Below, one piece after another: positions 1-64,000 of a stretch of 64,000 nucleotides of DNA (the first letter of the stretch is position 1; the number at the start of each line of letters is the position of its first letter). Source of the DNA: Advenella sp. FME57 (GTDB lineage: Bacteria; Pseudomonadota; Gammaproteobacteria; Burkholderiales; Burkholderiaceae_B); assembly GCF_014897675.1 (NCBI RefSeq), contig NZ_JABUXU010000005.1, positions 1-64,000 on the forward strand, written 5' to 3'. Both the position numbers and the translations under genes were made by a program. The notes beneath the pieces are model-generated. The model saw only the letters and a program-made list of their open reading frames with translations. It made no database searches and was not told the origin of the DNA.

Positions 1-118
1 GGTCGCTTTTGTTGGCATGACGCAGATCGCGTACCAGCGCAACAACCAGCACCAATAGAATGACAGCCGAAATAACCGGCCAGATAAAAATATATGTGGT
101 AAGTAGTAATTCATTCAT
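1..118 (-). CDS. SSS-symporter small subunit (partial, runs off left edge)
   Basis: Reading the minus strand from 118 gives MNELLLTTYIFIWPVISAVI and continues through a single hydrophobic segment to RDLRHANKSD at the window edge, with no stop. The start ATG (116-118) follows a GGAGAG ribosome site and lies 14 bases after the stop of the symporter gene, so the two are co-transcribed. Small one-helix proteins in this position are commonly annotated as the small subunit of sodium/solute symporters. The role here is inferred from size, helix and position only. The 3' end is outside the window. Confidence 0.7.
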   Translation of the reverse strand, partial: MNELLLTTYIFIWPVISAVILLVLVVALVRDLRHANKSD

Positions 119-132
119 AATTGATCTCTCCT

Positions 133-1830
133 TCAGGCGCGTGCAGGCGCTACATCGCCGTCTGCGTCTGTTGATGTTTCTTTGTCAGTGTCAGCATTTC
201 TTTGGAATGACGTAACGCGTTCGGCAAGCAAGGCAAAATCGAAGCGTTCACTGTTGTTCCAGCTCATGGCGATGCATACCAATGCACTAATGCCATAGGA
301 GGTGAGCGAGCTAAGCAATACCGGATAGTCGCGCAGGAAGCCCACTGCATTGGGAACGGCGATGATCACAGTTGCTATGGCAACAAAGATGGCAATCTTG
401 CGGTTAAAAAAAGCGAACGCCATCAGACCCAGGACAACACCGGCACCCATAGAGGCGCACAACTCAAAGAACACGGCGATCACGCCCTCCAGCGGAAGTA
501 GCTCAAAGCGTGCCACAGCAAACAGGGCGACGGCGCATATTACGGATGTCGTGAAGGCTTTGTTCGTTATCCTGTCCCAGTAAAAACTTACAATGACCGG
601 GAACACGATCGCTCCCCACAGTGCGCCGACAAATACCAGCATAACCAGAATATCAAGACGCAGACTGGCAAACACCACGCCGATCATGGTAGCAACGATC
701 ATGGTCGCCCGACCCCACCACAACATCCGCTTCGGATCAGGCTTGCCGCGCGCCATGTTTTTGCCGTAAATATCGGTCATCATAATGGACGACAAGGCAG
801 ATAGATCGGAGTCTGCGGTCGAGGACAGGGAGCCCACCACCAGAAGGAAAAACAGCGCAATGCCAAATGGGGGCAGGTAAGTGGAGGCCATTTGTGGAAT
901 GATATTGTTCATATCGCCATCTGCAGGCGTCAGGCCTACGAACAGGGCAAGCATACCCAGCATGCCCAGCCCGATGACCACTGCACCGTAACCAATCGTG
1001 GCGGTCAGGAAGGTCGATTTGATCAGGTCTTCACGAACGGCAAACAGGCGCTGCGCGATCGTCTGGTTGCCAATGGCATAGGCAAGCACAGCCACGAAAT
1101 AAGGCGCCCCCTGTTCCAGAATCGCTTTGGTCGAAAAGAAATCGGACTGTTCCGAGGACAGGTTGCTCCAATTGGCCGCGAGCATGTCGGTGCCGCCGGC
1201 GTTAAAGAATATCAACGGAATGATGACGATGGCCGCCAGAATCATTGCCACCAGTTGGGCAAAATCGGTCATGACCGAGGCGCGGAATCCGGACCATAGC
1301 GTATAGGACAACACACCCAGCCCGGCAATCAGCACGCCCTGGATGAAGGAGAGCGGACTGAGCACGGAAACCAGTGCGCCTGCAGCGGTAAAGTTCACCA
1401 TCAGGCTGATACAGCTGCCTAGCAGGTTGGAAATGGCCATGATCAACTGGCTGGATGTTCCATGACGAGCGTGCATGACTTCTGCCAGGGTGTGCGCTTT
1501 AGGGGCCAGTGCACGAAAGCGGCGCCCGTAGGGATAGATGAACAGAATCATCAGCGCTCCCCAAAACCCATAGTGGATTGGTCCGGATAGACCATATTTG
1601 TAGCCTGAGGTTGCGCTGGCGTAAAAGGAGGCAGCCCAGATCCATGTGGCAATCATACTGGCAGCGGCAAGGCCGAAGCCTACAGCATTGTTCGACACCA
1701 TGTAGCTGTCGACGTTTTCTTTTTTCTTGCCAATCATGAGCGACATCAGAAAGGTCAGGCCATAAAATCCGACCAGCAAAAGCAAGGCGGTGGTGCCAGA
1801 CAGTTGGTAAAAGGCGGTTTGTTCTTGCAT
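133..1830 (-). CDS. Sodium:solute symporter (SSS family)
   Basis: A polytopic inner-membrane protein of about 565 residues with the LeuT-type helix pattern of the SSS family. It carries the YMVSNNAVGFGLAAASMIAT region near the N terminus, a Q-ATVAQ-like stretch (NQTIAQRLFAVR) and the SSTADSDLSALSSIMMTDIYG segment typical of the sodium-binding region of this family. It should import an organic solute with Na+, but the substrate cannot be read from sequence. The start is uncertain. ATG at 1830 (MQEQTAFYQL) fits the family N terminus. An in-frame ATG at 1869 behind AGGGGA is the alternative, and a longer frame reaches 1914. The next gene downstream is its small subunit. Confidence 0.85.
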   Translation of the reverse strand: MQEQTAFYQLSGTTALLLLVGFYGLTFLMSLMIGKKKENVDSYMVSNNAVGFGLAAASMIATWIWAASFYASATSGYKYGLSGPIHYGFWGALMILFIYPYGRRFRALAPKAHTLAEVMHARHGTSSQLIMAISNLLGSCISLMVNFTAAGALVSVLSPLSFIQGVLIAGLGVLSYTLWSGFRASVMTDFAQLVAMILAAIVIIPLIFFNAGGTDMLAANWSNLSSEQSDFFSTKAILEQGAPYFVAVLAYAIGNQTIAQRLFAVREDLIKSTFLTATIGYGAVVIGLGMLGMLALFVGLTPADGDMNNIIPQMASTYLPPFGIALFFLLVVGSLSSTADSDLSALSSIMMTDIYGKNMARGKPDPKRMLWWGRATMIVATMIGVVFASLRLDILVMLVFVGALWGAIVFPVIVSFYWDRITNKAFTTSVICAVALFAVARFELLPLEGVIAVFFELCASMGAGVVLGLMAFAFFNRKIAIFVAIATVIIAVPNAVGFLRDYPVLLSSLTSYGISALVCIAMSWNNSERFDFALLAERVTSFQRNADTDKETSTDADGDVAPARA

Positions 1831-2839
1831 ATACGTTCTATCGTCCTGGTTAAGGCTGCGCAATGACATGGACGCAGCTGTCCCCTGGTCCGAAGTTCGC
1901 GCATCCGGACGCAAGGGTTAAAAGAAACACACATAAGGTGCCTCTGTTGAATCGAGCGCATGTGACCACAATTGCAATCGCTGACGGATTGGACAGACAT
2001 CGAAATGCCAATGACAATGCATTCGCTGCGGACTGTAATAGCCGATAGCGTTGCCTGTCAGGTCGACCTTGCTATTGTCGTGGTCAGCCCTGGCCGTTGG
2101 ACAGGGCATGCGCTGGCGGTCAAATGGACCAGCCGGGTTGTTCCGCAGTCAAAGACTGGGTTGTTGTTCGGCAAATGCCGGGCTGCGAGGCAGCCTGATG
2201 ACGGGGGCGTTTCCCCTGGAATAAACCTTATGGGTCGTTTCTGCAGCAACGAGCCGTATGGGGCGTTGGCATGGTTCTAATACCTGCTGTTGCGTATATG
2301 CAGACAATTACAGTCAAAATTCATTATGTCAACTGTAATACACCGGGTAGTGTATAGGAATTGCGACCACAAGTCCAGCCCGGGGATATGAATCATATGG
2401 ATGACTGTGCTGCGAGCTGCCTGCAAACGGCAGTCAATCCCCGGTTTTTCAGGCAGTCAGTTTTTAGCGCGGATAATAATTATTAAATAAGAGTCATTCT
2501 CAATTTTGTGTGGTAGTGGTGCTCTGCCATCATCTTGCGGGTATCACCCTCTTTTTTCCGGCTTGTGGCTTTTGCAGGACTACCTGGGGCCTGCCCAGGG
2601 CGGGTTGCGGGCTGGTTCTCTGGCCAGTTTGTGGCCTCGGGGCCGCGCGTTGGTGATTGGCGGTTCGGCCTGTGCGCTGGTGGTGGGATTGTTTTCCGGC
2701 GTTTCCAACACTGGCTTGCGCCAATCATTATGGCAAGCGGACATCAAAACCGGAGCCGGACGCGCTGAACCGGATGAAGCGTCATAGCGTTGCGACCATA
2801 AGTGGCGGCCCGGCAGGGCATGACTGGATTGATTGTGTG
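1831..2839. other. Long intergenic stretch with no confident gene
   Basis: About 1 kb separates the symporter start from the TetR stop. Short open frames occur on both strands, but none shows a recognisable family, a good ribosome site and a start together. The segment 2506-2787 on the plus strand encodes a hydrophobic patch (residues around LVIGGSACALVVGLFSGV) directly behind a Fur-box-like sequence, so it may hold the remnant of an iron-regulated membrane gene. That reading is weak. Confidence 0.4.
2484..2505 (+). promoter_or_regulatory. Fur-box-like element
   Basis: The core AAGAGTCATTCTCAAT contains the inverted arms GAG/CTC around TCATT and closely resembles the GAATCATTCTCA half of typical Fur boxes. 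It sits in an AT-rich stretch (ATAATAATTATTAAATAAGA). There is no intact iron gene directly downstream. The call is by eye only. Confidence 0.4.
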
Positions 2840-3457
2840 CTACGTCGCTTGCGATTTTTCCGAATCGGGCAGGCCGGTGCTGGCAATCACGGCCGCTTTG
2901 AGCGACTCAATCCATGCCTGATCGTTCACCGATTGTGCAAGAAAGCCCGTTCCGACCATGGCCGCAAATAGCACCAGAATATCCTGTTCGGACATGGCCG
3001 CTTTCCCATCCGGAGGCGTCGATTGCAGGGCTGCTGCACGGAAGTGCCGATACAACGCTTCTGTGTGCGAGCCGTACAGGCCGACCGTCTCGGCGCCCGT
3101 CGTCTCGTGGCTGACATGCGGTGCAAAGGCAAGAATGGGGCAGGTTTGGCCCGCCTGTTTTTTTCTGAAATACTGCTGGATCAGCACCTGCAGGCCACCG
3201 TGTTCTGCTTCCCGGTTGGTATCGCAGGTTTGTTTCCATCTTTCGGAGGACTGTGCAAACACGGTGGATAACACCTCGTTGACCAGCGCCTCTTTTGATG
3301 CAAAGTGCCGGTAGAAGCCGCCTGCGGTCAGGCCGACCGCAGTCATGACATCTGCAATGGATACATTGTCCACGCCGCGCTCACGAAATAGCCCGCTGGC
3401 TGCCTTGAGAATTTCGGCGCGATTTTGTTCGGCTTGTTGCCTGGAAGACCGGCCCAT
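2840..3457 (-). CDS. TetR/AcrR family transcriptional regulator
   Basis: A repressor of about 205 residues. The N-terminal helix-turn-helix is clear: RAEILKAASGLFRERGVDNV, then IADVMTAVGLTAGGFYRHFASKEALVNEVL. The rest is the ligand-binding domain, where HVSHETTG and FAAMVGTGFLAQSV are visible. The start ATG at 3457 (MGRSSRQQAEQ) is chosen because AGAGGAA lies six bases upstream. It is divergent from the MFS gene at 3779, and two palindromes between them are probable operators. It therefore likely represses that transporter and itself. The ligand is unknown. Confidence 0.85.
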   Translation of the reverse strand: MGRSSRQQAEQNRAEILKAASGLFRERGVDNVSIADVMTAVGLTAGGFYRHFASKEALVNEVLSTVFAQSSERWKQTCDTNREAEHGGLQVLIQQYFRKKQAGQTCPILAFAPHVSHETTGAETVGLYGSHTEALYRHFRAAALQSTPPDGKAAMSEQDILVLFAAMVGTGFLAQSVNDQAWIESLKAAVIASTGLPDSEKSQAT

Positions 3458-3600
3458 AACAGTTCCTCTTAAATACAAACGAAATGATGCGGCATGATTG
3501 CGCCACCACACCTCTTATGCCACCAGCATGCGAAGGAGTCGCCTCACTCGCCAGGCTGGCTCTGGCATGGTAGTGATCAATACGCTCGACTTGGCAACAT

Positions 3601-3614
3601 TGTAATAGATTACA
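3601..3614. promoter_or_regulatory. Palindrome between divergent tetR and MFS gene
   Basis: TGTAATAGATTACA is a perfect 6-bp inverted repeat with a 2-bp centre, in the 320-bp divergent intergenic region. It has the size and place of a TetR-family operator. Binding is inferred. Confidence 0.5.
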
Positions 3615-3725
3615 TGAAGCCGCTATTTATAAAACTGCAAACGGGTGTACTGTGCTGCAAAACATACACAAATTACATCAAATGGGGCGAGGTCTGCTGA
3701 TATGATGATATTCATTGAACCCACC

Positions 3726-3749
3726 AATAGATTGTGTATATAATCTATT
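3726..3749. promoter_or_regulatory. Second palindrome ahead of the MFS gene
   Basis: The arms AATAGATT and AATCTATT form a perfect 8-bp inverted repeat around GTGTATAT, 30 bases before the MFS start. It shares the ATAGATT core with the palindrome at 3601-3614, so both may bind the neighbouring TetR protein. The site probably overlaps the MFS promoter. Confidence 0.5.
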
Positions 3750-3778
3750 TCACTGAAAACTCTGGCAACAGGCACATT

Positions 3779-5026
3779 ATGTCTTCGGCTCCCGCGCAAA
3801 CCCGACCGCTTTCTGCATGGCAAATTCTAATCTGCGGGGGCATGATCGTCACCTTCTCCATGGGCGTGCGGCACGGCTTCGGTCTCTGGATGCAGCCTGT
3901 CATCCAGGCTAATGACTGGGGGCGCGAGACCTTTTCATTTGCCATCGCCATTCAGAACCTGGTTTGGGGAATCACGGGTGTGTTTGCCGGCATGCTGGCG
4001 GATCGCTTCGGGGCATTTAAAGTCATTATTGCAGGTGCCATTCTGTATGCGCTGGGTCTGCTGGGGATGGCCTACACCACTTCACCGCTTACGTTTACGC
4101 TGACCACTGGTGTTCTGCTTGGAATGGCGCAAGCCGGCACGACCTATGCGGTTATCTTCGGGGTCATCGGGCGTAATATTCCCGTCAGTCGCCGCTCGTG
4201 GGCCATGGGCGTGGCAGCGGCAGCAGGCTCTTTCGGTCAGTTCCTGATGCTGCCGACAGAGAACATACTCATCAATTCCTTCGGCTGGCAACAAGCGCTG
4301 GTCGTTCTAAGCTGTGCGGTGCTGATGATCGTGCCGCTGGCTTTCGGGCTGCGTGAAAAAAATATGGATGTCACCGCCGCGGGACAGTCGCCGGCATCCC
4401 CCATGGCTAGCCAACAGGGCATTATCCAGGCCATCCGTGAAGCATTTGCCTATCCAAGTTTCCGTCTGCTGGTGCTGGGTTATTTCGTTTGTGGTTTTCA
4501 GGTGGTCTTCATTGGCGTTCACATGCCTAGCTACCTGAAAGATGAAGGGCTGAGCGCCGAAGTGGCCAGCTATGCACTGGCGCTGATCGGCCTGTTCAAT
4601 GTGTTCGGCACGTATCTGGTGGGCTCTCTTGGTCAGGTGTGGCCCAAGCGTTATTTGCTGGCCTTTATCTACTCGGCGCGCGGGGTGGCCATCATCCTGT
4701 TTCTGGTTGCGCCCATTTCAGCGACCAGTGTTTATATTTTCTCTGCCGTCATGGGGTTCCTGTGGCTGTCTACGGTGCCCGCCACTAATGCGATCATTGC
4801 CCAGATCTTTGGCGTTCGACACTTTTCCATGCTGGGCGGCTTTGTCTTTTTCAGTCACCAGATAGGCTCGTTCCTTGGCGTGTGGCTGGGCGGCAAGCTG
4901 TATGACATCTATGGCAGTTATGACGTGGTCTGGTATCTTGCCATCGCCCTGAGCGTGTTTGCAACGCTGATGAACCTGCCAATCAACGAAAACGCAATCG
5001 ATCGCAAGCGCACGGCGATGGCATAA
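3779..5026 (+). CDS. MFS transporter
   Basis: A twelve-helix major facilitator of 415 residues. The first half begins with MIVTFSMGVRHGFGLWMQPV, and the loop between helices 2 and 3 carries the MFS signature GMLADRFGAFK. The second half repeats the fold (FVCGFQVVFIGVHMPSYL). It resembles the anion/monocarboxylate-type carriers often labelled simply MFS transporter in this order. The start at 3779 (MSSAPAQTRPLSAW) removes an unlikely charged leader and leaves a normal family N terminus, although the ribosome site is weak. It is divergent from a TetR gene and convergent with the gene ending at 5046, with a 19-base gap. Confidence 0.85.
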   Translation: MSSAPAQTRPLSAWQILICGGMIVTFSMGVRHGFGLWMQPVIQANDWGRETFSFAIAIQNLVWGITGVFAGMLADRFGAFKVIIAGAILYALGLLGMAYTTSPLTFTLTTGVLLGMAQAGTTYAVIFGVIGRNIPVSRRSWAMGVAAAAGSFGQFLMLPTENILINSFGWQQALVVLSCAVLMIVPLAFGLREKNMDVTAAGQSPASPMASQQGIIQAIREAFAYPSFRLLVLGYFVCGFQVVFIGVHMPSYLKDEGLSAEVASYALALIGLFNVFGTYLVGSLGQVWPKRYLLAFIYSARGVAIILFLVAPISATSVYIFSAVMGFLWLSTVPATNAIIAQIFGVRHFSMLGGFVFFSHQIGSFLGVWLGGKLYDIYGSYDVVWYLAIALSVFATLMNLPINENAIDRKRTAMA

Positions 5027-5045
5027 TAGCCTGATGGCTACGCAG

Positions 5046-5621
5046 CTATGGCGTCAGCCGGAAGTACCGATATTTGCGCCATAGGGTCGCGCCTGCTTGC
5101 AACCCTTTGCGGCCATGGATAGCCATGACACCTGTGGTAATCAGCATTGCCGTCATATGTATGCCTGTAACGGCGAATGCGAGCAGGATAGAGCCGCTGG
5201 CAGTGATTTGGCCAGCGGGCGATCCTGTGATGCAAAGCGGAATAAAGGCCGGCACCAGCATCAACCCCGTACCATGTACGGTTGACACAATAAGTGACCA
5301 GAGCGCCAGCCCTGCGTGGCTTGACGGTGTCGCCAGCATTGGCAGCGCTTTTCTGCCAATGCAATGTATGCCGCCGGCTACAAGCAACAGGCCGACCACA
5401 ATCGCCAGTACGACGCGGTGCATGAGCAGCCCGTACACAACCGTGGTCGCCACCAATCCTAGCGAGACCATATGACCGATTGCAATCGGGATCAAGGCAC
5501 GTATTGCCTGCTTCTTGTCATGGCAGGCCAGCGCTGCGGCAAAGAGCCAGCCGGAGGCCGGATTTACACCATGCAGCGCGCCCGCCCCGGCGACTGCCAG
5601 CCATGGCCAAAGGTCTTGCAT
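5046..5621 (-). CDS. Polytopic membrane protein with HGxNPASGW motif
   Basis: About 191 residues with roughly five or six membrane helices. The striking motif GALHGVNPASGWLFAAALA is near the N terminus, and conserved-looking His residues occur in the helices (GHMVSLGL, VSTVHGTG, TGIHMTAM). The pattern recalls small metal or sulfur exporters of the TauE/RcnA type, but I cannot assign a family. The start at 5621 (MQDLWPWLAV) has an AGGAGG site six bases upstream. It is the last gene of a four-gene minus-strand unit, 19 bases after the DUF899 gene. Confidence 0.65.
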   Translation of the reverse strand: MQDLWPWLAVAGAGALHGVNPASGWLFAAALACHDKKQAIRALIPIAIGHMVSLGLVATTVVYGLLMHRVVLAIVVGLLLVAGGIHCIGRKALPMLATPSSHAGLALWSLIVSTVHGTGLMLVPAFIPLCITGSPAGQITASGSILLAFAVTGIHMTAMLITTGVMAIHGRKGLQAGATLWRKYRYFRLTP

Positions 5622-5640
5622 ATCCGCCTCCTGCTTTGAC

Positions 5641-6414
5641 TCATGTCGCTCTGTGACAGCATGACGCCGTGCCCGTTTCGGATACGTCGTAGCGGTCGTG
5701 GTGGCGAACCCATTCCATTTTGTTGGGCACATCGCGCTCGTTTCTGCCGATGGGAGTCAGATCCATCAGGCTGTAGGCGCCCATCATCACTTCCACGCCC
5801 CGGCTGTATGTGGAATAGGTATGAAAAATATTATTGTTGTCATCTTTATAAAATACGCTGATACCGGGGGCCTCTGCTTGCGGGAAATACTGGTCGCAGT
5901 AGTTGTAGTGAACTTTCCCAGTAGTGTGTTGTTCGGGCAGGAAACTGACGCCGTAATCGTAGTTGAAATCAGTATCGTTGGACGAGACCCAGTTAAACTG
6001 CCATCCCATCCGCTGGCGGAAGCGTTCAATTGTCGCCAGCGACGCGCGTGAGACGGCCACGAATGCGGTATCGCGTTGCGCCAGATGCACTGTCATGCCG
6101 TCGGTGTGATCGGCCATGTAGGAACAGCTTTTACAACCCTGCTCCCAGTCTGGCCCGAACATGAAATGCTGCACGATCAATTGACGGTGGTTGCCAAACA
6201 GGGCAGACAATGTTCTTGGCCCATCGGGCGTATCGAAAAGGTAATTCTTATCGACCTGTTCCCATGGCAAGGCGCGGCGATCGCTTGCGATACGGTCACG
6301 CAGGTGAGTCAGCTCCCGCTCACGCGCCAGCAATTGCTTGCGGGCGGCGACCCATTCATCATGAGTGACCACCGCATGGCGATCGGCTGTAGTTTCTGAA
6401 TATGACATATTCAT
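5641..6414 (-). CDS. DUF899 family thioredoxin-like protein
   Basis: 257 residues matching the DUF899 (thioredoxin-like) family. It has the helical start HDEWVAARKQLLARERELTHLRD, then FDTPDGPRTLSALFGNHRQL, the Cys-containing FMFGPDWEQGCKSCSYMAD, and the C-terminal FYKDDNNNIFHTYSTYSRG and PNKMEWVRHHDRY. Family members are cytoplasmic proteins of unknown reaction. The C-K-S-C pair suggests redox or thiol chemistry. The start at 6414 follows GGGAG by seven bases; ATG at 6408 is an alternative. It is the third gene of the unit led by the TPR regulator. Confidence 0.85.
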   Translation of the reverse strand: MNMSYSETTADRHAVVTHDEWVAARKQLLARERELTHLRDRIASDRRALPWEQVDKNYLFDTPDGPRTLSALFGNHRQLIVQHFMFGPDWEQGCKSCSYMADHTDGMTVHLAQRDTAFVAVSRASLATIERFRQRMGWQFNWVSSNDTDFNYDYGVSFLPEQHTTGKVHYNYCDQYFPQAEAPGISVFYKDDNNNIFHTYSTYSRGVEVMMGAYSLMDLTPIGRNERDVPNKMEWVRHHDRYDVSETGTASCCHRAT

Positions 6415-6455
6415 TATGTGCTCCCTGACTCGTCGAGTCATTCTGGATAATGCAA

Positions 6456-7121
6456 TTATTTTGGGCGTCGTACGGCGCGCACTTTTCCGCTGGCGCCGCC
6501 TCCGCAGTAGAAAAGATCGGCGCCGTCAGACTCAAGCCCGCTGACGCCGGTACCTGCCGGCATGACCAGTTGCTCCAGCACTGCGCCACTGTCGGGATCA
6601 ATTCGGCGTATGTCGCTTTCATCTGCCTCCCATGTGCCGTGCCAGAGCTCGCTGTCGACCCAGGTCACGCCGGTGACGAAACGATCGGACACGATGGTGC
6701 GGATGACGGCGCCGGTTTCAGGGTTGATCTGAACGATAGTGCGATTGCGATACTGACCTACCCACAGACTGCCCTCGGCCCATGCCAGGCCGGAATCATT
6801 GCCGTGACCAGGCGCCGGGATTGTCGCCAGTACGTTGCCGTCGGTCGGATCAATTTTGTTGATATGCTCGCCGGTTATCTGATACAGATAGGTGCCGTCA
6901 AATGCCGTGCCTGCATCGCAGGTGCACGCCAGTTTGCGTGTGATCTGGTGCTGCGCCGGATCGAACTCAAGCAGGCTGGATCCGGTGGCGGCCCAGACGT
7001 GGTGTCCGTCAAAGGTCACGCCGTGAATGGTATCGGCATCTGCAAAGGGCCCATATTCCTGCACGATTTGCGCGAGGCTGGAGGTTGCCGCGGCTATGTC
7101 TGTGTTTGCTGATTGCTTCAT
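6456..7121 (-). CDS. Beta-propeller (SMP-30/glutaminyl-cyclotransferase-like) protein
   Basis: 221 residues made of repeating strands with GL-W--G-LWV and I-R-DP-TG signatures: TFDGHHVWAATGSSLLEFDP, TAFDGTYLYQITGEHINKID, LAWAEGSLWVGQYRNRTIVQ and VTWVDSELWHGTWEADES. This is a five- or six-bladed propeller of the kind found in glutamine cyclotransferases and lactonases. No signal peptide is seen, so it is probably cytoplasmic. The start at 7121 follows GGGAG. It lies between the regulator and the DUF899 gene, in the same direction with short gaps. The function is not established. Confidence 0.75.
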   Translation of the reverse strand: MKQSANTDIAAATSSLAQIVQEYGPFADADTIHGVTFDGHHVWAATGSSLLEFDPAQHQITRKLACTCDAGTAFDGTYLYQITGEHINKIDPTDGNVLATIPAPGHGNDSGLAWAEGSLWVGQYRNRTIVQINPETGAVIRTIVSDRFVTGVTWVDSELWHGTWEADESDIRRIDPDSGAVLEQLVMPAGTGVSGLESDGADLFYCGGGASGKVRAVRRPK

Positions 7122-7167
7122 GTCTGTCTCCCGTTTCCGTACCGCAAAGTGGTACGTTAAGGACATT

Positions 7168-8403
7168 CTATTTCAACGCGAGAACAGAGGGGAGTAACAA
7201 TATTGTCGTGAAACCGGCCAGAGACGAGGATACCCAGCGTCGTACACGGGATTTTCCCACTGCATGGACCTGGCCGCTGGTTTGAAGGTCGGCCAGTGCC
7301 CGCTGTACTGTGCGCTGGCTGGCGCCTAATGCCAGCGCAAGAGCAGAGGTGGACCAGGGCGCACCATCGGCCAGCAGCGCCAACAATGCCGCTGCATCAC
7401 TGTCAATGGGTGGAGCCAGCACGACTGTGCTTCGGTTGTCCAACGGCACCAGCGCATATCCGTTGGGGGTTGCTTCGATCTGCGCTATCGGGCTGACCAG
7501 CTTGCGCAGTCGCCCCATTTCTACCCGCAATCGTGCACGATGTGATTCATCGGGATGGCGTAGTCGAAAGACCGCTGCGATCAACGATTGTCGCGAAACA
7601 TCACCAGGCCAGGCGCTGGCAAGCGCACGAATCAGTTCAAACAGAATGGGCCGCCGTGCCAGTGGTAGCCATGTACCATCAACGCTGATGCCACGGCGGC
7701 AACCATCGACCACCAGTGTCGTCGATGAGAACAGGGTGGCAACCTCTGCAAGCGTTAACGGCTTGTCATCATGGGCTGTGAGCAGGCGCGCGGCCGGACG
7801 CAGAAGGATTTTTTGCATTGCTGTTACTTCGGCCTGAAGCGCAGGAATACTCGCCTGGTCGGCCGCTGCCTGCGCCCGGCGCAACGCGGTATGCGCGCGT
7901 TCCATATGCAATGAACGCAGTGCAAGCTCGGCCTGAACCAGTTCGGCCACAGCTGCTAAAGAGGCGGGTACGCCGTTCGTATCAAGATCGCAGACGGTTG
8001 CCGATGCGTCCTGAAGGCGGCCGAGCAACAGAAAGCGGCGCGCCATGATAAGCCTGGCCTGCAGGGCGTTGGCATGGTCATTGCGCGCCTGCAGGGTGGT
8101 CAGCGCAGCGGTAAGCGCTTGCAGCGGGTTATCGAGCTGGCGCATGGCCAAGGCCACTTCCGCGCAGGCAACGATGCAGCGTGCTCGTTGCACCGGTTCA
8201 TGGGCACCGAACTTACGGGCCGCCTGTTCGAGCAGCTCGCGGGCTCGCGCATAGTCGCCCAGGCGTGCCATGGCAACGCCACGCAAGGCGAGTGCGGGCG
8301 GATCATCGCGCAGTGCAACCAGCTTCAGGGCATTGAGCACATCGCCAGCAGCCAACATACGTGCGCAAGCAGCAGTCAGAGAATCCATGCCGATAGCATA
8401 CAC
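7168..8403 (-). CDS. TPR and winged-helix transcriptional regulator
   Basis: 411 residues. Residues about 1-200 are alpha-helical repeats of TPR type (LALRGVAMARLGDYARARELLEQAARKFG). A winged-helix region around 240-310 (RRPILFELIRALASAWPGDVSRQ, then HRARLRVEMGRLRKLVSPI) resembles OmpR-type wHTH domains. A second short HTH follows (WSTSALALALGASQRTVQRAL), and the protein ends in a hydrophobic tail. It is likely the activator or repressor of the three genes behind it. The start is GTG at 8403 or ATG at 8388; neither has a strong ribosome site. A terminator separates it from the TRAP operon upstream. Confidence 0.7.
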   Translation of the reverse strand: MYAIGMDSLTAACARMLAAGDVLNALKLVALRDDPPALALRGVAMARLGDYARARELLEQAARKFGAHEPVQRARCIVACAEVALAMRQLDNPLQALTAALTTLQARNDHANALQARLIMARRFLLLGRLQDASATVCDLDTNGVPASLAAVAELVQAELALRSLHMERAHTALRRAQAAADQASIPALQAEVTAMQKILLRPAARLLTAHDDKPLTLAEVATLFSSTTLVVDGCRRGISVDGTWLPLARRPILFELIRALASAWPGDVSRQSLIAAVFRLRHPDESHRARLRVEMGRLRKLVSPIAQIEATPNGYALVPLDNRSTVVLAPPIDSDAAALLALLADGAPWSTSALALALGASQRTVQRALADLQTSGQVHAVGKSRVRRWVSSSLAGFTTILLLPSVLALK

Positions 8404-8433
8404 TTTCCAATTGACATAGTGATAACGGTAGCG

Positions 8434-8464
8434 AAAAAAAGACAGGCGGTGCGCCTGTCTTTTT
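8434..8464. terminator. Bidirectional rho-independent terminator
   Basis: GACAGGCG and CGCCTGTC form a perfect 8-bp stem with a GTG loop, flanked by seven A on one side and five T on the other. It ends the TRAP operon transcript on the minus strand, just past the dctM stop at 8510. Confidence 0.9.
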
Positions 8465-8509
8465 AACGGAAACGGCAGATCAGTATTTCGTTACTTCATC
8501 AATATTTCG

Positions 8510-9787
8510 CTATCCCAATAGCTGCGGCAGCCACAAGGAAATGGCAGGAACATAGGTAACGATAGCCAGAAACCCCAGTAACAGGATCAGCCAAGGCGAG
8601 GCGGCCCGCATGACCTGACCAATAGACATCTTGGTGATCCCTGCGGTAACGAAAAGATTCAACCCGATCGGAGGGGTGACCATCCCAATTTCCAGGTTGA
8701 CGACCATGATGATGCCCAGGTGAACCGGATCAATACCAAGCTGCGTGGCAATCGGAAACAGGATTGGAGCGAGAATCAGAATAATGCCAGTAGGTTCCAT
8801 GAACATGCCGGCAACCAGTAGCAGAATATTGACGACAATCAGAAATTGCCATGCTTGCATGTCCCACGCAATGATCTGTTCCGCGATGATCTGCGGGATA
8901 CGTTCTGTGGTCAGCACATGGGCAAACAACAATGCATTCACAATAATGAACATCAGCATGATCGTGACTTTGGCTGCATCAATAAGGACTTTGGGAACCT
9001 GACGCAATCCGATGTCGCGATAAACAAAGACGGCCACCAGGAACGCATAAACTGCAGAAACGGCGGCGGCCTCGGTTGGCGTAAATACACCGCCGTAGAT
9101 ACCGCCCAGAATAATGAACACCAACGCCAGCCCCCAGAACGAATCACGGCCTGCTGCGAGCACTTCACTGACGCTTGCCCGGGGCTGACGGGGATAGTTC
9201 TTGATTCTGGCCACAATGTAGATTGCTGTCATGAGCAATATGCCCAATGCAATGCCCGGTATCACGCCTGCCATAAAAAGCGCGCCGACCGACGTTTCGG
9301 TTGCGGCCCCGTAAACCACCAGCACAATAGAGGGCGGAATCAGAATGCCCAGTGTGCCGGCATTGCACACCACGCCTGCGGCGAAGGGTTTTGGATAACC
9401 AGAGCGAACCATGCCGGCAATCACAATAGAGCCCACCGCAACCACGGTGGCTGGGGAAGAGCCGGAGACCGCCGCAAAAAGGCAGCAGGCCATGACAGAT
9501 GCGATAGCCAGGCCGCCATGGAAATGCCCGACCGTAGCGACCGCAAAGCGGATCATGCGCTTGGCTACGCCGCCGGTTGTCATGAATGCGCCTGCCAGTA
9601 CGAAGAACGGGATAGCCATGAGCGTAAAGTGTTCGGACGTCTCGTACATTTTAAGCGACAGCGAGGCCAGGGAATCTGTGCCGAAGAACAGGATGGTCAG
9701 CAGTGAGGACAGACCCAATGCAACCGCAACCGGCGTGCCCATGAACATGAACACGAACAGCATGATGAATAGAGCGACGGTAGTCAT
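8510..9787 (-). CDS. dctM: TRAP transporter large permease (DctM)
   Basis: 425 residues with about twelve hydrophobic segments. It shows the DctM hallmarks: FMFMGTPVAVALGLSSL at the start, FVLAGAFMTTGGVAKRMIRF, FAAVSGSSPATVVAVGSI and LGILIPPSIVLVVYG. This is the ion-coupled membrane subunit of a tripartite ATP-independent periplasmic transporter for an organic acid. It overlaps the dctQ gene by four bases (ATGA type), so translation is coupled. The substrate is not determined by sequence; dicarboxylates and other small acids are typical. Confidence 0.93.
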   Translation of the reverse strand: MTTVALFIMLFVFMFMGTPVAVALGLSSLLTILFFGTDSLASLSLKMYETSEHFTLMAIPFFVLAGAFMTTGGVAKRMIRFAVATVGHFHGGLAIASVMACCLFAAVSGSSPATVVAVGSIVIAGMVRSGYPKPFAAGVVCNAGTLGILIPPSIVLVVYGAATETSVGALFMAGVIPGIALGILLMTAIYIVARIKNYPRQPRASVSEVLAAGRDSFWGLALVFIILGGIYGGVFTPTEAAAVSAVYAFLVAVFVYRDIGLRQVPKVLIDAAKVTIMLMFIIVNALLFAHVLTTERIPQIIAEQIIAWDMQAWQFLIVVNILLLVAGMFMEPTGIILILAPILFPIATQLGIDPVHLGIIMVVNLEIGMVTPPIGLNLFVTAGITKMSIGQVMRAASPWLILLLGFLAIVTYVPAISLWLPQLLG

Positions 9788-10332
9788 TTGACCTCCTGGT
9801 CGATCATAGAGGTGTCATCACTTGCGTGCTTGAGCGCTTCCTCGGCTTCATCGCCAAGTAGCTGGGCGCGGCGACCCCGCAGCATCTCGAGCAGAATTTC
9901 AGCAAAACGTATGAATAAAAGTGCGAAACCTACCGGCAACACCAGTCGCGGGATCCACTGAGGAACGGGCATATCCTGGGCAAGAATGCCGATGGTGTAC
10001 ATTTTGTCCACGTAAATCCAGGCGCCGTAGAACACGATCACGGTATAGATCAGGCACAGTACGCAGGCCGCAATGCCGGTGACGCGTGCGGCCTTTTTAG
10101 GCAGGGCCTTGACCAGCGCATCGACCCCAATGTGCGCCTTGATCCGCACGCCATAGGACAGGCCCAGAAAGATCAGTCCACCGAAGATGAACATAGCCAG
10201 TTCAAGCGCCCAGGTAAAACTGTAGTTGAATACGTAGCGCGCTATGACCTGAGCGAAGGTAATCAGCGTCATGGCGGCCAGCAGAAAGGCGATCAGTCCT
10301 TCCTCAAGCCGATGAAACCAGTTAGCGTTCAT
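9784..10332 (-). CDS. dctQ: TRAP transporter small permease (DctQ)
   Basis: 182 residues with four membrane helices, matching the DctQ family: LEEGLIAFLLAAMTLITFAQVIARYVFNYSFTWALELAMF, then GVRIKAHIGVDALV. It bridges the large permease and the periplasmic receptor. The start at 10332 (MNANWFHRLEEG) is fixed by AAAGGAG ten bases upstream. The charged C-terminal tail (EEALKHASDDTSMIDQEVK) is cytoplasmic. It lies between dctP and dctM in one operon. Confidence 0.92.
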   Translation of the reverse strand: MNANWFHRLEEGLIAFLLAAMTLITFAQVIARYVFNYSFTWALELAMFIFGGLIFLGLSYGVRIKAHIGVDALVKALPKKAARVTGIAACVLCLIYTVIVFYGAWIYVDKMYTIGILAQDMPVPQWIPRLVLPVGFALLFIRFAEILLEMLRGRRAQLLGDEAEEALKHASDDTSMIDQEVK

Positions 10333-10446
10333 TTGTGATACTCCTTTTTGAACCCGTAAAAGCCTGTCGGTCATACAATTATCCATGCAACCACTGCCAG
10401 CCCGAATGTCGGGCGGGCAAGCGGTCAGCGTAAAAGAAAATACAAT

Positions 10447-11595
<1,149 letters not shown>

Positions 11596-11660
11596 CTAGC
11601 GGGCGCTGCAATATTTCAACTGGTTCAAAAGCACGCTTCAATCATTGGAAAGGCAAATCT

Positions 11661-14453
11661 ATGAGTCAGCTTAATCGGTCAAGACGATTTTTTCTGAAGA
11701 AAACTGTGGTTGCAGGTATTACCGTGTATCTGGCGCCGCTCAACAGCAACGCATACAATGCACTGTTCGAAGAGAAAATCCTGGACGCCCCGATCTGGGA
11801 TTCCAATACAAAAAGAATCCGTCACCGCATTGACGCCCAGTCCAAGGCGCTGGGTAAAAAGGTCTTTGCCTACGACATTCGCGCCGCGGATATGCCACAC
11901 TGGCCGCAAAAACAGGCGCATGCCTTCATTCTTCGCACCACCTTGGCCGACCGTATTTTTGAAGGTATTGACCTGTCCCGTCTCGGGGACGAGTTCAAGC
12001 CTGATCGCCTTGTGACGGCCGAGGACCTGGCCCGCGACGGCCTTGCGTTCCCTGAGTTTTACGGAGACGACATGCTGCTGCCGGTCGGCAAGACGCCAGC
12101 CTATCTGGGACAGGCTGTGGCGGTGCTGATCTATCACGATTTTGCCCGATTCCGCTTTGCCAAAAATGCCGTTCAATTTCATGCGGATGCCATTCGCTAT
12201 GGCCGGCAAACCGGCCCGCTGGAGCGCGACCCCTGGGGCACGTTCCGGTTTGTCCGTGTCGGCGGCGCTTCGCCCTATGATGAAGATACTTTTTCCAGCT
12301 TGAAGGACATGCCCATTTTTCCGGCCGGCCTGCGCAAGCGGCTGCCAGTCTGGCCGCAAGGACGTGAAGGTGGCAAGCTGGACGAAGAGGGGATGTACCA
12401 CGCGCAGCAGATGGACAGTGAAATAAAGAATCCAACAGACGAAATCGAAGTGCTGTCGGCAGACTATTTCTCGCAATCGATCGATACTGCTGCCATGGAG
12501 GCCGATAACACCAATGGCTGGTTTGACCAGGCCAGCCAGACACTGCATATGGTTATTCCGACGCAGTCGCCCCCGGAGCTGGCCGAAGAAATCCCCAAAA
12601 TGCTTGCCAAAATGAATACGCCGATCAGGCGGTTGGTCCTGCACCCCTGTTATACCGTGGGATACGGCTCAAAGGATCACAGCAGTTTTCCTTTTGTCGG
12701 CACCATGGTGGCCATATATGGTGATGGTCATCCGGTACGCCTGGCCAATGACCGGTATGAACAGTTTCAGACGTCGATCAAACGTCACGCATTCGATATT
12801 TCATATTCGATGACGGTAAACAAGGAAACCGGGAAAATTGATATTTTTCGCGGGTATATGACCGGCAACGGCGGAGGGCGGCGCAATTTCACGCCGTCTG
12901 TCGTGATGGTGGCGGCAACTGCAGCCCAATCCATTTACTATCTTCCCAAAAGCGACTTTGCCGCCGTGGGTGTGGCCACGCGCGCCGTTGACGCCGGTTC
13001 TGCCCGAGGCTACGGTACATTGCAGAGTATGGCTGCGACAGAAATGATGATGGATGAAATGGCGGCCAGACTCAATCTGGACCCCATCGATTTTCGCAAA
13101 CGCAATGTGCTCAAGTCCGGCATGAAAAACACGCAGGGCGCGATTCCGGCGGGCGCCGTCCGTGCCGATGAAATTCTGGAGCTGGCGGCAAAGCACGACA
13201 TCTGGACGGCTCGAAACAAACGCAAGACCGAATTTGAAACAAAACACCCTGGCAAACGCTATGGCGTTGGCTTTGCCTGTGTGCAGAAAGACTTCGGCAC
13301 GGGCGCCGAGACCTCATTTGCGCGGGTGGAGTTCTCGGCCGACGGCCGGCTGGTGCTCCACCACAGCGGTGCGGAAATGGGTACCGGCATGACCACCTCG
13401 CAGGCAGTCGTCTGTGCCCAATGGATGGGTAAGCCGGCTGATGAATCACACTTTTCGGTCACGGACTGGGACATGCTGCCCATGGTCGCAACGGCAGATC
13501 CTTATATGATGCCGCAGGAGGACCAGGACAGACTATCTGCCGATCCCTTCTGGACGCCGTCATACTGTTCTCCGTCCAGTGCCAGCAATTCAGCGTTCTA
13601 TTTCTCGCATACCACCAGGGAAGCATCGCGACTGCTTTTCGAGCAGAGCCTGTGGCCTGCCGCACTGGCGGTCTGGAAGTCCGGCATAGGAGGTGGCCAG
13701 GCTGCCCCGCTGGTTGTTCGCAGGGAAGATGCACGTTGGGTCCCCGGCGGACTCACTGCCGCGGGCATGCAAATCCTGCCCTTTGCCACATTGGCGAAAA
13801 AGGCGCATGAGATGGGCCTGGTCACCGGGGTGGTTGTGCACAGTTTCAACCGCTGGCAGTGGGCCCAAGCTGACTTTACGGTGAATGCCAGCCCGCTGCG
13901 TCTGCCTGTTGACGGACTGGCGCTGCGCACGGGCAGCGAGAGTGCTTACCAGGCGATTGCCCGCGACCGTGTCTACTATCCTCCGATGCAACGCAACAAC
14001 GCAGCAGTGACCTACTACAGTGCCGTTGGTACATTGGTAGAGCTGTCAGTTGATACGGGGACGGGCAAGGTCGAGATTCTGAATCATCACTCTTTCATGG
14101 AGTGCGGCAATCTGATCGTGCCAGAGTTGGTGTCTGGCCAATTGCAGGGCGGCATCGCCATGGGTATCGGGCACGCGCTGCACGAATATCTGCCTTTGTA
14201 TGAAGACGGACCTGGCGACGGCACCTGGAATTTCAATCGCTATCAAGTGCCACGAGCAAGCGATGTTGCCGTATGGCAGCAGACGGGCGATATTCTTCCC
14301 CCCTTGTCCGAGACCGATCCGCCCAAGGGCATGGCCGAAGTCGTGATGATCCCGGTGGTTGCTGCTGTAATCAATGCGATTGCACATGCCAGCGGACATT
14401 ATTTTCGCCATCTGCCGGTCCGCGCTGAAAACATCAAAGGGGTCTTTCAATGA
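11661..14453 (+). CDS. Tat-exported molybdopterin subunit, xanthine dehydrogenase family
   Basis: 930 residues. It begins with the twin-arginine signal SRRFFLKKT (Arg8-Arg9), so the folded cofactor-loaded protein is exported. The Mo domain shows the usual landmarks: FTPSVVMVAATAAQSIYY, RAVDAGSARGYGTLQSMAAT, HHSGAEMGTGMTTSQAVV and, near the end, GMAEVVMIPVVAAVINAIA with the probable catalytic Glu. The family includes isoquinoline 1-oxidoreductase and the membrane-bound aldehyde dehydrogenases; it hydroxylates N-heterocycles or oxidises aldehydes. The start ATG at 11661 follows AAAGG. It is co-transcribed with the 2Fe-2S and cytochrome genes through overlapping stops and starts. The substrate is unknown; nicotinate is a candidate from the neighbouring nic genes. 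Confidence 0.9.
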   Translation: MSQLNRSRRFFLKKTVVAGITVYLAPLNSNAYNALFEEKILDAPIWDSNTKRIRHRIDAQSKALGKKVFAYDIRAADMPHWPQKQAHAFILRTTLADRIFEGIDLSRLGDEFKPDRLVTAEDLARDGLAFPEFYGDDMLLPVGKTPAYLGQAVAVLIYHDFARFRFAKNAVQFHADAIRYGRQTGPLERDPWGTFRFVRVGGASPYDEDTFSSLKDMPIFPAGLRKRLPVWPQGREGGKLDEEGMYHAQQMDSEIKNPTDEIEVLSADYFSQSIDTAAMEADNTNGWFDQASQTLHMVIPTQSPPELAEEIPKMLAKMNTPIRRLVLHPCYTVGYGSKDHSSFPFVGTMVAIYGDGHPVRLANDRYEQFQTSIKRHAFDISYSMTVNKETGKIDIFRGYMTGNGGGRRNFTPSVVMVAATAAQSIYYLPKSDFAAVGVATRAVDAGSARGYGTLQSMAATEMMMDEMAARLNLDPIDFRKRNVLKSGMKNTQGAIPAGAVRADEILELAAKHDIWTARNKRKTEFETKHPGKRYGVGFACVQKDFGTGAETSFARVEFSADGRLVLHHSGAEMGTGMTTSQAVVCAQWMGKPADESHFSVTDWDMLPMVATADPYMMPQEDQDRLSADPFWTPSYCSPSSASNSAFYFSHTTREASRLLFEQSLWPAALAVWKSGIGGGQAAPLVVRREDARWVPGGLTAAGMQILPFATLAKKAHEMGLVTGVVVHSFNRWQWAQADFTVNASPLRLPVDGLALRTGSESAYQAIARDRVYYPPMQRNNAAVTYYSAVGTLVELSVDTGTGKVEILNHHSFMECGNLIVPELVSGQLQGGIAMGIGHALHEYLPLYEDGPGDGTWNFNRYQVPRASDVAVWQQTGDILPPLSETDPPKGMAEVVMIPVVAAVINAIAHASGHYFRHLPVRAENIKGVFQ

Positions 14454-15004
14454 AAATCACCACCAGACCGATTACGTTGACCATCAACGGAAAGAAACAG
14501 GGTCCGCTCGATATTGCCGAAGGCATGATGATGATCGACTTCCTGCATGAATACGTGAACCTGACTGGCTCACGTCTTGGGTGTGGTCAGGGTGTTTGTC
14601 ATGCCTGCGTCGTTATTGAAGACCAGCCCGACGGCAGTAGCCAGGAGACGCGAACCTGTATCACCGGAGCCCATTATTTCGATGGCAAGGCGATCCGTAC
14701 CGTGGAAGGGCATGCTGCGCTCAATGACCAGGGCGAAGAAGTCCCGTCGCCCGTGCAACAGGCCTTTATGGATCACTACAGCTTCCAGTGTGGCTACTGC
14801 ACGCCAGGGTTTGTGAACGCCGCGACGGTGTTCATTGAAGGGCTCAAGCGCAACCCCATTGCCAGGGATGAGCTGGAAAACGCGATCCTCAAGGCAATGA
14901 ATAATCACATATGTCGTTGCACGGGCTATGTCCGCTACTATGAAGCGGTGCGTGACCTGGTCCTTAAGACGCCAGGCCTGATCAGGGAGACAAATAATGG
15001 CTAA
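14450..15004 (+). CDS. 2Fe-2S subunit of the molybdenum hydroxylase
   Basis: 184 residues with both iron-sulfur domains of the xanthine dehydrogenase family small subunit. The plant-type cluster is ligated by Cys45, Cys50, Cys53 and Cys70 (LGCGQGVCHAC and TRTC). The helical cluster uses CGYCTPG (Cys114, Cys117) and CRCTGY (Cys155, Cys157). It passes electrons from the Mo centre toward the cytochrome. No signal peptide is present, so it probably travels with the Tat-signal subunit. It overlaps the large-subunit stop by four bases and the next gene by eight. Confidence 0.95.
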   Translation: MKITTRPITLTINGKKQGPLDIAEGMMMIDFLHEYVNLTGSRLGCGQGVCHACVVIEDQPDGSSQETRTCITGAHYFDGKAIRTVEGHAALNDQGEEVPSPVQQAFMDHYSFQCGYCTPGFVNAATVFIEGLKRNPIARDELENAILKAMNNHICRCTGYVRYYEAVRDLVLKTPGLIRETNNG

Positions 15005-16247
15005 AAGACGCTATCTTCCGGCCCTGTTTCTGATTGCAGTTGTGTTGCTGATAATTGTTGCGATCTTGTGGTGGCGTGAAAATCGCAGTAATGATAACCC
15101 CGTTCAGAAGGTTTCGGCCACGGATGAACAGATCGAGCGCGGACGCTATGCTGCCAGGGCGGCAGACTGCGCCGCCTGTCATACCGTTGAAGGCGGTGGC
15201 CTGTTTGCCGGCGGCTTTCCCATGGAAACACCCTTTGGGACCGTGCATGGGAGCAACATCACGCCCTCGGCCGACTATGGTATTGGTCGCTGGACCCGGG
15301 AAGACTTTTACCGCGCAGTCAGGGAAGGTATAACGCCTGGCGGGCGGCATCTGTATCCGGCGATGCCGTACAACTCTTATTACATGATGAGTGATCAGGA
15401 CCTGGATGATATCTATGCCTATCTGATGACCAGACCGGCCATCGAGGTGCCAACGCCCCAGAATGACCTGCCGTTTCCGTTTAATCAACGCTTTCTGATG
15501 ATCGGCTGGAACCTGCTGTTTCAGAACAAGGATCCGCTGCCGGCTGTCTCTTCAGGGGACTCCGAATTATGGGTGCGGGGGCGCTATCTGACAGATGTGA
15601 TGGGGCACTGCGCCGAATGTCATACGCCACGCGGCATGTTCGGCCAGATGGATCTGGCCCAATCACTCAAAGGGGGCACCCTGGGGCGCTTCAAGGCAGC
15701 GGACATCACGCCGACCGCATTGGCAGAGCGAGGCTGGACTCCCGATGACCTGGGGCAATTTCTGGCTACCGGCACCGCCCCGCAAGGCTCTGCCTTCAGC
15801 GAGATGCATATGGTGGTGGCCCTTAGCACGCAGTATCTGACAAAAGACGATATGAAGGCCATGACTACGTATCTGATGGGTGATAAACCACCGCCACCCA
15901 AAGTGGCGCAATTGACACCAGGCGGCGATCAGGGGAGAGTGCAGTACCTGAATCTTTGTGCTGGCTGTCACGGTATCTCCGGCGAAGGCAAACCGAATGT
16001 CGCGCCGGCGATGGCAGGCAATGCAACGATCCGTCAGGCCGATGGCACCAACCTGATCGCGTCGATTCTTGATGGTCTGCCCGAGCAGGCGTTCCCCGGC
16101 GACGGCAACATGCAAAGCATGCCTGGGTTTGCCCGCAAGCTGAACGATCAGCAGATGGCCGAGCTGGTCAATTACACCCGTACTACCTGGGGAGGTTTGC
16201 CAGGGGATATCACGGCTGCGCAGATTGGCGCTTTGCGCGAGCATTGA
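14997..16247 (+). CDS. Triheme cytochrome c, electron acceptor of the Mo hydroxylase
   Basis: 416 residues with an N-terminal membrane anchor (LFLIAVVLLIIVAILWW) and three c-type heme motifs: CAACH near residue 58, CAECH near 203 and CAGCH near 320. The first two domains resemble those of gluconate and alcohol dehydrogenase cytochromes (GSNITPSADYGIGRWTREDF, RYLTDVMGHCAECHTPRG). It should take electrons from the 2Fe-2S subunit to the quinone pool or a terminal oxidase. The gene starts within the end of the 2Fe-2S gene, which marks one operon. Confidence 0.92.
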   Translation: MAKRRYLPALFLIAVVLLIIVAILWWRENRSNDNPVQKVSATDEQIERGRYAARAADCAACHTVEGGGLFAGGFPMETPFGTVHGSNITPSADYGIGRWTREDFYRAVREGITPGGRHLYPAMPYNSYYMMSDQDLDDIYAYLMTRPAIEVPTPQNDLPFPFNQRFLMIGWNLLFQNKDPLPAVSSGDSELWVRGRYLTDVMGHCAECHTPRGMFGQMDLAQSLKGGTLGRFKAADITPTALAERGWTPDDLGQFLATGTAPQGSAFSEMHMVVALSTQYLTKDDMKAMTTYLMGDKPPPPKVAQLTPGGDQGRVQYLNLCAGCHGISGEGKPNVAPAMAGNATIRQADGTNLIASILDGLPEQAFPGDGNMQSMPGFARKLNDQQMAELVNYTRTTWGGLPGDITAAQIGALREH

Positions 16248-16266
16248 TGGTATTGATAGTACCATC
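16246..16266 (+). terminator. Stem-loop at end of the Mo hydroxylase operon
   Basis: GATGGTA and TACCATC form a 7-bp stem around TTGATAG, starting inside the stop codon of the cytochrome gene. There is no T run, so it may be an attenuating or RNA-end structure and not a classical terminator. Confidence 0.35.
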
Positions 16267-16452
16267 GGCAATAGCAGCATCAGGCTGAGCGTCGGCCCGT
16301 GCTGCGAGACAGGACGGCGAATGCCCGGCGACGCAATCAGCCCAGCGGCTGTCGGTCGGCTGGCGCCAGATATATACTTTACTATCGTAGCCGGGCATTT
16401 GCATTTCAACTGAAATTACTGCGTTGGTCGATATCAGCAAAGGAGAACGTTG

Positions 16453-17111
16453 ATGAGAAAGTCATTGTTGGCGCATTTGTGAGTGTGGACGGGGTCATGC
16501 AGGCACCGGGCGGTCCGCAGGAAGACCCGGTGGGCGGATTCCGGTATGGCGGCTGGCTGATTCCCTATTTTGATGAATCACTGGGTGTCAAGGTCGGAGA
16601 AATCTTCGCCCGTCCATTTGATTTGCTGCTTGGGCGAAAAACCTATGATATTTTTGCTGCCCATTGGCCGTATGTTGGCCCGGAAGAGCCGTTAGGCGCA
16701 TTGTTCGACCAGATAGAAAAATACGTTGCTACACGTAATGAAAATTTCAGGCCGGACTGGCAGAACAGCCAGGTGCTGGGCTCTGATGCGGTGGCGGCTG
16801 TGCGCAAACTGAAAGAACAGGACGGGCCGGATCTGCTTACTCAGGGGTCTACAGATTTTCTGCAAACCCTGCACGCACATGATCTGGTCGATGAAATGTA
16901 TATCATGATATTTCCGCTGGTTCTAGGCAAAGGCAAAAGGCTGTTTGCAGAAGGGGCGCAGCCGGCGGCATTTGACTTGTTAAGCACGCAGGCGTCCGAT
17001 AGCGGTGTCATTGTCAACCACTATGCGCGCGCCGGCAATATCGAAACGGGCTCGTTCGCTGCCGAGAACCCTTCGCCAGCCGAATTGGAACGACGCAAAC
17101 ATCTCAGTTGA
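16453..17111 (+). CDS. RibD/dihydrofolate-reductase-like protein, frameshifted near start
   Basis: The body reads KVIVGAFVSVDGVMQAPGGP and continues through FDLLLGRKTYDIFAAHWPYV, LLTQGSTDFLQTLHAHDLVD and IFPLVLGKGKRLFAEG, a full DHFR/RibD C-terminal-type reductase of about 218 residues. The only start with a ribosome site (AAAGGAG, ATG at 16453) is out of frame. It reads ATG AGA AAG TCA and stops after eight codons. One extra A in the AAA run at 16458-16460 would give M-R-K-V-I-V-G, the usual family start. The upstream extension of the in-frame ORF to 16299 has no family character. It is either a real frameshift or a sequence error. Confidence 0.75.
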
Positions 17112-17562
17112 TCATTAACAAGGTTATCCGGGCGCGAACTGGTCGCCGCCACGGCGTGGCGAACAGACAGATTTTAGTGCATATACGGTCAAAGCAGCCA
17201 AGGCTGCGCAGATTGAATGGTTATGCAATGAGCCTTCATCCTAGACCGTAATGCTTCTGAACTGCGCCGGAGCGACCGACCACCGGACAAGGCCATTGCC
17301 CCATACGGGCCGATGGGAAAAACAAAAAGCCCGGATCAGGGCTACGCAGCCGTGCCCTGATATCGCACATAGGAATGCTGGAAGCGGCAGTACGCCAGCT
17401 GGCTAAACATTTATTAACGTTTTCCCTTATTGCATCTGTGATAGCGCTCGTTGTACCTTAATAATTAATTGAGTGTTTAATTATTTATTCATCCGATCCC
17501 TTCGAATCGAATCCGGGAATGCGTTTGTGCGCAATCGCCAGCCATTATTGTTGGAGTGCTTT
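17112..17562 (+). other. Intergenic leader before the Liv-type operon
   Basis: No gene is seen in this 450-base stretch. It contains a stem-loop with arms ATCAGGGC (17335-17342) and GCCCTGAT (17354-17361), and an AT-rich palindrome at 17460-17485 close to the transporter start. The promoter of the Liv-type operon should lie in its last 150 bases. Confidence 0.5.
17460..17485. promoter_or_regulatory. AT-rich palindrome upstream of the Liv-type operon
   Basis: AATAATTAA and TTAATTATT are perfect 9-bp inverted arms separated by TTGAGTGT. The overlapping pattern TAATTAATT-N5-TTTAAT recurs upstream of the nicC-like gene at 22207-22226. The site is a candidate operator shared by the transporter and catabolic operons, perhaps for the TetR protein encoded at 26248. 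Confidence 0.5.
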
Positions 17563-18699
17563 ATGAAATATCTCACATTATGTATCAGTGGATTAATGCT
17601 TGTCAGCGGTGCGGCGGTTGCTGCGGAACCTGCCGAGCCTATCAAGATCGGCGTGATCCAGCCGTTGACCGGCTCGGTTGCCTATAACGGGCAGGCCTAT
17701 GTGAAAGGCGCCAAGCTTGCCGTTGCGCAACGCAACGCGCAAGGCGGCATCAAGGAGCGCCAGGTTCAATTGCAAATAGAGGACGGCCAGTGCCAGCCGG
17801 CAAACTCGGTCAATGCAGCGGAAAAGCTAATTCAGCGCAATAAAGTGCCTGTGCTTGCCGGGGCGTTCTGTAGCTCGGCCACCGCCGCGGTCATGTCGGT
17901 TGCCGAAAAATACAAAATACCGCTGTTATCGGGCGTCTCTTCCAAGGCAGACCTGACTGATAAAGGCATGAAATATTTTTTCCGCTCAGCAGAAACCGAC
18001 AGATTGATGGCCAGGACGTTTAGCAAGATACTGGCTGACGATCTACAACTCAAAACAGTGGCATATATCGGCGTCAATGATGACTGGGGGCGCGGCGGTG
18101 TGGAAGATTTCGAAAAGGATCTGAACGCGTTGGGCGTCAAATCTGTCATGAAGGAATACTTCGATCATGGAACGACCGATTTTTATACGCTGTTGACCAA
18201 ACTGCGAGCACTTAAACCTGACGGTGTATTCGTGGCGGCCGAAACGCAGGATGGCTCCATCCTGGTCAAACAGCTCAAAGAATTCGGTATTGAAACCAAA
18301 GTGTTTGGCGTCGGCTCATGGGCGACCGCCGATTTTATCGGTTTGACCGGCGAAGCATCGGAAGGCATTTATGCTGCGGTACCTTATGTTTCCAATATGA
18401 AGGGCGAGCGCAATGCCGGGTTTGTCGAAAGCTACCAGAAAGAGTACAAGCAGCTCCCGGGTAAGTACGATGCGTCAGGCTACAACGCCATGAACATACT
18501 GATGCAGGCGATCGAGCGCGCGGGTTCCGATGAGCCAGAAAAAATACGTGATGCACTATACAAGACGGACTATGCAGCGCCTAACGGACGATTCCAGTTC
18601 ACCGAAAAAGGCGAGGGCTACGGCTTTGATACCGTACTGGTGCAAATCCAGGGAGGCAAGACACATGTGGTCACTCAGGCTCGTACCGAGAAGCCGTAA
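17563..18699 (+). CDS. ABC transporter substrate-binding protein, Liv type
   Basis: 378 residues with a clear Sec signal peptide (CISGLMLVSGAAVAA before EPAEPIKIG). The mature part is a type I periplasmic binding fold of the LivJ/AmiC class: IGVIQPLTGSVAYNGQAYVKGA, LQIEDGQCQPANSVNAAEKL and VGVNDDWGRG-like YIGVNDDWGRGGVEDFEKD. It captures the substrate for the LivHMFG parts encoded next. The start at 17563 follows TTGGAG. The nic genes immediately downstream of the transporter suggest that an aromatic or pyridine carboxylate is the ligand, not an amino acid. That is an inference from context. Confidence 0.9.
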   Translation: MKYLTLCISGLMLVSGAAVAAEPAEPIKIGVIQPLTGSVAYNGQAYVKGAKLAVAQRNAQGGIKERQVQLQIEDGQCQPANSVNAAEKLIQRNKVPVLAGAFCSSATAAVMSVAEKYKIPLLSGVSSKADLTDKGMKYFFRSAETDRLMARTFSKILADDLQLKTVAYIGVNDDWGRGGVEDFEKDLNALGVKSVMKEYFDHGTTDFYTLLTKLRALKPDGVFVAAETQDGSILVKQLKEFGIETKVFGVGSWATADFIGLTGEASEGIYAAVPYVSNMKGERNAGFVESYQKEYKQLPGKYDASGYNAMNILMQAIERAGSDEPEKIRDALYKTDYAAPNGRFQFTEKGEGYGFDTVLVQIQGGKTHVVTQARTEKP

Positions 18700-18731
18700 T
18701 TATTTCGGGATAACAAAATAAGGAAACCGGT

Positions 18732-19604
18732 ATGGAGTTGTTACCGCAGTTTATCGCCAACGGGCTGGTGATCGGGTCATTTTATGCATTGTCTGCACTG
18801 GGTCTGACACTCATTCTGGGTTTGATGCGTGTCGTCAATTTTGCGCATGGTGAATTGTACATGGTCGGCGGCGTTATGGGGTGGTGGGCTACGACACGCC
18901 TGGGGCTTGATTTCTTTTCAGGCCTGCTGCTTGTCGCAGTTGTACTGGGCACGTTCGGTTGGTTGATTGACCGATTCCTGATTGAGCGAATACGCGACCA
19001 GGGTGAAGAGCCCGGGATTCTGTTGACTATCGGGCTTTCGATTTTCCTGGCCAATACCGCCTTGCTTCTGGTTGGCACCGCGCCCCTGAAAATAGAATCA
19101 CCCATGGCTGGAGGCCCGCTCTTTCTTGGCCCGATCGTGCTGACCAAGGCACGCCTGTTTGCTGTTGCGGTCAGTATCGTTTTGATGATTGTCACGTATC
19201 TGGTTATCCAGAAAACCCGGCTGGGCCGTGCGATGCGGGCGACGTTTCAGGACCCGATGGCTGCAAAACTGGTAGGGATCCGTACCGCCAGTATCTATGC
19301 CGGTACGTTTGCTATGGGAACGGTGATTGCCGCCATGGCGGGAATGCTGCTTGGCTCCATTTATTCCACCCAGGTGTCCATCGGCGGATTGGTAAGCATG
19401 AAAGCCTTTGTGGTCGTCATTCTTGGGGGCATGGGCAGCTTTGCCGGCGCGATCGTGGGCGGCTTGCTGCTGGGCCTTGCCGAAGCATTGTGGGGCGGCT
19501 ACGTTGCCACAGGGTGGGTGGATATTATCGGTTTCATACTGGTGATTCTGACCCTGCTGTTTCGCCCTTATGGACTGTTTGTTAAACGCGCGGAGAGAGC
19601 ATGA
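18732..19604 (+). CDS. livH: Branched-chain-type ABC permease LivH
   Basis: 290 residues and about eight membrane helices. The family opening GLVIGSFYALSALGLTLILG, the RVVNFAHGELYMVG segment and the EAA-like region FVVVILGGMGSFAGAIVGGL are all present. It forms the translocation pore with LivM. AGGAAACC lies just before the ATG. It overlaps the livM gene by four bases. Confidence 0.92.
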   Translation: MELLPQFIANGLVIGSFYALSALGLTLILGLMRVVNFAHGELYMVGGVMGWWATTRLGLDFFSGLLLVAVVLGTFGWLIDRFLIERIRDQGEEPGILLTIGLSIFLANTALLLVGTAPLKIESPMAGGPLFLGPIVLTKARLFAVAVSIVLMIVTYLVIQKTRLGRAMRATFQDPMAAKLVGIRTASIYAGTFAMGTVIAAMAGMLLGSIYSTQVSIGGLVSMKAFVVVILGGMGSFAGAIVGGLLLGLAEALWGGYVATGWVDIIGFILVILTLLFRPYGLFVKRAERA

Positions 19605-20596
19605 AGATTCAACGCAATTGCCTGACGGCATTCATGCTGCTGGCAGCGGTACTGCCATTTGTCATAAACGATCAATACATTCTGCATGTGGCCATCATTG
19701 TGATGTTCTATGCGGTATTGGCAACAAGTCTGAACCTTGTGGTGGGCTATGTTGGTGAGTTTTCCCTGGGACATACGGCATTTCTGGGGACCGGAGCGTA
19801 TGCGGCAGCACTGCTTTCGACCCAGGCAGGCTGGCCAATGTGGGCTACGATCCCTGCTGCCGGGTTGTGCGCCGCTGTCATGGGAACAATTATCGGCGCC
19901 ATCACATTGCGATTGCACGGGCCGTTTTTCGTCATCATTACCCTATCATTTTCGGAAGTATTGCGGCTGATTGCCAACAACTGGGTCGCAGTCACAAAGG
20001 GGCCGATGGGCATTGCCGGGGTGCCACAGCCAGCGTTTCTGGCACAGATAGACAATCTGGCCGGCAAACACTTTTATTACGGTATTGCGTGGCTGCTGCT
20101 GGCGATTGCCTTATATCTGGCATACCGTTTTGTGAACTCCAATGCCGGGCGCGCTGCGGTGGCTGTCCGGGAAAACAGGTATGTTGCGCAGTCCATCGGC
20201 ATTCGTCCGCTGAACTATTCCATGATGGCGCTGGTGCTGGGCGCTTTCCTCAGTGGTACTGCAGGGGGGTTCTATGCGCATTACATTTCATTTGTAGGGC
20301 CGGAGATGTTCCGGTTTGCGTTCATGGTCACCATGATCACGATGGTGCTCATCGGTGGCAAGGGTACGCTGATCGGCCCATTGGTGGGCGCGCTGCTGGT
20401 CACGTTTCTTGAAGAGTATCTTAGAGAAGCACAGGAATTGCGATTGTCATTGTTCGGCCTGATCGTTATTGCGATTGTGCTATTCATGCCCAATGGAATC
20501 ATGGGATTTGTTACGCGGCATCGTGAAAAACGGGCGCAGTGCCAGGCAACACCGGTGGGCATGCCTGTAAGTGGTACGAAAAGGAGATCGGCATGA
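19601..20596 (+). CDS. livM: Branched-chain-type ABC permease LivM
   Basis: 331 residues with about ten helices. The family markers are LATSLNLVVGYVGEFSLGHTAF near the N terminus and, in the second half, RAAVAVRENRYVAQSIGIRP and TMVLIGGKGTLIGPLVGALL, the cytoplasmic coupling loop. The start overlaps the livH stop in an ATGA and the end overlaps the livG start in the same way, so the operon is tightly coupled. The short basic tail after the last helix is not unusual. Confidence 0.92.
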   Translation: MKIQRNCLTAFMLLAAVLPFVINDQYILHVAIIVMFYAVLATSLNLVVGYVGEFSLGHTAFLGTGAYAAALLSTQAGWPMWATIPAAGLCAAVMGTIIGAITLRLHGPFFVIITLSFSEVLRLIANNWVAVTKGPMGIAGVPQPAFLAQIDNLAGKHFYYGIAWLLLAIALYLAYRFVNSNAGRAAVAVRENRYVAQSIGIRPLNYSMMALVLGAFLSGTAGGFYAHYISFVGPEMFRFAFMVTMITMVLIGGKGTLIGPLVGALLVTFLEEYLREAQELRLSLFGLIVIAIVLFMPNGIMGFVTRHREKRAQCQATPVGMPVSGTKRRSA

Positions 20597-21402
20597 TGCA
20601 AACGCACGCGCAAAACGGGCAGCCCAGCGGCGTACTGCAGGTCAATGGGTTGTGCAAGTCATTCGGCGGTATACATGCAGTCAAGGACATCAGTTTCAAT
20701 GTGAATCGCGGAGAAATTGTCGGCTTGATCGGACCCAATGGCGCCGGCAAAACGACATGTTTCAATCTGATCACTGGCTTTTATGCTCCAACCTCCGGGA
20801 CGGTTCACTTTGATGAACAGGAGGTAACCGGTGAAAAGCCATATAGCATGGCGCGCCGAGGCATTGTACGCAGCTTTCAGAAAACCAATATCCTGAAAAC
20901 ACTTTCAGTATTTGAGAACGTGCTGACTGGCCACTACATGGAGGCACGCCAGCCGGTGTGGAAAACGTTTTTTCCTACAGCAAAGGTACGTCAGACGGAA
21001 GCAGCAATCCGCGACAGTGCAGCGCGCATCGTCAATACGATTGGGTTGTCGCGGCACATGAACGTACCTGCAGCCCAGCTGTCCTGCGGCGAATTGCGTT
21101 TACTGGAGGTGGCGCTGGCATTAGCAGCGAAGCCCAGAATTCTGATGCTGGATGAGCCAGCTGCCGGCCTCAATAGCCACGAGGCCCGGGAGTTCGGCAA
21201 TGTGCTAAGAAAATTGATTGGCGATCTGGTCGAATCTATTCTGATCGTCGAACACAACATGGGGCTGGTCATGAGCGTATCCGATCGTGTGGTTGTCATG
21301 CATTTCGGTCAGAAGCTGGCCGAGGGAACACCGGAGCAGGTGCAGAAAAACGCGAAAGTGGTGGAAGCCTATCTGGGCGCAAGCGCAAAGGAACGATCAT
21401 GA
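20593..21402 (+). CDS. livG: ABC transporter ATP-binding protein LivG
   Basis: 269 residues with a complete nucleotide-binding domain: Walker A GPNGAGKTT, Q-loop in RSFQKTNILKTLSVFENV, signature LSCGELRLLEVALAL, Walker B ILMLDEPAAGL and the H-loop IVEHNM. The length and the long insert after the Q-loop are typical of LivG. The start at 20593 follows AAGGAG; a GTG further upstream in frame lies inside livM and is less likely. It pairs with LivF to power the importer. The signature is LSCGE in place of the usual LSGG or LSYG, a small variation. Confidence 0.92.
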   Translation: MMQTHAQNGQPSGVLQVNGLCKSFGGIHAVKDISFNVNRGEIVGLIGPNGAGKTTCFNLITGFYAPTSGTVHFDEQEVTGEKPYSMARRGIVRSFQKTNILKTLSVFENVLTGHYMEARQPVWKTFFPTAKVRQTEAAIRDSAARIVNTIGLSRHMNVPAAQLSCGELRLLEVALALAAKPRILMLDEPAAGLNSHEAREFGNVLRKLIGDLVESILIVEHNMGLVMSVSDRVVVMHFGQKLAEGTPEQVQKNAKVVEAYLGASAKERS

Positions 21403-22166
21403 ATGCAGTCACGCTGCCACAGACGTCTGATCTGGATAATAAGTGTGCACCGGCAAACCCGATGCTTGAGATCCGGAACCTGCACGTCAGCTACGGAAAG
21501 ACCCAGGCATTGCATGGGGTCGATCTGATGGTTCAACAGGGAGAGGTTATTGCCCTGATCGGTGCCAACGGCGCCGGGAAAAGCACAACGTTGCGGGCGA
21601 TTTCCGGGCTGCTCAAGCCCACGCAAGGGCAGATTATTTACCAGGGAAATAATATAGCCGGTGTTTCTGCCGACCGCATCGTCGCCCGAGGCATCGCCCA
21701 GTCGCCTGAGGAACGCCATATTTGGCCGACCATGACGGTATACGAAAACCTGACTTTGGGTGCATATCTGTGTAAAAAAGAGGCAGAAGTGGAGCGGCGC
21801 GTTGCGTTGGTGTATGACCGATTTTCCCGCCTCAAGGAAAGACATCGCCAACTGGCAGGCACGCTTAGCGGGGGCGAACAGCAGATGCTGGCAATCGGCC
21901 GCGCCTTGATGTCGGAGCCCTCACTGTTGCTATTGGATGAACCCAGTCTTGGGTTGAGTCCGCGCATGGCTGAGGAGGTCTTTGAGTTTGTCAAAGAAAT
22001 CAACACGCATGGAGTGACCGTTGTCCTGGTTGAGCAGAATGTGTATAACGCGCTGTCGGTCTCTACACGTGCTTATGTATACGAAACCGGAAAAGTGGTT
22101 GCCGAAAGGGAAGCGGCGGGCCTGTTGGACGATCCTGAGCTGCTGAGCGCATATTTGGGAGCCTGA
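21399..22166 (+). CDS. livF: ABC transporter ATP-binding protein LivF
   Basis: 255 residues. Walker A GANGAGKSTT, the LivF-type IAQSPEERHIWPTMTVYENL, signature LSGGEQQMLAIGRAL, Walker B LLLLDEPSLGLSP and H-loop VVLVEQNV are all in order. About 20 extra residues precede the usual family start at MLEIRNLHVSYGK, so translation could also begin at the internal ATG near 21462. It is the last gene of the five-gene importer and is followed by a weak hairpin and then the catabolic operon. Confidence 0.92.
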   Translation: MNAVTLPQTSDLDNKCAPANPMLEIRNLHVSYGKTQALHGVDLMVQQGEVIALIGANGAGKSTTLRAISGLLKPTQGQIIYQGNNIAGVSADRIVARGIAQSPEERHIWPTMTVYENLTLGAYLCKKEAEVERRVALVYDRFSRLKERHRQLAGTLSGGEQQMLAIGRALMSEPSLLLLDEPSLGLSPRMAEEVFEFVKEINTHGVTVVLVEQNVYNALSVSTRAYVYETGKVVAEREAAGLLDDPELLSAYLGA

Positions 22167-22176
22167 CCAATCAGGC

Positions 22177-22202
22177 ATGTGGCGGGCAGTGCCGCATCTT
22201 TT
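22177..22202 (+). terminator. Possible terminator after livF
   Basis: ATGTGGC and GCCGCAT form a stem with one mismatch around GGGCAGT, followed by CTTTT. It is weaker than a textbook terminator, and read-through into the nic genes is possible. Confidence 0.4.
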
Positions 22203-22206
22203 AAAT

Positions 22207-22226
22207 TAATTAATTAGTTATTTAAT
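22207..22226 (+). promoter_or_regulatory. AT-rich motif upstream of the nicC-like gene
   Basis: TAATTAATT, five bases, then TTTAATAA. The same TAATTAATT-N5-TTTAAT arrangement occurs at 17462-17481 ahead of the Liv-type operon. It may be a common regulator site or an UP-like promoter element. Confidence 0.45.
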
Positions 22227-22231
22227 AAATA

Positions 22232-22251
22232 ATGTGTAGTCAATTACACAT
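22232..22251. promoter_or_regulatory. Inverted repeat ahead of the nicC-like gene
   Basis: ATGTGTA and TACACAT are perfect 7-bp arms around GTCAAT, 24 bases before the start codon. The position next to the ribosome site suggests a repressor operator overlapping the transcription start. Confidence 0.55.
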
Positions 22252-22275
22252 GTTGTTGAAACTGGAGTGGAATGT

Positions 22276-23505
22276 ATGTCGAAAACTTTGAAAGTAGGAA
22301 TCATCGGGGGCGGTATTGGTGGCGCAGCACTGGCCCGCGCCTTGCAGCAGCACGGTATAGAGGCATGCGTTTTTGAGCGCGCGCCTGCCTTTGGCGAAAT
22401 TGGCGCCGGCGTGCAGATGACGCCGAACGCGGTCAAAGTACTCAGAGCGCTGGGATTGCAGACGGACCTTGACCAGATCGGGTTTTTGCCCAAGGCCATG
22501 GTGGGGCGCAACTGGGATGATGCACGTGAGCTGTTTCGCACCCCTTTACAGCAGATGTGTCGGGACAATTTCGGAGCCGATTTTCATCATGTACATCGTG
22601 CGGACTTGCATGCCATTTTGTGCCAGGACATTGCCTCGGATCACGTGACATTCAACACGACCTGCATCGGTATCACGCAGAATGCCGACTCTGCCACGGC
22701 ACACTTTGATGATGGTTCGACTTTTGAGGCCGATATTATCGTGGGGGCCGACGGCATTCATTCGGCCGTGCGCGATTCGCTCTGGGGCAAGGATCAGGCC
22801 AGCTTTACCGGCCATATGTGCTGGCGTGCACTGGTGCCGGTAGAGCAACACCCATTGCCTTTTGTGAGCCCGGATGCGTCATTCTGGTTTGGTCCCAAGG
22901 CTCATATCGTTACTTACTACGTCAAGGGAGGAGCCGCTGTCAATATTGTCGCGGTCAACGAAAGTGCAGATTGGGTTGCAGAGTCGTGGACCGAGCCGAG
23001 TACGCGCGAAGAGTTACTGGCTGCCTATGACGGTTGGCATCAGAACATCATCGACCTGCTGGAGCGCACCGATCCTGATCAAACCTTCAAATGGGGACTC
23101 TTTGACCGGGATCCCATGAAGCAATGGGCCAAAGGCCGGGTGACGCTGCTTGGGGACGCGGCGCATCCAATGCTGCCCTTTTTGTCACAGGGTGCAGCCA
23201 TGGCGCTGGAAGATGCTTTCGTGCTGGCCGAGATGATTGCTCACTTTCCGGCAGATCATGAAGCAGCCCTCAGGTGCTATGAAGCCGAACGGCTTGCACG
23301 TACAGCACGGGTTCAGCTTGAAGCACGCGAGCGCGGCCGTACGTACCATCTGTCCTCGCCTGAAGAGCAACGGGCACGTGACGAGGCGCTCAAAAAGCAA
23401 CAGGCTGAAAATCCCAACGCTGTCGGCATCAAGGCCGAATGGGTTTATGAATACGACGCGACCCGTTGCAAAGAGCGTATCGGCACGATGGAAACGGTTG
23501 CATGA
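22276..23505 (+). CDS. nicC: FAD-dependent monooxygenase, NicC-like
   Basis: 409 residues of the class A flavin monooxygenase family. The dinucleotide fold is VGIIGGGIGGAALARAL, the second FAD motif is ADIIVGADGIHSAVRDSL, and the third is GRVTLLGDAAHPMLPFLSQGA. Its place directly before nicD, nicX and nicF indicates the decarboxylating hydroxylation of 6-hydroxynicotinate to 2,5-dihydroxypyridine. The sequence also resembles salicylate and 3-hydroxybenzoate hydroxylases, and the protein is slightly longer than the Pseudomonas putida NicC I recall (about 380). The C-terminal stretch after the GD motif is Glu/Arg rich. The start at 22276 follows GGAG by eight bases. Confidence 0.8.
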   Translation: MSKTLKVGIIGGGIGGAALARALQQHGIEACVFERAPAFGEIGAGVQMTPNAVKVLRALGLQTDLDQIGFLPKAMVGRNWDDARELFRTPLQQMCRDNFGADFHHVHRADLHAILCQDIASDHVTFNTTCIGITQNADSATAHFDDGSTFEADIIVGADGIHSAVRDSLWGKDQASFTGHMCWRALVPVEQHPLPFVSPDASFWFGPKAHIVTYYVKGGAAVNIVAVNESADWVAESWTEPSTREELLAAYDGWHQNIIDLLERTDPDQTFKWGLFDRDPMKQWAKGRVTLLGDAAHPMLPFLSQGAAMALEDAFVLAEMIAHFPADHEAALRCYEAERLARTARVQLEARERGRTYHLSSPEEQRARDEALKKQQAENPNAVGIKAEWVYEYDATRCKERIGTMETVA

Positions 23506-23626
23506 GAATGCGTCGGCACACATTCAAATGCGTTGTTAATTGTGTGAAAAATGTGAGGGTGCAGCAACGACGCGATCGATGCTGAGCAGGCTTTTACTTT
23601 GCCATGAACACCAGGAAACAAATTCG

Positions 23627-24457
23627 ATGACAAATACTTATCTTTATGGCGCCCACGTTTGGGCCAATGACATACGTCAGCACTATCTGCGTTTTGGCGG
23701 ACAGACTGATGGCCGGGCTGAGCGTGATCCGGTAATCGTGATTCCAGGTATTACCAGCCCGGTTGAAACATGGCGTTTTGTCGCAGAGCGGCTGGGACGG
23801 TATTTCGACACTTACGTGCTGGATGCTAGAGGCCGGGGGTTGAGTCAGGCCAATGACGAGCTGGATTACAGCCTTGATGCAATGGCAGCCGATGTCATTG
23901 CCTTCGTGCAGGGGCTGAACCTGCCGACGTACTCGATCGTCGGGCACTCCATGGGCGGGCGTATTGGCATACGCGTGGCGGGACAGCGGCCCGCAGGACT
24001 GACGCGTTTGGTCGCGGTGGACCCACCGGTTTCCGGCCCGGGCCGGCGCCCATATCCGGCAAACCTTGCCTGGTATGTGGATTCGATCAGGCAGGCACAG
24101 CGGGGAATAAGCGTTGAGCAGATGCGCCAATACTGTCCGACCTGGACCGAAGAGCAACTGCGGCTGCGCGCTCAATGGCTGCATACCTGCAATGAGCGTG
24201 CCATCACGACAAGCTTTCATGCATTTCAGACGGATGACATTCATGTCGATGCGGCTCGGATCAATATCCCGGTTCTACTGATGACAGCGGAGCGGGGTGA
24301 TGTCATTCGTGATAACGAGGTTGAACAGTTGCGGCAGCTATTGCCGTCCATGCAGTGCTTGCGGGTTAAAGACGCCGGCCATATGATTCCCTGGGATAAC
24401 GAAGCAGGTTTTTATCGGGCTTTTGGGGGGTTTTTGGGCCATCCTCTGGACCATTGA
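23627..24457 (+). CDS. nicD: N-formylmaleamate deformylase
   Basis: 276 residues of the alpha/beta hydrolase fold. The nucleophile elbow GHSMGG gives Ser108, LVAVDPPVSGPG gives Asp132, and AGHMIPWD gives His252. These have the same spacing as the triad described for P. putida NicD (Ser101, Asp125, His245). The DPPVSGPGRRPYPANLAWYV stretch is characteristic of NicD. It hydrolyses N-formylmaleamate to maleamate and formate in the cytoplasm. The start at 23627 (MTNTYLYGAH) follows CAGGAAA; the open frame continues upstream without family similarity. It lies between nicC and nicX. Confidence 0.9.
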   Translation: MTNTYLYGAHVWANDIRQHYLRFGGQTDGRAERDPVIVIPGITSPVETWRFVAERLGRYFDTYVLDARGRGLSQANDELDYSLDAMAADVIAFVQGLNLPTYSIVGHSMGGRIGIRVAGQRPAGLTRLVAVDPPVSGPGRRPYPANLAWYVDSIRQAQRGISVEQMRQYCPTWTEEQLRLRAQWLHTCNERAITTSFHAFQTDDIHVDAARINIPVLLMTAERGDVIRDNEVEQLRQLLPSMQCLRVKDAGHMIPWDNEAGFYRAFGGFLGHPLDH

Positions 24458-24494
24458 TGAACGTGATTTTACAAGGCAGAAACAGGGAGATACT

Positions 24495-25553
24495 ATGGCT
24501 GTGCGCGATACAGATCTGATCCAGGCGTGGATCAATGTACTGAAATTATCAAATCTGAAAAAGGGGGATGCGGTTACTGTGCTGACCAGTGATCATACCC
24601 ATCCGCAAACACTGCGCTGCGCCTTGACCGCTGCGACCATGTTGGGCGCGATTGTCAGCCGCCTGGATCTGCCACCCGTAAACGCAGAAAAATCGTTAAG
24701 TCGAGACCCGCTGGCCTATCTTGGCACGACGCCGCTTACCGGCAATAAACCGGCGATTGCCGCATTAAAGGCAAGTGACCTGGTCCTGGACCTGATGACG
24801 CTGCTGTTTTCACCGGAACAGCATGACATTTTGCAAGGAGGCGGTAAAATCCTGCTGGCCGTGGAGCCGCCGGAGGTTCTCTTGCGGATGGAGCCGACCC
24901 AGGAAGACTATGTGCGGACCCAGGCCGCCGCCGCATTACTGAAAGAGGCTGGGCAAATGCGCGTGACATCTGCAGCAGGAACCGATTTGCGCTGTCCGCT
25001 GGGCCAGTACCCCTGCGTATCTGAATATGGCTTTGTCGATGCGCCGGGTCGTTGGGATCATTGGCCTAGCGGCTTTACCTTTACCTGGCCCAATGAGGGA
25101 GAAACCCAGGGCACCATCGTGCTATCAAAAGGCGATATTCTGCTGCCAATGAAATCCTATGTGGGCGAGACAATCACCCTGACCGTAAAAAACGGGTTTG
25201 TGACCGGCATAACTGGTGGGGTTGAGGCGCAAATGCTATCGGAATACATAGAATCGTTTGCCGATCCTGAAGCCTACGCCATTTCCCATATTGGATGGGG
25301 TTTGCAGAAACGTGCCTACTGGTCCACATTGGGCTTATACGACAGAGAGGCGACCATAGGCATGGATGCCCGTGCAGTAAGCGGCAATTTTCTGTTTTCT
25401 CTGGGCCCGAACAACGAGGCGGGCGGCAGCCGAACGACAGCGTGCCATATTGATGTGCCGATGAGGCGATGCAATGTTTATCTGGACGATCTGCAGGTGG
25501 TTGCCGATGGCAGGGTGGTTGAGTCCACGCTGACGCAGCGGGAGAGCGCGTAA
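24495..25553 (+). CDS. nicX: 2,5-dihydroxypyridine 5,6-dioxygenase
   Basis: 352 residues. It belongs to the small ring-cleaving iron dioxygenase family of NicX. His265 (ISHIGWGL), His318 and Asp320 (TTACHIDVPM) fall at the same numbers as the iron ligands reported for the P. putida enzyme. It opens 2,5-dihydroxypyridine with O2 to N-formylmaleamate, the substrate of the gene just upstream. The start at 24495 has CAGGGAG at good spacing. Its stop overlaps the nicF start by one base (TAATG), showing coupled translation. Confidence 0.93.
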   Translation: MAVRDTDLIQAWINVLKLSNLKKGDAVTVLTSDHTHPQTLRCALTAATMLGAIVSRLDLPPVNAEKSLSRDPLAYLGTTPLTGNKPAIAALKASDLVLDLMTLLFSPEQHDILQGGGKILLAVEPPEVLLRMEPTQEDYVRTQAAAALLKEAGQMRVTSAAGTDLRCPLGQYPCVSEYGFVDAPGRWDHWPSGFTFTWPNEGETQGTIVLSKGDILLPMKSYVGETITLTVKNGFVTGITGGVEAQMLSEYIESFADPEAYAISHIGWGLQKRAYWSTLGLYDREATIGMDARAVSGNFLFSLGPNNEAGGSRTTACHIDVPMRRCNVYLDDLQVVADGRVVESTLTQRESA

Positions 25554-26188
25554 TGAGCGAGGAAAATCAGGTGTTCAAGCGCCAGGGTTTTGGTACAGAT
25601 GTGGATCTGGCGCCGCCCTTTGGCCTGCTTATCGTCGACTTTGTCAATGGATTTGCCGACCCTGGGGTTTTTGGCGGTGGCAATATCGCAAATGCAATTG
25701 CTTCAACACAGCCGCTGTTGCAACACGCAAGACGCAGCGGCTGGCCTGTCGCCCATAGCCGGATCGTGTTTGCGGATGATGGCGCGGATCACAATGTTTT
25801 CAGTCGTAAAGTGCCAGGGATGCTAACGCTTCGGGAAAACAGTCATGCCAGTGCGATTGTGCCCGAGCTGCAGCCGCAAGCAGGTGAGTTGGTCGTACGC
25901 AAGACGGTCCCGTCCGCGTTTTTCGGGACGATGCTGGCAGCCTGGCTTGCGCAGCGCGGCGTGAGCACGCTGCTGGTGGCTGGCTGCGTGACCAGCGGTT
26001 GCGTACGTGCCAGCGTTGTGGATGCCATGTCGATGGGTTTCACACCGCTAGTGGTGGCCGATTGTGTGGGCGATCGCGCCATTGGGCCACATGACGCCAG
26101 TTTGTTTGATATGCAGCAGAAATATGCCATGGTGATGGACCGGCTGGCTGCGCTTGCACTTTGCAGCCAGGCCGTGCTGGGCAGTTGA
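25553..26188 (+). CDS. nicF: Maleamate amidohydrolase
   Basis: 211 residues of the isochorismatase-like cysteine hydrolase fold. The catalytic triad is visible as Asp29 (LLIVDFVNGF), Lys117 (VVRKTVPSAFFGT) and Cys150 (GCVTSGCVRA, with the usual cis-peptide region before it). It converts maleamate to maleate and ammonia. It is translationally coupled to nicX. The next pathway enzyme, maleate cis-trans isomerase (NicE), is not encoded in this window, so maleate must be handled elsewhere in the genome. Confidence 0.9.
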   Translation: MSEENQVFKRQGFGTDVDLAPPFGLLIVDFVNGFADPGVFGGGNIANAIASTQPLLQHARRSGWPVAHSRIVFADDGADHNVFSRKVPGMLTLRENSHASAIVPELQPQAGELVVRKTVPSAFFGTMLAAWLAQRGVSTLLVAGCVTSGCVRASVVDAMSMGFTPLVVADCVGDRAIGPHDASLFDMQQKYAMVMDRLAALALCSQAVLGS

Positions 26189-26247
26189 CGCGCGGCTTAG
26201 CTGGTTGGTGGCCACCCAAGGCCACCGCAAGAGCCAGCGCTGATGCT

Positions 26248-26940
26248 TTATTGTGCCTCCAATCCGCCAACCATGAACCGGGTTACCTGGTCGATCAACT
26301 CGTCCGTATCATTGACATCGTAAAGTCCTTTGGGCGTCATTTCCTGCATCCTGTGCGTGTCGGAAAACGCATATAAATAGGTGCCGATCATGAAGGTTAC
26401 TCGCCAGCAGGCATCCAGTTCACTCAGTTTGGGCAATGCTTTTCTCAGTACTGCAACATAGCGCTGGGTTGAACCACCATAGGCCTCGGACCGAAGCGAG
26501 TAGGAAATTTCTGACGGCTCGGTATGAAGCCTGGCCTGCAACCGGAGAAATGCGCGCCCCTGGAAGGTACTTCGCAACGACAGCACCGGCTCCAGAAACG
26601 TTCTTACAATATCCTTAACTTGAGGAGTCTTCTGCCTTTCCAGCGCTTCAAGGCGTTCCAGGCGTTCCCGCGAGACCAGTTCGCTCCTGCGCAAAAACAC
26701 GGCCTGGAAAAGTCCGAATTTGGAACCGAAATAATAGCTGATCAATGCCTGAGTCACATTTGCCTGGTCGGCAATCTCTCGCAATGCCGTCCCCGCATAA
26801 CCCTTGTCTGAAAAGATGACTTCGGCTGCATCCAGGATTTCGTCCCGCACAACACTCGCCCCTTCGGGACGACCGGGGCCATTGATTTTTCGGGGCCGTC
26901 GTACTGAGGTTTTTTTTGCAAGCTGCTCTGTTTTTTTCAT
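26248..26940 (-). CDS. TetR family regulator of the pyridine locus (probable)
   Basis: 230 residues. The first about 28 are unusually basic (KKTSVRRPRKINGPGRPEG) with a GRP core like an AT-hook. The TetR HTH follows: DEILDAAEVIFSDKGYAGTA, LREIADQANVTQALISYYFGSK. The C-terminal domain is helical. It faces the end of nicF and is divergent from the SDR gene at 27305. P. putida uses a MarR protein (NicR) and a TetR protein (NicS) for nic control; this one could play the NicS part. No ribosome site precedes the ATG. The AT-rich sequence ahead of it (TTAATTAAAT) resembles the motifs upstream of the Liv-type operon and nicC. Confidence 0.8.
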   Translation of the reverse strand: MKKTEQLAKKTSVRRPRKINGPGRPEGASVVRDEILDAAEVIFSDKGYAGTALREIADQANVTQALISYYFGSKFGLFQAVFLRRSELVSRERLERLEALERQKTPQVKDIVRTFLEPVLSLRSTFQGRAFLRLQARLHTEPSEISYSLRSEAYGGSTQRYVAVLRKALPKLSELDACWRVTFMIGTYLYAFSDTHRMQEMTPKGLYDVNDTDELIDQVTRFMVGGLEAQ

Positions 26941-27304
26941 AATTGATCGATTAATTAAATATTGGTTCGTACCTGTTCGTTCCGGATCGGCTCGCCAACG
27001 AGCTCATGCACCATAAAATATCATAAATTGATCGGCTGTGAATACAATTCAGATCAAAGCGCACCAGTGGTGTGCGCGCACGGTTGCGTTGTCACGACAG
27101 CCGGTTGGCGCTTACGTTTGTCGAAAGCCCAGGTTACCGATGGTTGCTTGACGCCAGATCTTCTCATCTTTACGGCCTGTCTGGCCACGCAAGTATTGAT
27201 CGCCTATTTCGTTTATGATTTCCCATGCTCTGCACATCTGTCGCTTTTGCCCTGTGCAGATTGAATAACGTAAATGATATCAATAGCATGAAAAGGAAGC
27301 AGGT
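26941..27304. other. Divergent intergenic region, tetR to SDR gene
   Basis: No gene is seen. The first 22 bases (AATTGATCGATTAATTAAAT and on) are AT-rich and sit at the tetR promoter. Near 27058-27076 there are short inverted arms GCGCAC and GTGCGC. The last bases hold the AAAAGGAAGC ribosome site of the SDR gene. Confidence 0.4.
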
Positions 27305-28129
27305 ATGAATCTGGAAATAGCGGGCAAGTGGGCCCTGGTTTGTGGCGCCAGCAAAGGGCTGGGTTTTGGATGCGCCAAGGCGCTGGTGGATAACGGCGTC
27401 AATGTGGTCATTAATGCAAGGCGCGCCGAGGTGCTGCAAGCCGCAGCAAGTGAATTGGCTGCTCTGGCCGATACCGCGGCTAAACGCGATGGGTTTGCTG
27501 CGGCAAAAGTTATTTCCATTGCCTGCGATATCACAACTGTCGAAGGACGCGAGGCGGTATTCGGTGCCGCAGGCGGTCCTGGCAAGGATTTCGATATTGT
27601 GGTTACCAATGCAGGTGGACCTCCGCCGGGCGACTTTCGTGAATGGGAGCGTGACGCATGGATAAAGGCGATTGACGCCAATATGCTGACACCAATCGAA
27701 CTGATCAGGGCCACCGTCGATGGTATGGCATCACGCGGCTTCGGGCGTATCGTCAATATCACTTCAAGCGCCGTGAAAGCACCCATTGATATTCTGGGGC
27801 TGTCCAACGGTGCACGCTCGGGCCTCACAGGATTTGTTGCCGGTGTAGCGCGCTCGAGCATCGCGGAAAAGGGCGTGACCATTAACAATATTCTGCCCGG
27901 GAAATTTGCGACAGATCGCCTGAAAGGCAACATCAAAGTGACGGCTGCCAAATCAGGCAAGGACATGGACACGATCAGACAGGCCCAGCAGGCCGTCGTA
28001 CCAGCCAAGCGTTTTGGCCACCCTGACGAATTCGGCGCCCTGTGCGCCTTTTTGTGCAGCCAGCAAGCCGGTTATATCACGGGCCAGAACATGCTGATTG
28101 ACGGTGGTATGTACAGCGGCACGTTCTAA
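27305..28129 (+). CDS. SDR-fold protein lacking the catalytic Tyr and Lys
   Basis: 274 residues with an intact cofactor site (VCGASKGLGFG, residues 12-22) and the NAG motif (VVTNAGGPPPG). Ser154 of NITSSAVK is in place, but where classical SDRs have YxxxK this protein has Ser167 and Arg171 (LSNGARSGLTG). A branch of FabG-like SDRs is known to lack the tetrad, so it may still bind NAD(P). The end (GYITGQNMLIDGGMYSGTF) is normal. The start ATG follows AAAAGGAAGC. It is divergent from the TetR gene and may belong to the pyridine locus; its role is unknown. Confidence 0.85.
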   Translation: MNLEIAGKWALVCGASKGLGFGCAKALVDNGVNVVINARRAEVLQAAASELAALADTAAKRDGFAAAKVISIACDITTVEGREAVFGAAGGPGKDFDIVVTNAGGPPPGDFREWERDAWIKAIDANMLTPIELIRATVDGMASRGFGRIVNITSSAVKAPIDILGLSNGARSGLTGFVAGVARSSIAEKGVTINNILPGKFATDRLKGNIKVTAAKSGKDMDTIRQAQQAVVPAKRFGHPDEFGALCAFLCSQQAGYITGQNMLIDGGMYSGTF

Positions 28130-28322
28130 CGGGATGCCTCCTGCGGGGGGGCACAGGTTCGGCGGCAAGTCACTTCATGCAATTGTCTGGTGTCGTTGTG
28201 TCGGCTTTATGCTATCGACGGCCGCACGGCGCTGGCGTTACTGCGACACAATATCTGCTCGCCGTATCCTGACGAGGTCCTGCAGTCGGGTATGCACCGC
28301 CGGTGCAGTTCTCGCAATCGAA

Positions 28323-29729
28323 TCACGTTTGTGACAATGCAGGAAACTGCAGTGCGAAGCGTATCTGTCCATCTGGCATGGCGAGCACCGTTGCGGTGCC
28401 ACCATGCAGGGCCATGATGGCTTTGACCAGCGCAAGACCCAGGCCGTTCGATTCGGTATATTCATTGCGCGATTGATCACCACGATAAAAGCGGTCGAAC
28501 ATGCGCTCGGCCTGGATCTGGGATACCGGTTCGCCCGTATTCTCGATCGTCACCGTGCAGCCTGACTGGTCAGCATGCGCAGATAGCTGTATGGGCGTGC
28601 CGGGCCTGCCATAGCGTATGGCGTTGATCACAAGATTGTTGACGGCGCGACGCCACATGACGGTGTTGGCCAGCACGGCGCCATCGGCACTGACGTGCAG
28701 CTGCATGCCCCGCTCCTGAGCGGGCCCTTCAAAGTACTCGGCTATCTTGTGCAGTTCCCTGGCCAGGGCCAGTGGCGCGCGTTCGATGGCTATCGTGGCG
28801 TGATCAGCGCGAGACAGGAATAGAATGTTCTCGATGATATGCGCAATACGATCGAGTTCCTCCAGATTGGACTCCAGCAACTGTTCATATTCTTCTTTTG
28901 TCCGAGCTCTTCCCAACGCGACCTGCGTCTGCCCCATCAGGATGTTTACCGGTGTCCGCAACTCGTGCGCCAGGTCGGCTGAGAACTGAGACAGATGTTC
29001 AAAGCCACCCTGGAGTCTATCGAGCATCGCATTAAAAGCAATCGCAAGCTGATGCAGTTCGCTGGGCACGCCCGTATCGGGAAAGCGTAATGTCAATTGT
29101 GATGGTGTGATCTGTGCTGCAAGCTGGCTCATCCTGGTCAAAGACAGCAAACCCCGCCTGAGTAGAAGATAGCCCAGCAGTGTGGTAAGCAGCACGGCCA
29201 GTACAATGGCGCCGATCACGCGCAGCAGATAATCATGCAGCAGGCCTGCTTCCTGAGTCATGACATAGGCTGCCGTGATTCGCACCGTACCGCCCTGATC
29301 GCCAATGTCGGCCAGCGCCGATACCCAGCGCACCCTGATGCCGTCGGCGCGTTCTCCGGCATGCAGCGCGTTGATGGTCAGCCGCTGGCCGACAGGCACC
29401 GGCGTCATGGCTGGGGGCGTCATGCGATCAGGGTTGACGACAATAAACGGGGTGCCGTTTTCGCGCTGGAAGATCCGTACGTCCTTTTCGTTGCCCAGCA
29501 TGCTTTCAAAAATTGCCGGGCGCTCCTCCATTTGGCGCACATTGTACAAGTCATGCAATAGGGTGCGGAAGCGTTCAACGCGGCCGATCAGTGTGTAGTC
29601 GGCGCGTACTTCCAGTGCCTGTCTTGCAGAGGAATAGAGATAGAATCCGAGTGCAGAGACAATCAGGCATGAAATCACCGCAAACGACAGCGTAGCCCAG
29701 ATGGCCAGCGAACGGGGCTTGCCGGGCAT
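28323..29729 (-). CDS. Heavy-metal-type sensor histidine kinase (CusS/IrlS-like)
   Basis: 468 residues. Two membrane helices (residues about 8-32 and 165-190) enclose a periplasmic sensor domain of about 130 residues. A HAMP region follows (RRGLLSLTRMSQLAAQITPS), then the H-box SQFSADLAHELRTPVNIL, the N-box VNNLVINAIRYG, and the G-boxes ENTGEPV and NGLGLALVKAIMALHGG. The architecture is that of CusS, CopS and IrlS copper or heavy-metal sensors. Its first base overlaps the stop of the response regulator gene, so both are made together. The nearby DUF305 and YVTN genes are probable targets. Confidence 0.9.
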   Translation of the reverse strand: MPGKPRSLAIWATLSFAVISCLIVSALGFYLYSSARQALEVRADYTLIGRVERFRTLLHDLYNVRQMEERPAIFESMLGNEKDVRIFQRENGTPFIVVNPDRMTPPAMTPVPVGQRLTINALHAGERADGIRVRWVSALADIGDQGGTVRITAAYVMTQEAGLLHDYLLRVIGAIVLAVLLTTLLGYLLLRRGLLSLTRMSQLAAQITPSQLTLRFPDTGVPSELHQLAIAFNAMLDRLQGGFEHLSQFSADLAHELRTPVNILMGQTQVALGRARTKEEYEQLLESNLEELDRIAHIIENILFLSRADHATIAIERAPLALARELHKIAEYFEGPAQERGMQLHVSADGAVLANTVMWRRAVNNLVINAIRYGRPGTPIQLSAHADQSGCTVTIENTGEPVSQIQAERMFDRFYRGDQSRNEYTESNGLGLALVKAIMALHGGTATVLAMPDGQIRFALQFPALSQT

Positions 29730-30400
29730 CAGGGTTCTTCCGAAAACATATAGCCGACGCTGCGCACGGTATGGATCAGCTTGCGATCGAATGGGGCGTC
29801 AATCTTTGCGCGCAGCCGCTTGATGGCGACATCGACCACATTGGTATCGCTATCGAAATTCATATCCCAAACCTGCGAGGCAATATCACTGCGTGACAAC
29901 GCCTCGCCTTGTCGTCGGATCAGCAAATGCAAAAGCATGAATTCCTTATTGGTCAGAACGATATTGATGCCCTGGCGGGTCACCTTGTGCCGCAAGGGAT
30001 CCAGTTGCAGATCCGCCAATTGAAATACTTCAGAATCACGCACGACGCCACGCCGCAACAGCGTACGAACGCGCAGGACCAGTTCGGTAAATGAAAACGG
30101 TTTGACCAGATAATCGTCGGCGCCAAGTTGCAGGCCGTGAATCCGGTCATGTACCTGGTCGCGGGCGGTCAGGAATATAACGGGCACATCGCGCTCGCGC
30201 CGCAGCTCGCGCATGACTTGCCAGCCGTCTTTGCCGGGCAGCATCACATCCAGAATGACCAGATCATAGTTCTGTGTCTGGGCCAGATGCAAGCCGTCCA
30301 GGCCATTGCGGGCGAGATCGACGGCATAGCCCGATTCAAGCAGGCCTTTTCTGAGGTAATCACCGGTTTTTGAGTCGTCTTCAATAACGAGAATAGTCAC
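29729..30400 (-). CDS. OmpR-family response regulator (CusR/IrlR-like)
   Basis: About 223 residues. The receiver domain has the acidic pair IEDD near the start, the phosphorylated Asp in [14 protein letters not shown], the Thr of IFLTARDQ and the Lys of [10 protein letters not shown]. The C-terminal winged helix contains [20 protein letters not shown] and [16 protein letters not shown]. It is most like the CusR/IrlR group of metal regulators. The start is GTG: 30400 (V-T-I-L-V-I-E-D-D) matches the family, while 30412 is four codons longer. It is divergent from the DUF305 gene, probably sharing a promoter region at 30401-30593. Confidence 0.9.
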
Positions 30401-30593
30401 GGTCGGTTCCACGGGATTGGGCAGAAAATCGTACCACGTTATCTTAAGCGGTTCATGACAAAAATGTCATCAAAAAGCCATGTTGCTGACAGGAGCCGAT
30501 CGTTACGATGCATCTGAAGGCTTTGGCTATCACAACGATGATATTGCAAGGCCGACGCCTGCTTTGAAACCCCTAATGATTAAGGACTGTGAT

Positions 30594-31055
30594 ATGTCGC
30601 CTATTCAGTTTAATGCGTTGCCTGCCAGAGCACGCACTGTCGCTGCCGCCCTAAGTCTGTGCCTGGGCTTGTCGGGCGCCTTTGCCCATGCGCACGCCGG
30701 GCATGCCCACCATGGATCTGCCTCGTCCGAAACCAGTTCAACAAAGACCAATGCCAAACCACCTGCTTTTGTCGCGAGCACCGCCAAATCCTTTGACGCT
30801 TTAATGAACGATGCCATGGCGGTGATGGATTATGGAATGCTGCAGGCCCCCATGAACGGCAATGCCGAGCACGACTTTGTCACGATGATGATACCCCATC
30901 ATCAGGGTGCAGTGGATATGGCCAAAGCCGTGTTGTTGTATTCCAAGGATACCGGCCTTCGGAATCTGGCGCTGGGCATTATTGCCGAACAGCAAAACGA
31001 GATCAATGTGATGCAGACTTTTCTGCAGAAACATGCCGCTAACACTTCTGAATGA
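30594..31055 (+). CDS. DUF305 family His-rich periplasmic protein
   Basis: 153 residues. A signal peptide (TVAAALSLCLGLSGAFAHA) is followed by a His-rich segment (HAHAGHAHHG). The DUF305 core contains the duplicated-type motif DFVTMMIPHHQGAVDMAKAV and ends NEINVMQTFLQ. Members bind metals through the HH and Met residues and are often found with copper-resistance genes. The Met-rich stretch (MNDAMAVMDYGMLQAPMNG) also suits copper. The start at 30594 follows TAAGGA. It is divergent from the CusRS-like pair and precedes the YVTN gene with a short gap. Confidence 0.85.
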   Translation: MSPIQFNALPARARTVAAALSLCLGLSGAFAHAHAGHAHHGSASSETSSTKTNAKPPAFVASTAKSFDALMNDAMAVMDYGMLQAPMNGNAEHDFVTMMIPHHQGAVDMAKAVLLYSKDTGLRNLALGIIAEQQNEINVMQTFLQKHAANTSE

Positions 31056-31111
31056 TGCGAGCAGCGCATTCCGTTATCACATTTTCAACGAACTTTATAA
31101 GCGAATTCAGT

Positions 31112-32503
31112 ATGAAAAACTACTCTGCACTTGCTGCGCTGACGGCCACCGTTTTTTATGGCAGTACCGTTGCCGCATTGCCTTCATCGCATGATCGCGT
31201 ATACACCGCGGATCAGAACAGCAATACCGTATCGGTGATCGATCCGGCCACCAATACCCTGCTTGGCCAGATCAAGCTGGGCAATCCGCGCCCAGACCTG
31301 CTTTCCCCCTTGTACAAGGGGCAGATCAACGTGCATGGCATGGGCTTCTCGCCGGATCACAAGACACTGGTTGTGGTATCTAATGGTTCCAATTCCGTTA
31401 CCTTTATCGATACGGCGACCAACGCCGTGAAGGGCACAACCTATGTGGGCCGCTCGCCGCACGAAGGTTTTTTCACTGCTGATGGCAGCGAAGTGTGGGT
31501 GGTGGTGCGTGGCGAAGACTACGTCTCGGTGATCGATCCTAAAACCTATAAGGAAAAACGGCGTATCCAGACCGACCCGGGACCGGGCATGGTTATGTTT
31601 GCCCCCGATGGCAAACTTGCCTTTGTGGTGTCCAGCTTCACGGCAAAAGTGTCCGTGGTTGATGTGAAGACCCACAAAATTGTCAAGAAAATCGACGTGG
31701 TCAGCCCGTTTTCGCCTTTCGTGCAGTTCACGCCCGATTTCCGGGAGATCTGGATGACGCACAAGGATGTAGGCAAGGTCACGCGTATTGATACCAAAAC
31801 GCTGGAGGTGACCGGTGTGACGGATATCGGTTTCATCACCAATCATCTGGCTTTTGCCGAAGTGAACGGGAAGACCCTTGCCTATGTCACCGTGGGTGGT
31901 GAAAATGCGGTGAAGGTGTATACGACAGATAAAGAAGCAAAACTGGTGTCGACCATTCCTACCGGGGCACTGCCGCATGGCATATGGCGCTCGGACGATG
32001 GCAGTCGCCTTTATGTCGGTCTGGAAAATGGCGATGCCGTGGACGTGATTGATCCAGTGGTCGGTAAAGTGGTGGCGCGTATCCCGGTTGGCCAGGCGCC
32101 ACAGGCGTTGGCATATGTTTCAAATGTCATCGCGCAAGGTGAAGGCAAAGACAATCTGGTGCCACGGGTAAACAGTGATCCGGCCAATCTGTCCCTGAAG
32201 CCGGTCAAAGAGGACGCACGTGGTTTTGTCGTGTTGCGCAACCTTGGGCTGGTTGATGCGCTGGAAGTTAATCTGTTTCGTTTGAAGCCCAAGACCGTGT
32301 ATAGCGTCTATCTGAATGGCAAAGAGATGCCGGCAGCCAGTTTTCAGACCGATCAGAAAGGCAATGCCAATGGCACGATGATCGCACCGTTGAGAACGCC
32401 GGCCAAAGCCGGTTCAACTGACGCTTCTGCGACCAACAGCATTATCGTCATGCAGGGAGATGCGCCGGTAGATGCCAAGGCAGCAGCGCTGATCAATCTT
32501 TGA
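31112..32503 (+). CDS. YVTN/YncE-type seven-bladed beta-propeller, periplasmic
   Basis: 463 residues. The signal peptide (ALAALTATVFYGSTVAALPSS) is followed by repeats with the YVTN pattern: RVYTADQNSNTVSVIDPATN, KTLVVVSNGSNSVTFIDTAT, EVWVVVRGEDYVSVIDPKTY and RLYVGLENGDAVDVIDPVVG. After the propeller, about 110 residues form a separate C-terminal domain (VLRNLGLVDALEVNLFRLKP). The start at 31112 is chosen for the signal peptide, although the ribosome site is weak. The gene overlaps nothing but follows the DUF305 gene by 56 bases. A link to metal homeostasis is inferred from the CusRS-like pair beside it. Confidence 0.85.
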   Translation: MKNYSALAALTATVFYGSTVAALPSSHDRVYTADQNSNTVSVIDPATNTLLGQIKLGNPRPDLLSPLYKGQINVHGMGFSPDHKTLVVVSNGSNSVTFIDTATNAVKGTTYVGRSPHEGFFTADGSEVWVVVRGEDYVSVIDPKTYKEKRRIQTDPGPGMVMFAPDGKLAFVVSSFTAKVSVVDVKTHKIVKKIDVVSPFSPFVQFTPDFREIWMTHKDVGKVTRIDTKTLEVTGVTDIGFITNHLAFAEVNGKTLAYVTVGGENAVKVYTTDKEAKLVSTIPTGALPHGIWRSDDGSRLYVGLENGDAVDVIDPVVGKVVARIPVGQAPQALAYVSNVIAQGEGKDNLVPRVNSDPANLSLKPVKEDARGFVVLRNLGLVDALEVNLFRLKPKTVYSVYLNGKEMPAASFQTDQKGNANGTMIAPLRTPAKAGSTDASATNSIIVMQGDAPVDAKAAALINL

Positions 32504-32526
32504 TGGACATTCTGCCAGCTGTCGGC

Positions 32527-33720
32527 TTAATATTTCAACTGGAATTGTCGTAGCTGGTCCATGTCGGGTGTGATACCAATTCCGGGTTCATCGGAAAGCG
32601 ATATCCGGCCTTCATTCGGCTTGAGATAAGGCCCGGCGATCAGGTCCCGCAGCGGATTCGGATTGGAATCCACTTCGACATAGCCCGGTCCGCCGACACC
32701 GGCTTTCAGATGCATGGAGGCCACCAGGCCGATGCCGCCGCCCAGCCAGTGTGGGCAGAACAGACGCTGGTGGGCGACGGCATAATGGCCAACCGGTACG
32801 CAGCCACTGAAGCCGCCCCATTTGCCCAGATCGGGCTGGATCACGCCGAAAGCGCCGGAATCAACGATGTCGCGGAAATTGGCCTCTCCCCGGATATTCT
32901 CGCCGCCGGCAAGGGCAATGTCGCTGGCTGCAGCCAGTTGCTGCCAGGCGCCCAGCGATGAATCGGCCGTCATCGGCTCTTCCAGCCAGTCGGGCGCAAA
33001 GGGTGCAAGAAGCCTGGCCATGTGCTGCGCCTCGTCCGCAGACCAGGCCTGGTTCGCATCTACCATCAAAGGCGTGTCCGGTCCCAGCAGCTCGCGCAGG
33101 CTGCGCAGGTTGCCGATATCGCGATCGCGACCGAATCCCACTTTTAGTTTGAAGGCGCGATAGCCTTCCTGCTGCTTGGCCTGGGCCAGTTTTTCAGGAT
33201 CGCTGGGGCTGATGCCGGAAGCGTAAACGGCAATCTCTGATGTGCCGCCCAATAGCTGCCACAACGGTTTGCCCACCTGCCTTGCCGCCAGGTCCCACAG
33301 GGCGATGTCGGCGCCGGCGATGGCCTGCGCCAGCGTGCCTGGCTCGCCGCTCTGTATGCCCAGCACATGCAGGCGCTGGTGCAAGGTCTGAAATGCCTGC
33401 CTGGGGTTGTCCCAGGTGCGCTCAAGCAATATCGGTGCAATACATGACTGCAGAATACGGGCGCGATGTTCGGCGCCGACACTGGGAAAATTGCACCATA
33501 TTTCGCCCCAGCCAACCAGGCCATCGTGGCTTTGCATTCGCACCAGCACTGCCGGCCGATCGTACATAATGCCAAAAGAGGTCTGCACCGGCTCACTGAC
33601 GGGGGCGCGAAAAACCAGCGCATCCACGTGTGCCAGCTTGATCGGCTGCAATTGCAGAGCGGCATCCTTGCGGTTGCCCAGCGTGCTGTAACCAGTGCTT
33701 TGGCTATCGGTGTCCTGCAT
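32527..33720 (-). CDS. Enolase-superfamily protein, mandelate racemase/muconate lactonizing type
   Basis: 397 residues. The N-terminal capping domain (FRAPVSEPVQTSFGIMYDRP) precedes a barrel with the KxK pair in AFKLKVGFGRD, metal ligands in MVDANQAW, WLEEPM and AGGENIRG, and the opposite Lys in QPDLGKWGG. Both halves of the acid/base machinery are therefore present. Substrates of this family are carboxylates such as sugar acids or lactones. It is the last gene of the operon led by the GntR regulator, after the GMC oxidoreductase. About 25 residues precede the usual family start. Confidence 0.88.
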   Translation of the reverse strand: MQDTDSQSTGYSTLGNRKDAALQLQPIKLAHVDALVFRAPVSEPVQTSFGIMYDRPAVLVRMQSHDGLVGWGEIWCNFPSVGAEHRARILQSCIAPILLERTWDNPRQAFQTLHQRLHVLGIQSGEPGTLAQAIAGADIALWDLAARQVGKPLWQLLGGTSEIAVYASGISPSDPEKLAQAKQQEGYRAFKLKVGFGRDRDIGNLRSLRELLGPDTPLMVDANQAWSADEAQHMARLLAPFAPDWLEEPMTADSSLGAWQQLAAASDIALAGGENIRGEANFRDIVDSGAFGVIQPDLGKWGGFSGCVPVGHYAVAHQRLFCPHWLGGGIGLVASMHLKAGVGGPGYVEVDSNPNPLRDLIAGPYLKPNEGRISLSDEPGIGITPDMDQLRQFQLKY

Positions 33721-33759
33721 GATTATCCTTGTATTGCAATTGAGATTTTTGCCGGCGCG

Positions 33760-35394
33760 CTAGCGTTTTGCGTTCAGGATCAGATCCGCGCCTTTTTCGC
33801 CGATCATGATCGAGGCGGCGTTGGTATTGGCCGAGACTATGTCGGGCATGACAGACGCATCGATTACCCGCAGACGTTGTACACCCTGGACCCTGAGCAT
33901 GGGGTCGACCACTGCAAGTGTGTCCGAGCCCATGCGGCAGGAGCCAACGGCATGAAAAACCGTGCCACCGCATTCACGTGCGAATGCAATCATGCCTTCA
34001 CGCGATTGGCGATCGCTACCGGGTAGCACTTCGGTGTCGATCAGATCGCGGAAAGCCGGCTGGTTATAGATGTCTCGCAACATTTCCAGCCCGGCGGCCA
34101 GCGTCTGGCGATCGATCTCTTCGCTCAGATAACGGGTTTCAATACCGGGCGGGGCCAATGGATCGGCGCTGCGGATCTGCAGCCTGCCTCGTGATACCGG
34201 TCGGCACTGCGAGGCCGAGGCGGTAAAGCCGGGGTAGGCGTGCAACGGGGTGCCGGGTTTGTCTACCGATAAGGGCATCACGTTAAATTGCATATCTGAG
34301 CGATCGTCGGTCGCGTATTGTGTTTTTGCGAATCCGCCGACCTGTCCCGCGCCCACGGTAAGCGGGCCCGCGTGCCTGAACGCCCATTGCAGGCCCATGG
34401 CAGCCAGTTTCAGCGGATTGCGCACGTCATTATTGAGCGACATTTTCTTTTTCAGACGAACAATCGTGCGCGCCTGGTAGTGGTCTTTCAGATTTTCTCC
34501 CACTTCAGGCGCATCGAAGACTACCGGGATGCCATGCTTTTCCAGCAGCGCTTTCGGACCTACGCCCGACAACTGCAATATTTGCGGAGACTGCACGGCG
34601 CCGGCCGACAGAATCACTTCGGCATCCGCCTGTGCCTGATAGACGGCGCCATGTTGCAGCCACTGCACCCCAGTGGCTGTAGTACCGTTGAACAGAACAC
34701 GGGTCAGGTGCGCGTCGGTCAGCACAGTGAGGTTGGCACGGGCCTGAACCGGACGCAGAAACGCGGTGGCCGCGCTGGAGCGCCAGCCGTTTTTCATGCT
34801 CAGCTGATAGGCGCCTACGCCGAATTCGGTGGCGCCATTGAAATCTGGGTTTAAGGGCAGCCCGAACTGCTGCCCGGCGTCCAGCCACGCCTGACAGTAA
34901 GGATGGTCGTTCTTCAGATCGGATACGCCCAGTTCGCCATCGCCACCGTGATATTGGCTTTCGCCATGTTCGTAGCCTTCGGAGCGTTTGAAGAAAGGCA
35001 ATACCGACTGATAATCCCAGCCGGTGGCGCCCTTGGCGGCCCAGTCGTCGTAGTCCTGATGCTGGCCTCGAATATACAGCAGGCCATTGATGGAACTGGA
35101 CCCGCCCAGCACCCGGCCGCGCGGCCAGATAATACTTCTGCCTGCCGTGCCTTCACACGGCTCAGTGTCGAAAAGGCGGGAAAAACGGGTATCGTAAATG
35201 GTTTTGAAATAGCCGACCGGCAGGTGAAGCCAGAAGTTTTTATTTGGTTTACCCGCTTCGAGCAACAGCACACGAACGGCAGGGTTGGCTGACAGGCGAT
35301 TGGCCAGGACGCAGCCGGCCGAACCTGCGCCTACGACAATATAATCGTAGGCGCCGGAATGTTGTATCGGCCGTTGTTCACTCATTTGACTCAT
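33760..35394 (-). CDS. GMC family FAD oxidoreductase
   Basis: 544 residues of the glucose-methanol-choline family. The FAD motif YIVVGAGSAGCVLANRLS is near the N terminus, followed by the family signatures GSSSINGLLYIRGQ and AGAVQSPQILQLSG. The active-site His is in GGTVFHAVGSCRMG and the C-terminal SANTNAASIMIGEKGADLI closes the FAD site. It oxidises an alcohol or polyol, with an electron acceptor that I cannot identify. The gene starts by overlapping the stop of the ABC binding-protein gene by four bases, so it belongs to that import operon. Confidence 0.9.
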   Translation of the reverse strand: MSQMSEQRPIQHSGAYDYIVVGAGSAGCVLANRLSANPAVRVLLLEAGKPNKNFWLHLPVGYFKTIYDTRFSRLFDTEPCEGTAGRSIIWPRGRVLGGSSSINGLLYIRGQHQDYDDWAAKGATGWDYQSVLPFFKRSEGYEHGESQYHGGDGELGVSDLKNDHPYCQAWLDAGQQFGLPLNPDFNGATEFGVGAYQLSMKNGWRSSAATAFLRPVQARANLTVLTDAHLTRVLFNGTTATGVQWLQHGAVYQAQADAEVILSAGAVQSPQILQLSGVGPKALLEKHGIPVVFDAPEVGENLKDHYQARTIVRLKKKMSLNNDVRNPLKLAAMGLQWAFRHAGPLTVGAGQVGGFAKTQYATDDRSDMQFNVMPLSVDKPGTPLHAYPGFTASASQCRPVSRGRLQIRSADPLAPPGIETRYLSEEIDRQTLAAGLEMLRDIYNQPAFRDLIDTEVLPGSDRQSREGMIAFARECGGTVFHAVGSCRMGSDTLAVVDPMLRVQGVQRLRVIDASVMPDIVSANTNAASIMIGEKGADLILNAKR

Positions 35395-36389
35395 GATTTG
35401 ATAACGTTCAGATAAAGCTTGGGATCAAAGTATTGGGCAGCCGGTGTGGCGTTCGGAATGCTGGCAAAATCAATGAAGAAATCGCTGACGCGCTGCAGCC
35501 ATTTGGTGACGGAACCGTCAGCATACAACTTGGCCCATTCCGCGGAAGTAAACATCTTCTGGGCCGCATACTGTTCCTTGATGTCTGCCAACGGCACCTG
35601 GGGATAATGTTTTGCCTGAATTGCCGCCAGCGCCTTGTCGGTATTGGCAATCAGATAGTCATTGGCCTCGGCCCAGCCGCGGATAATCTTTTCCAGTACG
35701 TCCTTGTTCTTGTCATAATAATCGTTGCGCGCCGCCCAACCGCCCATGATGGCCGCTTCAGGGTAAAACTTGGAGGCATCTACCAGCATTTTTGCGCCAG
35801 GCACTTTGTTGCGAATGGGAATGTTGAACGGAACCCATAAGGCAATGGCTGGCACCGCTTTGGAAATAAAGGCAGTCACCGCATCCTGCATGCGCTGGTT
35901 GATGATTTTCACATCCTTCTTTGGATCCAGTCCGTTTTTGCGCAGGGCATTGTCCAGGAACACATGCGCGGTCGTGCCTGTGGTGGTGGATATCTGCTTG
36001 CCTTTGAGATCAGCGATCGAGTTTACCCCCATATCCGGATGCACCCACAACTGCGCCGTGGCAAACTCCACGTCGTTCATCAGAAAAACTTTGCCTTGTC
36101 CGCGAGCAGGGAAATTGGACATGACGGCGCCGGTGCTCAGTACGTCGATACTGCCGCCGCTCATGGCCTGAAACAGCTCCAGGCCGGTCTGAAATTGAAT
36201 GAACTCCATCTGCAGCCCGTTCTTCTTCCAGATACCCATGTCCTCGGCCAGCCAGATCTGGCCATCTACGGCCAGGGTATGCAGATAGCCGACCTTGACT
36301 TTAGTACTGCTTTGAGCGAAAACGGGTGACGCATGTAACCCAACGGCTGCCGTGCCGGCCGCCATCTTGATAAAAGTTCTACGTTTCAT
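35391..36389 (-). CDS. ABC substrate-binding protein, NitT/TauT (SsuA) type
   Basis: 332 residues. The N terminus MKRRTFIKMAAGTAAVGLHASPVFAQ has a twin-Arg-like start (KRRTFIKM) and an AQ cleavage site, so Tat or Sec export is likely. The mature protein has the SsuA/NMT1 fold: YLHTLAVDGQIWLAEDMGIW, SGGSIDVLSTGAVMSNFPAR and LKGKQISTTTGTTAHVFLDN. It should deliver a substrate to the permease and ATPase encoded upstream. The ligand is unknown; association with GMC and enolase-family enzymes suggests a hydroxylated acid. The gene order is regulator, permease, ATPase, this gene. Confidence 0.88.
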   Translation of the reverse strand: MKRRTFIKMAAGTAAVGLHASPVFAQSSTKVKVGYLHTLAVDGQIWLAEDMGIWKKNGLQMEFIQFQTGLELFQAMSGGSIDVLSTGAVMSNFPARGQGKVFLMNDVEFATAQLWVHPDMGVNSIADLKGKQISTTTGTTAHVFLDNALRKNGLDPKKDVKIINQRMQDAVTAFISKAVPAIALWVPFNIPIRNKVPGAKMLVDASKFYPEAAIMGGWAARNDYYDKNKDVLEKIIRGWAEANDYLIANTDKALAAIQAKHYPQVPLADIKEQYAAQKMFTSAEWAKLYADGSVTKWLQRVSDFFIDFASIPNATPAAQYFDPKLYLNVIKS

Positions 36390-36426
36390 AGCAACTACCT
36401 CCTTTGGTATTGGACAGCCAGTGCGC

Positions 36427-37245
36427 CTAGGCGACGCGTTTTTCCTTTGCCAATGCTTCCTGTGCGGCGTATTCCTGCATCACGCTATTGTGGATACGGG
36501 CGCGCAGCGCAATAAATTCCGGTGTTTCCTGCAGCGATCGATGGCGAGGATAGGCAAAGGGGATGTCGATCACCTCCCGAATGCGCGAGGGGCGTGCAGA
36601 AATAATCAGCACCTTATTGGAAAGATACAGAGCTTCTTCCACCAAGTGTGTAATCAGCATGACCGTTTTGCCTTCTGCGTACAGCACATCCAGCAGCAGA
36701 TCGTGCATTGCGCTGCGGGTCTGCGCATCCAGCGCTCCAAACGGTTCGTCCATCAGGACAAATTCGGGGCGCACCGCATAGGTACGTGCAAGCGCCAGGC
36801 GCTGCTTCATGCCGCCCGACAGTGTTTTCGGAAACGCCTTGCGAAAATCAGCCAGCCCCATCAGGCTCAGATAACGATCAACAATCTCGTTCTTGTCTGC
36901 GGCATTCAGGTGCTTGCTTACTTTCAGGTTTAAGCCAAATGCAATATTCTGCTCGACTGTCAGCCAGGGGAAAACGCCATACTCCTGAAACATGACGCCC
37001 CGATCCGGGCCTGGTTGTTCAATCGGCTTGCCATCGAGCATGACCGCGCCGCGGGTGGGTTTGACAAATCCTGCGGCCATATTCATAAGGGTGGTCTTGC
37101 CACAACCGGATGGCCCCACAAGTGAAATGAAATCGCCCTGGTTGACGCTAAAGGACATATCCCGGACAACTTGCAGTACACCGCCCGGTGTATCAAACTG
37201 CATGGAAACATTGTCGAAAACGATCCGTTCTTTGTTTGTCTGCAT
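36427..37245 (-). CDS. ABC transporter ATP-binding protein, NitT/TauT (SsuB) type
   Basis: 272 residues. Walker A is GPSGCGKTT, the Q-loop is MFQEYGVFPWLTV, the signature is LSGGMKQRLALARTY, Walker B is VLMDEPFGALD and the H-loop is LITHLVEEALYL. This is the standard SsuB/TauB ATPase. The start at 37245 follows GGGGAG; the longer open frame lies inside the permease gene. It is only two bases from the permease stop, indicating one message. Confidence 0.92.
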   Translation of the reverse strand: MQTNKERIVFDNVSMQFDTPGGVLQVVRDMSFSVNQGDFISLVGPSGCGKTTLMNMAAGFVKPTRGAVMLDGKPIEQPGPDRGVMFQEYGVFPWLTVEQNIAFGLNLKVSKHLNAADKNEIVDRYLSLMGLADFRKAFPKTLSGGMKQRLALARTYAVRPEFVLMDEPFGALDAQTRSAMHDLLLDVLYAEGKTVMLITHLVEEALYLSNKVLIISARPSRIREVIDIPFAYPRHRSLQETPEFIALRARIHNSVMQEYAAQEALAKEKRVA

Positions 37246-37247
37246 GT

Positions 37248-38033
37248 CTACTCCCCGGCCCTGTCCTGCCAACTGATCAATCGGTTCGATAATTTGCGAA
37301 TGGCCACATCCATCAAAAGCGCAATGGCGCCAATGCAAATGATCCCCACATAAATGGCGCGCAGATCAAAGAATGCCGAGGCGTTTTGTATCATCGCACC
37401 CAGGCCTTCCTGGGCCGCCACCAGTTCAGCCGCGACCAGTGTTGCCCATGCCACGCCCAGCGCTACCCTGAGCGCAGTCAGCATGTGGGGCACGGTCATG
37501 GGCACCATGACTTTGAGGAATATTTCCATATCCGTGGCACCCAGCGTTTTGGCCACGCGGATATACACAGGGCTGATCTGATTCATGCCTTCATACATCA
37601 CAATGACGGCCGCAAAAAAGGAGGCATAAAAAAGAATGGCAATTTTGGCCATTTCGCCAATGCCGAAGTACACAATCACAAGTGGAATAAGCGCGATGGG
37701 CGGCAGGGCGCGAAAGAAATTGACCAGTGGGTCGACAAAACGCCGTATGGGCTTGTACCAGCCGATCAGAAAGCCGATAGGCACCGCCAGCAACATACCC
37801 AGCAGCAGCCCGCCCACCACGCGCTGGATAGACATGGCCATATTCACCAGCAGCCCACCCTGGGTCAGATGCGTCCAGAACGTCTGCAGCACTTCCAGTG
37901 GCGACGGCAGCAATGCCGGGCTGATCCAGCCCGACGCGTGTACAAGCATCCAGACTGCGATCAGGCAGATAAACGGAAAAACGGACCAGGCCAGATTGCC
38001 CAACCGGTTGCTGCTTCTTGTGGCTTTTGCCAT
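37248..38033 (-). CDS. ABC transporter permease, NitT/TauT (SsuC) type
   Basis: 262 residues with six helices. The binding-protein-dependent permease signature is seen as GVAWATLVAAELVAAQEGLG, and an earlier family segment is SIQRVVGGLLLGMLLAVPIG. It forms the pore for the importer encoded in this operon. Start choice: ATG at 38033 has GGAG at suitable spacing, whereas ATG at 38045 has none. It lies 42 bases after the GntR stop on the same strand. Confidence 0.9.
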   Translation of the reverse strand: MAKATRSSNRLGNLAWSVFPFICLIAVWMLVHASGWISPALLPSPLEVLQTFWTHLTQGGLLVNMAMSIQRVVGGLLLGMLLAVPIGFLIGWYKPIRRFVDPLVNFFRALPPIALIPLVIVYFGIGEMAKIAILFYASFFAAVIVMYEGMNQISPVYIRVAKTLGATDMEIFLKVMVPMTVPHMLTALRVALGVAWATLVAAELVAAQEGLGAMIQNASAFFDLRAIYVGIICIGAIALLMDVAIRKLSNRLISWQDRAGE

Positions 38034-38074
38034 CCTTGTCTCCATATGTTTTTTGGGTGCAGCGTTCAGTGACC

Positions 38075-38833
38075 TCAATACTGGTTATGGGCGATATCGT
38101 TTTGCAGCAGATCGGTGTCAATCTGAATCAGCTGCGCGGGATACTGAATATGCGCGTAATACAGGATTGTGTCCGACGGATCCTTGAATACGCGGCAGAC
38201 ATCGGCAATCGGGTCCCCCACGCCAATGTTCAAATGCGACGCCGTCTCTTTATCGGATACGGTGATACGCATAATCTGCCGGGCCTGGTGAATGCTGATA
38301 TCTGGCCGCTGAGCCAGCTGCGGTACAACCGGTGCAGTGCGAAAGCCTTCCGGATCACTATCGAAAATCGTCTTGTCCAGATAGATATCAATAAGGCAAT
38401 AAGGTGTGTTTTCGCGGTAATGCACCCGACGCAATCGCTGATAGGCCGCACTGTTGCCATCAAAGCCGAAAGCCGGATCGGGCGCGCGCTCACCTGGCTC
38501 TATTGGCAGCATGCGGATTTTCAGCGTCGATACAGCCTGGACCAGTTCGCCAAAACTGTTGGCCAGCCTGAACCAGCGCTGTTCGGATAGGTCTTTGGCA
38601 ACAAACGTGCCGACCCCACGGGTGCGCCGGATAATGCCATTGTCTTCCAGCAGATTGAGTGCAGCACGCAAGGTAATTCGCGATACCTCGAACTGCGCCA
38701 CCAGATTGTCCAGGGTAGGAATCTGCTCCCCGAAACGCCATTGCTGGCTCTCGATCTTCTGGCGCATGAGCTTGGCCACTTGCAGATACAGTGGCATGCG
38801 GCTTTCGTAGCGAGGTTTTATTTCATTGTGCAT
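38075..38833 (-). CDS. GntR family regulator, HutC/UTRA type
   Basis: 252 residues. The winged-helix domain is at the N terminus (MPLYLQVAKLMRQKIESQQWRFG, then FEVSRITLRAALNLLEDNGI and RRTRGVGTFVAKD). The rest is a UTRA ligand-binding domain (YQRLRRVHYRENTPYCLIDI, VSDKETASHLNIGVGDPIAD). It heads the operon of ABC importer, GMC oxidoreductase and enolase-family genes and probably responds to the imported compound. The start at 38833 lacks a ribosome site; the AT-rich ATCATCATATTAATA just upstream may hold its own operator. Confidence 0.88.
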   Translation of the reverse strand: MHNEIKPRYESRMPLYLQVAKLMRQKIESQQWRFGEQIPTLDNLVAQFEVSRITLRAALNLLEDNGIIRRTRGVGTFVAKDLSEQRWFRLANSFGELVQAVSTLKIRMLPIEPGERAPDPAFGFDGNSAAYQRLRRVHYRENTPYCLIDIYLDKTIFDSDPEGFRTAPVVPQLAQRPDISIHQARQIMRITVSDKETASHLNIGVGDPIADVCRVFKDPSDTILYYAHIQYPAQLIQIDTDLLQNDIAHNQY

Positions 38834-39182
38834 ATCATCATATTAATAAGCACAATTGAAATAAACAAGTAGGGGTTAGCCCGTAACTATGACTAAAGCG
38901 TGGCGTTTGCAGCTCTTGTGTTGCGGGCATTGCGACGGCATTGACCACGTCATTAATCACGCCAATATTCAAATATGACGGTCATCTCCTGATCGGGAAC
39001 GCTCATATGCGTGGCTGCCCGGGCCAGCGAAAACGCGCAGAGTTGCGGCGCGCCGGGCAAAGGACCGGCCGCTTCTGGCCAGACCCGTGTGGCGCCAGAA
39101 TATACACGGCACCCTGATGTCGATTGCGCAAATGGGCGGGTTGGCTTATGATAATGGTCAATATAGTATAGGGGGGTAGGGT
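38834..39182. other. Divergent intergenic region, gntR to dmeR
   Basis: No gene is seen. It contains a short palindrome ATGACGGTCAT at 38975-38985 and, at its right end, a G-rich operator-like element next to the dmeR start. The two promoters are back to back. Confidence 0.4.
39165..39181 (+). promoter_or_regulatory. G-tract operator of RcnR/DmeR type
   Basis: AGTATAGGGGGGTAGGG has a run of six G (39171-39176) flanked by TA on each side, like the TACT-G6-N-AGTA operators bound by RcnR/CsoR-class sensors. It overlaps the ribosome site of the repressor gene, so binding would also block translation start. Recognised by eye. Confidence 0.6.
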
Positions 39183-39458
39183 ATGTCTCATTTGCATGCC
39201 GATAACGACGAGTTGCTCAATCGGGTTCGCAGAATTGCCGGACAGGTCCAGGCCATCGAGCGCGCGCTGCAGGCAAAGGCCGATTGTGGCAAGACGCTGC
39301 ATCTTGTGGCGGCAACGCGCGGGGCATTGAACGGATTGCTTGAGCAGATTATTGAAGCGCATGCGCAATTTCATGTTGCCGATCCGGCGCTCAGCGATGA
39401 GCAACGCCAGGCGGGGGTGAACGAATTGCTCAAAGCGATTCGCCAGTATTCGAAATAA
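39183..39458 (+). CDS. dmeR: Ni/Co-sensing repressor, RcnR/DmeR type
   Basis: 91 residues of the all-helical CsoR/RcnR family (DNDELLNRVRRIAGQVQAIERAL). The metal residues match the nickel/cobalt RcnR pattern and not copper CsoR: His3, Cys35, His60 and His64 are all present at the same numbers as in Escherichia coli RcnR. His5 and His40 are additional. It should repress itself and the exporter gene directly downstream and release DNA on metal binding. The start ATG is next to the G-tract operator. The pairing with a DmeF-type exporter favours the name dmeR. Confidence 0.88.
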   Translation: MSHLHADNDELLNRVRRIAGQVQAIERALQAKADCGKTLHLVAATRGALNGLLEQIIEAHAQFHVADPALSDEQRQAGVNELLKAIRQYSK

Positions 39459-39467
39459 AAGGAATAA

Positions 39468-40463
39468 ATGATGTATTCGGAACACAGTCCCCACAGCCAT
39501 GCGTTTCTGGCCGCGTCCCATGATGAAAATGCCAGGCGGACCCTGTGGGTGGTCACCCTGACTTTTGTCATGATGGTCGTGGAAATTGCCGCCGGCTATG
39601 TGACCGGTTCCATGGCCCTGCTGGCTGATGGCTTTCATATGGCCACGCATGCGGGCGCCCTGGGCATCGCGGCAGGCGCATATGCGTTTGCACGGCGCAA
39701 TGTGAACAACCAGCGGTTCAGCTTTGGAACCGGCAAGGTGGGAGATCTGGCCGGGTTTGCATCGGCGCTCATTCTTGCCATGGTGGCCCTTGGCATTGCC
39801 GTGGAGTCGGTCGCCAGATTGTTGAGTCCGACCAGCGTTGCGTTCGGGGAGGCGGCCATTGTCGCGACGGTCGGCTTGCTTGTCAATATTGTGAGCGCGC
39901 TCATGTTGTCGGGCGGCCATCATCACGGACACGATCATCACAGTCACCAACATCATGGCCATGCTGCTGAACACGACCATGCGCACGGATATGCACCCGG
40001 CGGCGACAATAATATGCGGGCGGCGTACATTCATGTGCTGGCCGATGCCCTGACCTCGGTCCTGGCCATTGTGGCCCTGCTGGCAGGCCGTTATTTTGGC
40101 TGGATTTGGCTGGATCCGGTCATGGGCGTGGTCGGCGCAATAGTTATCGGCAGATGGGCCTATAGCTTGATGAAAGCCAGCGCAGCTGTGTTGCTGGACG
40201 TGACAGACGAGCACGTTGCACAGGAAATTCGCGAAATTCTGGCGCCGGTGCCCGATATGAAAATCACAGACCTGCACGTTTGGCAGGTCGGGCCACAGGC
40301 GCGTGCGGCCATTGTCAGCGTGGCAGGCAGCGGGCTGACGGCTCAACAGATACGCGAGCAGTTATGGCCAGTCCATGAAATATCACATTTGACAATTGAA
40401 TGCCAGGCGGCGCCCGCGCCGGCCAATGAGCCCTCAACCTTGGCAGTGATGCCACGTACCTAG
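39468..40463 (+). CDS. dmeF: CDF family Co/Ni exporter DmeF
   Basis: 331 residues with six helices. The motif LADGFHMATHAGALGIAAGA in helix 2 and HVLADALTSVLAIVAL in helix 5 provide the transport-site His and Asp residues; ADG-HM-TH is characteristic of DmeF. The loop between helices 4 and 5 is strongly His-rich (GGHHHGHDHHSHQHHGHAAE). A cytoplasmic C-terminal domain follows (ITDLHVWQVGPQARAAIVSV). It pumps divalent metal out of the cell. It starts nine bases after dmeR, with AAAGGAA as ribosome site. Confidence 0.92.
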   Translation: MMYSEHSPHSHAFLAASHDENARRTLWVVTLTFVMMVVEIAAGYVTGSMALLADGFHMATHAGALGIAAGAYAFARRNVNNQRFSFGTGKVGDLAGFASALILAMVALGIAVESVARLLSPTSVAFGEAAIVATVGLLVNIVSALMLSGGHHHGHDHHSHQHHGHAAEHDHAHGYAPGGDNNMRAAYIHVLADALTSVLAIVALLAGRYFGWIWLDPVMGVVGAIVIGRWAYSLMKASAAVLLDVTDEHVAQEIREILAPVPDMKITDLHVWQVGPQARAAIVSVAGSGLTAQQIREQLWPVHEISHLTIECQAAPAPANEPSTLAVMPRT

Positions 40464-40643
40464 GGTGTACGATCCGGGTCGGCTGGCTGCCTGCAAGGGC
40501 GTGACGGATCCGCGCAGCAGGCCGGGCCGGGATAGGCATGTGCAGCGGATCTGTCGCATGACCCACTGCCGCTTACGCTTTTGTTACCCAACTACTCGTG
40601 GATCGCCTGGCCAGAAGCCGACGAACCCACGAGCGGTACCCGT

Positions 40644-41453
40644 TTATTGTGTCGGGAAGGCCGGTTCCAGCCCGTTTTGCCGTATCGTTTGGACAGCGGC
40701 GGGAGAAGTCAGAAATTTGATCAGATCGTTGGCGCCCTGCTGATTGCGCGCATGCGTGGTCACCCCGGCCGAAAAGATAGTCGCTTTTTGCAAGGCGGGT
40801 GGCAACACGCCCACGTAATCGGCCCCTTTGATCGGCAACAGTTCACTGACCTGTTGCAAGCCTAGAGCCGCATCACCGCGGGCCACCACTGCACCTACGC
40901 GCTCGGAAACAATACGCTTGCTCTTGGACTTGACCTGGGCTTCAATACCCAGCTTCTTGATCAGTTCTTTTTCATAATAGGTGCCGCTGGCGCTGGCCGA
41001 ATAGGCGATGGAAGGCGCAGCCAGCAGGGCGCGTTTTACCGCCTCGGCGTTGCTGATATCTGGTTTGGGGGCGCCTTTCTGGACCGAGATGCCGATGAGT
41101 GAACGAACCAGGTCCACCTGGCTGCCCTTGACGGCCTGACCTTTATTGACGAGCTGATCCAGTGATTTGCGGGCCAGGATAACCATGTCGGCGGGTTCCT
41201 GTCGATCCAGTCGGGCTGGAATGGAATCTGGCGCGCCGCCCATGGATGATCCATGGACAATTTCAACGTGATAGCCGGACTGCTTTTCAAATTGCGGGGC
41301 AAGCGCTTCGACCGACGAAGCAAAGCCGCCCGAAGAGATAACCGTTATCGTATTTTTTGGGGACTGTTCCGGCATATGGCCGCAAGCGGCCAGTGCGGTG
41401 GATAGTGCAAGTGTGACCAGCATCGCGCGGCGACGGGGGGATTTGACGAACAT
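40644..41453 (-). CDS. ModA-like substrate-binding lipoprotein
   Basis: 269 residues. The N terminus has a lipoprotein signal (MLVTLALSTALAAC, lipobox LAAC). The mature part resembles the molybdate/tungstate binding family: NTITVISSGGFASSVEALAP, FEKQSGYHVEIVHGSSMGG, ADMVILARKSLDQLVNKGQ and GDAALGLQQVSELL. However, there is no modB or modC next to it, so the ligand is uncertain. The start at 41453 follows AAGGAG. It is convergent with dmeF and separated from lldP by about 300 bases. Confidence 0.8.
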   Translation of the reverse strand: MFVKSPRRRAMLVTLALSTALAACGHMPEQSPKNTITVISSGGFASSVEALAPQFEKQSGYHVEIVHGSSMGGAPDSIPARLDRQEPADMVILARKSLDQLVNKGQAVKGSQVDLVRSLIGISVQKGAPKPDISNAEAVKRALLAAPSIAYSASASGTYYEKELIKKLGIEAQVKSKSKRIVSERVGAVVARGDAALGLQQVSELLPIKGADYVGVLPPALQKATIFSAGVTTHARNQQGANDLIKFLTSPAAVQTIRQNGLEPAFPTQ

Positions 41454-41755
41454 GTAGTTTTCTCCTTGGGAATGGTCTCTGGTATTAAATGATTGTGTTC
41501 TGCCGGTACTTGGCAGAGCGCGCACTGAGTTCAATTGCAGTGGCAACCACGGGTGGATGAATCTGTTTTTTGTATTGGTGCCGTATACCGACCAGCCACC
41601 CGAATCTACCCGGGGATCATGGCGATGGCCTTGCCCGGCGACCCCCATCCCTTGCTTAGCCAGATCAAACGTTCGCGCGCAGGCAGAAGTATGAATGATT
41701 TGGCCACCCGGTCTGTTTAGATACGGGCGGCCAAATGGTTGACGGGCTGGTTATA
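41454..41755. other. Intergenic region between ModA-like gene and lldP
   Basis: About 300 bases with no supported gene. The promoter of the ModA-like gene must lie here. The right end holds the hairpin at 41698-41736 that closes the lldP transcript. Confidence 0.4.
41698..41736 (-). terminator. Strong hairpin downstream of lldP
   Basis: Arms ATTTGGCCACCCG and CGGGCGGCCAAAT pair over 13 positions with one mismatch, around a 13-base loop. It begins about 20 bases after the lldP stop on the minus strand. No T run follows, so it may be an RNA 3'-end stabiliser. Confidence 0.5.
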
Positions 41756-43453
41756 CTATTTCCCGAGCAGCGGATCGGTTACGCCAAAGACATAAAAAGC
41801 CAGCATGGCAATAACGCCGGTAAAGATCAGATAGTACAGCGTTGGCTGGATGGTTTTGCGAAGCGTGTCCCCTTCCCGACCCAACAGGCCCACTGTTGCT
41901 GATGCAGCAACGACATTGTGAATAGCAACCATGTTGCCCGCGGCAGCCCCCACAGCCTGTACTGCTATCATCATGGCAGTGGAGATGCCTAGTTGCTGAG
42001 CGACATTAAACTGAAAGTCGGCAAGCATCAAATTGGAGGCCGTATTAGAACCAGTGATGAATGCGCCTAGTCCGCCCATGGCCGGAGCGAAGAAGGGATA
42101 AACGCTGCCTACTCCGTTGGCGACAAACTGAGCCATGGCAACCGGCATGGATACCAGATCTGCAGCATTTACACCTGAATTGATCAAAATCCGCACCATT
42201 GGAATGGTGAAAACCAGGACGAAACCGGCACCCAGAATGGTGCGGCATGATTCGCCAACGGCTTGCTTGACCTCATTGCCACTCATGCGATGCAGGAAAA
42301 TCGTAATGAGCACAACGAAAATCAGGATCCCGCCGGGTAGATACAAGGGCTCCAGCGTACCTGAAACCTTGTCTTCGCCCATGATATTGCTCCATCCGAA
42401 ACTCACGGTATTGAGCGCCTGCTTGATGGGTTCAACCGTACGGGAGATGACCAGAAAGACGGCCAGCAGAACATAGGGCAGCCAGCCGTTGAAGGTGGAA
42501 ATGGGCGTTTTTCCCGCGGTTTCTACCGGTTTCACATCGATGTCACCAATCCAGGTCTTTGGCCATCGGCTTGCCTCAGGGAAGTCCCATGTCTCGCGAG
42601 GAATCAGAAAGCCGCGCTTTGCCGCAGGAATGACGATCGCCAGTCCGACCAGGGCGCCGATCATCGACGGAAACTCAGGCCCGAGGAACACGCCGGCCAG
42701 CATATAGGGAATCACAAAGCAGACGCCCACGAACAGGGCGAATGGCGCGATAGCAAGCCCTTCCTTCCACGAGCGATTTGCACCAAAAGCCCTGACCATA
42801 ATCATGACCATGATCAGTGGCATCAATACGCCCACAACGCCGTGCGTTAGCGCGACTTCGGAGGTGATCAGGCGGAAATACTCTTCCCATGAGGAGCCTT
42901 GCGCGATCAACTGTTCGGTAATGCCCGCCTTGTTGACGCCGCCGGAGACGCCCACCACAATGGGGGTGCCAACAGCGCCAAAGGAGACCGGGGTTGACTG
43001 TATCATCATGCCCACAACCACGGCAGCCAGGGCAGGAAAACCAAGAACCACCATCAGGGGCGCCGCCACTGCGGCCGGTGTACCAAAGCCCGACGCACCT
43101 TCAATAAAGCAGCCGAACAGCCAGGCCACAATAAGCGCTTGCACGCGCCGGTCGGGACTGATGTCCGAGAACCCTTTGCGAATCGCCGTTATACCGCCCG
43201 AGTGCTTCAGGGTGTTGAGCAGCAAAATTGCGCCGAAGATAATCCATAGAATGGAGGCGGTCAGAATCAGGCCCTGCAGGGCTGAAGCGACCACGCGGTT
43301 GACGCTCATCTGCCATGCAGTAAGGGCGATCACGGTCGTGACAATGAATACAATGGGCATGACCACTTTGGCGGTCATTCTAAATCCGATCAATAGCACT
43401 CCGGCCAGAATCAGCGGCAGAAATGCAAGTAGCGCAAGCGCGGTGTTGCTCAT
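41756..43453 (-). CDS. lldP: L-lactate permease family (LldP/LctP)
   Basis: 565 residues with about fourteen helices. The family blocks are [60 protein letters not shown] and [19 protein letters not shown]. It imports lactate and related 2-hydroxy acids with protons. AAAGGAGC lies just before the start. No lactate dehydrogenase gene is adjacent, so glycolate or another hydroxy acid is also possible. The upstream region to 43876 is non-coding. Confidence 0.92.
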
Positions 43454-43876
43454 ATTATTGCTCCTTTTGTTCTACAAATCATTTTTTCCGACGGATGCAC
43501 CTTTGAGCGCGTTTTGGTCACGTCAGACACCAGCAACAGTGTGTGGTATCTGCGAGCATGGCTGTCTCGACCATGCTCCGACAAAAAGGTACATAGAGAA
43601 AATGAATTGCCATATTAACCTGAATATTTAATGAATAAGTGCTGCACATGGCACAACGCTGACATTGCGTTGCGAGCCTGTACCGGCCTGGCGACGGACA
43701 GTCTGAGCCTTTGTTGGTTGGCCATGCGCCATGCGCCATGTGGTATGCGTTATGCGGGCATAACCGAGATCAGCAGAGCAAACGAGATTTCCGACAGGAG
43801 TGCAGGGCGCATTGCGCAGGTGTTTGTGACCGACAACGGGAGCGGCCATGAAAAATTCAACACCTGTTCGCATTAC
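43454..43876. other. Intergenic region with a short tandem repeat
   Basis: About 420 bases without a supported gene, between the lldP start and the LysR stop. At 43721-43741 the heptamer GCCATGC is repeated three times (the third copy ends in T). Confidence 0.45.
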
Positions 43877-44800
43877 TCACTTTATTGTCCCCAGCTCATT
43901 CAGATAGCCGCGATAGAAGTCAATGAACTGCTGTGCGCGATAAGAGACCCGACGGCCTGGTGGGTAGACCGCGTAGATGCCGACCTGCGGTAACGCCCAT
44001 TGTTGCAGCACAGGTTCAAGCCTGCCTGCCGCGATGTCTTCGGTTACGCTATGCTCGTCCAGTATTGAAATACCGTAACCTTGGCGCAGCATGGCACGCA
44101 GTGCGCCGGGTGAATCGACGCGGATGCGGGATCTGAGGTGTATGGTTTCGCTCGCGTTATTGGTATGCTCGAACGTCCATGTGAGCGGAGCAGGCAGCAA
44201 GGACAGGCAAATCCAGGGATGGTCTGCGAGATCGGCGGGAGTCAGGATGGGTTTTGCAGCGCGCAAATAGGTGGGGGAACAAACGACGAACTGGCGCATG
44301 CCGCCCAGCTTGATTGCGCGCATGGACGAGTCACGCAACCAGCCGACCCGAATCGAGGCATCAATACCTTCGCTGACCAGGTCCTGGACACGGTCACTTG
44401 ACCGCAGGTCGATGTGCAGATCAGGATGGCGCCCGGCGAAGATCGCCACGGCGCCGGCCAGCGACAGGATGGAGTGATCAACCGTTGAGCTCAGTCGCAA
44501 GGTGCCGGACAGGGTTGTGCTGTCTTCCCCCAATTGGTCCAGGGTTTCCTGTAACAGGCCCAGCATGGGTTCACATTGCTCGAACAGTCGTCTGCCGGCA
44601 TCGGTCAGATTGACCTGGCGTGTGGTTCGTGTAAACAGTGGAACCCCCAGATGCTTTTCAAGGCGGCTTATCTGAATGCTGACTTTGGCTTTGGTCATGC
44701 CCAGTTGCATTGCTGCCGCCGTGAACCCGCGCAAGCGGGCCACCATGCAGAAAATAGCGAGCGCGTTCAAATCAATGCCGGCAGCAGTGCTCATAATCAT
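43877..44800 (-). CDS. LysR family transcriptional regulator
   Basis: 307 residues. The HTH is at the N terminus: LNALAIFCMVARLRGFTAAA, then LGMTKAKVSIQISRLEKHLG. The remainder is the LysR effector domain (LRLSSTVDHSILSLAGAVAI, GYGISILDEHSVTEDIAAGR). It is divergent from the NAD(P)-binding protein gene at 44939, with 138 bases between, and is the likely regulator of it. ATG at 44794 is an alternative start; neither has a ribosome site. Confidence 0.88.
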   Translation of the reverse strand: MIMSTAAGIDLNALAIFCMVARLRGFTAAAMQLGMTKAKVSIQISRLEKHLGVPLFTRTTRQVNLTDAGRRLFEQCEPMLGLLQETLDQLGEDSTTLSGTLRLSSTVDHSILSLAGAVAIFAGRHPDLHIDLRSSDRVQDLVSEGIDASIRVGWLRDSSMRAIKLGGMRQFVVCSPTYLRAAKPILTPADLADHPWICLSLLPAPLTWTFEHTNNASETIHLRSRIRVDSPGALRAMLRQGYGISILDEHSVTEDIAAGRLEPVLQQWALPQVGIYAVYPPGRRVSYRAQQFIDFYRGYLNELGTIK

Positions 44801-44938
44801 TATTGTTACTAATATAGAAACAATGAATTATAGTTTTTCCTGTTTATTGAATCAATGGCTTCTGTGATGATGTGTATTCTGGCCGTTTGGATACGCAGGT
44901 TTCCAGACATAGGCCAAATTACATTTTAGGAATTCAAT

Positions 44939-45577
44939 ATGAAAATCGCACTTATCGGCGCGACCGGTTTTATCGGTAGCGCCTTGCTGACAGAGGCCTT
45001 GGCGCGCGGGCACAAGGTAACAGCCCTGGTGGCGCACCCCGAAAAACTGCAGCCGCAGGACAATCTGACGATTGAGCAGACCGATGTGCTGGATGGCGTA
45101 AAACTGGCGACGCAACTGACGGGTCATGATGCAGTGATTAGTGCATTCAGTGGGCATGCCCAGCAGGACGTTTATGGATACTACATGAAAGGTGTGGATT
45201 CCATTATCGCGGCGACAAAACAGGCGGTGATCAAGCGTCTGCTTATTGTGGGCGGCGCAGGTAGCCTGTACGCCCAGCCGGGCGTGCTGGTTATCGATAC
45301 GCCCGATTTCCCTCAACAGTGGAAAGCCACCGCTCAGGGCGCCAGGGATATTCTGACGCAACTGCGTAAAGACAGTGATCTGGACTGGACTATGTTGAGC
45401 CCGTCGGCAATCATTGAACCTGGCGAGCGTACCGGCTCGTTCAGGCAGGCCGATGATGAACTGATTGTGGATGCCGGCGGCCAGAGTCGCATTTCTACTC
45501 AGGATTTTGCGCTGGCCATGATCGATGAACTGGAAACGCCCCGGCACGTACGGGCGCGATTCACGGTCGGTTACTGA
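44939..45577 (+). CDS. NAD(P)H-binding NmrA/atypical SDR protein
   Basis: 212 residues. The dinucleotide motif is IALIGATGFIGSALLTEALA at the very N terminus, followed by VTALVAHPEKLQ. GGAGSLYAQPGV and LDWTMLSPSAIIEPGERTG match the YwnB/NmrA-like group of small atypical SDRs. These are oxidoreductases or redox sensors of unclear substrate. The start follows AGGAATTC. It is probably controlled by the divergent LysR gene. Confidence 0.85.
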   Translation: MKIALIGATGFIGSALLTEALARGHKVTALVAHPEKLQPQDNLTIEQTDVLDGVKLATQLTGHDAVISAFSGHAQQDVYGYYMKGVDSIIAATKQAVIKRLLIVGGAGSLYAQPGVLVIDTPDFPQQWKATAQGARDILTQLRKDSDLDWTMLSPSAIIEPGERTGSFRQADDELIVDAGGQSRISTQDFALAMIDELETPRHVRARFTVGY

Positions 45578-46123
45578 TACGGTTTTTGGTGTAACTGCAA
45601 CAGCCCTGGCGAACGAACTGTTGAGGGTTGCTGCGGCGGGCATGCCTATTGTGCACTAGTGTGCCTATAGGCCAGAGAGATGGCGGCCCCAATGGAAGGT
45701 TACCCGTGCCCGGGAATATCATTGTGCCGCCTGTCAGGGTTTTATTTAACGTGCCACTCGCTGACTTACACACTGTCCTTCCCGGTTCCGTTAACTGATA
45801 TCGCTGGGCGGTGCGATCGGGACCGGGGCAAACGTGATCTGCAACGCAGTTGGTGCCAGGTTCATGCTGCGCCGATATTTGACCGGCATACGCAGGAAGA
45901 TCGCGCCTTGGGTACAGATCAGGTCAATCATAAGAGACACCACCGCTGTCGTGCATGAACAGAAGATTACCATCCGATCACTTTTCGTTGATGATCGTCC
46001 GGCGTGCCTTTATTGCTGGGAGATATCACAAGCGCGATTGAGATTATCGACGGTCCGATGCACCGGTGTCCGGACCAGCCGCTGATCGCGTTTGAAACTG
46101 CTAAGAACGCGGCGACAACGTCG
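45578..46123. other. 545-base stretch without an intact gene
   Basis: Open frames on both strands are short and I recognise no family. The segment 45950-46110 reads in one plus frame as HEQKITIRSLFVDDRPACLY, which looks protein-like but has no start or ribosome site. It may be a decayed gene. Confidence 0.35.
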
Positions 46124-46447
46124 CTAGGTGCGTGTATCGGTGACCACTTCGCTGAGCTGCAGTATCGGGCTCAGATCCGTGTAGTTTGGAATGTCGCCCA
46201 GAATTTCATCGGCGTGCGGCCCGAATCCTGCCTGGAAGTCTTCGGCGCTGTCGCAGAAAATATGACACATACCGATATAGGTAGGAGGGGCATCTGGCGT
46301 GCCACCGGCGATACCCCGGTCTATGGTGTAATATCGGCAACGCTCGCCCATGCGCTCCTTGAGCAGAGGCAAATGCTTGTCACGATAGTAATCGTGGTCA
46401 AAGCGCGCGCCTGGGGTATTGGGGTACATCACACTGACTTTAATCAT
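46124..46447 (-). CDS. EthD family protein
   Basis: 107 residues of the EthD ferredoxin-like fold: IKVSVMYPNTPGARFDHDYY, RDKHLPLLKERMGER and IGMCHIFCDSAEDFQAGFGP. Members are small dimeric proteins seen in ether, polyketide and aromatic degradation; the reaction is not known. The start follows AAAGGAG by nine bases. It appears monocistronic. Confidence 0.9.
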   Translation of the reverse strand: MIKVSVMYPNTPGARFDHDYYRDKHLPLLKERMGERCRYYTIDRGIAGGTPDAPPTYIGMCHIFCDSAEDFQAGFGPHADEILGDIPNYTDLSPILQLSEVVTDTRT

Positions 46448-46585
46448 TACAGCGTCTCCTTTGTCGATGAAATAATTATTTTTGTGTATCTTAGCGCATT
46501 ACGCCAGGTTGGCTGGCAAGCAATTGTATATGCCCAGCCGGTTTTGTTATTTGAGGCCGATCAAGATAACAGCCCATGTCGTGGG

Positions 46586-46825
46586 TTAATGCAAGCCAAC
46601 AAACTGTTGCGCAGCCTGTAGTGTGAGCTTGTGCAGCAGCCGTTCGGCCTGCTGTTCGGTTGCACCCTCATGCCGCAGGTTGCTGATGAACACAGACAGC
46701 GAGGCATCAACCAGCTTGAGCCGTTCATTGGGGTCGGGCGCAAACTCCAGTCCCGACAGATGCTGAACATTGCCGTTATCAAGCCGCCGCCATCCGTTGG
46801 CTGCAAATTTGGGCAGAGTACTCAT
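46586..46825 (-). CDS. Small conserved-looking hypothetical protein
   Basis: 79 residues starting MSTLPKFAANGWRRLDNGNV with an AAGGAAG site eight bases upstream. The composition (LVDASLSVFISNLRHEGATE) is that of a soluble helical protein. No family is recognised. Its first 47 bases overlap the end of the ORF at 46779-47051 in another frame on the same strand. Confidence 0.55.
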   Translation of the reverse strand: MSTLPKFAANGWRRLDNGNVQHLSGLEFAPDPNERLKLVDASLSVFISNLRHEGATEQQAERLLHKLTLQAAQQFVGLH

Positions 46826-47051
46826 GAGCGGCTTCCTTGTCGTGTGTTGCGGCGGCCTCGGCGAGGACGCATAACGTATATAGCCCATTGTACCCAGTTA
46901 ATGTGTCGCGATCGATGGCAGCGCGCATGATAGCAGCGCAAATTATCCGATAACGAGTGCGCGGTTCAATGTCGTTAAGGGGCAGCGCTTGATCCATAAT
47001 CAGCGGCCTGGGCCGGTCGTCATACCAACCAGACGAGTGCGGCGCATTCAT
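46779..47051 (-). CDS. Small hypothetical protein following the MFS gene
   Basis: 90 residues beginning MNAPHSSGWYDDRPRPLIMD. The middle (YRIICAAIMRAAIDRDTLTG) looks like a real soluble protein. The start ATG lies five bases past the MFS stop, so coupling to that gene is likely; there is no independent ribosome site. It overlaps the next small gene by 47 bases. The function is unknown. Confidence 0.45.
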   Translation of the reverse strand: MNAPHSSGWYDDRPRPLIMDQALPLNDIEPRTRYRIICAAIMRAAIDRDTLTGYNGLYTLCVLAEAAATHDKEAAHEYSAQICSQRMAAA

Positions 47052-47055
47052 GACA

Positions 47056-48279
47056 TTAAGGCCGGCGCGCCAGAGCGCGCTTTTCCGTATCTGGCAACAG
47101 TGCGGCGACAATACCCAGTAGCGGCAGATAGGCGCAAACGCTGTACACATAGGAGATGCTTGTAGTGTCTGCCAGATGTCCCAGCGCTGCTGCACCGACG
47201 CCGCCCATGCCAAACGCGAAGCCGAAGAACAGACCGGCAATCATGCCGGTTTTACCGGGCACCAGTTCCTGGGCATAGACCACAATGGCGGAAAACGCCG
47301 ACGCCAGGATCAGACCGATAATGACAATGAGGATGCCGGTCCAGAACAGATTGGCGTGCGGCAGCAACAGGGTAAAGGGGGCGACACCCAGAATTGACGC
47401 CCAGATGACCCGCTTGCGGCCGATGCGATCGCCGATCGGCCCGCCTACGATGGTGCCGACGGCGACGGCAGCAAGAAAAATGAACAAATAAAGCTGGGAG
47501 GTGCGTATCGACAGGGCAAATTTTTCCATCAAATAAAACGTCAGGTAGCTGCTCATGGAAGCCATGTAGAAATATTTCGAGAAAATCAGCACGCCGAGGA
47601 CAGCCAATGCAGCGATGATTTTGTTGCGCGGCAGTTCAATCGCATTGGCCGAGCGTTTGGAGCGCAGGACGAGCAGGCCCCGGTTGCGCTCATACCAGCG
47701 TCCGATCTGCAGCAGCACCACCATGGCCAACAGGGCGGCCAGTGAAAACCAGGCAACGCTACCCTGACCATGAGGCAGAATAATCAGCGCAGCAAACAGG
47801 GGCCCCAGCGCAGAGCCGACATTGCCGCCAACCTGGAACAGTGATTGCGCCAGGCCGTGTTGCCCGCCCGAGGCCATACGGGCAATGCGGGATGATTCCG
47901 GATGAAATACCGACGAACCGGTACCCACCAGAATGGCGGCCAGCAGCAAAAATGGAAAGGAAGGCGCGACCGACAGCAGCAGCAGGCCCAACAGCGTTGA
48001 ACCCATGCCGATGGTTAATGAATAAGGCTGCGGGTGCTTGTCGGTGTAATGGCCGATAAGGGGTTGCAGCAGCGAGGCGGTAATCTGATAGACCAGCGTG
48101 ATCAGGCCGATTTGCGCAAAGCTCAGGCTGAAGTCATCCTTGAGCATCGGGTAAATGGCCAGCAGGATGGACTGGATCATGTCGTTCATCATATGGGCGA
48201 CACTGATCGCACCAAGCACCTTGAAGGCGGTGCTGTTTTCGGGCTGGGAGGGGCGTATGGCGGCGGATTCTATCGACAT
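47056..48279 (-). CDS. MFS transporter, fosmidomycin-resistance (Fsr) type
   Basis: 407 residues and twelve helices. Features match the Fsr group: SVAHMMNDMIQSILLAIYPM, LIGHYTDKHPQPYSLTIGMG, ILVGTGSSVFHPESSRIARM and GGPIGDRIGRKRVIWASILG. Fsr proteins are exporters giving resistance to fosmidomycin and similar compounds. The start at 48279 (MSIESAAIRPS) gives a normal length; the open frame extends to 48396 without family similarity. It is divergent from the AraC gene, its probable regulator. Confidence 0.88.
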   Translation of the reverse strand: MSIESAAIRPSQPENSTAFKVLGAISVAHMMNDMIQSILLAIYPMLKDDFSLSFAQIGLITLVYQITASLLQPLIGHYTDKHPQPYSLTIGMGSTLLGLLLLSVAPSFPFLLLAAILVGTGSSVFHPESSRIARMASGGQHGLAQSLFQVGGNVGSALGPLFAALIILPHGQGSVAWFSLAALLAMVVLLQIGRWYERNRGLLVLRSKRSANAIELPRNKIIAALAVLGVLIFSKYFYMASMSSYLTFYLMEKFALSIRTSQLYLFIFLAAVAVGTIVGGPIGDRIGRKRVIWASILGVAPFTLLLPHANLFWTGILIVIIGLILASAFSAIVVYAQELVPGKTGMIAGLFFGFAFGMGGVGAAALGHLADTTSISYVYSVCAYLPLLGIVAALLPDTEKRALARRP

Positions 48280-48370
48280 TGCATTCACATATATATGACA
48301 TTCGCAATCAGTAAGTGTAGCCGTGCTAGAATTAATGAAAGTGCCAATTTTCGTCGAGAAAGTGACAGTG

Positions 48371-49159
48371 ATGCATCCGCTTCCCAGAAGCGTCAACGCA
48401 GAAGACTACCAGAACATTGCCCCCGCCGTGGCCGCCATGTCCAAGGAGTTTGCGGCCGGTACGGGATCGGCGACGCATTCGCATCGGCGCGCGCAACTGC
48501 TTTTTGCATCGCGCGGCGTGATCCGCGTAAGCACCGACAAGGGTTATTGGCTGCTGCCGCCGCTACGTGCCTTATGGGTGCCACCCAATGTTCCGCACTG
48601 CACGATGGCGGTTTCCCACGTGGACATGCGCACGCTGTATATTGATGCAGGCGCTGCCAGATCATTGTGGGCCGGTTGCCAGGTGATCGAAGTCAGCAAC
48701 CTGCTGCGCGAGCTGATCCTGAGCCTGACCGCCGAACCCGTCATCTATTCGCAAAATGAACGGGGTGGCCGGATTGCAGCGCTGATTCTTTCGGAACTGC
48801 CGTCAGCCGAAACCGTGGCCACCCAGATCCCGTGGCCGCGGGATCGTCGGCTTATATCCATCTGCACCACCATCATGGATCAGCCCGGACTGAGCCGTCC
48901 GTTGGGGGCGTGGGCCGATGCAGTGGGCGCCAGTGAGCGCACGCTGATTCGGCTGTTTCAGTCAGAACTGGGAATGAATTATCGTCAATGGCTGCAGCAG
49001 GTCAGGCTGGCAGACGCGGTATGCAGACTATCGATGGGCCAGTCCATCGGGACCATTTCACGGGAACTGGGCTACCGCAGTCCCAGTGCGTTCAGCGCGA
49101 TGTTCCGCCGTGCGCTGGGCATGCCGCCCAATCTGTATTTGCACCCGGCAAAGCTATGA
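48371..49159 (+). CDS. AraC family transcriptional regulator
   Basis: 262 residues. The N-terminal part is a cupin-like sensor domain (THSHRRAQLLFASRGVIRVS, LRALWVPPNVPHCTMAVSHV). The C-terminal DNA-binding domain has LGAWADAVGASERTLIRLFQ and ISRELGYRSPSAFSAMFRRA. It resembles the NimR/RipA-type regulators of MFS exporters. The start is uncertain: ATG at 48371 is used here, and ATG at 48338 or GTG at 48323 are possible. It is divergent from the Fsr-like gene. Confidence 0.85.
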   Translation: MHPLPRSVNAEDYQNIAPAVAAMSKEFAAGTGSATHSHRRAQLLFASRGVIRVSTDKGYWLLPPLRALWVPPNVPHCTMAVSHVDMRTLYIDAGAARSLWAGCQVIEVSNLLRELILSLTAEPVIYSQNERGGRIAALILSELPSAETVATQIPWPRDRRLISICTTIMDQPGLSRPLGAWADAVGASERTLIRLFQSELGMNYRQWLQQVRLADAVCRLSMGQSIGTISRELGYRSPSAFSAMFRRALGMPPNLYLHPAKL

Positions 49160-49316
49160 TGTGCCCTGTCCCAATTGCCCTGACGACCAGGGACGGGCTG
49201 TCTGCTTTATCTCATGGGGCAGGTAGACGCTTTGCCTGCCTGAAGCGCCATCCTCGGCATTGTGCTCAATGCCCACCAGGCCGGCACCATGTCAGGTGCC
49301 ATATCACATTCGTCAA

Positions 49317-49961
49317 TCAGGACGATGGCGGCTCGCGCCGCGCTTCCAGTTCATCCAGCGACTGCTCGCGCAGTGCCTGCGGGAAGCCGGCAGTCATGGT
49401 TTCCAGTGCGTTGAAAATACGCTCCCAGCCTTCGTCCGTGCGTATGGGAATGCCCAGGAACTGGCTTTCGGTCTTGGCGCGCAACATTAAATAAAGGACT
49501 CCGGCAAGCATGATGCTCACGGTCGCGGGCATATCAATTTCCGGAGTCAGGCCATCGACCCGATCAATGAATGCGCGGGCGGCCTTCTCGCGCCGCTGGG
49601 CCAACTTGGCGGTGACCTCATTGAGTTCCACCAGTTCCCAGCGGCGCACTTCACGCAGCGTGTCGTTGCTGGTCAGTGCGTCAACCTGGGCATGCAGCAT
49701 GGACAGGACCAGTTGCTGGGGTGTCTGCTGGCTTGATTCGTCGTTGCCCAGCATCCCGCGGTGGCCGGTCCAGAAATCCTGCTCCTGCATCCAGGCCAGC
49801 AGCAGCCCGTCCAGCCCGTTGAAGTAACGATAAATCAGTTCCTTGCTCACGCCCGCGCGGCGGGCAACGGCGTTGATACCAATGCCTCCCATCCCGGCTT
49901 CGCGGATTTGGGCTTCCAGGGCCTGGAGGATCTGCTGTTCTGTTTGCTGACGACGGGACAT
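49317..49961 (-). CDS. TetR family transcriptional regulator
   Basis: 214 residues. HTH region: ILQALEAQIREAGMGGIGIN, then AVARRAGVSKELIYRYFNGL. The ligand domain contains LVLSMLHAQVDALTSNDTLR. The start is set at ATG 49961 (MSRRQQTEQQ); a TTG four codons earlier is less likely. It is divergent from the DUF1338 gene at 50199 and may control it. Confidence 0.85.
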   Translation of the reverse strand: MSRRQQTEQQILQALEAQIREAGMGGIGINAVARRAGVSKELIYRYFNGLDGLLLAWMQEQDFWTGHRGMLGNDESSQQTPQQLVLSMLHAQVDALTSNDTLREVRRWELVELNEVTAKLAQRREKAARAFIDRVDGLTPEIDMPATVSIMLAGVLYLMLRAKTESQFLGIPIRTDEGWERIFNALETMTAGFPQALREQSLDELEARREPPSS

Positions 49962-50198
49962 AGGAATCCGCAAGTGTATGAAAACTGCATCAGTGATGCC
50001 GATAACTCATTCTACAAGAGAAAAACAATACCGGCGCGCGGTTTGATTCGGCTATACTAAAAAGTGACTTTATGGTCACATTTTGCTGTTTGCCCTCTGT
50101 GCAAATCCGGTAGCCGGAACGTGTCCATTTGCCAGCAGGCTATTGCTGATCTGCCCGCCTTTATTTTTGCCAACTGAACTACAAAGAGTATTCTCGTT

Positions 50199-51575
50199 AT
50201 GGAAAACAATCATTTCGTCTCGACCGACGAAATCCGCACCCGGTTTTCAACTGCCATGTCCAATATGTATGGGCAGGAAGTGCCGCTTTATCGCGATCTG
50301 CTTGAGCTGGTTGCCGACGTTAACGCACAGACGCTGCAGGAAAATCCGCAATTGCAAGCGCAATTGAATGAGTCCGGCGAAATCCAGCGCCTGAACCTGG
50401 AGCGACACGGCGCCATCCGTCTGGGTACGGCTGCCGAGCTGTCCGGCATTCGGCGAGTTTTCGCGGTGATGGGGCTGCAGCCGGTGGGTTATTATGATTT
50501 GTCGGTGGCCGGGGTACCGGTGCACGCCACGGCGTTTCGGCCGGTGGACGATGCTTCGCTGGCAGCCAATCCGTTTCGGGTGTTCACCTCCTTGCTGCGC
50601 CCGGAATTGATTGACGATGAAGCGTTGCGCACCAAGGCCGCCGCGATTCTGGAAAAGCGCTCCATATTCAGCGCACGCGTTTTGGAACTGGCAGAAAAAT
50701 TCGAAACCGAAGGCGGCCTGAAAAGCGAACAGGCTGATGAGTTCGTGATACAGGCCACTGATATTTTCCGCTGGCACAATGAAGCGACGGTGAGTGTTGA
50801 AACGTATAACCAGTTGCTTGACGCCCACCGGTTGATTGCAGATGTGGTTTGCTTCAAAGGTCCCCATATCAACCATCTGACGCCCCGCACGCTGGATATT
50901 GACGCGGCACAAAAGGAAATGCTCAATCGCAATATTCCTGCCAAGGAATCCATCGAGGGCCCGCCTACCCGGCGCCACCCGATTCTGTTGCGCCAGACCA
51001 GCTTCAAGGCGCTGGAAGAGAACGTAACGTTCGACTCCGGTACCGAAAAAGTGGTTGGCGCCCATACCGCGCGCTTTGGTGAAATTGAACAACGCGGTCT
51101 GGCCCTGACGCCCAAGGGACGCGCCCTGTATGATCAGTTGTTATTGCGCGCCCGCGAATCGGGCGAACAGGCTGACGGCACTTATGCAGAGCGCCTGGCG
51201 AGCGTGTTCACTGAGTTTCCAGACGATCTGGCGGCGATCCGCAAAAGTGGCCTGGGCTACTTCCGCTACAATCTGACGCAACAGGGACGCGTTGCCAATG
51301 GCAAGCAGATCGCCAATGCGGACGATATCGACGCCTTGATTGACGCCGGACTGGTTCACGCCGAGCCGATTATTTACGAAGACTTTCTGCCCGTCAGTGC
51401 CGCCGGTATTTTCCAGTCGAATCTGGGTGGCGATGACCAGAAAAGCTATCAGGCAAGTGCTGCCCGGGCCGCATTCGAAGAAGCGCTGGGTGCAAAAGTC
51501 AACGACGAGTTTGCATTGTACGAAGCCGCACAGCAACGCTCGCTTGATCAGCTTGCCGGGCAACTGAAAAAATAA
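50199..51575 (+). CDS. hglS: 2-oxoadipate dioxygenase/decarboxylase (DUF1338, YdcJ/HglS)
   Basis: 458 residues of the DUF1338 family. The residues reported as metal ligands in P. putida HglS appear here as His70 (LERHGAIRLGT), His226 (GPHINHLTPR) and Glu295 (ARFGEIEQRG). Arg74, a substrate-binding Arg in that enzyme, is also kept. The reaction is iron-dependent conversion of 2-oxoadipate to D-2-hydroxyglutarate with CO2 release, part of D-lysine and pipecolate breakdown. No other lysine-degradation gene is adjacent; only a divergent TetR gene. The ribosome site is a weak AAAGAG. Confidence 0.9.
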   Translation: MENNHFVSTDEIRTRFSTAMSNMYGQEVPLYRDLLELVADVNAQTLQENPQLQAQLNESGEIQRLNLERHGAIRLGTAAELSGIRRVFAVMGLQPVGYYDLSVAGVPVHATAFRPVDDASLAANPFRVFTSLLRPELIDDEALRTKAAAILEKRSIFSARVLELAEKFETEGGLKSEQADEFVIQATDIFRWHNEATVSVETYNQLLDAHRLIADVVCFKGPHINHLTPRTLDIDAAQKEMLNRNIPAKESIEGPPTRRHPILLRQTSFKALEENVTFDSGTEKVVGAHTARFGEIEQRGLALTPKGRALYDQLLLRARESGEQADGTYAERLASVFTEFPDDLAAIRKSGLGYFRYNLTQQGRVANGKQIANADDIDALIDAGLVHAEPIIYEDFLPVSAAGIFQSNLGGDDQKSYQASAARAAFEEALGAKVNDEFALYEAAQQRSLDQLAGQLKK

Positions 51576-51640
51576 GACTGGCAGGCCGGTCGCGCTGTCG
51601 TGGCCGGCTTTGATCCAGAGCGGGTAATTTGGCCCTTATC

Positions 51641-51695
51641 TTGCCTGTATCGTGCCCGTATCGTGCCCGTATCGTGCCCGTATCGGGGCTGTATC
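51641..51695. repeat. Five-copy 11-bp tandem repeat
   Basis: Three perfect copies of GTGCCCGTATC (51652-51684) are flanked by a degenerate copy on each side, TTGCCTGTATC and GGGGCTGTATC. The period is about one helical turn. It lies between the hglS-like gene and the siderophore operon. Confidence 0.9.
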
Positions 51696-51835
51696 ACACG
51701 TCCAGCTGGGAGTTACAGGTCATTCGAATGGCGCTGCACCCTGAGGCTAGATCGCGCCTATTGCCGTTGTCTTTCTGCGAGCGTTGCGTGCCGCTCGCGA
51801 CCGATGACCGGCGGCACCCTGCATGAAAAAGTATA

Positions 51836-51854
51836 AATAAGAATACATCTTATT
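51836..51854. promoter_or_regulatory. Fur box upstream of the siderophore transport operon
   Basis: AATAAGAATACATCTTATT is a 19-base near-palindrome (9-1-9), with perfect outer arms AATAAGA/TCTTATT, of the size and base pattern of Fur boxes. It precedes an iron-siderophore importer, which makes ferric repression very likely. Confidence 0.7.
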
Positions 51855-52087
51855 ACCAGTTATGCTACAATTTTCTGTTGTCAAGTCAATCATTTTGTTA
51901 CCCTCGCGACTCCCTGTCCGGGCCCTCTGATGTGCGTGTATCGCGTGTGAATTTATAGCTCACCGAATGCATCCAGGCACAGGCGGCACGATACCCAGGT
52001 GTGGCGTTTTGCCTGCGGCAGATCAACGCCGCGATGCGTTTGGGTGGGTAACCTTTGCAGTTTGAATCAGAAGTGGAGTCATTTTTC

Positions 52088-53017
52088 ATGCAATTTTGCA
52101 AGTCTCAAGCTCGTCGCGGGTTGCTGACCGGCATATTGGTGGTAGCCGCCAGCGTCGCGCTGCCATTGCACGCCTTGACCGTTGATCATGCAAGCGGGAA
52201 AACCACCATCGAAGGCGAGCCAAAGAAAACAGTTGTCTTTGATCTGGCCTCGCTAGACACCATGCATGCGTTGGGCATAGAGGCTTTTGCTGTGCCCGAG
52301 GCCAAGTACATCAATCAACTGGCTGCCTACGCGGAAAAATCGGTTCCAAAGGTCGGTTCACTGTTTGAGCCCAGCTACGAAGCGGTTAATGCGCTGTCGC
52401 CAGACCTGATTATTGTGGGTGGCCGTTCGGCCCCCAAGTATGCGGAATTGAGCAAACTGGCGCCCACCATTGATTTGACCGTCAATGCCAAAGACCTGCT
52501 GGCCAGCGTCAAACGCAACACGCTTACGCTGGCAGACATTTTCAATAAGCAGGACAAAGCCAAGGAACAACTGGGCCGGCTGGACCAGTCCATAGCGGCG
52601 CTCAAGCAGAAGGCCGGCAATGCTGGCTCGGGGCTAATCATTCTTACCACCGGCGGCAAAGTCAGTGCGTATGGTCCGGGTTCCCGCTTCGGTATTCTTC
52701 ATGACACCTTCGGCATTCCCGCTGCGGCGCCCGACCTGTCCACGTCAAATCACGGGCAGGCGGTGTCATTTGAGTTTATTTATAAAACCGACCCGCAGTG
52801 GCTGTTTGTGATTGACCGGGATGGCGCCATCGGCCGCGAGGGTGTGGCCGCCGGCAAGCTGCTCGATAACGAGCTGATCCATAAAACCACCGCCTGGAAA
52901 AAGAAGCAGATTGTCTATTTGAATGCAATGGATTGGTATTTGCTCGGTAGCGCCGGGCTGACCGCTATGCAGCAGAACGTGGACCAGCTGTCCAAAGCAC
53001 TGGACGGCAAGCAGTAA
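52088..53017 (+). CDS. Siderophore ABC transporter substrate-binding protein
   Basis: 309 residues. A signal peptide (LLTGILVVAASVALPLHA) precedes a class III binding fold of the FatB/CeuE/YclQ group: KKTVVFDLASLDTMHALGIE, VPKVGSLFEPSYEAVNALSP and DLIIVGGRSAPKYAELSKLA. There is no lipobox Cys, so it is soluble in the periplasm. It binds a ferric catecholate- or carboxylate-type siderophore. The start at 52088 (MQFCKSQARRG) follows GTGGAG at a long spacing. It is first in a four-gene operon behind a Fur box. Confidence 0.9.
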   Translation: MQFCKSQARRGLLTGILVVAASVALPLHALTVDHASGKTTIEGEPKKTVVFDLASLDTMHALGIEAFAVPEAKYINQLAAYAEKSVPKVGSLFEPSYEAVNALSPDLIIVGGRSAPKYAELSKLAPTIDLTVNAKDLLASVKRNTLTLADIFNKQDKAKEQLGRLDQSIAALKQKAGNAGSGLIILTTGGKVSAYGPGSRFGILHDTFGIPAAAPDLSTSNHGQAVSFEFIYKTDPQWLFVIDRDGAIGREGVAAGKLLDNELIHKTTAWKKKQIVYLNAMDWYLLGSAGLTAMQQNVDQLSKALDGKQ

Positions 53018-53081
53018 CCATGGCGCGCTCGCAAGTCCGGGCCCCGGCGTTCTTGACGATTGACGCCATAGTGGGCCTTTC

Positions 53082-54083
53082 ATGAGCGGTTATCCCGAAG
53101 GGCACAGAAGCAATAAACTGATGCAGCCCCTACTGGTCTGCATGCTGCTATTGCTTCTGTGCTTTTTGTTTCTGGTCAGTCTGTTTCTGGGCGCGGGCGA
53201 TATGTCGCTGGCCGCGTTATTGCGTCTGGATAGCGAAGCCTGGCAACTGCTGCTGATCAGTCGCCTGCCGCGTACCCTTGCATTGGTGCTGGCAGGCACC
53301 TCATTGGCCGTTGCGGGGCTGATCATGCAAATGCTGGTGCGCAACCGCTTTGTCGAACCCTCCACGGCCGGGACCGTTGAATCTGCCACCATGGGAATCC
53401 TGGCTGTCACATTATTGGCGCCGGGGATCTCTGTGCTTGGGAAAATGCTGGTTGCCGCCTTGTTCGCCCTGGCCGGCACGTCGGTGTTTTTGCTGATCCT
53501 GCGGCGCATTCCTTTGCGTTCCGCCTTTCTGGTCCCTGTGGTCGGTCTGGTTCTGGGCGGCGTCATACAGGCTGTTACCACCTTCTTTGCTTACCAGTAC
53601 GATTTGCTTCAGGCCTTGCATACGTGGACCATGGGCGATTTTTCTGGTGTCCTGCGAGGGCGCTACGAACTGTTATGGGTGGCGTTTGCCCTTTCCTGCG
53701 CTGCCTATTTCGCTGCAGACCGCTTCACGGTGCTGGGCATGGGTGAGCAATTTACCACCAACCTGGGGCTTAATCACAAACGCCTTATGCTGATTGGCAT
53801 GGTTCTGGTGTCGGCCATCAGTGCCGTGGTCGTGGTCACTGCGGGCAGTGTGCCGTTCCTGGGCCTGCTGGTGCCCAATGTGGTGAGCCTGATCTTTGGC
53901 GATAATATGCGGCGCTCGCTGCCGTGGGTGGCCTTTCTTGGAGCGCTGTTTGTACTGGCTTGCGATATTGTCGGTCGCCTGATCATTTATCCGCATGAAA
54001 TTCCAATCGGTACGGTAGTGGGCGTGGTCGGTAGCGGGTTGTTCCTCTATCTACTTCTGAACAGGCGGTCTCGTTTTGGCTAA
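53082..54083 (+). CDS. FecCD-type siderophore permease, first subunit
   Basis: 333 residues with about nine or ten helices of the BtuC/FecCD family: RLPRTLALVLAGTSLAVAGL, IMQMLVRNRFVEPSTAGTVE and PFLGLLVPNVVSLIFGDNMR. It resembles YclN/FatD. It forms a heterodimeric pore with the next gene product. The start ATG at 53082 has no clear ribosome site; ATG 53121 is possible. It overlaps the next gene by eight bases. Confidence 0.9.
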   Translation: MSGYPEGHRSNKLMQPLLVCMLLLLLCFLFLVSLFLGAGDMSLAALLRLDSEAWQLLLISRLPRTLALVLAGTSLAVAGLIMQMLVRNRFVEPSTAGTVESATMGILAVTLLAPGISVLGKMLVAALFALAGTSVFLLILRRIPLRSAFLVPVVGLVLGGVIQAVTTFFAYQYDLLQALHTWTMGDFSGVLRGRYELLWVAFALSCAAYFAADRFTVLGMGEQFTTNLGLNHKRLMLIGMVLVSAISAVVVVTAGSVPFLGLLVPNVVSLIFGDNMRRSLPWVAFLGALFVLACDIVGRLIIYPHEIPIGTVVGVVGSGLFLYLLLNRRSRFG

Positions 54084-55032
54084 GCTGTCACCCGCCCTGC
54101 GGCTTTATCTGCTGGCTTTTTTTGCGCTGCTGTCGGTAGCCGCGTTCATGACATGGGGCGCCAACGGCCACTGGGACTTCGTGCTCTCGTTTCGCGCCAG
54201 CAAGCTGGCCGCGATGCTGCTGGTGGCCTATGCTGTTGCGGTGTCGTCTGTGCTGTTTCAAACCATCACGCATAACCGTATTCTGACGCCATCGATCATG
54301 GGATTTGATGCGCTCTATACCCTGATTCAGGCTGTGGTTATATTCTGGTTTGGCATGACTGCGGGAGGCCAGTGGGGCATGACAGGCAAGTTCGTGCTGG
54401 AAGTCGGTGTCATGACCGTTTTCGCCTGCCTGCTGTTCCAATGGATTTTCTCCGGTGCTTCGCATAGTCTGCATCTGCTGTTGCTGGTCGGGATCGTGTT
54501 CGGGCTGCTGTTTCGCAGCCTGTCCGGCCTGATGGTCAGAATGATTGATCCCAACGAGTTTCTGTTTCTGCAGGACAAAATGTTTGCCAGTTTCAATGCC
54601 ATTCGCACCAATCTGTTGCTGGCCTCAATGGCGATGGTAGGGGCCGTGTCGCTGATCGGCTGGCGGCTGCGCCGCGCCTATGATGTGCTGTCGCTTGGTC
54701 GCGAGGTAGCAATCAACCTGGGAATCCATTACCGCAAGACACTGTGGCTCACCCTTGTGCTGATTGCCGTGATGGTGTCGGTGTCAACGGCGCTGGTGGG
54801 GCCGGTTACGTTTTTTGGATTGCTGGTGAGCAATCTCGCATACATGATCATGCAAACCGACAAACACAAATATACGGTGCCGGCTGCCGTGCTGCTTGGT
54901 ATTGTTGCGTTGGTAGGCGGCCAGACCGTGCTGGAGCATGGCCTGGCGCTCAATACCACGGTCAGCGTGGTGATTGAGTTTGCCGGCGGGCTGATGTTTA
55001 TCGCGCTGATTGTGCGCAAGGGACAACGATGA
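54076..55032 (+). CDS. FecCD-type siderophore permease, second subunit
   Basis: 318 residues, the YclO/FatC-type partner: RASKLAAMLLVAYAVAVSSV, LFQTITHNRILTPSIMGFDA and GPVTFFGLLVSNLAYMIMQT. The start is TTG at 54076, within the end of the first permease gene, and no ATG fits the family N terminus. It overlaps the ATPase gene by four bases. Confidence 0.9.
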   Translation: MAKLSPALRLYLLAFFALLSVAAFMTWGANGHWDFVLSFRASKLAAMLLVAYAVAVSSVLFQTITHNRILTPSIMGFDALYTLIQAVVIFWFGMTAGGQWGMTGKFVLEVGVMTVFACLLFQWIFSGASHSLHLLLLVGIVFGLLFRSLSGLMVRMIDPNEFLFLQDKMFASFNAIRTNLLLASMAMVGAVSLIGWRLRRAYDVLSLGREVAINLGIHYRKTLWLTLVLIAVMVSVSTALVGPVTFFGLLVSNLAYMIMQTDKHKYTVPAAVLLGIVALVGGQTVLEHGLALNTTVSVVIEFAGGLMFIALIVRKGQR

Positions 55033-55787
55033 TAAAGGTCAATGGTGTCAGCAAGGACTACGCGAATTTGCGCGTAGTGGATGATGTTTCAGTGCAAATT
55101 CCCCGGGGTGGCGTCACTTCCATAGTCGGCCCCAATGGCGCCGGCAAATCCACATTGCTGGGCATGATTAGCCGCTTGCTGCCCATGTCTGCCGGATCGG
55201 TTGAGGTTGGCGGGCTGGATATCGCTCGCACCGATACGGCCGAACTGGCCCGGCATTTGTCCATTTTACGCCAGGACAACCATCTTTCCCTGCGCCTGAC
55301 GGTTCAGGATGTAGTGGCGTTTGGCAGATATCCGCATACGCATGGTCGCTTGACGGTGCAGGACCGCAGCCATGTCGAGCGCGCCATGGCTTATCTGAAT
55401 CTCAATGGGCTGGAGCAGCGATTTCTGGATGAGCTCTCGGGCGGGCAGCGCCAGCGTGCCTTCATTGCAATGGTGCTATGCCAGGACACGGAATATGTCC
55501 TGCTGGATGAGCCGCTGAACAGCCTGGATATGAAAAATGCCGTTGACATCATGAAGGTGATGCGGCGTGCAGCCGACCAACTGCATAAGACGGTTGTGAT
55601 GGTGTTGCACGATATCAACTTTGCATCCTGCTATTCGGATCTGATCATCGGAATGCGCAACGGCAAGGTTCTGCACCAGGGCCCGCCGCAGACTTTCATT
55701 CAGCCACCGGTGCTCAAGGAGCTATACGGACTGGATGTGGTCGTGCACGAATGGCAGAATAATCGGATTTGCGTTCATTACACCTGA
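55029..55787 (+). CDS. Siderophore ABC transporter ATP-binding protein
   Basis: 252 residues. Walker A GPNGAGKSTL, Q-loop LRQDNHLSLRLTV, signature LSGGQRQRAFIAMVL, Walker B YVLLDEPLNSLD and H-loop VMVLHDINF are complete. It is of the FepC/YclP class that energises ferric siderophore import. It ends the operon; no outer-membrane receptor or TonB gene is present in this window. It is convergent with the MscS gene. Confidence 0.92.
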   Translation: MIKVNGVSKDYANLRVVDDVSVQIPRGGVTSIVGPNGAGKSTLLGMISRLLPMSAGSVEVGGLDIARTDTAELARHLSILRQDNHLSLRLTVQDVVAFGRYPHTHGRLTVQDRSHVERAMAYLNLNGLEQRFLDELSGGQRQRAFIAMVLCQDTEYVLLDEPLNSLDMKNAVDIMKVMRRAADQLHKTVVMVLHDINFASCYSDLIIGMRNGKVLHQGPPQTFIQPPVLKELYGLDVVVHEWQNNRICVHYT

Positions 55788-55920
55788 CATAGCAGCACAC
55801 TGAGACAGGCGCTACACCTGCCAGAGCGCGGTGTGCAGGGCGGCTTGCGGCTCGCCGCCTGCACAGTTGGCATAGTCGGTATGGTCAAAGAAACCCGCGG
55901 CGGCCTCAGTCGCGGTCTCA

Positions 55921-58392
55921 TCAGGATGTCGGGCCGGGACGCAGCGAGCCGTCTGCCTCGTCATTCCCATCTTCATCGGGCACCCGTTGTTCCAGCTCAT
56001 TGCCCAGTACATCTTCCGAGCCACCGCGGCTCGGTGCCAGTTTGCGCGGCGTATGCCCGGCCGCAGGCGCCTTGCCTTTGGGCGCTTGCGCGTGCTCAGC
56101 CTTGCGTCCAAGATCTACCCGTGCCGAGGGTGCGTTGCCGTCCTTGTCCTGGCCAAAATAAACCACGGTATGCGGGTATGGCAGTTCGATATTGGCGGCG
56201 TTGAAATGTTTCTTGACCAGACGGTTATAACCGCGTTGCACCGCCCATTGCATGCCGGGCGTGGTTTTGACCAGCACCCGAATAGTGACGCCGCGTTCAT
56301 TGATGGCTGTCACGCCGGGGATGGTAATTTCTTCCAGTATTTCGGGGGACAGCACTTCATCCTGCATCAATTCCGCAAACGCGGCGCGCAGGTGTTCGAT
56401 GGCGTCGTCTACATTTTCACGATGTGCAATGGTGTACTCACCCATATGATAGGAAAAATCACGCATGTGGTTGGCTACGACATCAACCGACGAGAACGGA
56501 ATCAGGTGATAGCCGCCGTCCATGGTGCGAATGCCTACCGAGCGGATGGTCATTTTTTCCACGGTGCCAAAAACCCCGCCCGCTTCCACGACATCATTCA
56601 CATTCATGCCGTTTTCAAGCTGGATGAAAATGCCCGTGATAATGTCCTGCACCAGCTTTTGCGCGCCAAAACCAATGGCCAGACCCACCACACCGGCGCC
56701 GGCAATCAGCGGGCCGATATTGATGCCGATCTGGGACAGCAGGACCAGGGCCGTCATGGTGATGATCACAATCAGCGCAGCATTGCGAAACAGTGACAGC
56801 AGCGTTTTTTCGCGAGCGCTGGGCGCCCGGTTGCCCGTGCCGCTCAGGCGGCTCTCGATGATACTCGCAATAATGGTCCATGCCAGTGCGGCGAACAGCA
56901 GGATGATGGCCACATGCACCGCTGTGCTGATGGTTGCGCGGCCCGATTCGGACATGACCCACGCAGACAGGTCGAATGCATGCCATGCGTCCAGCACAAA
57001 CAGTACTACGATGACAAGCGTAATCAAACGCAGGCCTTTGAGTATTGCCGGAACATATGAATTGACGCGTGCTTCCAGTAGTGGCAGCCGGGCACGAAGC
57101 TCATCGGACAGCCGGATCGGGTGGCTCAGAATGGCAGTCAGAATGGCGGAGAGCAGCAGTCCAAGGGCAATCGCCGCCAGGCTTTGCACCGTGGCGCGCG
57201 CCATGAACGGCAGGGCATCGACCGGATCGATCTGGCTGACAACGAGCAGAACGGTGAAATAGAGAATGGCCAGAATATGCCAGACACGGGCCAGCAGGCG
57301 CAGCATGGTTGCAAAAAATGCAGTGGAAGTCTGATTGGCGCGTTCTACGATCCGTTCACGTATCAGGGCCCGGTTATTCCATACCACCCGCAGGGCATAA
57401 ATATACATGCCAAGCATGATGAGCAGGCCGACCAGATTACCCAATGCCGCAGTAAACAGGGCTGTGACGACAGGTACGACAACCAGCATGCCGTAGCCGG
57501 TGATGCCAATCAGGCTACACAGCCAGCCGTTCCAGTACATGGCAACTTCGTCACGCATTGGAAACAGCCGCAGTTGCGGAAAGCGCGTTGCAAACACCGT
57601 GCGCACCAGCGCCCTGGCAATTTCAACGGCGACAAAGGCATTGACAAAGAGCGATTCGAATGTGCCCACGGTCGCGTCAGGCCCCGCGACCGCCAGCGCA
57701 ACGCTATATCCGACAACACCGGCCAAGGCAATGGCAGCGACATCGACAATGAGCGCGCCAATGACAGCTGCAATTTTTTTCAGTGTCGCAGGCTGGGCCA
57801 GGCGACGCCGCCCGAGGGCGGGTGTCGGCTGGCCGACCCAGCGATTGATAATGGAAAAGATGCGCGCGGCCAGCAAGCGCAACAAGACAAAGGCGATGAC
57901 CGTGGCTGCGATAACCAGTGCAAAATTGGCCAGCGTCGATTGCCAGTCGGTCATGCCGGAGCCGCCAGTGCCTTCACCGCGCGCCATGGCGCCGATTGCC
58001 GCCGCCGCATCGCCCATATCGTTCAACAGTTTGGTCAGAAAAAATTGCGTGCTGTCGGCGACCCGGCGAGGCAATGAATCGTCAAGACTGCTCTGTGCGT
58101 CGCTGGACGCCGCTTGCTGTGCAGCGGGCGCCTGCGCGCGCAGTTGCTCTATGAGTTGCTGACGCGTCTTTTCGTTTTCCAGCAAATCGGCCAGTTGCGC
58201 GGCAGAGGCAGGCGCGATGTCGGGTTCAGGAGAGGGGGCAATCTGGGCACCTGCAGTATTCAGATGCAGCAGTGCAGCGAGCAGCAGAAAAAATGGGAGA
58301 AATAACCGGAGGATAAGGGCGGACAACGGTCTGGCTGCCTGCGCGCCCGTTAGTCTGGATTTCTGCGACCCTCTTGCAAACCGTTCAAGCAC
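55921..58392 (-). CDS. Large MscS-family mechanosensitive channel
   Basis: 823 residues. A signal-like hydrophobic start (ALILRLFLPFFLLLAALLHL) is followed by a periplasmic Gln/Ala-rich helical segment, about ten helices, and then the MscS core. The pore helix region is IGPLIAGAGVVGLAIGFGAQ and the beta domain begins LVQDIITGIFIQLENGMNVN. The extra helices place it in the YbiO/YnaI-like large subgroup. The C-terminal tail is charged (GNELEQRVPDEDGNDEADGS). It protects against osmotic downshock. It stands alone, with about 250 non-coding bases upstream. Confidence 0.9.
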   Translation of the reverse strand: MLERFARGSQKSRLTGAQAARPLSALILRLFLPFFLLLAALLHLNTAGAQIAPSPEPDIAPASAAQLADLLENEKTRQQLIEQLRAQAPAAQQAASSDAQSSLDDSLPRRVADSTQFFLTKLLNDMGDAAAAIGAMARGEGTGGSGMTDWQSTLANFALVIAATVIAFVLLRLLAARIFSIINRWVGQPTPALGRRRLAQPATLKKIAAVIGALIVDVAAIALAGVVGYSVALAVAGPDATVGTFESLFVNAFVAVEIARALVRTVFATRFPQLRLFPMRDEVAMYWNGWLCSLIGITGYGMLVVVPVVTALFTAALGNLVGLLIMLGMYIYALRVVWNNRALIRERIVERANQTSTAFFATMLRLLARVWHILAILYFTVLLVVSQIDPVDALPFMARATVQSLAAIALGLLLSAILTAILSHPIRLSDELRARLPLLEARVNSYVPAILKGLRLITLVIVVLFVLDAWHAFDLSAWVMSESGRATISTAVHVAIILLFAALAWTIIASIIESRLSGTGNRAPSAREKTLLSLFRNAALIVIITMTALVLLSQIGINIGPLIAGAGVVGLAIGFGAQKLVQDIITGIFIQLENGMNVNDVVEAGGVFGTVEKMTIRSVGIRTMDGGYHLIPFSSVDVVANHMRDFSYHMGEYTIAHRENVDDAIEHLRAAFAELMQDEVLSPEILEEITIPGVTAINERGVTIRVLVKTTPGMQWAVQRGYNRLVKKHFNAANIELPYPHTVVYFGQDKDGNAPSARVDLGRKAEHAQAPKGKAPAAGHTPRKLAPSRGGSEDVLGNELEQRVPDEDGNDEADGSLRPGPTS

Positions 58393-58641
58393 TATCCTAA
58401 CTCCTTGTCCAATAGGGTTACTCAGAGGCCGGCAGCCGTGACATCCTGATTACAGCTGCAATATGACGCACGCTATTTACTGGTATTAACACTACTGACA
58501 TGACACGCTTGACAGGCATAGCTCGTTGGTATGCGGCACGCTGGCTCTGAGGATACTATACGGTAACACGATTGCTATAGTGAATGAAAGCGGCAAGACG
58601 GCTTACCGGACGATCCCTTGCCAGTCAGGGCCGGCGCATGC

Positions 58642-59376
58642 CTAGCGTCCGCCAGCCAGATCAATAAACGAGCCGGTCACGTATGACGCTTCATCGGACA
58701 GCAGCCAGGCTATGGCCGATGCGACCTCTTCTGGCTGACCACCACGTAGCATGGGAATCTGGCTGCTGACGCGATCAACCCGGCCGGGTTCGCCGCCATC
58801 AGCGTGGATATCTGTATAGATAAACCCCGGCCGCACACCATTGACCCGGATTCCTTGGGGGGCCAGTTCCAGCGACAGACCTCGGGTGAATATATCAACG
58901 GCGCCCTTGGATGCAGCGTAATCCACGTATTCACCGGCAGCGCCGGTGCGGGAAGCCACCGAGGAAACATTGACGATGGCGCCACCGGGTTGCATGCGTT
59001 TGAGCGCTTCCCTGCTGCACAGAAAATAACTCGTCACATTGGTGGAGAGCGTTTTGTTGATGCGTTCTGCATCCATCTCGGTCACTTTCATCTGCTTGAA
59101 CAGCACGCCGACATTATTGACCAGATGGGTGACCGGGCTTAGCAGCTCGTCCATTTCGGCAAAGAGCCGTACCACTTGCGCCTCTTCGGAGACGTCGGCG
59201 CCAATGGCAATGCACGGGACGGAAAATTGCTCCTTGATCTGGGCGACCAGGGTCTCGGCGGCCTGTTCGTTTCGATGATAATTAATGCAAATGCCATATC
59301 CTTTGGCGGCCAGGTATTTGGCAGTTGCCGCGCCAATGCCGCGACCTCCGCCGGTAATCAACGCCGTTTTGTCCAT
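58642..59376 (-). CDS. SDR family oxidoreductase
   Basis: 244 residues of the classical short-chain dehydrogenase family. The cofactor site is ALITGGGRGIGAATAKYLAA, the NNVG motif is HLVNNVGVLF, the catalytic Ser is in IVNVSSVASR and the Tyr/Lys pair is in YVDYAASKGAVD. It is therefore active-site complete. It resembles FabG-like and sugar dehydrogenases with NYHRNE after strand 2, which favours NADP. AGGAGAAC precedes the ATG. It is on the same strand as the hydrolase gene upstream but 88 bases apart. Confidence 0.9.
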   Translation of the reverse strand: MDKTALITGGGRGIGAATAKYLAAKGYGICINYHRNEQAAETLVAQIKEQFSVPCIAIGADVSEEAQVVRLFAEMDELLSPVTHLVNNVGVLFKQMKVTEMDAERINKTLSTNVTSYFLCSREALKRMQPGGAIVNVSSVASRTGAAGEYVDYAASKGAVDIFTRGLSLELAPQGIRVNGVRPGFIYTDIHADGGEPGRVDRVSSQIPMLRGGQPEEVASAIAWLLSDEASYVTGSFIDLAGGR

Positions 59377-59464
59377 CCCGTTCTCCTGTTTTGCATCATG
59401 TCACGATGTCAGATAATACCGCGTGGCTTGTGCAGGAGTAAAGCGGACCTATCGCCTTGACCGG

Positions 59465-60433
59465 TTAAGTGGCGATATGTTTTCCTATGAATTGGAGAAC
59501 AGAGGTATTAAACGCCTGCGGTTGTTCCCAGTTGGAGCAATGACCGGCTTCCTTGATTATTACCGTCTCGGCTGCTGGAAAGTGCGATGCCTGCAGACGC
59601 AATACGGACGGCGGCACATAAAGATCGGCGTCGCCAGTCATAAGCAATACCGGTACCTTGATGCTTTTCAGATTTTTCCAGTTCAATTCATTTTTTATTT
59701 CCGGCATGACTCTGCCTCCGGGCCGCGCAGCTTCTGCCAGTGCCTTCCATTGGTCGTGCCCTTCTGGATTGCCGGCGCGATATGACGGACCCAGCTCCTT
59801 GAAGTCAACGGGCAAGTCGTTGAAAAACGGCGGCCTCAGCCGTTTTTGCATGATGCTGTATGCATCGTCCCTGACACCTAGCATTGAAGAGGCCAGCGTC
59901 AGGCTCAGTACTTTGGCCGGATGGGACAGACTGTAGTCCAGTGCAAAGTAACCGCCGTGGGCTACCGCCACCAGATGTGCGCGTTCAATATTCAGATGCT
60001 GAAGCAGCCGATCCAGGTCATCGGATGCGACGCCGGGGTTACTGATATCACCCAAATCGGACTTGAAATAGCCACGCCGCGAATAGCCAATAGCACGATA
60101 ACCGGCAGATGCAAATGCCGCTTGCTGGTATCCCCAGCCGGCTGCGCTCTGGCTGCCGGCGTGCATGAAGATGACGACTTCACCATTGCCGCCGGTGTCC
60201 CAATACCACAAGCGGGTGTCACCGAGATCGGCAATAGCATCTGTTACGGGCACTTGCGCCGGGATGGGTGACGCAGGCCACATTGGGGTGGTCTTTATTG
60301 TGTCTGCCATGGCTGCTTGCGGCCACAGCTCAGAAACACCGGCGATGGCTGCGCCAGTCAATAAGCTGTGTTTGAAAAAGTTCCTGCGACTATTTTGCGG
60401 TTCGCAATCCTGAAGGTGCGGTGAGCATGCCAT
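59465..60433 (-). CDS. Tat-exported alpha/beta hydrolase-fold protein with Ala at the nucleophile
   Basis: 322 residues. It starts with a twin-arginine signal (SRRNFFKHSLLTGAAIAG, Arg16-Arg17). The alpha/beta hydrolase core is clear: VVIFMHAGSQSAAGWGYQQA, AIGYSRRGYFKSDLG, VPVLLMTGDADLYVPP and IKEAGHCSNWEQP with the usual His. Where the GxSxG elbow should be it has LVAVAHGGYFAL, so the nucleophile is Ala158. The protein may not be a normal serine hydrolase. The start at 60433 follows AGGGGAA. It is 43 bases after the enolase-family gene, on the same strand. Confidence 0.82.
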   Translation of the reverse strand: MACSPHLQDCEPQNSRRNFFKHSLLTGAAIAGVSELWPQAAMADTIKTTPMWPASPIPAQVPVTDAIADLGDTRLWYWDTGGNGEVVIFMHAGSQSAAGWGYQQAAFASAGYRAIGYSRRGYFKSDLGDISNPGVASDDLDRLLQHLNIERAHLVAVAHGGYFALDYSLSHPAKVLSLTLASSMLGVRDDAYSIMQKRLRPPFFNDLPVDFKELGPSYRAGNPEGHDQWKALAEAARPGGRVMPEIKNELNWKNLKSIKVPVLLMTGDADLYVPPSVLRLQASHFPAAETVIIKEAGHCSNWEQPQAFNTSVLQFIGKHIAT

Positions 60434-60476
60434 TGTTTTTTCCCCTTTAAGTTGGTCGGATAAGGCGGTTTTCGAT

Positions 60477-61547
60477 TTATTTTTGTAAATAGGAGATGCC
60501 GCCGCCCGGTAGGTCAGGAACGGCGATGTGACCTTGTTCGATCGGCAGGCTTTCGAATGGATCGTCCTCGAGGTGCTGATGTTCGGACAGTTCACAGGCA
60601 TAGGGCAGCTGTTTGATGACACTGGCAGCCTGAGCTGCCATTGCCTGTAGCAGACCAGGGCCGAATGCAGCGCCAACCCGGCAGATGACATTCCCTGCCT
60701 CACATATATGAACCGCCTGCATAAACCGTCGTATACCACCGAGTTTGGTTATTTTCAGGTTGATCACATCAGCCTGCCGGTTCGCCACCAGTCTGAATAC
60801 GTCGCTGACTGTCTGCGCGCTTTCATCGGCCTCTATGGCCGCAGGCAAGGTCCGGGTCAATAATGCCAGACCTTCGGTGTCCGATGCGGGCACGGGCTGC
60901 TCGATCAATGCAATATCGTAACGCTCCATTTTCGAAAATGCTTGCAGCATCTGCTTGCAGCTGTAGGATTGATTTGGATCCAGCGTTAATACGGTACCGG
61001 CACCGGCGGCGTTGCGCACTGCGGCGATCCGCTCAATGTCCAGCTTAGTGTCTCCGGAGAGCTTGAGTTTGAGCTGACGGTAGCCCGCCGTGACAAGCAA
61101 TTCCGCCTTGTGGGCCATATCTGATGGCGATTTGATGGCCAGAATGCGCGATTGGGCAATTGTGTCGTGCATACGTCCACCCAATAGGGTGGCGACACTG
61201 AGCCCCTTGCGTTTTCCCAGCAGATCATGCAGAGCCATGTCTACAGCAGCTTTTACGCTGCAGTTGAAAGCAAGTAGCAGATCCAGCTCCTCCATGACAG
61301 ACGCAATACTGTCGATTCGGCGATGCTGCAATGCAGGTCTGATCCAATCCAGAGCGCTGCGTGCACCGGCGCCGTGAGTGGTAATCGCCGGTATGGCGTG
61401 AACGTATCCCAGGCCTGTCACACCTGCGTCGTCTGTCAACTCAAGGATATGCCCCTCCAATTGAGGCACCAGAGCACGTGCAAACTTCCAGCTCGGGTCC
61501 TTCAGGCGCTGGGTACATTCTATGATCTTGACGTCGACGATTTCCAA
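60477..61547 (-). CDS. Enolase-superfamily protein, muconate cycloisomerase type
   Basis: About 356 residues. The barrel has the KxK in LKLKLSGD, metal ligands in LTLDPNQSY, LIEQPV and IEADES, and the opposite Lys in INLKITKLGG. This is the muconate-lactonizing subgroup. TTG at 61547 (LEIVDVKIIECT) is preferred because AGGAAC lies upstream and the family normally starts there; the open frame continues to ATG 61643 without similarity. Its partner downstream is the Tat hydrolase. The Bug receptor gene is divergent. The substrate is unknown. Confidence 0.85.
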   Translation of the reverse strand: MEIVDVKIIECTQRLKDPSWKFARALVPQLEGHILELTDDAGVTGLGYVHAIPAITTHGAGARSALDWIRPALQHRRIDSIASVMEELDLLLAFNCSVKAAVDMALHDLLGKRKGLSVATLLGGRMHDTIAQSRILAIKSPSDMAHKAELLVTAGYRQLKLKLSGDTKLDIERIAAVRNAAGAGTVLTLDPNQSYSCKQMLQAFSKMERYDIALIEQPVPASDTEGLALLTRTLPAAIEADESAQTVSDVFRLVANRQADVINLKITKLGGIRRFMQAVHICEAGNVICRVGAAFGPGLLQAMAAQAASVIKQLPYACELSEHQHLEDDPFESLPIEQGHIAVPDLPGGGISYLQK

Positions 61548-61823
61548 TGCAATGTTCCTGTGTATGAGTGCGCTTCGAGATATAAGTGTTCTTGGGCAGC
61601 CCGCGATGATGGCGATGGTGCCAACGCTCGGGTTTGTCTGCATGATACGTTTGCCGGCGGTTGCCAGCTACCTCAAAAACCGCAATTCAGAATTGCTGTT
61701 GCTGCGCTGGCCTAGCGCCACATTTACGCCATAAAGTAAGGGTTATCGTGGCAGCGTTTACGCCTGAGTAGGCGCTGTCCGGTCTGGAAAACAAAATAAA
61801 ACCATGTTGGAGACAAAGCCGCT

Positions 61824-62786
61824 ATGCGCAAGTTATTGTTGATGTTCATCTTGTTTTCTCCCGGCATCCTGGCGCCGGCCGCTAACGCCGCTTCCTGGCC
61901 GACAAAACCACTGCGTCTGATTGTTCCGTATACCGCGGGCGGGCCCACAGACGGTGTCGCCCGACTCATTGCCCAGCACCTGGAAGAAAATCTTGGGCAA
62001 GCGGTCGTGGTACAGAATCGGCCAGGCGCTGGCGGTGCAGTTGGTGTGGGGGAGGTTCTGCGGGCTGCGCCCGACGGCTATACGCTGGCGCTGGTCGCGC
62101 CAGGCCCTGTAGCCGGGTTACCCGCCCTGCAGGCGCTCCCATATAAACTATCGGATATTCAATATATTGCCGGGGTGGCCAGATACCCTTCTGTGATTTC
62201 GGTCGGCGCCAAATCGGCCATATCAACATTGCAGCAATTGGTGGATACGGCAAAAAAGGCGCCTGGCACGCTCAATTACAGTTCAGCCGGCAATGGCACC
62301 ACACCACATATTGGTGCAGAGTTGTTTCGGCAGGAAGCCGACATCGACACGCTGCATATCCCCTATAAGGGAGCCGCGCCTGCAACGACTGCATTGCTGG
62401 CAGGTGAAGTGCAGTACGAAATGTCGGATCTTGCCCCCGTATTGCCATTTCACCGGGCGGGTAAGCTCAAAGTGCTTGCTGTTGCAGGCAAGGAGCGTTT
62501 GTCTCAATTGCCGGATGTGCCGACAACAGTCGAGTCCGGGTTGCCGGCGGTCATCATGGAAACGCTGTATGGTCTGATCGGGCCGGCTGGAATCGATAAG
62601 ACGATCATTGAACGCCTTGGGCAGGCGGTCACGGATGTGACCGCCACCGAGCATGTCAGACAATTTCTGTATGAGCAGGGCGGCGCGCCGGCAAATCTGA
62701 ATGACGATCAGTATCGTCAGACGATGATGGCCGAGTTCAACAAGTGGAAACGGGTGGCGGAAAAAGGGGATATCAAGCTCAATTGA
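61824..62786 (+). CDS. Bug-family tripartite tricarboxylate transporter substrate-binding protein
   Basis: 320 residues. The signal peptide is LLLMFILFSPGILAPAANAA. The mature protein shows the Bug hallmarks: WPTKPLRLIVPYTAGGPTDG, QAVVVQNRPGAGGAVGVGEV, ISTLQQLVDTAKKAPGTLNY and YKGAAPATTALLAGEVQ. Such receptors are very numerous in Burkholderiales and bind small acids, usually working with TctAB or as sensors. No tctAB is adjacent. Its stop touches the following LysR frame. The divergent enolase-family gene suggests a common substrate. Confidence 0.92.
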   Translation: MRKLLLMFILFSPGILAPAANAASWPTKPLRLIVPYTAGGPTDGVARLIAQHLEENLGQAVVVQNRPGAGGAVGVGEVLRAAPDGYTLALVAPGPVAGLPALQALPYKLSDIQYIAGVARYPSVISVGAKSAISTLQQLVDTAKKAPGTLNYSSAGNGTTPHIGAELFRQEADIDTLHIPYKGAAPATTALLAGEVQYEMSDLAPVLPFHRAGKLKVLAVAGKERLSQLPDVPTTVESGLPAVIMETLYGLIGPAGIDKTIIERLGQAVTDVTATEHVRQFLYEQGGAPANLNDDQYRQTMMAEFNKWKRVAEKGDIKLN

Positions 62787-62852
62787 ATGGTAAGCTGCAG
62801 ACGCAATTGTCAATACTGGCGGGCGATGAGCCTGCCTTGGGATTACAACGTC

Positions 62853-63800
62853 ATGCAGCCAGAGCGCGTCGCTACCGATTTTCAAATTAACTTATCGTCG
62901 GATTTGAACCGGTGGCGGTTCTTTGTGGTCATTGCCCAATTGGGCAGCCTGACCCGTGCCGCGGCTTTTCTGGATAGCAATCAGTCTTTGCTGAGCCGGC
63001 AGTTGAATGCGCTTGAGCGCGAATGCGGTGTCCGGCTTTTCAACCGCACCGGGCGTGGCGTGACGCTTACCGAGACTGGAAGCCAGATTTTTGATCGGGT
63101 GGTGGCGCTGCTCAAAGATGCAGAGCAACTGGATCAGCGTTTACAGGACTATGTCAAAGCCCCCGTCGGCAAGGTCACGTTTGCCTGTTTTGGCTCGATC
63201 GGCGCGACGCTTGCTGGCCGGCTATATGATGATCTTCGCAAGGATGCACCGGGCGTCAGCTTGTGCTATATGGAAGGTAATGTAGGGCAGATCGAAGCCT
63301 GGCTTGCCGACGGGCGTGCCGATATCGGCATAGTGTATCGGTATGGAGAGGTACTGCCAGAGCAGGAATTTGAACTGGCTACGGTAGACAGCTATCTGGT
63401 GGGTAGTGCCAACGATCCGCTTACCTCCCGTGCCGAGGTCGAATTCAGTGAGCTAAGGAATTTGTCGTTTGTACTTCCTGGAGCACCTAATGAATTGCGC
63501 AATACGATGGAGTCTTTGGCGCGCGATATGGGATTTTCCATCGCGGTTTCAATGGAGACCAACTCGTTGACGTTGATGAAACTGATGGTCGCGCAAAAGG
63601 GGCTGCATACAACACTGCCCATCCATTCTGTCCTGGATGGTGTCGCCGGCGGCCGCCTCCAGGCCTCACGTATTGTGAATCCACCGATAAGGCGGTTGAT
63701 TTCAATGGCCATTTCAAAAAGCAAGGGCCCTTCCAGAACGGTTTCGCTGGTATCGACAAGATTGTTTGGTCTGGCACGCTCGATATTGGTTGATCACTAG
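62853..63800 (+). CDS. LysR family transcriptional regulator
   Basis: 315 residues from ATG 62853 (MQPERVATDFQINL). The HTH is LNRWRFFVVIAQLGSLTRAA, then FLDSNQSLLSRQLNALEREC. The effector domain includes ITFACFGSIGATLAGRLYDD-like VTFACFGSIGA and LADGRADIGIVYRYGE. Earlier in-frame ATGs at 62787 and 62826 would add up to 22 residues. It probably controls the Bug receptor and the divergent enolase/hydrolase pair. Transcription follows the Bug gene in the same direction. Confidence 0.87.
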   Translation: MQPERVATDFQINLSSDLNRWRFFVVIAQLGSLTRAAAFLDSNQSLLSRQLNALERECGVRLFNRTGRGVTLTETGSQIFDRVVALLKDAEQLDQRLQDYVKAPVGKVTFACFGSIGATLAGRLYDDLRKDAPGVSLCYMEGNVGQIEAWLADGRADIGIVYRYGEVLPEQEFELATVDSYLVGSANDPLTSRAEVEFSELRNLSFVLPGAPNELRNTMESLARDMGFSIAVSMETNSLTLMKLMVAQKGLHTTLPIHSVLDGVAGGRLQASRIVNPPIRRLISMAISKSKGPSRTVSLVSTRLFGLARSILVDH

Positions 63801-63820
63801 CGGGGCAAAACAGATTATTG

Positions 63821-63859
63821 CAGTGCACCCATCCGGATGGTATCTGGTCGGGTGCACTG
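63821..63859. terminator. Inverted repeat between convergent genes
   Basis: CAGTGCACCC and GGGTGCACTG are perfect 10-bp arms around a 19-base centre, which itself begins within the palindrome CCATCCGGATGG (63829-63840). The site lies between the LysR gene and the convergent VOC gene, the place for a bidirectional terminator, but lacks T runs. Confidence 0.45.
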
Positions 63860-63931
63860 TATCCGGGTGGGGGTCCGCGGTTTTTGCTGCAGTCAGCAGT
63901 GTTGGGACGCTGGGCTTGGCGCCTGCGTTCC

Positions 63932-64000
63932 TCAGGCTTGCGCCGCCTGTTCTGCCGGTTGCATGGCAATCATCCATTCCATCCCGAAACGGTCTTTGAG
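63932..64000 (-). CDS. VOC/PhnB-like protein, C-terminal end (partial)
   Basis: Read on the minus strand, the last 69 bases encode LKDRFGMEWMIAMQPAEQAA and end QA before a TGA stop. The DRFGMEWM stretch is the typical C-terminal strand of PhnB-like members of the VOC (glyoxalase/bleomycin-resistance) superfamily. The rest of the gene is beyond the right edge, so the size and start cannot be given. It is convergent with the LysR gene. Confidence 0.7.
   Translation of the reverse strand, partial: LKDRFGMEWMIAMQPAEQAAQA

Follow-up and report, generated by a model that had tools for sequence, protein, structure and literature searches.

According to reports, one route into 2,5-dihydroxypyridine begins with 5-hydroxypicolinate (5-hydroxypyridine-2-carboxylate), which Qiu et al. 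in 2018 are said to have found to be converted by HpaM of Alcaligenes faecalis JQ135. The picolinate route uses the common lower pathway from 2,5-dihydroxypyridine, and its pic cluster supplies PA dehydrogenase, a PicB of several parts and PicC, a decarboxylase, according to PMC10142695; that paper and PMC6460240 describe A. faecalis JQ135 as degrading nicotinate, picolinate and 5-hydroxypicolinate. The nicotine clusters of Agrobacterium tumefaciens S33, as presented in PMC5500553 and PMC7688666, carry 2,5-dihydroxypyridine genes together with ABC transporter and tetR genes, and the ABC genes are induced. In our search of the open-access literature we recognised no work devoted to HpaM, nor any describing Liv-type import of pyridine acids, a result that covers open papers and is silent on all else in print.

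The window analysed here is a stretch of 64,000 nucleotides from Advenella sp. FME57, within which positions 17563 to 26940 form a block that is probably a 2,5-dihydroxypyridine module in its own right, the second in this genome beside a nicotinate-type cluster located elsewhere; 5-hydroxypicolinate is its likeliest substrate, which would place it among the hpa-type pathways, here equipped with an importer of its own. The gene content of the block, its linkage, its active-site residues, its operator-like sites and its paralogy were established directly. The features of the region are as follows.

17463..17485, + strand: operator-like site 5' of the receptor gene (AATTAATTGAGTGTTTAATTATT); top match of the operator matrix in the 64 kb, 30.3 bits
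17563..18699, + strand: periplasmic receptor of Liv/HAAT type; Peripla_BP_6, 251 bits; signal peptide by eye
18732..19604, + strand: LivH-type permease; BPD_transp_2, 124 bits
19601..20596, + strand: LivM-type permease; BPD_transp_2, 154 bits
20593..21402, + strand: LivG-type ATPase; ABC_tran and BCA_ABC_TP_C; first internal ATG at 20593
21399..22166, + strand: LivF-type ATPase; ABC_tran, 118 bits
22208..22230, + strand: operator-like site 5' of the monooxygenase gene; second-best place of the matrix, 25.1 bits
22276..23505, + strand: group A flavin monooxygenase, putatively HpaM-like and not NicC; FAD_binding_3, Gln47/Phe302, tree and fold search
23627..24457, + strand: NicD-type N-formylmaleamate deformylase; 296 bits to 4l0c; triad Ser108/Asp132/His252
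24495..25553, + strand: NicX-type 2,5-dihydroxypyridine 5,6-dioxygenase; 410 bits to 7cn3
25553..26188, + strand: NicF-type maleamate amidohydrolase; 308 bits to 3ot4; Asp29/Lys117/Cys150
26248..26940, - strand: TetR-type regulator with a C-terminal TetR_C_30 domain, conserved with the block
26938..26960, - strand: operator-like site overlapping the tetR start; ranks third among the separate matrix hits at 17.6 bits, ahead of an unrelated site at 14.2
27305..28129, + strand: SDR dehydrogenase by Pfam, a neighbour and not part of the core

The initial annotation had described the lower enzymes as complete by their active-site residues, and all nine of the residues named for NicD, NicX and NicF are indeed in place. 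The NicX assignment combines full-length homology, including that to P. putida NicX (7cn3), and the presence of His265, His318 and Asp320. Second copies of the three proteins, at 65, 72 and 69% identity for NicD, NicX and NicF respectively, are encoded on contig 20 in a separate nicotinate-type cluster that also has NicAB, NicC and an MFS carrier. NicD, NicX and NicF are thus common to the block and to the nic clusters of contig 20 and P. putida, but a combined Pfam and neighbour scan of the block found neither NicAB nor NicC linked to them; nor does the block have the MFS carrier, and it contains instead the importer, a TetR regulator and a monooxygenase with Gln47/Phe302. With the pic cluster it likewise shares the lower pathway and none of the upper genes: the picolinate-type loci L031 and L091 possess Amidohydro_2, Rieske and reductase genes, and the Pfam matches of all 10 proteins of 17563-28129 and of 20 neighbours include no Amidohydro_2 (PicC) or Rieske oxygenase. 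The S33 clusters differ in having putrescine/spermidine-type ABC genes and the first enzymes of nicotine breakdown.

That NicE is absent and breakdown stops at maleate, as had been proposed for the locus, holds there, since contig 4 has no Amdase match and tblastn detected no NicE in the window, but not for the genome. A genome search for nicE and nicAB, suggested in the same annotation, placed the NicAB genes on contig 20 and a close NicE homologue (62% identity) on contig 37, which would allow breakdown to continue beyond maleate. An Amdase-family gene lies within the Variovorax operon.

The proposed NicC-NicD-NicX-NicF operon fares less well at its first gene, because 22276-23505 does not encode NicC. 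We take the active-site set of NicC to be His47, His211, Tyr215 and His302, with a numbering verified on the genome's own NicC. At these sites the window enzyme has Gln47, His210, Tyr214 and Phe302, and hence keeps two of the four, whereas all four are present in every one of 46 NicC rows (repeats of the same gene included). When repeats are removed from the 47 monooxygenase and 46 NicC rows, Gln47/Phe302 occurs in 28 of 28 distinct sequences of the window enzyme's group and His47/His302 in 43 of 43 distinct NicC sequences, the genome's own NicC among the His/His carriers. Identity to P. putida NicC is 36% for the window enzyme, as against 81% for the genome's own NicC and 57-82% for the other NicC rows, and in the tree the NicC rows all fall on one side of a branch with 100/100 support, apart from the window enzyme. 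If the assignment is right, Gln47/Phe302 versus His47/His302 would provide a sequence marker against misnaming such monooxygenases as NicC. The best NCBIfam family is 3-hydroxybenzoate 6-monooxygenase, at 328 bits and thus below its 459-bit cut-off; among solved structures tropone 2-monooxygenase comes closest (263 bits), with NicC second (233 bits); and the relatives include the decarboxylating 4-hydroxybenzoate and vanillate 1-hydroxylases. We predict that the enzyme converts a hydroxypyridine carboxylate into 2,5-dihydroxypyridine and CO2. A search of plasmids recovered relatives in 24 of 72,556 records, at 38-61% identity.

Upstream of this gene there is, as originally described, a five-part ABC importer of the Liv type: a receptor, two BPD_transp_2 permeases and two ATPases in order, all above the Pfam cut-offs, with spacings from the receptor to the last ATPase of 32, -4, -4 and -4 bases. 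In the leucine-binding protein, Glu226 is the acidic ligand for the amino (ammonium) group of the substrate. All 18 receptors compared (the window and 17 loci, near-copies included, in which the pocket positions are invariant) have Gly at the corresponding position, as judged from a single pairwise alignment of about 25% identity, and therefore the protein does not resemble a branched-chain amino acid receptor at this site. In the same alignment, hydroxyls at positions 79 and 102, which would bind a carboxylate, are kept, so an acid ligand fits; Glu227 falls at the place of Tyr202, so that an ammonium group might yet be bound in another way. In sequence comparisons the receptor profile scores highest against amino-acid and urea receptors (3td9, 149 bits; 8tg1, 148; 1usg, 142), and the p-hydroxybenzoate receptor 4ey3 reaches 136 bits. 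The hydroxybenzoate receptors of the HAAT type (4evq, 4ey3 and 4q6w) are alike in having the Liv-type fold and bind an aromatic acid, but they are only 20-23% identical to the window receptor, and the partner pathway here is one for a pyridine. Amino-acid receptors are the best fold neighbours of the predicted receptor structure (pLDDT 83.7), and hydroxybenzoate-bound receptors are also among them; searches with this model and with that of the monooxygenase (pLDDT 85.6) gave family-level neighbours and pointed to no single ligand.

The module is common to related bacteria and to some distant ones. In 80 NicX loci, retained from 107 relatives, the importer adjoins the monooxygenase in 16 of the 21 loci that encode this enzyme and in none of the 59 that do not; one of the five monooxygenase loci without the importer (L051) is a contig of 4.7 kb. 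Azospirillum and Roseomonas account for ten of these 16 linked loci, which are therefore not independent. The block occurs also in Alcaligenes (L119), in Eoetvoesiella (L121) and in genome G484, and three loci outside the 80-locus scan (L120, L122 and L123) have the monooxygenase and no importer. When 399 genomes of the order were searched with profiles of the two proteins, at a cut-off of 1e-100 and with at most four candidates scored per genome for each, the same two genomes gave close matches to both the receptor (>675 bits) and the monooxygenase (>715 bits); in ten further genomes the monooxygenase profile matched more weakly, at 338-373 bits, and the receptor profile had no match. A tripartite TctC/TctA carrier adjoins the monooxygenase in Paenalcaligenes and an MFS carrier does so in Pandoraea, as if the carrier were paired with the substrate of the monooxygenase. 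If this is true, carrier classes (ABC, tripartite and MFS) have been exchanged around one conserved catabolic core.

The similar promoter motif noted earlier at the importer and monooxygenase genes is also real: the pattern AATTAATTRRNNRTTTAATWA, which was derived from these two window sites themselves, occurs free of mismatches at 17463 and 22208, and allowing two mismatches adds a single match, which overlaps the second site, with 0.01 expected in shuffles. The operator matrix that ranks the same two sites highest was built from three different Variovorax/Azospirillum sites, chosen by eye with the window motif known. By inspection, similar AT-rich stretches lie in the upstream regions of Alcaligenes and Eoetvoesiella, and a TetR protein at least 58% identical to that of the window accompanies the importer in all 16 importer-bearing loci of the NicX scan.

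From these observations we infer the substrate, its uptake and the specificity of that uptake, and repression. A hydroxypyridine carboxylate would enter through the Liv/HAAT-type importer; the flavin monooxygenase would hydroxylate the carboxylate-bearing carbon, releasing CO2 and yielding 2,5-dihydroxypyridine; NicX would open the ring, NicD would take off formate, and NicF would take off ammonia to leave maleate, which the NicE-type isomerase from contig 37 could convert to fumarate. The TetR-type regulator may act at the common AT-rich sites to keep the importer, monooxygenase and tetR genes repressed until it is released by the substrate or by a product. This arrangement would resemble the hpa pathway of JQ135, in which one flavin monooxygenase reportedly feeds 2,5-dihydroxypyridine to NicDXF-type enzymes; in Alcaligenes sp. 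SORT26 a homologue of the monooxygenase (61%; L119:9957-11135) sits with the same importer. SORT26 has three NicX genes, each in a 2,5-dihydroxypyridine module of its own (nicotinate-type, picolinate-type and a block of the window type). Since these three modules match the three acids degraded by JQ135, with SORT26 standing in for that strain, 5-hydroxypicolinate is left by elimination for the window-type block. If so, a third branch into 2,5-dihydroxypyridine would have its uptake system, its regulation and its first enzyme identified at once, and pyridine acids would join the ligands of Liv-type importers.

Other substrates could account for the same genes. The monooxygenase and importer might serve another pyridine leading to 2,5-dihydroxypyridine, such as 2- or 3-hydroxypyridine, a different hydroxypicolinate or a ring carrying substituents, given that this compound is a shared hub and that the nearest solved enzyme acts on tropone and is not a pyridine enzyme; we consider this unlikely, because the SORT26 modules already match the three acids of JQ135 and the hydroxyls kept in the receptor suit an acid. 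Less likely still is that the block is a nicotinate or 6-hydroxynicotinate pathway with a divergent NicC, in which the importer would take up nicotinate, or 6-hydroxynicotinate that other cells have produced. The lower enzymes are the same, NicC is the second-best solved relative with half of its active-site residues kept, and 6-hydroxynicotinate from outside the cell could sustain a block that lacks NicAB. However, the Gln47/Phe302 pair is uniform in the group, and H47Q is present in the PDB as a NicC variant; the identity to P. putida NicC is far below that of the genome's own NicC; and, of eight genomes tested, four have the block with no NicC-level match and the other four have it alongside a NicC, a co-occurrence that argues for different substrates.

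It is very improbable that an ordinary importer of amino acids adjoins the pathway here by chance: its fold, its Pfam families and its nearest sequences are all those of Liv importers, but its linkage to the monooxygenase, the shared operator-like site at both promoters and the Gly at the Glu226 position all speak against a chance neighbour. The earlier proposal of a dedicated importer for nicotinate, 6-hydroxynicotinate or another pyridine acid therefore stands for an ABC route for a pyridine acid, on the strength of linkage, operator-like sites and a receptor without the ammonium ligand; it does not stand for nicotinate or 6-hydroxynicotinate, as the monooxygenase is not NicC and the contig 20 cluster has its own MFS carrier.

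Two neighbours of the putative 5-hydroxypicolinate block remain. The SDR dehydrogenase, which had been counted within the locus, lies outside the conserved block; among the compared loci, L019-L021 of Advenella alone have it nearby (at least 86% identity), the remaining SDR labels being 26-32% identical to it. Upstream, at 11661-16247, a molybdenum dehydrogenase has by eye a twin-arginine-like leader and a membrane-anchored cytochrome c. A periplasm-to-cytosol relay, in which this enzyme would oxidise a pyridine on the outer side of the inner membrane, leaving the Liv-type importer to bring the resulting acid to the monooxygenase, seems to us highly doubtful. Relatives of the dehydrogenase occur in seven of 16 chosen monooxygenase-bearing genomes (E 1e-60) versus eight of 399 genomes of the order, its own included (E 1e-100, with at most two candidates scored per genome). 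As the block's missing NicAB the enzyme was rejected: in seven other genomes, with 20 kb examined in each, no pyridine-pathway query gene was labelled nearby, by an ORF calling that was incomplete and missed the enzyme itself in L140 and L143. It is absent from Advenella sp. S44, and in A. kashmirensis CoA-transferase and carboxylase genes stand between it and the block. Where both were seen, the dehydrogenase lies near the block only in Advenella; in Eoetvoesiella the two share a contig about 20 kb apart, an observation that counts against the rejection.

The block at 17563-26188 on the plus strand of the window, in a genome of 4.74 Mb and 59 contigs, comprises a Liv/HAAT receptor (17563-18699), two permeases, two ATPases, a flavin monooxygenase (22276-23505) and then homologues of NicD, NicX and NicF, with a TetR-type gene on the minus strand after NicF; the intergenic gaps are, in order, 32, -4, -4, -4, 109, about 120, 37 and -1 bases. 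Compared with solved structures, NicX reaches 410 bits (P. putida enzyme), NicD 296 bits (a deformylase) and NicF 308 bits (3ot4), and the nine catalytic residues cited for the three in the initial annotation are all present. In its parts, the island of importer and NicD/NicX/NicF described there is sound. Importer and pathway genes together form a conserved module, probably for a hydroxypyridine carboxylate, that beta- and alphaproteobacteria have in common.

The importer belongs with the window-type monooxygenase. A NicX scan of named genomes, in which 80 loci were kept of 107 relatives (Advenella incenata DSM 23814 being the closest named relative among these, at 98%), yielded 21 loci with a window-type monooxygenase (at least 55% identity), 42 with NicC (at least 50%) and 17 with neither. 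The importer, counted as present when at least three of its five parts reached at least 50% identity, occurs in 16 of the 21 versus 0 of the 59 others (Fisher p 7.5e-13, a guide only because these loci share ancestry, Azospirillum and Roseomonas supplying 10 of the 16). The order receptor-permease-permease-ATPase-ATPase is identical in the mapped loci of Advenella, Variovorax, Azospirillum, Alcaligenes and Eoetvoesiella. The monooxygenase follows NicF rather than preceding NicD, with a window-type importer ahead and TetR behind, in three of the genomes: Alcaligenes sp. SORT26 (L119), Eoetvoesiella caeni (L121) and another genome of the order (G484, L139). With few candidates scored per genome, close matches to the receptor (above 675 bits) and to the monooxygenase (above 715 bits) came from the same 2 of 399 genomes of the order, the Advenella genome itself and G484, and weaker monooxygenase matches (338-373 bits) from 10 further genomes. 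On plasmids, relatives of the monooxygenase are present in 24 of 72,556 records at 38-61% identity (Azospirillum 8, Paracoccus 4, Neorhizobium 4, Caballeronia 3, and others).

Elsewhere the enzymes have other carriers: a TctC/TctA tripartite system adjoins the monooxygenase of Paenalcaligenes hominis (L120), and in Pandoraea pneumonica (L124) NicF is followed by an MFS protein. Three Caballeronia loci (L045, L062, L070) had no gene labelled as part of the importer, the last including three ORFs with no Pfam match, and two further loci (L122, L123) have the monooxygenase and TetR, with importer and NicDXF not beside the monooxygenase. Just upstream of the monooxygenase-NicE-NicD-NicX-NicF operon of Pandoraea pneumonica lie genes for a Rieske/VanA_C oxygenase and an NMT1-type ABC importer (L124:2991-8641), a region that possibly encodes an upper step for another pyridine; and in P. 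hominis an asparaginase-family gene (L120:8887-9894), with the tripartite carrier on one side and the monooxygenase on the other, might encode a hydrolase that acts on the amide of a carboxamide precursor.

The TetR gene is at least 58% identical in all 16 importer-bearing loci of the NicX scan, and, judged from its family, its product would repress the block. The similar promoter motif that had been noted before importer and monooxygenase is borne out by exact matches to AATTAATTRRNNRTTTAATWA at 17463 and 22208; allowing up to two mismatches adds one place in the window, which overlaps (0.01 expected). A matrix built only from three different Variovorax and Azospirillum sites, picked by eye ahead of the receptor gene, gave these as its top three separate places in the 64 kb, the next unrelated place scoring 14.2 bits:

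Operator-like sites in the window
17463: before the receptor gene; matrix 30.3 bits, exact AATTAATTRRNNRTTTAATWA
22208: before the monooxygenase gene; matrix 25.1 bits, exact AATTAATTRRNNRTTTAATWA
26938: over the tetR start; matrix 17.6 bits

Judged from its sequence, the window monooxygenase is separate from NicC, the one gene name that was wrong in the initial annotation. Its identity to the P. putida NicC stretch is 36% (33-38% across its group), versus 81% for the genome's own NicC on contig 20 and 57-82% for the remaining NicC rows. An alignment that included relatives from the fetched loci shows His47 and His302 of NicC in 46 of 46 NicC rows (43 different sequences), whereas Gln and Phe stand at these positions in all 47 rows of the window enzyme and its relatives (28 different sequences); both groups retain His211 and Tyr215. 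These four residues make up the active-site set of NicC. At positions 47 and 302 the 3-hydroxybenzoate enzyme of the genome itself carries Gln and Tyr, and H47Q is known as a NicC variant studied by others (titles of structures 8uiq and 8uiv). A tree separates all 43 NicC rows at 100/100 support; the 28 non-NicC rows are not demonstrated as a single clade, because the 3-hydroxybenzoate row is very long-branched. On identity, residues and tree, NicC was rejected as the name for this gene. The best NCBIfam model is 3-hydroxybenzoate 6-monooxygenase, at 328 bits under a curated cut-off of 459, and the best solved relatives are, in order, tropone 2-monooxygenase (263 bits), NicC (233) and decarboxylating vanillate 1-hydroxylase (229).

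The genome has a separate nicotinate-type cluster (contig 20, about 144-157 kb), which encodes an MFS carrier, NicC, a 977-aa ORF with a cytochrome-like part, [2Fe-2S] and molybdopterin subunits, and NicD, NicX and NicF that are 65, 72 and 69% identical to the window copies. From position and family its molybdenum-enzyme subunits would be NicAB. Of 8 genomes tested, 4 have both NicC and the window-type monooxygenase; the block with no NicC-level match is found in the remaining four (A. kashmirensis, Variovorax WDL1 and two Azospirillum). This pattern, the non-NicC enzyme and the separate cluster make the proposed nicotinate role unlikely. Directly adjoining that cluster (L016:8708-13575) are genes for a 3-hydroxybenzoate 6-monooxygenase (709 bits, above cut-off), a TctC receptor, a gentisate-dioxygenase-like cupin, a fumarylacetoacetate hydrolase and a glutathione transferase.

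NicE had been called absent, which holds for the window: the NicE-like gene of the Variovorax operon has no match there, nor in L119-L123 or L126. The genome has three Amdase-family genes, all on other contigs than the window's. One of them, a candidate NicE on contig 37, shares 62% identity with that Variovorax gene and retains the cysteine motifs YACLVAIMA and LSACVQMPS. A NicE-like gene lies within the orthologous operons of Variovorax, Azospirillum, Caballeronia, Pandoraea and G484 (Pfam scan for Variovorax L022 alone).

The substrate is most likely a hydroxypyridine carboxylate, 5-hydroxypicolinate foremost. Alcaligenes sp. SORT26, standing in for A. faecalis JQ135, has three NicX genes: one with NicA, molybdopterin and cytochrome subunits (L131), NicC (82% to the Advenella NicC) and an MFS carrier (76%) being elsewhere in its genome (L147); one beside genes for a PicC-like Amidohydro_2 protein, a Rieske oxygenase and a reductase (L091); and one within the importer-monooxygenase block (L119). 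Strain JQ135 is reported to degrade nicotinate, picolinate and 5-hydroxypicolinate. Because nicotinate-type and picolinate-type modules account for the first two, the third would, by elimination, serve 5-hydroxypicolinate, which JQ135 reportedly handles through a flavin monooxygenase, HpaM (work ascribed to Qiu et al. in 2018). Both 5-hydroxypicolinate and 6-hydroxynicotinate carry their hydroxyl para to the carbon with the carboxylate, and therefore hydroxylation at that carbon with loss of CO2 yields 2,5-dihydroxypyridine from either acid. The monooxygenase may hydroxylate 5-hydroxypicolinate at the carboxylate carbon, CO2 leaving to give 2,5-dihydroxypyridine; its solved relatives include enzymes named for decarboxylating hydroxylation of 4-hydroxybenzoate and vanillate.

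A. incenata and Advenella sp. S44 likewise have three NicX genes each; one of those of A. incenata (L031) belongs to a pic-type picolinate cluster that has the TRAP carrier parts DctM and DctP. L091 is also a pic-type picolinate cluster, its Rieske and reductase genes being putative parts of PicB; PicC is an amidohydrolase-family decarboxylase according to PMC10142695.

The enzymes of the block are known in kind, and the pathway probably is too. For nicotine breakdown in A. tumefaciens S33, PMC5500553 and PMC7688666 report that ABC transporter genes adjoin a 2,5-dihydroxypyridine module; these transporter genes are of another ABC type. What is added to this is a Liv-type importer beside the pathway, the regulator with its operator-like sites, a residue signature apart from NicC, and the exchange of carrier types around the enzymes.

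In leucine-binding protein, Ser79 and Thr102 hold the carboxylate and Glu226 the amino group. Mapped through alignment, these correspond to Ser104, Ser127 and Gly251 of the receptor, and Tyr150 to Trp175; all four receptor residues are identical in 18 of 18 rows compared. Substitutions such as glycine for Glu226 therefore argue, on residues only, against a plain amino-acid receptor, and the comparisons do not name the ligand. In the profile comparison, solved receptors for amino acids and urea come closest (149-142 bits), followed by the p-hydroxybenzoate receptor 4ey3 (136); the best structural neighbours of the AlphaFold model (pLDDT 83.7) are amino-acid receptors, with hydroxybenzoate-bound 4evq, 4ey3 and 4q6w within the first 50.

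One neighbour was considered as the missing upper step:

11661-16247, plus strand: molybdenum dehydrogenase, three genes (molybdopterin subunit, [2Fe-2S] subunit, membrane-anchored cytochrome c)

The twin-arginine-like leader of its molybdopterin subunit and the membrane anchor of its cytochrome c were judged by eye. It was rejected for that step, being absent in Advenella sp. S44 and apart from the block in A. kashmirensis; no pyridine-pathway query gene was labelled in the 20 kb fetched around it in seven other genomes. Counting against the rejection, the dehydrogenase of Eoetvoesiella shares a contig with the block, at a distance of about 20 kb. Relatives of its large subunit occur in 7 of 16 chosen monooxygenase-bearing genomes versus 8 of 399 of the order, at differing cut-offs, and a loose functional link is therefore possible. 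The SDR at 27305 is beside the block in Advenella only. Divergent from the dehydrogenase are TRAP carrier genes (8510-11517, minus strand: DctM, a probable small subunit, DctP), also found in Advenella sp. S44, which is without the dehydrogenase. Between dehydrogenase and importer lies a RibD_C (reductase-like) gene (16299-17111, plus strand), retained in A. incenata and A. kashmirensis, and an extra [2Fe-2S] molybdenum-enzyme subunit, followed by an 802-aa ORF, lies about 5.8 kb past the window end (69762-69983 of the same contig).
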